Origin: a virus
DNA length: 28,334 nucleotides
Reading direction: 5' to 3' (one strand)
IMG/VR virus record: IMGVR_UViG_3300031623_000037
Span: 1-28,334 of that record
Every line of letters begins with the position of its first letter. Within the stretch, counting starts at the first letter, position 1. Made by a program: the position numbers and the translations under genes. Positions 1 through 28,334 of this stretch are shown here, one piece after another. The notes below the pieces were generated by a model. The model was given only the letters and a program-made list of their open reading frames with translations, did not search any database and had not been told where the DNA came from.

Positions 1-1
1 T

Positions 2-277
2 AGAGTATATAAAGTAGATAATAATTTTGAACAAGGACAATTTACGCAAACTTTACATATGGTGAGATTTTTAAATCAAGGAGATGTAGTCACTGAAGAT
101 ATTAAACTAGTACCAATAGAAACAAAAATTGATGGGACAAGAGTTGGCCCGATAAACGTTGATGCAATGGCAAAAATTTGGATGACAGAAAGAAATAGAT
201 TTTTTGAGAAAGTTAAAAAAAGAGCTAGTAAAACAGTACGAGATATTAAAGGTAGACTTTGGTCAAAAACTAGATAA
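2..277 (+). CDS. C-terminal part of a tail/baseplate protein, truncated by the window edge
   Basis: The reading frame is open from base 2 with no stop before TAA at 275-277. The first internal ATG (59) lies inside a continuous coding stretch that already encodes VDNNFEQGQFTQTLHMVR across it, so this is the end of a longer gene that begins upstream, not a 72-residue gene. The visible 91 residues start with beta-strand-like sequence (EQGQFTQTL) and end in a basic, probably helical tail rich in Lys/Arg (around NRFFEKVKKRASK). Its stop overlaps the ATG of the gp5-like gene by one base (TAATG), which implies translational coupling. Position directly before the spike gene suggests a hub or tail-completion protein, but I do not firmly recognise the family. 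Confidence 0.75.
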   Translation, partial: RVYKVDNNFEQGQFTQTLHMVRFLNQGDVVTEDIKLVPIETKIDGTRVGPINVDAMAKIWMTERNRFFEKVKKRASKTVRDIKGRLWSKTR

Positions 278-2478
278 TGAGTAAATTAACAAAACATATA
301 AGTGGGGCGGCATCAACAGCTGAAGCACCAGGAGTTGTTAGTGGTTGGGGTTCCTTAGATCCAGGTCCATATATTGCAATTGTTAAAGGTAATAAAGATT
401 CTGCTAGAATGGGAAGATTGCAAGTAATTATTCCAGCATTAGGAGGAACAACATTACCGGAAGAAAAACAATTAATAACTTGTGATTATTTGTCTCCTTT
501 TTATGGATCTAAAAGTGAAACTCATACTAATCCTAGTTCAAATGATTATAAAGCTACTCAACACTCTTATGGTTTTTGGGCAGTACCACCAGATTTAGAC
601 ACAAAAGTTTTAGTAATTTTTGCTGAAGGAAAATTAGAACAAGCATTTTGGATTGGTTGTATACAGGATCCATTTACAAATCATATGATTCCTGGAATTG
701 CATCATCAGAAAAAACAATTGGGTTAACAGGAGGACCCCCAGGAACAAATACAGGCACTGACAAAATAGCAACCTATGGAACAAAAAATGTTCCATCTGG
801 TGAATTGAACAGACAAGCACCAGGTGCCTTAAAACCAAATTATGATTCAATCTCAAAACCAATTCACCCATTTGCAGATACTTTGTTAAATCAAGGATTA
901 TCAACAGACGATGTAAGAGGAAATACGTCATCATCAGCTAGAAGAGAATCACCAAGCCAAGTATTTGGAATTAGCACACCTGGTAGACTTAATAATTCAA
1001 GTTCAAAAAAAAATGTAGGAGCATCTGATTCACGATCTCGTGAAGTAGTTGATAGATTAACAGGACATACATTTACAATGGACGATGGAGATCTTAAAGG
1101 AGAAAATCAATTAACAAGATTAAGATCAGCATCTGGCCATCAAATTTTACTTCATGATACAGAAGGAGTTGTATATATTGCTAATGGATCAGGAAACGCT
1201 TGGATTGAAATGAATAAAGAAGGTAGGATTGATGTTTATTCAGGAGTAGGTGGTATTAATTTGAGAACGCAAGGAGATTTTAATTTACATAGTGATGCAA
1301 ATATTAATATGCACGCCGCTAATAGTATTAGAATGAGTGCTTCGGGACAAATTGTTAATTCAGCAAAAATGTTATTAAATTTAGGATCTGACGGAGTATT
1401 AACATCTTCAACAAATGGAGCAATTAGAGATTTTGCTAATCAAGGTATATCATCTTATACAGCAGGGAGACAAATGCACGGAGCAGGTGGAAGAATAGAT
1501 CTAGCAGGATCGCAAGTACACTTCAACTCAGTTGGAGCAAGTAACACTTGGGGACCACACTGGATGAATACAGGTGCAGTTGGAATGACAGAAAGAGATG
1601 AAGGCGATATTGATCTTACAAGAAAAGGTATAGCACCATTAGAAGCTTTTACAAAACAAACTAAAACCACAGTACACAGATTTATTACGCACGAACCAAT
1701 GCCTAGATTTAGAGGATTCACATCAGTAGGAAATCAAATTTGGAGCAATAATCCAAATGAATCAAAAGCCGCTGAAAGATTAATGTTAGTACCTGGTACA
1801 GCAAACTTTATAGAACATCGAAATAGGATGTCAACAAACGAATCAATTGCTTTAGGGCAATATCAAGCTGACTTAGAACTGTACTTAAAAACAAAAATGG
1901 GTAGCTCAACTGATTCAAATAAAGCAAGAAAATTAGCAGATACTTTTGCTAGAGGATATGATAAAACTTATAAAATAATTAATAAAACAAATAGTATTTC
2001 TAAAAAATTTGAATCTATAGGGTCTGGTCAAACAATAAAACAAGTTAAAGATACTTTGCAGTCAACATTAACAAATCAGGTAGTAGAATCATTAACTAAT
2101 AAAGCAACATCATTATTTAAAGATACAGTGTTTGTTAATAATTCAGGAAAATTATTTTCATTAGGAAGTGTAACTAATTCTATAAATTCAACAATAAATG
2201 GTATAACAGGAAATTTAGATTTAAAAAATGCTGGATCGGTTTTGAATGATATAAGCACCGTAACAAATGTTTATAAAAATGTAATAGCAGGAGATATTAC
2301 AGGAGTAACGTCAATAGTATCAATAGCACAAAAATTTGGAATAGGTTCTACTTCAAGTAAATTTTTGAAATCTGGTGCGGCCGGTGGAGCTAGTCTTGGA
2401 TTTATGGGTAAATTTAATACTATAAGTAAATCAATTGGCAACTTTGCAAATAGAGTTTTTGGCGGTAAATTTTGGTAA
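277..2478 (+). CDS. 5: gp5-like baseplate central spike / hub protein (no lysozyme domain seen)
   Basis: A 733-residue protein. Residues about 28-145 resemble the OB-fold of phage spike and VgrG proteins: GPYIAIVKGNKDSARMGRLQV is followed by an aromatic stretch containing YGFWAVPPDLDTKVLVIF and then FWIGCIQDP. Residues about 255-420 hold the start of a trimeric beta-helix (LTRLRSASGHQILLHDTEG, then GRIDVYSGVGGINLRTQGDF and short alternating strands). In this family the OB domain docks on the hub and the helix punctures the outer membrane. T4 gp5 carries a lysozyme domain between these two parts; here they are joined by a Pro/Ser/Asn-rich linker and no lysozyme-like segment is visible. The last 200 residues are a Ser/Thr/Asn-rich extension of unknown role. 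The gene sits directly before gp25 and gp6, as expected for a T4-like hub. No clear ribosome binding site; the start overlaps the upstream stop. Confidence 0.85.
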   Translation: MSKLTKHISGAASTAEAPGVVSGWGSLDPGPYIAIVKGNKDSARMGRLQVIIPALGGTTLPEEKQLITCDYLSPFYGSKSETHTNPSSNDYKATQHSYGFWAVPPDLDTKVLVIFAEGKLEQAFWIGCIQDPFTNHMIPGIASSEKTIGLTGGPPGTNTGTDKIATYGTKNVPSGELNRQAPGALKPNYDSISKPIHPFADTLLNQGLSTDDVRGNTSSSARRESPSQVFGISTPGRLNNSSSKKNVGASDSRSREVVDRLTGHTFTMDDGDLKGENQLTRLRSASGHQILLHDTEGVVYIANGSGNAWIEMNKEGRIDVYSGVGGINLRTQGDFNLHSDANINMHAANSIRMSASGQIVNSAKMLLNLGSDGVLTSSTNGAIRDFANQGISSYTAGRQMHGAGGRIDLAGSQVHFNSVGASNTWGPHWMNTGAVGMTERDEGDIDLTRKGIAPLEAFTKQTKTTVHRFITHEPMPRFRGFTSVGNQIWSNNPNESKAAERLMLVPGTANFIEHRNRMSTNESIALGQYQADLELYLKTKMGSSTDSNKARKLADTFARGYDKTYKIINKTNSISKKFESIGSGQTIKQVKDTLQSTLTNQVVESLTNKATSLFKDTVFVNNSGKLFSLGSVTNSINSTINGITGNLDLKNAGSVLNDISTVTNVYKNVIAGDITGVTSIVSIAQKFGIGSTSSKFLKSGAAGGASLGFMGKFNTISKSIGNFANRVFGGKFW

Positions 2479-2484
2479 TAAATA
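2477..2484 (+). promoter_or_regulatory. Possible T4-type late promoter core (AATAAATA) before gene 25
   Basis: AATAAATA lies at the gp5 stop, 9 bases before the gene 25 ATG. It differs from the T4 late consensus TATAAATA only at the first base. It also contains a double stop (TAATAA), so an origin as tandem stops in AT-rich DNA is possible. Confidence 0.35.
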
Positions 2485-2493
2485 TTTTAAATT

Positions 2494-2886
2494 ATGGCAA
2501 CAAATAATCAAAGCGGAATAACATTTAAAGGTTTTAGTTCACGAGCCGAAAGACAAAATTTTAAAATCTATGATTTTGAATGTGCAAAACAAGATTTAAT
2601 CAATCGTTTGTCTATAAGAAAAGGTGAAAGAGTAGAAAATCCAGAATTTGGTACAATAATATATGACGCAATATTTGAACCATTTACTGAATCATTAAAA
2701 GAAAATATTATTGAGGACATTACTAATAATTTAAATGCTGATCCTCGTTTAAGTACGCACGATGTTCGTGTTACTGAAGCAGACTATGGTATAGCTATAC
2801 AGGCTACAATTACATACGTACCACTTAATATTACTGAAACAATGCGATTTGATTTCGACGAAAACGCATTGTTACGCCTATCATAA
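2494..2886 (+). CDS. 25: gp25-like baseplate wedge protein
   Basis: This 130-residue protein matches the gp25/T6SS TssE family in length and sequence. After a short N-terminus it has YDFECAKQDLINRLSIRKGE, then ENPEFGTIIYDAIFEPFTE, which covers the conserved glutamate-proline region of the family, and it ends in a beta-sheet segment (DVRVTEADYGIAIQATITYV). gp25 sits in the inner baseplate, binds the gp6 wedge dimer and helps nucleate sheath assembly. Despite its historical 'acidic lysozyme' label, it is regarded as structural. The next gene is gp6, its known contact partner. No Shine-Dalgarno sequence is evident before the ATG. Confidence 0.93.
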   Translation: MATNNQSGITFKGFSSRAERQNFKIYDFECAKQDLINRLSIRKGERVENPEFGTIIYDAIFEPFTESLKENIIEDITNNLNADPRLSTHDVRVTEADYGIAIQATITYVPLNITETMRFDFDENALLRLS

Positions 2887-2906
2887 TATATGCATATAAT
2901 TAATAT

Positions 2907-2914
2907 TATAAATA
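2907..2914 (+). promoter_or_regulatory. Possible T4-type late promoter (TATAAATA) before gene 6
   Basis: A perfect TATAAATA lies in the 44-base gap between genes 25 and 6, 16 bases before the gene 6 ATG. This is the exact T4 late promoter core recognised by the gp55/gp33/gp45 system in T4. The gap is nearly pure A/T, so chance occurrence must be considered, but this is the best match among the gene junctions. Confidence 0.5.
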
Positions 2915-2930
2915 TTGATATAAACACATT

Positions 2931-5900
2931 ATGGCCACAACAGAACGACAAAATAGATTATTAGTTGCTGAAGATTGGAAAAAGATCTACCAGTCATTTC
3001 AGCAGGCAGATTTCAAATCATATGATTTTGAGACGTTGCGTAGAACAATGGTGGCATATCTACGTGAAAATTATCCAGACGACTTTAATGACTTTGTAGA
3101 AAGTTCAGAATATATAGCACTTATTGATTTAATTGCTTATATTTCTCAAGCACTTTCTTTCAGAGTAGATTTAAATGCTAGAGAAAACTTTTTAGAAACT
3201 GCAGAAAGACGAAATTCAATTTTAAGACTAGCAAGATTAATTAATTATAATCCTCATCGAAATAGACCTGCTACAGGTTTAATGAAAATAGATGCAATAT
3301 CAACAACGCAAAATGTAAATGATTCTTCAGGTACAAATTTAGCAAATACTACAATTACTTGGAATGATTCTGCTAACTTAAATTATAGAGAACAATTTGT
3401 CAATATTTTAAATGCGGCTAACGTATCAGGACAGTTATTTGGAAAGCCAAGAGAATCAGATACAATTGGAGGAATTGCAACTGAAATTTATACCCTTAAT
3501 ACAAATCAATTAGATTTGCCAATTTTTAATTTTTCAACAAGCGTTAGTGGAACTAATAGAAAATTTGAAATTGTTCCAGCAACAATACTAGATTCAGAAT
3601 CAATATATGAACAAGCACCAACACCTGGTACAGGTTTTACATATGTTTATAGAACAGATGGTGCAGGAGATACATCAAATAATACAGGATTTTTTACTTT
3701 GTTCAAACAAGGTACTCTTAGTTCTACAAATTTTACAATTAATAAAGCAACAACTAATTTAACACAAGAAATTAATATCAATGATATAAATGATACTGAT
3801 GTATGGTTGTACAAATTAGACGAGTTAGGTCAGTTAGCTGAAGAATGGACTAAGGTTCCTTCTTTAGAAGGTAATAATGCAATTTATAATTCTTTATCTA
3901 AATCTATTAGAAACATTTATAATGTAGTAACTCAAAACAATGATGCAATTAATTTAGTGTTTGGCGATGGAAATTTTGCTAACATACCTATAGGATCTTT
4001 TAGAGCATATTATAGAACTAGTGATAATGCCAAGTATGCATTACAATCAACCGATTTATCTAATATAACAGTAAACATTCAATATGCAGATGTTAATGGA
4101 GGTCAACAAACATTAACACTAACAATGAGTTTAAAAGCTAGTGTGTATAATTCATCAGCTTCAGAAACAAATAGTTCAATTAAAGAAAAAGCACCACAAG
4201 TTTATTATTCACAAAATAGAATGATTACAGCAGAAGATTATCAAGTTGTACCGTTATCAGCATCACAAGAAATTGTAAAAGTAAAATCCGTTAATAGAAC
4301 AGCATCAGGTATATCAAGAGCCAAAGAAATTATAGATCCTACAGGAGCATATTCAAATGTATCTGTATTTGCAGATGATGGAATACTTTATAGAGAAGAA
4401 AAAACCAATACATTTACATTTACATTTACAAATAGAAATACAATTTTATCTACAATTAATACTTTAGTAGAAACAAAATTAACAAAAGCATATTCAAGAC
4501 ATTTTTACTATTTAAAATATGGAACAAAAGATTTAAGTTCTTTAACAGCAACATGGAATTCAAGTACAACAGGAACTAATACTAATACAGGATATTTTAA
4601 AGGAACAGGTGCTTTAGTTACTGGTAGCTATGCAACATCTAATTTAAAATATGCAACAGTTGGAGCATTAGTTAAATTTACATCTCCAGATACTAGAGAA
4701 TTTTTAAATAATACTCTTGTTACAGCAGGTACTGACAATGCAGAAAATAGATCATGGGCAAAAGTTGGTGCAGTTGAAGGTGATGGTGCAAACAGTGGAG
4801 TAGGAAATCTAGAAACAGGAGTAGGACCAATTACACTTAATAATATTATTCCAAACGGTTCTGTATTAGGTAAAATTTTCCCACAGTTTGTAACGACATT
4901 TAGTTCAACATTAAAAACTGATTTAATAGAAAGAATCGAAGCATATGAAACATTTGGTTTGCGTTATGATGTTGATGATGCAGTATGGAAAGTTATTACG
5001 TCAGAAAATGTAAGTGCAAGTTCTGTGTTTAGTTTAGACACTGCTGGTGACTCAACAGATACAAATTTAGATACTAGTTGGTGGTTTAACTTTACTAATG
5101 ATGGAAATACATATACCGTAACATATAGATCATTAGATTATATTTTTGAATCAGAAGCACAAAATAAATTTCATTATGATACAGCAGAAAAAATTTACGA
5201 TTATAAAACAGGAAAAAGTGTAAAAGATACAGTAAAAATTTTAAAAACAAATTCAATTGTTTCTACAGGAAATGCTATTGGGTATCCAATTAATTGGCAA
5301 GTTGTAGATACAATTGCAGAAGCAGACGGGTTCCAAGATAATAGAAAAGTAAAAATTGGATTTTATGATGACGATGATGATGGTATTGTTGACAATCCAG
5401 ACATATATGACATTGTAGTTGAACCAGATACAAACACAACAACTAAATTTGTATTTTATCAAAAATATATTTCATATGATAATATAGAAAGATATAAACC
5501 ATATGCATCAACAAATTTTGTTGTATCGCAAAACGAAGCAGATATTACATTATCAAGCATAACATATACTAACGGACAGTTATTTTATTTTTATGATAGA
5601 ACGGAAAATATAGTTAAGAAGTATGATTCCTCAACAAATACATTATCAACTACAACAGATTACTATGGTAGACGTGGAAGATCATCTTTAACGTTCCAGT
5701 ATAAACATAATGCTGGACAAAGTACACGAATTGATCCTACAGTATCTAATATAGTTGACATTTATCTTTTGGAAAGAACGTATGATACATTATACAGAAT
5801 TTGGTTGCAAGATGGAGGTACAGCACCTAACTCAAGTACAGCAGATCAATTAAGAATAAATTATTCTGGTACGTTAGAACCAAAAAAATCATTATCAGAT

Positions 5901-6410
5901 CAACTTGTTTATCATCCAGTAAAATATAAAGTATTATTTGGAACACAATCAGATGAACAATTACAAGCAACATTTAAAGTTGTTAAAAATCCAAGTACAA
6001 ATAGTTCAAATGCAATTATTAAAACTCAAGTAATTCAAGCAGTTAATGAGTTCTTTTCACTTGAGAATTTTGACTTTGGAGACGCATTTTACTTTACAGA
6101 ATTAGCCGCCCACGTTCACAATCAATTAGCACCCGATTTATTAACAGTTGTAATTGTACCAAACCAGTCAGGACAAACGTTTGGTTCATTATTTCAAATA
6201 TCCTGTGCGGCGGACGAAATATTCATCAGTGGGGCCACCGTTGATGATGTTACAATTATAAGTGCATTAGGAGCCAATCAATTATTAGCTTCAGGTACAG
6301 TTGTGACATCAACAAGCACAACTTCAACAACAACTTCAACATCATCAGTGTCAGGCACCACTACAACAGGATCCGGGTCAAGCACCGGTAGTAGTGGAGC
6401 AGGATACTAA
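2931..6410 (+). CDS. 6: gp6-like baseplate wedge protein, enlarged
   Basis: This 1,159-residue protein is far longer than T4 gp6 (660 residues). The first 125 residues carry the conserved start (FETLRRTMVAYLRENYPDDF, then ALIDLIAYISQALSFRVDLN and NFLETAERRNSILRLARLIN). A J-like core follows at about 345-490 (VFGDGNFANIPIGSFRAYYR, then ITAEDYQVVPL). The C-terminal part from about 990 contains HPVKYKVLFGT and NEFFSLENFDFGDAFYFTEL. The extra length lies mostly between about 525 and 960. It includes an aspartate loop of the form DxDxDGxxDxxD at 813-824, which resembles calcium-binding repeats. The last 35 residues are almost only Ser, Thr and Gly and end in GAGY. gp6 dimers form the inner ring of the baseplate wedge and drive the change from hexagon to star. 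The stop overlaps the next ATG by one base. Confidence 0.92.
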   Translation: MATTERQNRLLVAEDWKKIYQSFQQADFKSYDFETLRRTMVAYLRENYPDDFNDFVESSEYIALIDLIAYISQALSFRVDLNARENFLETAERRNSILRLARLINYNPHRNRPATGLMKIDAISTTQNVNDSSGTNLANTTITWNDSANLNYREQFVNILNAANVSGQLFGKPRESDTIGGIATEIYTLNTNQLDLPIFNFSTSVSGTNRKFEIVPATILDSESIYEQAPTPGTGFTYVYRTDGAGDTSNNTGFFTLFKQGTLSSTNFTINKATTNLTQEININDINDTDVWLYKLDELGQLAEEWTKVPSLEGNNAIYNSLSKSIRNIYNVVTQNNDAINLVFGDGNFANIPIGSFRAYYRTSDNAKYALQSTDLSNITVNIQYADVNGGQQTLTLTMSLKASVYNSSASETNSSIKEKAPQVYYSQNRMITAEDYQVVPLSASQEIVKVKSVNRTASGISRAKEIIDPTGAYSNVSVFADDGILYREEKTNTFTFTFTNRNTILSTINTLVETKLTKAYSRHFYYLKYGTKDLSSLTATWNSSTTGTNTNTGYFKGTGALVTGSYATSNLKYATVGALVKFTSPDTREFLNNTLVTAGTDNAENRSWAKVGAVEGDGANSGVGNLETGVGPITLNNIIPNGSVLGKIFPQFVTTFSSTLKTDLIERIEAYETFGLRYDVDDAVWKVITSENVSASSVFSLDTAGDSTDTNLDTSWWFNFTNDGNTYTVTYRSLDYIFESEAQNKFHYDTAEKIYDYKTGKSVKDTVKILKTNSIVSTGNAIGYPINWQVVDTIAEADGFQDNRKVKIGFYDDDDDGIVDNPDIYDIVVEPDTNTTTKFVFYQKYISYDNIERYKPYASTNFVVSQNEADITLSSITYTNGQLFYFYDRTENIVKKYDSSTNTLSTTTDYYGRRGRSSLTFQYKHNAGQSTRIDPTVSNIVDIYLLERTYDTLYRIWLQDGGTAPNSSTADQLRINYSGTLEPKKSLSDQLVYHPVKYKVLFGTQSDEQLQATFKVVKNPSTNSSNAIIKTQVIQAVNEFFSLENFDFGDAFYFTELAAHVHNQLAPDLLTVVIVPNQSGQTFGSLFQISCAADEIFISGATVDDVTIISALGANQLLASGTVVTSTSTTSTTTSTSSVSGTTTTGSGSSTGSSGAGY

Positions 6411-9400
6411 TGGCAGATAAAGAAATAAACGCATTAAGTAACGAAGAAATTGTAGTCCAGGACGGAACTACATTACGAAGATCTATTGCTCACTTACCTG
6501 CATTTTATAGAACTGATACAAATCATAGATTTTTATCAAGCACAATTGATCCATTAATACAAAAAGGATCATTAGAAAGATTAGATGGTTGGGTAGGAAA
6601 ACTAGATGCTTATACAAGACAAGCGTCAGATGTTTATATTCCTGCTGTTAATGAAGATAGAAAAGCATATCAATTAGATCCTACAGTAACATATATAGAT
6701 CAAGATACGTCTTCGATAAATCCAGAAGATAGAGTTAAATTTACAGGTACATATGATGACTATATTAATCAATTAAAATATTTTGGTGCACCAGTTGATA
6801 ATCATGATAGATTAAACAAAGAAGTTACATATTCTTGGAATCCAGCTGTTGATTTAGATAAGTTAATCAATTATAGAGAATACTATTGGTTACCTGAAGG
6901 TCCAAATTCAGTTGTAATAGATTCAGTTGGACCAACTGCGTCAACAGAAATTGATGTAGGAGTAGTTACTCATGACGGGAGTACTGTAAGAGCTTATGTA
7001 TTTGGCAACAAACCAACAGAGCAAAATCCAAAATTAATTTTATATCGTGGAAACACTTATAAGTTTATTATTGGTGCCACAAGCCATCCATTTTGGATAA
7101 TGACAGAACCTTATCGTTCTGGATTGTCTGCAGATGAATCAACATCAACAATTTATACTTCAGGAGTTACAAATGCTGGTACTGATTCAGGTACAGTTAC
7201 TTTTACAATTCCAACAGATGCACCTGATGTACTTTATTATCAATGTGGTAATCATGATTCAATGCATGGTATATTACAAATTGATACAATATCGTCTACA
7301 ACAAAAATTAACGTAGAAAGCGAAATAAAAAATACTAAAAATTATTCTTTAAGAACATTAAATTTATCAAATGGAATGAAAATAAAATTTGGATCTAATG
7401 TAACTGACGAAATAACATATAAAGATAAAGAATTTTATGTTGAAGGAGTTGGTGATCAAATTACATTAACCAATGTAGAAAATTTAATTACACCCGAATC
7501 GTATGCAACAGAAACTACTATTTTATATGATTCAATTGCTTATGATTCAAGACCATATGCTAAAGCCTTTTATAGGCCCGAAACAAAAGACTATATTACA
7601 ATTAAAAGAGATTCAAGAGACCAAAATGCTTGGTCAAGATATAATAGATGGTTTCATAGATCTGTTATTGAAACAATAAGTTCAATAAACGGTTATACAC
7701 CTACATTGGATGAAACAGATAGAGCAAAAAGACCAATTATAGAATTTGATTCTGGACTTGCACTTTATAATCATGGTACAATTGCAAAAAATTCAGTTGC
7801 ATTAGTAGATACTGTAACTACTGATGCATTTTCAACAGTTGTAGGATCTACAGGTTATATTATTGATGGGAGATCGTTAGCAGATGGAATGCGTGTTATC
7901 TTTTTAACTGATCTAGACGCAACAGTAAAAAATAAAATTTATACAGTAAATTTTGTATCAGGTGGAGGCTCGGCTCTTAGTATTGCTTTGACAGAAGCTT
8001 CAGATAGTGCACCAGCAGATAACGAATCGGTTTTTGTAGAATTTGGGACGAACAATCAAGGAAAAACATATTCTTATGATTCTTCAACAACAGCATGGAC
8101 AGTAGGACAAACAAAAACAACAATAAACCAACAACCATTATTTGAATTGTGGGACGATAACGAAATAGCATTTAGTGATACAACTACACACGCATCTACA
8201 TCATTTACAGGTGCAACGGTTTTTAATTATAAAATATCTAGTACAGCTACAACAGATACAGTATTAGGACTTAAGGTAAAGTATAATACTATAAACAATG
8301 TTGGAGATATTGTTTTTGAAACAGATACAACGTCGGGTACTTTTACATACAAGTCTAATGATATTAAATATACAAAAAATTATGCATCAGGCCATTTGCA
8401 TTATACAACAGGAGCAAGTACACATAATAATAAAAGTGCTTGGTTAAAAAGAACAAACGAAAGTAAACAAAGAGTAGTTAGAACATTTATTGTTGACAAA
8501 TTAGAAAAACAATTATTCCCAATAGACTTTTATAAAGAGTCTCACTCACTTTCAGATTTAGAAATTTCAATTATAGTAAATGGTAATAAAAAAGTTTTAA
8601 CTACCGATTATACATTAGTTGACGGTACTACAAACAAGTATGTTAAATTTGTAAAAGAACTTACTGTAGGTGATCAAATTAAGATATTAGGTTATTCAAC
8701 AATTAAAAAAGTTGATGGAAAAGGAATATACGAAGTTCCAGAAAATTTATCTATTAATTCATTAAATTCTGTATTAGGAGAATTTACATATGGACAAATT
8801 TCTAATCATGTCAAAGACATTGTAGAAAAAAATTCTGATGTAATTGGTGTATATCCGGGATCAAGTAATTTAAGAGATATTCCAAGTGCAATATTAAAAG
8901 GTGGTACAATTCAACAACACACAGGATCATTAGTTCCAGCAATATTTGGATTAATTGATCGCGATGCAAATTTAATATCTGCTTTAGATTATGCAAATAG
9001 CGAATATCAAAAATTTTATGATAGCTTTCTTACCCATGCTATGAGTACTGCATATGAAGGAGTTGTTGCAGATAGGGTAGACGAAATTCTTGTAGCAATA
9101 GGTAAAGGAAAAACAAACACATTTCCTTTTTACTACGAAGATATGGTAGGGTATGGAGAAAATTATTCCTTAAGAAAATATACAGTTGAAGATTCGTCTG
9201 AAACAGAATACGCAATAGATTCTTTACAAGATATGACTACACCGAGTAATAGAGCGATGTATGTTTATAAAAATGATGTACAGTTGGTCTTAGATACAGA
9301 GTATACTGTTAGTACAACTGATGATAGTATTAATATTACTGCCACACTCGTTGTGGGAGATATTATAAAAATTAGAGATTATAGCGACACAACTGGAAGT

Positions 9401-12400
9401 TTTATTCCACCAACACCAACTAAACTAGGAATATATCCAAAGTTCAAACCTGAAACGATTACAGATGACACATATGTAACAAGTATAAGTGTTATTGTAG
9501 GGCATGACGGTTCAAGAAGAAAAACATATGGTGATTATAGAGATGATTTAATATTAGAATTAGAAAAAAGAATTTATAATAATATTAAAACTGTGTATGA
9601 TTCTACGTTATTAGATCCGAACGATATTATTCCTTCGGCATTTAAATCTACTGAATATACAATTAATGAAGTAGATGGTGTACTTGGACCAGATTTTTAT
9701 ACGTGGGCAGGAAAACACGGAGTACAATATATTACTAATACAACTTATGATTCAAGTAACTCTTTTACTTGGAATTATGCATCTAGTACAGATATTTTAA
9801 ATGCAGAAAAAATGCCTGGACACTGGAGAGGCATATACAATTATTTTTATGATACTGATAGACCACATACTCATCCATGGGAAGTAGCAGGTCATTCCGA
9901 AAAGCCATCTGATTGGGAAACATTATATGGTACAGCACCGTATACATCAGGGAATACTGTTATGTGGGAGTACCTTGCGGCTATAACTGGTAGGTATTCA
10001 AAACCAAGTCTTACAGATTATATTCCTGTTGATGCAAGTGGAAATTTATTAGATCCATTAGGTGCAAAAATTATAAAAGATTTTGGATGGCCAAATAAAA
10101 ATGCTGATTGGAAGTTTGGTGATCAAGCATCATCAGAAACGGCATGGAGAAAAAGTTCAGCATATCCTTTTAGTGTTACAAAATTAATGGCACTGTGTAA
10201 ACCTGCAAAATTCTTTGGTTTATTTTTTGATAATAGCAGACTAACTAAAAATATTTCAAATAATCTAGTTGATAAAGATACAGGTATAAGACAAAAACTG
10301 TCAACGGCAAAATATCATTTAGAAAGTATTAGTTCTGTTAGACAAATAACTGCAGGATATCAACCGTGGATAGTAAATTATTTGATATCACGTAATTTAG
10401 ATCCTGCTACATTTTTCTATAATAAAATGAAACAATTAAATGTACAATTAGCATATAAATTAGGAGGATTTACTGATAAAAATAATATAAAAATATTAAC
10501 AGATTCTACATCACCAGGATCAACAGCAGGCTCGCAGTTTATACCAGACGAAAATTATAAAATTTTATTTAGAACTAGTAATCCTGTAAACAGTTTTGAT
10601 TATAGTGGAATATTAATTGAGAAGAATACTGATTTATCAGTTGATGGATCTACATTAATTGGTGGATATAAAGTATTAGGATATAATACAATCAAACCAT
10701 TTTTTAAATTTTATAAACCAATTAAAGCAACAACAACGTCAATAATTGAAACGGTAGATGTAAGAGTTTTAGAATATCCTCGATATGAATCAACATTAAC
10801 AACTATACCATATGGTCATGTTTTTGTAACAATTCAAGAAGTTGCTGATTTTATTTTAGGGTATGGAGAGTATTTAGAGTCCCAAGGATTTACTTTTGAT
10901 AAATTTTCTGGTCAATTAAAAGAAATTATAAATTGGAGAACGTCAGTTAAAGAATTTTTATATTGGACGACGCAAGGATGGGCGGCAGGTTCCGCAATTA
11001 CTATTAGTGCAGGCGCAGATGGATTTACATTAGATACTAAAAATTCAATTGTAGGACAGTTAAAAAATCTTACAGGTGGTTATACAGTGTTAGATTCAAC
11101 AGGAAAAACAATTGAAACAAATAAAATTTCAACTAAACGATTAGGAAAAACATTTGATTTATCTATTAAAGATGAAGAAACTGGATTATATAATATTACA
11201 TTAAACACAGTTCAAAAAGAACATATTTTAATATTTGATAACAAGACAGTATTTTCTGATATATTATTTGATACAGTTTCGGGATTTAGACAAGAAAGAT
11301 TAAAAATCGTAGGATGGAAAACAGCAGGATGGAATGGAGATTTTCATGCTCCGGGATTTGTATTTGATGCGGCACAAGTTTCTTATTGGATACAAAATAC
11401 AGATTATAAAATTGGTGATACGATAGAATATCAAAGTAAATTTTATGTTGCAAAAATAAATCATAATTCGGGATCAACGTTTGTAACATCAAGTTGGATG
11501 TTAAAAAATAGTAAACCTTCTGCACAGCTTATACCAAGTTTTGATTATAAGATAGCACAGTTTAATGATTTTTATGATTTAGAAACAAATAATTTTGATG
11601 AATCACAACAAAGTTTGGCACAGCATTTAATTGGATATCAAAGTAGAGATTATTTAGAAAACTTATTTGTAAATGATATATCACAGTATAAATTTTATCA
11701 AGGTTATATTAGAGAAAAAGGAACGCAAAATGCAATCGACAAATTATTAAAAGCAAAATTTGAAGACGAAGACATTAACATTGATTTATATCCAGAATGG
11801 ATGATTCGTAAAGGTGAATTTGGAAATGCTAACGCAATTCAGAATATACAAATGGCACTAGATGATTCTAAATTTACAAGTAGTCACCAAAGTATTGAAT
11901 TATTAGATAATACAAATGATCCATTTAATTGGGTTAGATCATTATCAATATATCAAAGTAATTTTTATACAAACCCGGTTGAATATATAGCAAGTACAAC
12001 ATTTGCAAAACACGATTATTCAACTGAAGGCGTTGATAGAGACACAGTACAAGTTTATAAAACAGCAGGATATCCTAGACTTTCTCAAGTACAACATACT
12101 GCTTACAATGTTAGTAATTTATTAAATTTAAATGTTAATTTAATAAAAGCAAACGATTTAATATGGATTGCAAATAAAACTAATAATGATTGGGACGTTC
12201 AACGAGTTACGCCAGCCGGCTTTAAAATTGCTACTTTGAAATCAATTAATGATGCAACACAATTAGAAATTACATTTACTAGTTCACATACTTTTTCTGC
12301 AGGAACAACAACTACTACTGCTGATTATATGGCAATTGCTAACGCACAATCTACAGTACTCAACGCAGTATATGAAATTAAAGAAGTTATAAATTCTAAT

Positions 12401-15400
12401 ACCGTAGCAATAGAGTATGAAGGTTCTCTTGGGTTTATTCCAGAACTTGAAGATGAATCAACAGTGACTACATATGGAAACATTTATAAATTTGTTAGTG
12501 TACGATTAGCATCTATTAATAATGTAAATGATAGTTTATCGTATAATGAATATAGAGATTCAAATTCTGCTATTAGTTTAGAAGGTGATAAAGTTTATGC
12601 AGATAATAACGCGGCATCACTTTGGAAAGTTTACGAAAAACACGACCCATATACTACGGTACAACGATTATCACCAGACACAGCCACAGCAGATCAGGAT
12701 TTTGGATATAAAATTATAGCACGTAATGATGGTAGAACAGTAATAATATCAGCACCTACAAAAGGACAAGGTACTGTTCACTTTATGTTTAGAAGAGAAG
12801 CAATCGCAGGTAATACTTTTGAATCTCAAAGTTCTGTAACAATGACAGAAAATAACGATAATACAAGTAAACTAGGTTATTCATTATCAATGAGTACAGA
12901 TGAGAATTTTGTAGTTGCTGGTGCGCCATATACAAATACACTAGGATCAGATGGCAGTACAAGATTTACAGATGCGGGATTAATTAAAATTTATGTTTGG
13001 AATCCAAGCACGTTCAAATATGGAATATTGGATACTATAACACCACCAACAGAAGCGGCATCGCAAAATTTTGGTTGGGCACATAAAATATGTGAACCTG
13101 GAGCAAGTTCAGGTAGAAGTACACCAACAAAATATCTTTTTGTATCAGCACCAGGAGTGAATACTAACGCTGGTGCAGTTTATATGTATGAATGGGGAAT
13201 TGGAGCAGACCTATCAACGTATGATACATGGACACAAAATTTAACTATTACTTCGGATGATCCAGGGTCGAGTAAACAATTTGGCTATCAAATAGAAGCA
13301 AATGATAATGGAGATATTCTTGCAATTAGTTCTAGATCACCAGGACAAGCAGGAAAAGTAGAAATTTATAAAAGAACATCGCAATCAAGTGATGATAGCG
13401 TACAACACGCATTTACTTTAGTACAAACATTAACAGGTACGGCATCAGATGGATCTAGTTTGAATACAGAATTTGGCTCATCACTAGCAATGACTAAAGA
13501 CGGAACTACTTTAATAATTGGTGCACCAGGATTAGATAAGTCTGAACAAGCAGATGCTGGTGCCATATATTATTATAAATGGGACGTTGATGGGGATTCA
13601 ACTCTTGCATATACGTTACAACAAACAATACAATCACCTGATGGTCAAACAAATATGCAATTTGGCAGTACACTTGATATAACTGATACAGGAAAAAGAT
13701 TAATAATTGGTGCACAAAAACTTGATAATACAAGAGAAATGAATTTTGATTTAGGTGCTACTACTTTTGATTTACAAGATACAAAAATTGTTGATGCTAA
13801 TATAGGATCAGGAGGAGCCTATACAGCTACTCTGTATGATACAAAATATGTTATAGATGATCGATTAGTTACTACTAGTGTAAGTGCAAATGATGATTTT
13901 GGAAAAGGTATTTGTGTTATAGATCAAACAGCATTTGTAGGTGCTCCAGATGACGATGGTAATGTAACTGCAGATGGTTCAACTAAAGTAAGCAACGATG
14001 GTACAGTTACTACATTTGATTTAACTAAAAATGATACGTATGCTTGGAAAGAAATTGCATCAGAAACTCCTTTAATTAATGAAGAAAGGATTGGTCAAGC
14101 ATTTATATTTGATTCAAGAACAAATAAAATTGTTGATTATCTTAGTTTATATGATCCAGTTAAAGGAAGAATTCTTGGAATAGCAGATAGAGAAATTAAT
14201 ATTAAAACAACATGGGATCCGGCAGTTTATAATGTTGGTCCAAAAGAAAATAATAAAACACCGTGGGGTGAAGAACATTTAGGTGAAACTTGGTGGGACT
14301 TATCAAAAGTTAAATGGATATGGTACGAACAAGGAGATCAAGAATTTAAAACAAACAATTGGGGTAAAGTATTTCCTGGCTCTTCAATTGACATATATGA
14401 ATGGATAGAATCAACATTATTGCCAAGTGAATGGAACATGACTGCTGTAACAACCACTAGTCAGAACGGAACGCCATATAATACTTCAGATTTAGAATAT
14501 ACTGTAAAACAAAAATATGATTCTCAATTAGATGGTTATATAAATTACTATTATTATTGGGTAAAAAATGCTGGAGTTTTACCTCAAAATAGTGTAGTTG
14601 ATAGAAAAAATACTACATCTTATATCTCAAATCTAATTACAAATCCTTTTGCTTCAGGAACGAAATATTTTTCTGTAACAGATACTAACAAATTAATAGT
14701 GAATAATGTTAAAAATAATTTAGTTAATAGTGATATAATATTAAGTGTTGATTATAAAACAAATACTTTAGATTCAGAACAACATTCGGTTTGGAAATTA
14801 TTCAAGGAAGGTGATAAAGATTCAAGACCAGATACCGGAATTGAAAATATTTGGTGGGATAGTTTAACTGGACAAAATTCTGTAGGTAACAAGGTACCTG
14901 ATATGAATTTAAGTGTTAATAAAAGATATGGAACAAGTATACGACCAAGACAAAGTTGGTATGTAAACAGATTTGATGCATTGAAAGAAATTATTGATTA
15001 TGCAAATACAATTTTAAAATCAAATCAATTAGCAAATACACTTAATTTAACTAATTTAAATTCTTTTGATCCAGAGCCAACAGCACAAAGTTTAGAGTGG
15101 GACGCATCAATTGATACGTATGCAGAGTTAACTTATATTGATACTAAAGATTTATCAGGCACAGTAAATTATCTTGTTAAAGCAGACGAAAACATAAATG
15201 GATTTTGGGCGATATACCAATGGGATGGTGCAACATGGATGAGAACAAAAGTACAAACTTATAAAACATCTGCATTTTATTCGTATATTGATTGGTACAA
15301 CGCTGGAACAACAGTAGATACAAAAATTGATAAACAAGTAACTTATCAATACGAATTAGATTCATTAAGTGTTGAAATTGGAAGTCATGCTAAAGTTACA

Positions 15401-18400
15401 TCAGCTGATACAAGTGGATGGAAAATATTTCAATATACTGCAAATGGTTGGGAAAATGTTGCAACACAAAATGGTACAATTAAATTATCAACAAAACTTT
15501 ATGATTATGCTTTAGATGATACCGGATTTGCAGGAGATGATGTTTTTGATGGGAATCTATTTGATCAAGAGCCAACATTAGAAACACGTAAAATTTTAAC
15601 AGCATTGAGAGATGACATTTTTATTGGAGACTTAAAAATTCATTACAATACATTATTTTTTACTGGCTTAAGAACAGTATTGTCAGAACAAACGTTTGTG
15701 GATTGGATGTTTAAAACATCATTTGTTAATATTAAGAGTTCTGTTAGAGCATTAGCTCAACGAAAAACTTATACAACTGGCAAAGATGCTTATATTGAAA
15801 ATTATATAAATGAAGTTAAACCTTTTCATACAAAATTAAGAGAATATAAGTTAGGTTATACATCAACAGATACACAAAATGGAATTAATACAGATTTTGA
15901 CAATCCTACTTTTTATGATTCTAATGAAAGTAAAATTAGAAGTATTAATGTAACAAGTGATACTACAAAATTAACAGAATATCCTTGGAGAATGTGGAAT
16001 GATTATCATAAAAAACACGTAGCATCAATTACAGTTACATCAGCAGGATCGGGATATACAACTGCACCAACAGTAACTATACTTGGTGGTACAACAGGAA
16101 GTACAGGCCCATTCCAACTATATGATACTGCGGCATCAGGAGTAAGCTCGGGATCATTAGGATATTATTATCCTTTATATACATCAGAAGCACAGGCTAA
16201 AGTTGCTGATTCACAAAACAGTGGAGCAGGTACAGTAAGAGAATTTACGTTTGTAAACTACACAGGTACATTTTATCAACCAATTTCGCATACAACATAT
16301 AATCAAACAACAAAGTCAGGAACGTATAAAATGTATACAACACCTGATACTACTAACGCAACAGCCATAGCAATTATTAAAAATGGTTTGGTATCGTCAA
16401 TTACTGTAACAGGAATCGGAGCAAATTATACGTCAACACCACTTGTTGTAATTACAGGTGGAGGTACAGACGGAGGAACGCCATCAGATTCTGCCAAAGC
16501 ATATGCAAATTTAGGAAATGATCTTGTAAGAGATTTTGATATGACTATGAGATTCGATAGAATCTCTTCTACATCGTCGGTTGTAGATTGGACAGCAAGT
16601 ACGTCATATGCATATGGACAATTAATTAGATATAATAATGAGCTTTATAAAACGACTAAAGCACTTACAACAGGAACAACATTTAGTAAAACTAATCTTT
16701 ATAAATTAACAGGAGCAGAAAGAAAAGTAACTGCAACTGATAGAATTAAAGGTATGTATACACCCACTTCGGGTATGCCAGGAATTGAACTTTCACAATT
16801 AATGGATGGAGTTGATTATGGTGGAACAATGGTTACAGGATTATTATTCTCTGAAGGACAAGGATGGGATAAACAAGGATGGTACGATTTTCCTTGGGAC
16901 AATTATGGAGCGTCAACTGTTATATCTTTTATAGCAGACGGATCAACTAGAACATATACTTTTAGTTCAGCACCAGCAAAAGTTTATCAGGTATATGTTG
17001 CAGGAACAAAAACAACAGATGTTTTTAGAGGTGACGGAACAACAACAACATTTACTTTGAGCACAACACCAGACGAAAACGCTCTTGTAGAATTTATGCC
17101 ATTTGATGATGACGGGGTATTAACACCAACAGATGATAAAACTTTAGATTCTATTGTTAAAGGTGGATTATTTAATACAGCATTAGGTACAGCACCATCT
17201 GATATATTAATAGAAGGTGATGAGTTTATTTCACCAGAAACTTCATATGCACCTGAAGAAGCAGTTCCAGGACAATTATTTGACACGTTAGATATTAAAG
17301 TTTATACGTCACCTGAATCGGGAATACCATTTATACAACGAAAAAATTATATAGGTGATGCCAATACAACTACGTTCTCAATGGGACAATATCCAGGCAC
17401 ATTAGGATCTGTAATTGTAACTGTAGATAAAGTAGTTAAAAAAATTACAACTCATTATACAATTAATGTTGCAAATAAAACAATAACATTTGGCACAGCA
17501 CCAGGAAATTATTCAGTAATATCAATTAGAAGTTTTGCAATATCTGGAGAAAATTATAGAGTGTTAGATACGTATACAGGAGATAGTTCAACAATTGAAT
17601 TTACAACGTCAACAAGAGAGAATTTTAATTTAGATTCAAGTAATTCACAACTTTATATTACAGTAAACGGAGTACCAAATACATCTTATACAACAACGTC
17701 AACAGCAAACACAATTGTTGTTACATTTAGTTCTGCCCCAACGGCAAATGCATTAATTCAAGTTGCTGGATTCAATCAAACAACGGCAACAAGAGCATAT
17801 GCTTCTATTAGATCTGAAGCTGTACAATATGCAAGTGGTACAAACAGATATACTTTAACATATCCACCAGGGTCAGTTGGACCATATTCAGGATTAACAA
17901 TAATTGAAGTTAATGGAAAAGTTTTAAGAGGACCAGACAATACTTATTATACAGGTGATGGTAGCACATTTACATATGGAGTTGTATCAGGATTAGGAGA
18001 TGACTCAACAGTTGACCCTTCAAAAACAATTACAAATGCAAATGAAGTTCAGGTTTTTGTAAATGGAACAGAGAAAAATCTAAACACACATTACACGGTT
18101 GATGTAGGAAATCAAAATATAGAATTTGTTACAGATTCAGTACCAACAGTAACAGACGTAATTTGCATTTCAACTTTAGTTGACAACCATTACTATAATG
18201 AAGGCACTGATATTATATTAGATCCAACACAAATTGCAAGTGATGGATATACTTTAAGCGGTGGTGATTATATGACTGTAACAACATTTAATAATTCACT
18301 TGGAATGAAACAGAGACGTGAAGTATTAGAAGGTACAACAGATGGAATACTTAAATTAAGATTTAATCCGTTGTCATCTGAATATGTGTTTGTTTGGGTT

Positions 18401-19192
18401 AACGGAGAAACCTTAATACAAAATTATGATTATACAATATCAGGAAACACAATTACTGTTGTTAGCCAAACATTAATACAAACAGATAGAATTGATGTAA
18501 TGTATTTTGCAGGTGATTCTAATGTGGGTGCAACAGGATTTAGAATTTTTAAAGATATGTTGAATAGAACATTTTATAAACGAATTAGTTCAACAGCAAC
18601 AACACAACTTGATCAAGATTTATTTGAAAGTGATAAAACAATTACAGTAGCAGATGGTACGGTACTTCCGACGCCAAATTCAAATACTCCTGCTGTAATT
18701 TTTATAGATAAAGAAAGAATTGAATACTTTACAAAAGACGGAGATACTCTAGGACAATTAAGAAGAGGAACTCTAGGAACAGGAATTAAGGTGCACAGAG
18801 GTGGTACAAATGTCGTAGATGCCAGCTCAACACAAACAGTCCCTTATGCCGACACAGTATATACTGACACCGCAACAGGTGACGGTAGTACAGTCGCATT
18901 TACGACAACACAAACCATAACCTCAGCTAGTCAATTAGACATATTCATTGGTGGCCAACGATTGTTGTTGACTAGCGAGGACGGTTCAACTATTAACTAC
19001 TCTGCATCTAGTACTACGGTGACTTTAAGTGTAGCACCAGCAGACGGAACGCAGGTTAAAATATTACATAAGAAAGGACAGGTCTGGTATACAGGAGCAG
19101 ACGGTAATCCATCAAATGGCAAAGGATTACAAGCTTCTGCAACAGCACAAGCAAAATTCATAGGAGTGGAGCCAACAAATGCACCTGAATAA
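6410..19192 (+). CDS. Giant multidomain baseplate/appendage structural protein in the gp7 position
   Basis: One unbroken frame encodes 4,260 residues, about four times T4 gp7. The N-terminus (RSIAHLPAFYRTDTNHRFL, then LDKLINYREYYWLPEGPNSV) resembles, from memory, the large gp7-position structural proteins of marine T4-like phages. Modules in order: a cupredoxin-like domain at about 195-292 with H226, C279, H282 and M285; a CBM5/12-like segment at about 1658-1705; seven FG-GAP-like repeats at about 2095-2520; aromatic repeats near 2930-3030 (GFWAIYQWDGATW and GWKIFQYTANGW); two ITVT..G..YT repeats near 3205 and 3330; a second CBM-like segment near 3394; and from about 3500 an array of fibre-like GDGST..F repeats, ending with an LGQLRRGTLGTG segment at about 4112. 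Position after gp6 suggests a wedge protein extended outward with ligand-binding modules. GC content rises towards the 3' end. Weak AGGA at 6401-6404 precedes the ATG. The gp7 assignment rests mainly on position. Confidence 0.8.
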   Translation: MADKEINALSNEEIVVQDGTTLRRSIAHLPAFYRTDTNHRFLSSTIDPLIQKGSLERLDGWVGKLDAYTRQASDVYIPAVNEDRKAYQLDPTVTYIDQDTSSINPEDRVKFTGTYDDYINQLKYFGAPVDNHDRLNKEVTYSWNPAVDLDKLINYREYYWLPEGPNSVVIDSVGPTASTEIDVGVVTHDGSTVRAYVFGNKPTEQNPKLILYRGNTYKFIIGATSHPFWIMTEPYRSGLSADESTSTIYTSGVTNAGTDSGTVTFTIPTDAPDVLYYQCGNHDSMHGILQIDTISSTTKINVESEIKNTKNYSLRTLNLSNGMKIKFGSNVTDEITYKDKEFYVEGVGDQITLTNVENLITPESYATETTILYDSIAYDSRPYAKAFYRPETKDYITIKRDSRDQNAWSRYNRWFHRSVIETISSINGYTPTLDETDRAKRPIIEFDSGLALYNHGTIAKNSVALVDTVTTDAFSTVVGSTGYIIDGRSLADGMRVIFLTDLDATVKNKIYTVNFVSGGGSALSIALTEASDSAPADNESVFVEFGTNNQGKTYSYDSSTTAWTVGQTKTTINQQPLFELWDDNEIAFSDTTTHASTSFTGATVFNYKISSTATTDTVLGLKVKYNTINNVGDIVFETDTTSGTFTYKSNDIKYTKNYASGHLHYTTGASTHNNKSAWLKRTNESKQRVVRTFIVDKLEKQLFPIDFYKESHSLSDLEISIIVNGNKKVLTTDYTLVDGTTNKYVKFVKELTVGDQIKILGYSTIKKVDGKGIYEVPENLSINSLNSVLGEFTYGQISNHVKDIVEKNSDVIGVYPGSSNLRDIPSAILKGGTIQQHTGSLVPAIFGLIDRDANLISALDYANSEYQKFYDSFLTHAMSTAYEGVVADRVDEILVAIGKGKTNTFPFYYEDMVGYGENYSLRKYTVEDSSETEYAIDSLQDMTTPSNRAMYVYKNDVQLVLDTEYTVSTTDDSINITATLVVGDIIKIRDYSDTTGSFIPPTPTKLGIYPKFKPETITDDTYVTSISVIVGHDGSRRKTYGDYRDDLILELEKRIYNNIKTVYDSTLLDPNDIIPSAFKSTEYTINEVDGVLGPDFYTWAGKHGVQYITNTTYDSSNSFTWNYASSTDILNAEKMPGHWRGIYNYFYDTDRPHTHPWEVAGHSEKPSDWETLYGTAPYTSGNTVMWEYLAAITGRYSKPSLTDYIPVDASGNLLDPLGAKIIKDFGWPNKNADWKFGDQASSETAWRKSSAYPFSVTKLMALCKPAKFFGLFFDNSRLTKNISNNLVDKDTGIRQKLSTAKYHLESISSVRQITAGYQPWIVNYLISRNLDPATFFYNKMKQLNVQLAYKLGGFTDKNNIKILTDSTSPGSTAGSQFIPDENYKILFRTSNPVNSFDYSGILIEKNTDLSVDGSTLIGGYKVLGYNTIKPFFKFYKPIKATTTSIIETVDVRVLEYPRYESTLTTIPYGHVFVTIQEVADFILGYGEYLESQGFTFDKFSGQLKEIINWRTSVKEFLYWTTQGWAAGSAITISAGADGFTLDTKNSIVGQLKNLTGGYTVLDSTGKTIETNKISTKRLGKTFDLSIKDEETGLYNITLNTVQKEHILIFDNKTVFSDILFDTVSGFRQERLKIVGWKTAGWNGDFHAPGFVFDAAQVSYWIQNTDYKIGDTIEYQSKFYVAKINHNSGSTFVTSSWMLKNSKPSAQLIPSFDYKIAQFNDFYDLETNNFDESQQSLAQHLIGYQSRDYLENLFVNDISQYKFYQGYIREKGTQNAIDKLLKAKFEDEDINIDLYPEWMIRKGEFGNANAIQNIQMALDDSKFTSSHQSIELLDNTNDPFNWVRSLSIYQSNFYTNPVEYIASTTFAKHDYSTEGVDRDTVQVYKTAGYPRLSQVQHTAYNVSNLLNLNVNLIKANDLIWIANKTNNDWDVQRVTPAGFKIATLKSINDATQLEITFTSSHTFSAGTTTTTADYMAIANAQSTVLNAVYEIKEVINSNTVAIEYEGSLGFIPELEDESTVTTYGNIYKFVSVRLASINNVNDSLSYNEYRDSNSAISLEGDKVYADNNAASLWKVYEKHDPYTTVQRLSPDTATADQDFGYKIIARNDGRTVIISAPTKGQGTVHFMFRREAIAGNTFESQSSVTMTENNDNTSKLGYSLSMSTDENFVVAGAPYTNTLGSDGSTRFTDAGLIKIYVWNPSTFKYGILDTITPPTEAASQNFGWAHKICEPGASSGRSTPTKYLFVSAPGVNTNAGAVYMYEWGIGADLSTYDTWTQNLTITSDDPGSSKQFGYQIEANDNGDILAISSRSPGQAGKVEIYKRTSQSSDDSVQHAFTLVQTLTGTASDGSSLNTEFGSSLAMTKDGTTLIIGAPGLDKSEQADAGAIYYYKWDVDGDSTLAYTLQQTIQSPDGQTNMQFGSTLDITDTGKRLIIGAQKLDNTREMNFDLGATTFDLQDTKIVDANIGSGGAYTATLYDTKYVIDDRLVTTSVSANDDFGKGICVIDQTAFVGAPDDDGNVTADGSTKVSNDGTVTTFDLTKNDTYAWKEIASETPLINEERIGQAFIFDSRTNKIVDYLSLYDPVKGRILGIADREINIKTTWDPAVYNVGPKENNKTPWGEEHLGETWWDLSKVKWIWYEQGDQEFKTNNWGKVFPGSSIDIYEWIESTLLPSEWNMTAVTTTSQNGTPYNTSDLEYTVKQKYDSQLDGYINYYYYWVKNAGVLPQNSVVDRKNTTSYISNLITNPFASGTKYFSVTDTNKLIVNNVKNNLVNSDIILSVDYKTNTLDSEQHSVWKLFKEGDKDSRPDTGIENIWWDSLTGQNSVGNKVPDMNLSVNKRYGTSIRPRQSWYVNRFDALKEIIDYANTILKSNQLANTLNLTNLNSFDPEPTAQSLEWDASIDTYAELTYIDTKDLSGTVNYLVKADENINGFWAIYQWDGATWMRTKVQTYKTSAFYSYIDWYNAGTTVDTKIDKQVTYQYELDSLSVEIGSHAKVTSADTSGWKIFQYTANGWENVATQNGTIKLSTKLYDYALDDTGFAGDDVFDGNLFDQEPTLETRKILTALRDDIFIGDLKIHYNTLFFTGLRTVLSEQTFVDWMFKTSFVNIKSSVRALAQRKTYTTGKDAYIENYINEVKPFHTKLREYKLGYTSTDTQNGINTDFDNPTFYDSNESKIRSINVTSDTTKLTEYPWRMWNDYHKKHVASITVTSAGSGYTTAPTVTILGGTTGSTGPFQLYDTAASGVSSGSLGYYYPLYTSEAQAKVADSQNSGAGTVREFTFVNYTGTFYQPISHTTYNQTTKSGTYKMYTTPDTTNATAIAIIKNGLVSSITVTGIGANYTSTPLVVITGGGTDGGTPSDSAKAYANLGNDLVRDFDMTMRFDRISSTSSVVDWTASTSYAYGQLIRYNNELYKTTKALTTGTTFSKTNLYKLTGAERKVTATDRIKGMYTPTSGMPGIELSQLMDGVDYGGTMVTGLLFSEGQGWDKQGWYDFPWDNYGASTVISFIADGSTRTYTFSSAPAKVYQVYVAGTKTTDVFRGDGTTTTFTLSTTPDENALVEFMPFDDDGVLTPTDDKTLDSIVKGGLFNTALGTAPSDILIEGDEFISPETSYAPEEAVPGQLFDTLDIKVYTSPESGIPFIQRKNYIGDANTTTFSMGQYPGTLGSVIVTVDKVVKKITTHYTINVANKTITFGTAPGNYSVISIRSFAISGENYRVLDTYTGDSSTIEFTTSTRENFNLDSSNSQLYITVNGVPNTSYTTTSTANTIVVTFSSAPTANALIQVAGFNQTTATRAYASIRSEAVQYASGTNRYTLTYPPGSVGPYSGLTIIEVNGKVLRGPDNTYYTGDGSTFTYGVVSGLGDDSTVDPSKTITNANEVQVFVNGTEKNLNTHYTVDVGNQNIEFVTDSVPTVTDVICISTLVDNHYYNEGTDIILDPTQIASDGYTLSGGDYMTVTTFNNSLGMKQRREVLEGTTDGILKLRFNPLSSEYVFVWVNGETLIQNYDYTISGNTITVVSQTLIQTDRIDVMYFAGDSNVGATGFRIFKDMLNRTFYKRISSTATTQLDQDLFESDKTITVADGTVLPTPNSNTPAVIFIDKERIEYFTKDGDTLGQLRRGTLGTGIKVHRGGTNVVDASSTQTVPYADTVYTDTATGDGSTVAFTTTQTITSASQLDIFIGGQRLLLTSEDGSTINYSASSTTVTLSVAPADGTQVKILHKKGQVWYTGADGNPSNGKGLQASATAQAKFIGVEPTNAPE
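16021..16455 (+). repeat. Two diverged copies of an ITVT..G..YT repeat module inside the giant gene
   Basis: The first copy (about 16027-16095) encodes ITVTSAGSGYTTAPTVTI and the second (about 16399-16460) encodes ITVTGIGANYTSTPLVVI. Each is followed by a Gly/Thr-rich run. They are separated by about 100 codons containing a tyrosine-rich insert. The copies are clearly related at protein level but not identical in DNA, so the duplication is old. Confidence 0.6.
16930..19100 (+). repeat. Array of fibre-like beta repeats at the C-terminus of the giant protein
   Basis: Roughly six diverged modules of about 70-100 residues share this pattern: a Gly-Asp-Gly-Ser/Thr turn and an aromatic strand, then a strand with V.V.G or I.I.G, a tyrosine (HYT, DYT or SYT), a short I.F or V.F strand with an Ala-Pro turn, and a final hydrophobic strand. 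Examples begin at FRGDGTTTTF, YIGDANTTTF, YTGDSSTIEF, YTGDGSTFTY and ATGDGSTVAF. This looks like a repetitive beta-structured shaft or knob. Borders of single modules are approximate. Confidence 0.6.
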
Positions 19193-19928
19193 ATACAATA
19201 AGATGACTGACGAAAACAAATCAAACGAGCATAAAAAAGAAGTACAAAAGCCACAAGATCAAACTGGAGTTTGTATGACTGGGCATATTAAAATATTTGA
19301 TCCAGAAACTGGAGAAGTAATAGTAGATAAAAGAAATGCAATTCACTATGAAAATATGTCACAAGGCTTGGCAAACAGTTTAGCAAACAAAACAACAGGA
19401 TTTGTACACGAAATGGCATTTGGTAATGGTGGAACATCTGTTGATCCAACAGGAATTATAACCTACCTAACGCCAAATTCAACAGGTACAAATGCAACAT
19501 TATATAATCAAACATATTATAAAGTAATAGATGATAACTCATCTACAAATAAAGATACTACAAGAAACAAAATGGAAGTACGCCATACAGCAGGGAACAA
19601 ATATACTGATATAGTTTGTACTTGTACTTTAGATTATGGAGAGCCAACAGGACAAGCGGCTTTTGATAATACAGCAAATTTTAATGGTGATTATGTGTTT
19701 GATGAATTAGGATTAAAAAGTTGGGAAGGAACAGAAAACGGTTCAACTAATAAATTGTTGACACACGTTATATTCCACCCAGTACAAAAATCATTAAACA
19801 GATTAATTCAAATTGATTATACTTTAAGAGTACAATCATTAACAACATTTACTGAAACAAGTTCAACTGCGGCGAGTACTTCAAATACAATAAGCGGAAC
19901 AACTTCAGGTAGTAACACAGGGTACTAA
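19179..19928 (+). CDS. Conserved-looking tail/baseplate-associated structural protein
   Basis: A protein of 249 residues from the ATG at 19179, or 241 from the ATG at 19203. The earlier start overlaps the giant gene by 14 bases and has AGGAG at 19162-19166, 12 bases upstream. The later start begins MTDENKSNEHKK and follows the giant gene's stop by 10 bases; I cannot decide between them. The core has HIKIFDPETGEVIVDKRNAI, then HYENMSQGLANSLANK and FVHEMAFGNGGTSVDPTG, a style I associate with small virion proteins beside the baseplate genes of marine myophages. The C-terminal 28 residues are Ser/Thr-rich and end in NTGY, like the end of the gp6-like protein. No enzymatic motif is visible. A role in the outer wedge or fibre attachment is inferred from position only. 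Confidence 0.75.
   Translation: MHLNKYNKMTDENKSNEHKKEVQKPQDQTGVCMTGHIKIFDPETGEVIVDKRNAIHYENMSQGLANSLANKTTGFVHEMAFGNGGTSVDPTGIITYLTPNSTGTNATLYNQTYYKVIDDNSSTNKDTTRNKMEVRHTAGNKYTDIVCTCTLDYGEPTGQAAFDNTANFNGDYVFDELGLKSWEGTENGSTNKLLTHVIFHPVQKSLNRLIQIDYTLRVQSLTTFTETSSTAASTSNTISGTTSGSNTGY
19188..19195 (+). promoter_or_regulatory. AATAAATA at the end of the giant gene
   Basis: The motif overlaps the giant gene's TAA stop and lies 7 bases before the ATG at 19203. If it is a T4-type late promoter, transcription would start almost at that ATG, leaving nearly no leader. That weakens the case unless the upstream ATG is not used or the transcript is leaderless. Confidence 0.25.
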
Positions 19929-19931
19929 TAA

Positions 19932-21437
19932 ATGGCATACACAGTAAACAAAACAGATAGTTCAGCGTCACCAAATTTATATACGGTGCAAGATTCTGTA
20001 GTTAATACAGAAACAGATCTATCTCTTATTGGAAAAGGTTATGCAGGGTATGGAGAAAGTATTGCTGAAAACTTTTTACATTTATTAGAAAATTTTTCAA
20101 ATACAGCGGCACCAACAAAACCTATTATAGGACAGCTTTGGTATGATTCTGAAAATTCTAAATTAAAAGTTTATAATGGTACTAGTTTTCAAACTGCTGG
20201 AGGTAATGCACCATATCAATCACTAGCACCGGCAAGTCTTGCACAAGGAGATATTTGGATAGATTCAGATACAGGACAACTTTTTTTTTATAATGGAAGT
20301 TCAAGTGTTTTAATTGGTCCTCCAGGTACAACAGGAAATACAAATGGATTTACATATGATTCAATTTTAGATTCAAGTGATGATACACAAAATATTACAA
20401 AATGGTATAATGACGGAAATTTAATTGCAATAATTTCAGAAGATACTTTTACACCAAAAGTTACTATATCAGGATTTGCAACTATTACAAAAGGAATAAC
20501 ACTTTCTACATCAATAACAGGTCTTAAATTTGCAGGTACAGCCTCAGATTCAGATGCATTAGGTGACATTAATTTTGCAAATTACTTAACGTCAAATGCA
20601 AACGATACAACATCGGGTACATTAGGTATAGTTAACGATTCGGGAATGACAGTTGGAGCAGATAGTGATTTATCAGTAACAGTTGATAGTACTGGGGTTA
20701 TATTTACAAACAACATACAAGACACAGATATTAGCTTTAAAGTTAATGATGGTGGTGCACCAAGTACAACTGTAATGACTATTGATGGTACAAATTCAAG
20801 AGTAGGTATTGGTACAACGTCTCCAACAGAAGCACTTGATGTTAGTGGTGTAATTAAGGCAACATCTTTTTCAGGAGCATTAACAGGAAACGTTACAGGT
20901 ACATTAACAGGAACATCAACATTAGACTTGCCATTAGCAGGTGGTACTATGACAGGTACATTAATATCTCGAGCAATAACACCAGCGGCAAATACAACAT
21001 ACGATATTGGAACATCACTATTAGGATATAACACAGTTTACGCAAAAGCAACATCGGCTCAATACGCTGATTTGGCTGAAAAATATACATCAGACTCTAA
21101 TTATGATATAGGTACAGTTGTTATATTTGGAGGAGATAAAGAAATTACACAATCAACAATAGCAGAAGATACAAGAGTAGCAGGAGTAATAAGTGAGAAC
21201 CCTGCATACTTAATGAATGATAAATCAGAAGGACAAGCAGTTGCACTTATAGGAAAAGTAAAATGTAGAGTGCATGGCAATATTAATAAAGGTGATCTTT
21301 TAACAACGTGTGGACAACATCCAGGATGTGCCAAAAAAGCATTTTCTCCAAAAATAGGATCTATTGTAGGAAAAGCAATGGAAGACTATAATGGATCACA
21401 AGAAAGTGTCATTTTAATAAGTGTAGGGAGACAATAA
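19932..21437 (+). CDS. Tail-fibre-like structural protein, paralogue 1, with C-terminal YADLAEKY domain
   Basis: A 501-residue protein and the first of three paralogues in the window. Residues 1-95 carry the shared N-terminal module (LIGKGYAGYGESIAENFLHL, LLENFSNTAAP, IGQLWYDSENSKLKVYNG). A second W/Y module follows at about 97-135 (QGDIWIDSDTGQLFFYNG). The middle has NANDTTSGTLGIVNDSGMTV and then short GNVTGTLTGT repeats and LPLAGGTMTGTL, typical of fibre shafts. From about residue 374 a distinct C-terminal domain begins (YADLAEKYTSD, then TRVAGVISENPAYLMN, ending ESVILISVGRQ) that recurs in the protein at 26201. This domain recalls the Peptidase_G2-type C-terminal chaperones of phage appendages (YAEYFE and LGVVS..P signatures), but that link is tentative. 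The start follows the upstream stop by three bases (TAATAAATG). Likely an appendage protein binding near the baseplate through its N-terminus. Confidence 0.82.
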   Translation: MAYTVNKTDSSASPNLYTVQDSVVNTETDLSLIGKGYAGYGESIAENFLHLLENFSNTAAPTKPIIGQLWYDSENSKLKVYNGTSFQTAGGNAPYQSLAPASLAQGDIWIDSDTGQLFFYNGSSSVLIGPPGTTGNTNGFTYDSILDSSDDTQNITKWYNDGNLIAIISEDTFTPKVTISGFATITKGITLSTSITGLKFAGTASDSDALGDINFANYLTSNANDTTSGTLGIVNDSGMTVGADSDLSVTVDSTGVIFTNNIQDTDISFKVNDGGAPSTTVMTIDGTNSRVGIGTTSPTEALDVSGVIKATSFSGALTGNVTGTLTGTSTLDLPLAGGTMTGTLISRAITPAANTTYDIGTSLLGYNTVYAKATSAQYADLAEKYTSDSNYDIGTVVIFGGDKEITQSTIAEDTRVAGVISENPAYLMNDKSEGQAVALIGKVKCRVHGNINKGDLLTTCGQHPGCAKKAFSPKIGSIVGKAMEDYNGSQESVILISVGRQ

Positions 21438-21452
21438 ATACGGGTATAAATT
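21433..21452 (+). promoter_or_regulatory. Two late-promoter-like boxes before fibre paralogue 2
   Basis: The 15-base gap after the TAA at 21435-21437 and its flanks contain AATAAATA (21433-21440) and TATAAATT (21445-21452), each one mismatch from the T4 late core TATAAATA. The second abuts the ATG at 21453, so the first is the more plausible promoter. An AGGGAG at 21425-21430 is too far upstream to act as a ribosome binding site. Confidence 0.35.
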
Positions 21453-22841
21453 ATGGCTTATACAATAAACAAAACAGATGGTACAGTAGTCGCTACAATT
21501 ACAGACGGCACAGTTAATAATGGAACAAGTTTAACACTTTTTGGAAAAAGTTATTCAGGATTTGGTGAATTATTAAACGAAAACCTTGTAAAATTATTAG
21601 AAAATTCAGCATCAACATCCACACCAACAACACCATTAAAAGGTGAGTTATGGTTTGATACATCAAACGCACTATTAAAAGTATACGACGGTTCAGCATT
21701 TAAACCAGCTGGCGGAAGTAAGTCAGCATCAGCGGCACCATCATCTCCAGGAGCAGGAGATCTTTGGACAGATTCAGATGATGATCAACTTTATGTTTAT
21801 ACTGGTAGTGCTTGGCAATTAGTTGGTCCAGTTTATACATCAGGGCAAACATTATCAGGTTGGAAAATTGAAACACTTGGTAGTGCAGGTGGAAATAAAG
21901 CTGTTTCTTCAATGTATGCAGGTAATATAAGAGTTTGTATACTTTCAAAAGAAACATTTACACCTTCAGTTTCACAAACAGGATTTGCTTCAATTAAAGC
22001 AGGATTAACATTAAATTCAACTCTAGGTGCAGTATTTGACGGAACAAATACACAGGCATCTGCCATTGACATATCAGGAACAACAGATACTTCAGGTACA
22101 GTTATTGCAGGTGGAAATTTTTTAAGATCAAATGCGGCAGATACAACAACAGGTGCATTAACAATTGATACAGACACAGGATTAATAGTTGGTGACGCAC
22201 AAGAATTAACAGTAACAGTTACAAGCAATGATGTAACAATTGCACAAACATCACAAGATAAAGATTTAAAATTTACAGTAAATGACGGTGGAGTTACTAA
22301 AACAGCTTTACAATTAACAGGTGCAGACGGTGGCATTGATATGACAGGTGACCTTACAATTACAGGTAACTTGAACGTTAGTGGTGCATACAACTATACA
22401 TCATCTAGCATTGTACAACACGCAGATACATTTTTAAAAGTAAATGCTGGAGGCGGTGAAGCAGACTCAGGACTTATAGTTGAGACAAGTGATACTAATG
22501 ATGCAAGAATATTTTATGATGTATCAGAGAACTTTTGGTCAGCAGGCGAAAATGCTTCATATTCACAAGTAATTAGATTAGCTGATGCAGTTGCAGATGG
22601 TAATGCCGCTAAAGCAAAAGTATTAAAAACATCAGCGGCAGGACTAGTAACAGTAACTAACGTTTCGTTAGCGGCTGTAGGTTCAGCAATCACAACTAGT
22701 GATACTTCAAGTGTAAGTGTTCCAACAACAGGACAGGTTGCTACGTATGGAAATCTTTGGGGTGGAGCAACTAAAACAGTCACAACCGCCGCACCAACAG
22801 GTGGTGTGAACGGAGACATACATTTTAAGTATGTTAATTAG
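21453..22841 (+). CDS. Tail-fibre-like structural protein, paralogue 2, with a different C-terminus
   Basis: A 462-residue protein sharing its first 300 residues or so with the proteins at 19932 and 26201: LFGKSYSGFGELLNENLVKL, LLENSASTSTP, KGELWFDTSNALLKVYDG, then AGDLWTDSDDDQLYVYTG and SNAADTTTGALTIDTDTG. Its C-terminal third lacks the YADLAEKY domain of the other two. Instead it has DLTITGNLNVSGAYNYTSSS, then DARIFYDVSENFWSAGE, an Ala/Val/Thr-rich stretch and a short end (GVNGDIHFKYVN). This pattern of a constant N-terminus and an exchanged C-terminus suits an appendage family whose N-terminal part docks on the virion while the distal part varies. It lies between paralogue 1 and the Hint-bearing adhesin. 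No Shine-Dalgarno at a usable distance. Confidence 0.8.
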   Translation: MAYTINKTDGTVVATITDGTVNNGTSLTLFGKSYSGFGELLNENLVKLLENSASTSTPTTPLKGELWFDTSNALLKVYDGSAFKPAGGSKSASAAPSSPGAGDLWTDSDDDQLYVYTGSAWQLVGPVYTSGQTLSGWKIETLGSAGGNKAVSSMYAGNIRVCILSKETFTPSVSQTGFASIKAGLTLNSTLGAVFDGTNTQASAIDISGTTDTSGTVIAGGNFLRSNAADTTTGALTIDTDTGLIVGDAQELTVTVTSNDVTIAQTSQDKDLKFTVNDGGVTKTALQLTGADGGIDMTGDLTITGNLNVSGAYNYTSSSIVQHADTFLKVNAGGGEADSGLIVETSDTNDARIFYDVSENFWSAGENASYSQVIRLADAVADGNAAKAKVLKTSAAGLVTVTNVSLAAVGSAITTSDTSSVSVPTTGQVATYGNLWGGATKTVTTAAPTGGVNGDIHFKYVN

Positions 22842-22843
22842 GT

Positions 22844-22848
22844 AGGAG
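22844..22848 (+). promoter_or_regulatory. Strong ribosome binding site (AGGAG) for the glycine-rich Hint gene
   Basis: GTAGGAGAAAGCAG places AGGAG 7 bases before the ATG at 22856. This is one of only two clear, well-spaced Shine-Dalgarno sequences in the window, and it fixes the start of the glycine-rich gene. Confidence 0.75.
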
Positions 22849-22855
22849 AAAGCAG

Positions 22856-24286
22856 ATGCCTACTACTACAAAAACTTTTATATATACAGGAACAATAAAC
22901 GAATTAGTTATACCAGCTGGTACAACTCATATCGACGTGCACCTTTGGGGAGGTGCTGGCGGTGGAGGCGGTGCAGACGCAGGTGGACCAGGTGGTTATG
23001 GAGCCGCTGGCCATTATGTAACTGCAACAAGTATAAGCATGGCATCTAACATTGGTGATACCATACAAATCGCTGTAGGTGGTTCAGGCGGTGGTGGAGC
23101 ATCAGGTGGTGGAGCACCAGGTGGTGGAAACGGAAAAAGTAAAGAAGCATATTCAGGTGGAAACGGTGGTAACGCAGGACCAACTCCTTATTCAGGTGCT
23201 GGCGGCGGTGCTGGTGGTGCCACAGTAGTAATAGTGGACGGAACAGCAGTCGCAGTCGCTGGAGGCGGTGGCGGAGGTGCTGGTTCTGGAGCAGGTTCAA
23301 ATGGTGGTTCAGGTCTTAATACAAATAGTGCAACAGCACATACACCCGCAACATTAGGAGAAGAAGGTAAAGATCACTCCGGAGATGGTGGCGGTGGTGG
23401 AGCCGGTGGCGGAGGAGTAGCTGGCGGAAAATCAGGTAATGGTGGAAATGGAGACCAAGGTGGTTCCGGAGGTTATGCAGGAACAAACAATGCCGCAGGT
23501 GGAACAGAAGATAATGGATCAGGTGTAACGCCAGGCGGAACTGGTAGTGCTTATTATTCTCCAGGAGTTGCAGTAGGTGGAAGTCCGGGTGGTTCAGGTG
23601 CAAACGGAAGAGCAGTAGTTATTTTTACAGTTGGTGTACAAGCTAGTGTAAAAGTAGGAGGAGCATGGAAAGATGTTTCTAACATTTACACAAAAGTTTC
23701 AGGAGCATGGAAAGAAATTACAGCCGCTTACGTAAAAGTATCAGGCGCTTGGAAGGATATGTTTAATTCAGGATTAAATTTTACAGCAACAGCTTCAGGA
23801 TTTGGAGATACAAACGGAGGAAACTCATCAGGATCATATGGTACAGGTGGTGGTGGTGGTTGTTTCATAGCAGGCACATTAGTTACTATGGCAGATGGTT
23901 CGCAAAAAGCAGTTGAACTTGTTGATATTAGAGATGAAGTAGCAGTTGGTGGATTTGTATTTGCAACAGGTAAGTTTTTAATTGATGATTTATTTGAGTA
24001 CAAAGGTATTAAAGTTTCAGGTACACACATGGTTAAAGAAGATGGTAGTTGGACAAGAGTAGCAGACAGTAAGTACGGAAAATCATTAGGAGATGATGAA
24101 CATATAGTTTACGTATTTGGTTCTGAATTTAGAAGAATTATGATTAATGGTATAGAGTTTACTGACTACTTTGAAATAGATGAAAAACAAAAATTATTAT
24201 CTATTGGTGAGAAATTTTTTGGTATTTGGCGTGAACATGATAGACAAACACAGGTCGATGATGTTAAAATACTGAATAATGATTGA
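22856..24286 (+). CDS. Glycine-rich adhesin-like fibre protein with C-terminal Hint (hedgehog/intein) domain
   Basis: 476 residues in three parts. Residues 1-30 are a small beta segment (TKTFIYTGTINELVIPAGTT). Residues about 30-262 are dominated by Gly with Ala/Ser (LWGGAGGGGGADAGGPGGYG, then many GG/GGG runs), like glycine-rich tail-fibre tips such as the T-even gp38 adhesin class. Residues 266-303 hold three 14-residue repeats around KVSGAWK. After a Gly/Ser linker, a Hint domain starts at C336: GCFIAGTLVTMADGSQKAVE is intein block A-like, and S388-G389-T390-H391 is the block B-like site with the conserved His. The segment RIMINGIEFTDYFEID follows at about 427-443. The C-terminus (ILNND) lacks the His-Asn plus Cys/Ser/Thr end needed for splicing, so cleavage at Gly335-Cys336, releasing the adhesin part, is the more likely activity (inference). 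The stop overlaps the next gene by 8 bases. Confidence 0.88.
   Translation: MPTTTKTFIYTGTINELVIPAGTTHIDVHLWGGAGGGGGADAGGPGGYGAAGHYVTATSISMASNIGDTIQIAVGGSGGGGASGGGAPGGGNGKSKEAYSGGNGGNAGPTPYSGAGGGAGGATVVIVDGTAVAVAGGGGGGAGSGAGSNGGSGLNTNSATAHTPATLGEEGKDHSGDGGGGGAGGGGVAGGKSGNGGNGDQGGSGGYAGTNNAAGGTEDNGSGVTPGGTGSAYYSPGVAVGGSPGGSGANGRAVVIFTVGVQASVKVGGAWKDVSNIYTKVSGAWKEITAAYVKVSGAWKDMFNSGLNFTATASGFGDTNGGNSSGSYGTGGGGGCFIAGTLVTMADGSQKAVELVDIRDEVAVGGFVFATGKFLIDDLFEYKGIKVSGTHMVKEDGSWTRVADSKYGKSLGDDEHIVYVFGSEFRRIMINGIEFTDYFEIDEKQKLLSIGEKFFGIWREHDRQTQVDDVKILNND
23651..23764 (+). repeat. Three tandem 42-base repeats encoding the KVxGAWK motif
   Basis: Copies begin at 23651, 23693 and 23735 and encode KVGGAWKDVSNIYT, KVSGAWKEITAAYV and KVSGAWKDMF. 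The period is 14 residues, with the third copy incomplete. They sit between the glycine-rich adhesin part and the Hint domain, and may form a short beta structure or a spacer. Confidence 0.8.
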
Positions 24287-24980
24287 TAAGAGTTTTTATT
24301 ACGGCCAACAAGGCGAATGTTTCCAACAACTAGACAAGTATTTTCAAGAAATAGCACACGAATTTAATTCACAATCTAACAAAGTATGGTTAAGTCCAGA
24401 AGACTTCTCTAATAGTGTTAGAGGAGATCCTAAAGACTATACAGACAAAGATAATTTTTATCCAGGCGACACCGATCGCAGAGGAGATTATGTTCAAGGC
24501 GAATGGAAAGCATTAGGTATAAGTTCAGGAACATATGAAGGACAAAGTTTTAATGAATATCCTATGTTGTACAGTATTTTAAGAAAATTTCCTTATAAAA
24601 CCAATGTTGCATTTATGACAGTAGGTGCAGATACAAAAATTGGTAATCACAAAGACAGCGAAGGTGGTTGGAGATATCAATTGTGCATAGATGATGGTGG
24701 CGGAACAGACAGTGGTATGTATTATATGGATTTAAAAACTACAAAAAAAGCACTACACATTTGGAAAACTGGAGATTCATTTGTTTTTCAACCAGATTTA
24801 CAATTGCATAATGGATATAATAATAATTCAGGTGAAAGAACTACACTATTAATTGACTTTTATAAAGAATCATTATACACTAAAGAGAAGTTTGAAGCTT
24901 ATTACCAACACTACAACGATGAGTTTGAAGGTTTGGAAAATTTAGCAAATGTATATGAATCAAGAAAACAAAAAATATAA
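24279..24980 (+). CDS. Aspartyl/asparaginyl beta-hydroxylase-like 2-oxoglutarate Fe(II) oxygenase
   Basis: A 233-residue protein with the iron- and 2-oxoglutarate-binding set of the double-stranded beta-helix oxygenases. H124-K125-D126 (in KIGNHKDSEGGWRYQL) gives the HxD pair, H177 (QLHNGYNN) the distal histidine, and R187 (SGERTTLLIDF) the residue expected to bind the 2-oxoglutarate carboxylate. The W-x-x-G-D-S-F-V-F segment before H177 and the H-N-x(9)-R ending fit the aspartyl/asparaginyl hydroxylase family better than prolyl 4-hydroxylases. The predicted reaction is hydroxylation of an Asp, Asn or similar residue with O2 and 2-oxoglutarate, giving succinate and CO2; the substrate is unknown. 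Its start overlaps the Hint gene by 8 bases and its end overlaps the SDR gene by 32 bases, so the three are probably co-translated. Modification of a fibre protein or of a host surface component is possible but not shown. Confidence 0.82.
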   Translation: MIDKSFYYGQQGECFQQLDKYFQEIAHEFNSQSNKVWLSPEDFSNSVRGDPKDYTDKDNFYPGDTDRRGDYVQGEWKALGISSGTYEGQSFNEYPMLYSILRKFPYKTNVAFMTVGADTKIGNHKDSEGGWRYQLCIDDGGGTDSGMYYMDLKTTKKALHIWKTGDSFVFQPDLQLHNGYNNNSGERTTLLIDFYKESLYTKEKFEAYYQHYNDEFEGLENLANVYESRKQKI

Positions 24981-25533
24981 AATAGGAATCATAGGTCACA
25001 CTAAAGGAATAGGTAAAGCTATTGCAGATTTATTTAAAGAAAAACAATTTGAAGTTATTGGTTTAAGTAGATCTAATGGATACGATTTAAGTAAAAATCA
25101 ACAAAATATAATAGATAAAATTAATCAGTGTGAGTATGTTGTTATTAATGCTTACGCAGGTAATAATCAATTAAGGTTATTACAAAAAATATATAAAAAA
25201 TATCAAAATCAAAATAAAAAAATTGTTGTAATTACAAGTACGTCCGGAACATTAATCGGTATTGATAATACACACAACACTCCTACATATAAAGAATATT
25301 GTCGTTCAAAAAAAGAATTAATAGAATATATCGAAAACGTTCAACAAGAATTAGTTATGAAACCGTTATCTATATTTGATATATGTCCTGATACAGTAGA
25401 TACTGAAATGAGTGCAGGGTTGTGGGAAGAATGGCCAAAACTAAAAGCAGATGAAGTTGCAGAAGCAGTACGTTATTGCTTTGAATCTAAATTTAATATA
25501 AACAAAATAGTATTACAAAAAAATGCAAGTTAG
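24949..25533 (+). CDS. Short-chain dehydrogenase/reductase (SDR)-like protein
   Basis: A 194-residue Rossmann-fold protein. The nucleotide-binding motif G16-x3-G20-x-G22 lies in IGIIGHTKGIGKAIADLF, an NAYAG segment (67-71) stands where the family has NNAG, and the catalytic pair is Y117-x3-K121 (YCRSK). Ser97 or Ser99 in ITSTSG is the likely catalytic serine. A CPDTVDTEM segment at about 146-154 follows, in the place of the PG..xT region after the active site. It is shorter than classic SDRs (about 250 residues), mainly at the C-terminus, but the core is complete. It probably binds NAD(P)(H); the substrate cannot be read from sequence. The ATG at 24949 overlaps the oxygenase gene by 32 bases; another in-frame ATG at 24955 would shorten it by two residues. 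It overlaps the next gene by 11 bases. Confidence 0.8.
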   Translation: MYMNQENKKYKIGIIGHTKGIGKAIADLFKEKQFEVIGLSRSNGYDLSKNQQNIIDKINQCEYVVINAYAGNNQLRLLQKIYKKYQNQNKKIVVITSTSGTLIGIDNTHNTPTYKEYCRSKKELIEYIENVQQELVMKPLSIFDICPDTVDTEMSAGLWEEWPKLKADEVAEAVRYCFESKFNINKIVLQKNAS

Positions 25534-25990
25534 ACTTTGGGATAGAGAACAGGACTACAACACACTAGTCAAGTGGTGGACTGATTGGAAATTTGGAACA
25601 GTACCAAAAGAATGTCTTCCACCTGATGGAATTATGGTTGAAAATGATGGTGAACCTATATGTGCAGGTGGATTGTATATAGGAGTAGGAACACAATTTT
25701 CTTTTATGGAATGGGTTGTAGCAGATAAACGTGCAAATAAAAGAGATATACATAAAGCCTTAAAAATGTGTATTGATGCTATAATGGAAATTGCAAAATC
25801 TAAGGGTATGAAATTAGTATATACTGTTACAAAGGAAAAAGAATTGCATAAAAGATATGTTAAATTTCACAATATGATACTTGCAGAAACCAGTGTTAAA
25901 ACGTTTTTACGTGATTTTGATGGTAATTATTCTAAAGATTTACATTGGATATCAGATGACGAGCAATTCAAGAAGCAACGTAAAGACTAA
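25523..25990 (+). CDS. GNAT-like N-acetyltransferase-related protein
   Basis: A 155-residue protein with the layout of a small GNAT fold: RLWDREQDYNTLVKWWTDWK at the N-terminus, then two strands (GIMVENDGEPICAGGLYIGV), a central strand FSFMEWVVADKR, a helix (IHKALKMCIDAIMEIAKSKG) and LVYTVTKEKELHKRYVKFHN. The acetyl-CoA pyrophosphate loop, normally Q/R-x-x-G-x-G/A, is degenerate here (KRANKRDIHKA), so cofactor binding is uncertain. From memory, similar short proteins with a WW..WKF start occur beside fibre genes in marine T4-like phages. It closes the three-enzyme cassette and overlaps the SDR gene by 11 bases. The family call is moderately sure, the activity unsure. Confidence 0.65.
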   Translation: MQVRLWDREQDYNTLVKWWTDWKFGTVPKECLPPDGIMVENDGEPICAGGLYIGVGTQFSFMEWVVADKRANKRDIHKALKMCIDAIMEIAKSKGMKLVYTVTKEKELHKRYVKFHNMILAETSVKTFLRDFDGNYSKDLHWISDDEQFKKQRKD

Positions 25991-25996
25991 TAAATA
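25989..25996 (+). promoter_or_regulatory. Possible T4-type late promoter core (AATAAATA) after the enzyme cassette
   Basis: AATAAATA begins in the GNAT-like gene's stop and ends 19 bases before the ATG at 26016. With initiation about six bases downstream, the message would begin near the strong ribosome binding site at 26002-26007, so the spacing is borderline but possible. It overlaps a double stop (TAATAA). Confidence 0.35.
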
Positions 25997-26001
25997 AGCA
26001 T

Positions 26002-26007
26002 AAGGAG
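26002..26007 (+). promoter_or_regulatory. Strong ribosome binding site (AAGGAG) for the 58-residue ORF
   Basis: AAGGAG lies 8 bases before the ATG at 26016. Good match and spacing support the short reading frame downstream as a real gene. Confidence 0.78.
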
Positions 26008-26015
26008 ACAATTAA

Positions 26016-26192
26016 ATGGCAACAAAACAAGAAGTCGCAGATTACATTAACGCAAATTTTGATTCGGCTTGGACGGATGAAGAAGAAGCAAAAGTAGATG
26101 CTATTCTTACTCCAGAATTAGCTACAATTTTAATCAAGTTAGTTGGTGATGTAAGTTTTTTAACTGAAGTTAGAGATAACGCATCTAACTAA
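26016..26192 (+). CDS. Small acidic protein of unknown function (58 residues)
   Basis: The frame runs from ATG 26016 to TAA 26190-26192 and fills the gap between the GNAT-like gene and fibre paralogue 3. It begins MATKQEVADYINANFDSAWT, continues with an acidic run DEEEAKVDAIL, a hydrophobic helix (LATILIKLVGDVSFL) and ends DNASN. It is rich in Asp and Glu and probably all-helical. No signal peptide or full membrane segment is apparent. It has one of the best ribosome binding sites in the window, which is the main evidence that it is expressed. I do not recognise the family. Its position directly before a fibre gene suggests a small virion protein, assembly factor or chaperone, but this is only context. 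Confidence 0.75.
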   Translation: MATKQEVADYINANFDSAWTDEEEAKVDAILTPELATILIKLVGDVSFLTEVRDNASN

Positions 26193-26200
26193 TATTAGAT

Positions 26201-27847
26201 ATGACCTACGAGATCAATAACACATTTGGAACTAAATTAGTTTCATTAGCAGACGGTACATTAGATACTACTACCACGGATCTTGCACTTTTTGGAAAAG
26301 GATATGCAGGATTTGGTGAGAGACTAAATGAAAATTTTGTAAAACTTTTAGAAAATTTTAATAATACATCAGCTCCTTCTAACAAAATTCAAGGACAACT
26401 TTGGTACGATAAAACAAATAATCAAATGAATGTTTATACAGGATCTAAATGGAAACCTGTAGGTGGTGCGGCAACGTCATCAACACAACCAGCTAACGCA
26501 GTTGCAGGTGATCAATGGTTTGACACAACAAATTCTCAACTTTATGTGTACACAGGTTCAGCATGGACATTAATTGGACCAACAACAGTAGCAGGATCAG
26601 GTGTAACTCAAATAGTTTCTGAAGTAATAGAAGACGATACAGGTGTACAAAAATCAATATTAAAAGGTGTTGTAAACGATTCGGTTGTGTTTATTAGTTC
26701 ACCAGTTGCATTTACACCTTCGACAACAGAAACAAATGCGGCGGCTTTAAGAACAGCAGGCTTTACATCAATATTAAAAGGTATTCAACTATCTTCAGCA
26801 ATATCATCGAATAAATTTCAAGGAACAGCCTCAGATGCTGACGGATTAGGAGCAGTAATAGCCAGTTCCTATTTAAAATCAAATGTAAATGACACAACAT
26901 CAGGATCGTTAGGTGTATTAAATGATTCAGGAATAACAATTGGTGCTGGATCAGATGCTACATTTACAATAGTAAGTGACAATTTAACTATTGCAAACAC
27001 AACATCAAACAAAGATATTATTTTTAAAGTAAATGACGGTGGTGTAACAACTACACTAATGACCATGGACGGTGACACAGGATTACTGGAACTGCCATCA
27101 GTGGGAGACCTGAGGGTAAAAGGAAACTTAACTGTTGACGGGACACAGACAACAATCAATACATCTACTTTAACAATTGAAGACAACATTATAGAATTAA
27201 ACAGAAACATTTCTGGAAATGCAGGTATGCCAAGTTTCACTGGACTAAAAGTTAACAGAGGTGAAACGTCATCTGCAACTGAACAAGATTTATATTGGGT
27301 TTGGGATGAAACATTTGCAGATGACGGAACAACCCTTTATGGAAATTCAGGCGGTGCCTGGACAGCATTTAAATCAGGGGGCGGCCAAAATGAATTATCA
27401 GCGGCCACATTAGTTGATGTACGAGCAAACGTAGTTCATGCAACTACTACAACGGCAATGTATGCGGATTTGGCAGAAAGATATGAGTCAGATATGCAAT
27501 TAGAAACAGGTGACGTTGTAATGTTAGGTGGTTCTGCAGAAGTAACTAAATGTAATAAAGAATTATGTGATCAAGTGTTTGGAGTTGTAAGTGATTCTCC
27601 AGCATTTTTAATGAATGCTCAAGCAGGAAATAATGATTCACATCCAATGATTGCTCTAAAAGGAAGAGTATTAGTTAAAATTGCAGGTGAAGGTGATGCC
27701 GGAGCTCGTGTAGTTTCAGCTGGAAACGGAGCAGGAAAAGTAGTAAATATTGATGAATGCACAGCGTTTAATGTAATAGGTAGGTTGGTAAAAGATAAAT
27801 ACTCACAGCAAACAGAATTGACGGAATGTGTAATAGGAGTTAAATAG
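26201..27847 (+). CDS. Tail-fibre-like structural protein, paralogue 3, with C-terminal YADLAERY domain
   Basis: A 548-residue protein and the third paralogue. The N-terminal module reads LFGKGYAGFGERLNENFVKL, LLENFNNTSAP, QGQLWYDKTNNQMNVYTG, then AGDQWFDTTNSQLYVYTG. The middle matches the others (NVNDTTSGSLGVLNDSGITI). It then has LTVDGTQTTINTSTLTIEDN followed by IIELNRNISG, a module I associate with marine phage fibre-like proteins. From about residue 420 the YADLAERYESD domain reappears (FGVVSDSPAFLMN, ending LTECVIGVK). Compared with paralogue 1 its C-terminal domain has different cysteines (in KCNKELCDQ). A 60-base stretch at 27061-27120 is 53% GC and uses CTG codons rare elsewhere in the window. 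The gene lies 8 bases after the small ORF, without its own clear ribosome binding site. Confidence 0.83.
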   Translation: MTYEINNTFGTKLVSLADGTLDTTTTDLALFGKGYAGFGERLNENFVKLLENFNNTSAPSNKIQGQLWYDKTNNQMNVYTGSKWKPVGGAATSSTQPANAVAGDQWFDTTNSQLYVYTGSAWTLIGPTTVAGSGVTQIVSEVIEDDTGVQKSILKGVVNDSVVFISSPVAFTPSTTETNAAALRTAGFTSILKGIQLSSAISSNKFQGTASDADGLGAVIASSYLKSNVNDTTSGSLGVLNDSGITIGAGSDATFTIVSDNLTIANTTSNKDIIFKVNDGGVTTTLMTMDGDTGLLELPSVGDLRVKGNLTVDGTQTTINTSTLTIEDNIIELNRNISGNAGMPSFTGLKVNRGETSSATEQDLYWVWDETFADDGTTLYGNSGGAWTAFKSGGGQNELSAATLVDVRANVVHATTTTAMYADLAERYESDMQLETGDVVMLGGSAEVTKCNKELCDQVFGVVSDSPAFLMNAQAGNNDSHPMIALKGRVLVKIAGEGDAGARVVSAGNGAGKVVNIDECTAFNVIGRLVKDKYSQQTELTECVIGVK

Positions 27848-27851
27848 CATT

Positions 27852-28334
27852 ATGGGATATGTAGCAGGCGAAACAATTTTAGATGACGAATATAACAATT
27901 TTTTAAGTGGTAGTTCCGCAGGAGCATATGGAATAAATCACGTTTTTGGTTCAGGCACAGCAGGATATGGCTTAGGACAAACAGAATTAGTAGGAACATC
28001 AGCAGGAACAACAATAACAGCGGCTAAATGGAATTCATTGTTTACAGCAATGGATAATGTTGCTAATCATACAAATGACACATTATCTTCAACTACGGCA
28101 AGATCTTCAGGTGACACAGTTGCAATTATTTCAGCATTACAGGCAGATTTAAATACATTAGCGGCATCAGTTACAGGTGGTAGTGTAAGTGCAACAGCAA
28201 TTGCACAAGGTGGAGAAGACGTTTCAACAGTCGCATCAGCAGTATTTGATACATCACATATATGCGAAACTGCATATACATTTGCAGGTGGAGACGAAGC
28301 AAGATGGTTCTTTAATGCAGGTGGAACTTGCAGA
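27852..28334 (+). CDS. N-terminal part of another appendage/virion protein, truncated by the window edge
   Basis: The frame opens at ATG 27852, four bases after the stop of paralogue 3, and stays open for 161 codons to the right edge. AGGAG at 27835-27839 lies 12 bases upstream, a rather long spacing. The protein begins MGYVAGETILDDEYNNFLSG, followed by a Gly/Ser/Ala-rich stretch (HVFGSGTAGYGLGQTEL), then TAAKWNSLFTAMDNVANHTN. Near the edge it reads YTFAGGDEARWFFNAGG. The start and the ARWFFNAGG signature resemble, from memory, a recurrent class of marine phage virion proteins found among fibre genes. It is not a paralogue of the three proteins with the KLLEN module. The 3' end is outside the window. 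Confidence 0.75.
   Translation, partial: MGYVAGETILDDEYNNFLSGSSAGAYGINHVFGSGTAGYGLGQTELVGTSAGTTITAAKWNSLFTAMDNVANHTNDTLSSTTARSSGDTVAIISALQADLNTLAASVTGGSVSATAIAQGGEDVSTVASAVFDTSHICETAYTFAGGDEARWFFNAGGTCR

Follow-up and report, generated by a model that had tools for sequence, protein, structure and literature searches.

The described Hint domains closest to the one reported here are the BIL domains, the Hog part of hedgehog proteins and the class 1 inteins. Cleavage is the usual outcome for BIL domains lacking a +1 nucleophile, hedgehog performs the first N-S shift only, and class 1 inteins have Asn, Gln or Asp as their last residue (PMC7664689); for Asp as an accepted terminal residue, PMC4031507 cites Amitai 2004. 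Two other kinds of module also resemble it in their position: the PT-HINT of polymorphic toxins, a releasing module close to the C-terminus, and the Peptidase_G2/S74 chaperones, C-terminal modules of phage fibres which are thought to cleave themselves.

The locus presented here lies in a stretch of viral DNA of 28,334 nucleotides (IMG/VR record IMGVR_UViG_3300031623_000037), referred to below as the window. Its features are the following:

22856–24286, plus strand: the whole ORF, a glycine-rich fibre-like protein of 476 aa with a C-terminal Hint domain (from the sequence; the neighbours are fibre-like genes)
22856–23860, plus strand: N-terminal part, residues 1-335, glycine-rich, with three VKVSGAWK-like repeats and the end GTGGGGG
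23858–23863, plus strand: predicted scissile junction Gly335-Cys336 (from the sequence; Cys336 is intein residue 1 in structure alignments)
23861–24166, plus strand: Hint core, residues 336-437 (AlphaFold with Foldseek/VIA)
24017–24028, plus strand: block B, S388-G-T-H391, with the catalytic His (conservation; NEQ068 block B match)
24158–24175, plus strand: block G equivalent, F435-T-D437-Y-F-E, with Asp at the terminal-Asn position (structure alignment; FTDYF conserved)
24167–24283, plus strand: conserved C-terminal tail, residues 438-476, a predicted helix (conservation, AlphaFold model), whose last codons overlap the start of the next gene
24279–24980, plus strand: Asp/Asn beta-hydroxylase-like 2-oxoglutarate oxygenase (PF05118, E 3e-8), overlapping the Hint ORF
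24949–25533, plus strand: short-chain dehydrogenase-like protein (PF00106, E 9e-9)
25523–25990, plus strand: cassette partner, a putative GNAT-like protein of 155 aa, phrog_17252 (linkage to Hint; GNAT assignment weak)

With BIL domains the phage domain shares the Hint fold, Cys1, the block-B His and the lack of a +1 Cys, Ser or Thr, and it is likewise a Hint domain without a +1 nucleophile in a non-intein host protein. BIL2 from T. thermophila is its best structural match (Z 12.7), and the C. thermocellum BIL aligns with Z 12.0. Unlike BIL domains, the phage Hint has Thr-Asp-Tyr for His-Asn and a conserved helical tail, is always placed at the C-terminus of virus proteins and is linked to a GNAT-like gene; it is not of BIL type A, which ends in His-Asn, type B having another end. 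The hedgehog Hog is similar in fold (1at0, Z 10.7), in its Gly-Cys-Phe junction and in its C-terminal position without splicing, but no sterol-recognition region was recognised in the phage domain, and the Pfam Hint module PF01079 matched two of 15 family members with a best E of 0.17. The special closeness to hedgehog proposed by an earlier, sequence-only reading of the window is not supported: BIL domains and inteins match equally well or better (Z 12.7 versus 10.7). Class 1 inteins ending in Asp have Cys1, the block-B His and the last Asp in common with the phage Hint, whereas the latter carries Tyr at +1 and Thr in the penultimate place and has no host-protein C-extein. The Peptidase_G2/S74 chaperones differ in chemistry, and their profile had no match on the 476-aa protein; the phage Hint is found also on non-fibre virion proteins. 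Finally, in contrast to PT-HINT, there is no toxin domain downstream in the chain and the partner is encoded separately.

Fold and active site of the Hint domain

In a search for Hint families, as suggested by the sequence-only reading, Pfam Hom_end_hint matched block A from profile position 1 with an E of 9e-4, below its gathering cut-off, besides the PF01079 matches given above. NCBIfam gave no match for the 476-aa protein. With nothing above threshold in either collection, the domain would escape annotation pipelines. Sequence searches against the PDB matched block B of the protein to the NEQ068 intein and the family's block A profile to PI-SceI (E 0.01-0.05 for the profile). With the structural models below, these matches show that the likeness to a Hint domain is not due to chance. 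The N-terminal part of the protein gave a weak Gly_rich_2 match as well as phrog_36019 and phrog_25859 over the VKVSGAWK repeats.

Structure prediction, proposed earlier as the test of the fold, returned the horseshoe of Hint domains. The first AlphaFold model was built from an alignment of 15 relatives and had a pLDDT of 75; the second, built from 33 relatives and including 12 residues of upstream sequence, had a pLDDT of 88 and a pTM of 0.81, and its five models were concordant (83-88). Both gave the same structural neighbours, namely BIL domains, inteins and hedgehog, with which the second model aligns at Z 9.4-12.7 across about 100-112 residues (Foldseek, VIA-align 2), and residue 13 of this model (Cys336) pairs with residue 1 of inteins. 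The predicted horseshoe, the N-terminal nucleophile Cys and the block-B His are all present, and residues 336-437 are, as modelled, a genuine Hint domain of a virus-only, intein-like type. A Hint domain at the end of the glycine-rich protein had thus been foreseen correctly, although not its extent: it had been given the last 141 residues, and the core stops at D437 and not at 476.

Two scans of IMG/VR returned 25 and 205 related stretches, from which 90 usable domains were obtained. The first residue is Cys and the block-B residue is His in every one of them (90/90 each), and neither residue was part of the patterns of the larger scan. Gly occupies the -1 position in 85/90. The Gly-Cys-Phe junction holds as first described, and so does the place of Cys336 (codon 23861-23863), which directly follows GGGGG and is the sole Cys of the protein, a single Cys being found also in 55 of the 77 5'-complete relatives. 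The block B of the sequence-only reading was right as to His391, but its naming as T390-H391 was not: the motif is S388-G-T-H391, that is, T-x-x-H with Ser, and this B:7 position is Ser in 86/90 domains and Ala in the other four.

At the other end of the domain the sequence is different from that of inteins. Thr436-Asp437-Tyr438 stands in the place of the intein His-Asn-(+1), and where inteins have Asn, Gln or Asp as the terminal residue the phage domain has Asp437. Residue 114 of the model (Asp437) is the last one aligned to residue 198 of Mxe GyrA, 440 of Mtu RecA, 125 of gp41-1, 137 of Npu DnaE and 454 of PI-SceI, which are the terminal Asn residues of these inteins. This equivalence was read from range ends, as the aligner gives ranges, and it recurs in many entries and with both models; when the profile was compared with that of the canonical tandem Hint described below, block A alone aligned, so the equivalence depends on structure. 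The sequence is in accord with it, the Hint of one phage (L017) ending in VYNFGTMNRRLLIDGITFTDY versus LYNFNVSNDNSYIADDYVVHNK in a canonical Hint from the same kind of phage. Phe-Thr-Asp-Tyr-Phe around Asp437 is invariant among the relatives, an invariance that is partly selected because the larger scan included this motif among its patterns. In place of a +1 Cys, Ser or Thr and a host C-extein there are Tyr438 and then a 39-residue tail conserved together with the Hint domain. The earlier statement that there is no His-Asn end is literally correct, but the end is not an open one, since Asp437 superposes on the terminal Asn, and the statement that there is no C-extein is not quite right, as 39 conserved residues follow Asp437. 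Of the intein catalytic machinery, the N-terminal half is intact and conserved, and a new sequence, itself invariant, has taken the place of the C-terminal half. The conserved Leu-Asn end of the Hint ORF may result from the overlap of its codons with the ATG of the partner gene, an overlap which is usual at the directly linked loci (L010, L017, L074, L088, L095).

Carrier proteins and the linked partner gene

The Hint domain terminates at least nine clusters of N-terminal parts without detectable mutual similarity. Besides the glycine-rich fibre, the carriers include a DUF4815 protein about 1,600 residues long, a glycine-zipper protein with a match to an internal virion family, and a number of long proteins that are uncharacterised. 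The domain is thus a mobile module, always found at the C-terminus of virus proteins. No full-length relative was found by sequence search in 50,697 GenBank phages, where the matches were limited to block A of ordinary inteins. Among genomes of bacteria and archaea a single contig, from a Verrucomicrobia metagenome bin, carried a relative; this contig is probably viral.

At 14 loci the Thr-Asp Hint stands behind another Hint of canonical type, which has His-Asn-Lys at its end and is recognised as intein-like by both Pfam and NCBIfam; in L059, L063, L074, L077, L078, L094, L211 and others the canonical domain ends in VVHNK and the Thr-Asp Hint follows immediately. One protein (L024:1-2358) has serial Hint domains with HN-K-(D)C junctions between them. 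Two adjoining genes in L103:5000-6500 have divergent Hint-like C-termini and similar IAQERAA leaders, one end being apparently Glu-Asn-Tyr and the other Leu-Asp-Tyr.

More surprising than a Hint domain on a fibre is that it comes as one half of a pair. A homologue of the partner gene lies behind the Hint in 86/86 loci with enough sequence, and the Hint lies upstream in 78/78 loci of close partner-gene relatives with upstream sequence; the two contig sets overlap in part, and since closely related contigs share history these counts are not independent events. In 48 of the 86 loci the partner starts -32 to +15 nt from the Hint stop, and in the remaining 38, all of the window's clade, the two are separated by the oxygenase and dehydrogenase genes, an insertion confined to this clade. 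Among 18 larger records, all 15 that bear a Hint have exactly one Hint and one partner, and the three others have neither. Distances of the Hint and GNAT-like proteins are correlated (Mantel r 0.70, p 0.0005, n=70), to which shared phage ancestry contributes. The Hint and the GNAT-like gene are thus, judged by their linkage, a predicted two-gene mobile cassette of marine phages. A designed fusion of the two by readthrough or frameshifting, raised by the gene overlap, was rejected: the overlaps and gaps vary from -32 to +15, which is typical of ordinary translational coupling.

A near-identical fibre is found without the cassette in three close relatives. In L210 and L217 it has an unrelated helical C-terminus, and in L198 it has a canonical Hint together with the same helical end; all three lack the Thr-Asp Hint, the partner gene, the oxygenase and the dehydrogenase. 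The helical-looking module begins with (V/I)ICT in place of the Hint (L210:12681-14270, L217:12628-14034, L198:12666-14750), and no profile matched it.

The partner belongs to PHROG 17252, whose function is not annotated. Its motif pattern resembles that of GNAT acyltransferases, PF00583 matched three of 28 family members (best E 0.014, a weak match over profile positions 14-115 of 116), and one GenBank record names a relative an N-terminal acetyltransferase subunit. Taken together, this is suggestive of a GNAT-like protein, as far as sequence comparison goes. A PDB search with the partner protein returned nothing usable, and one weak phrog_308 match, which would have made it T7 gp13-like, was unsupported by hhalign. 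Distant relatives of the partner occur in Bacteroidetes phages without Hint, between virion genes; in L113-L117 their neighbours are a virion-like gene on one side and a glycine-zipper gene on the other.

Neither the fold nor the first chemical step is new. The open-access literature contained no account of phage virion proteins with a Hint at the C-terminus and none of a Hint-GNAT pair. In the literature searched, the subfamily with Thr-Asp-Tyr, its occurrence on many virion proteins of viruses only and its fixed partner gene appear undescribed.

Proposed processing and alternative explanations

The reading we favour, with a probability of about 0.62, is that of a mobile two-gene autoprocessing cassette, in which the Hint, as a BIL-like self-cleaving domain, would cleave at Gly335 and free the virion protein, and the GNAT-like protein would cooperate. 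Once the Hint is folded, Cys336 would attack the carbonyl of Gly335, and the N-S acyl shift would give a thioester, which water or some other nucleophile would then resolve, Asp437 perhaps serving as the base. The virion protein would be freed with a poly-Gly C-terminus, the other fragment being the Hint with its tail; splicing would not follow because there is neither a +1 Cys, Ser or Thr nor a His-Asn. The GNAT-like partner would then act on the Hint product or on the released end, which would explain its co-translation with the Hint. It is from the precedents of BIL domains, hedgehog and class 1 inteins that we infer the Gly335 thioester and the release of the virion protein, and the intact N-terminal catalytic half makes cleavage at G335/C336 the best candidate mechanism. 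Counted against this reading, whose evidence is drawn from sequence and predicted structure, are Ser at B:7 (Ala in 4/90) and the weak GNAT assignment. If it is true, a single self-cleaving module with its matched enzyme serves to complete widely differing virion proteins in many marine phages, and this would be a form of phage particle maturation undescribed in the literature searched; moreover, protein chemists would gain small Hint domains (about 102 residues) whose Thr-Asp end is unusual, for use in thioester ligation.

In an alternative explanation the thioester is not hydrolysed but passed on. GNAT enzymes couple thioester acyl groups to amines, and in a hedgehog-like ligation the Gly335 thioester would go to a specific amine or alcohol, the GNAT-like partner catalysing or preparing the transfer, so that the virion protein becomes covalently tagged or cross-linked. 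The constancy of this partner across unrelated virion proteins, the -1 Gly and C-F junction shared with hedgehog and an active site with the N-half intact and the C-half altered all speak for such ligation; however, no acceptor is known, the GNAT fold of the partner is putative, and the GNAT-like relatives beside virion genes of Hint-less Bacteroidetes phages may have an older, independent job. We regard this ligation as unlikely, and we give still less credit to a dedicated covalent virion maturation, in which the mobile Hint would form a thioester at the C-terminal end of any virion protein bearing it, and its cognate GNAT-like enzyme would pass this end to a specific amine of the particle or host and so yield cross-linked or tagged virions.

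Cleavage at two sites, as in BIL domains, is distinctly improbable. Here Asp437 would cyclise and cut Asp437-Tyr438 as well, leaving the fibre, a Hint of 102 residues and a peptide of 39. D437 occupies the place of the terminal Asn in the structure alignment, and class 1 inteins accept a terminal Asp (PMC7664689); against this, Thr stands in place of the penultimate His, and the conserved helical tail comes directly after D437 in the model. Moreover, Asp is slower to cyclise than Asn.

Decidedly improbable, too, is a self-removing intramolecular chaperone of the Peptidase_G2/S74 kind, by which the Hint would aid the folding of the fibre trimer and then leave. A Peptidase_G2 chaperone-cleavage domain is indeed present on the neighbouring fibre (19932-21437), and relatives bear other C-terminal modules at the same place of the fibre, but the Hint is also carried by non-fibre proteins, both internal-virion-like and DUF4815, and the constant GNAT-like gene would be left unexplained.

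That the domain is a non-catalytic relic, a decayed intein retained for binding or stability, is highly improbable: it has lost the His-Asn end and the +1 nucleophile, but C1 and the block-B His stay invariant even among sequences of about 45-50% identity, and the protein has no Cys other than C336; in a relic one would expect such residues to disappear.

The cassette of the window is surrounded by fibre-like genes with one N-terminus in common. Three of these are paralogous (19932-21437, 21453-22841 and 26201-27847), and the end of the last resembles that of the first, which carries the Peptidase_G2 domain. A single ORF of 4,260 aa (6410-19192) lies within a virion gene cluster. The window may derive from a large myovirus; a protein of 249 aa encoded at 19179-19928 has its nearest GenBank relatives, with 43-55% identity, in jumbo phages such as Phosso, Atu_ph07, CBB and 121Q.
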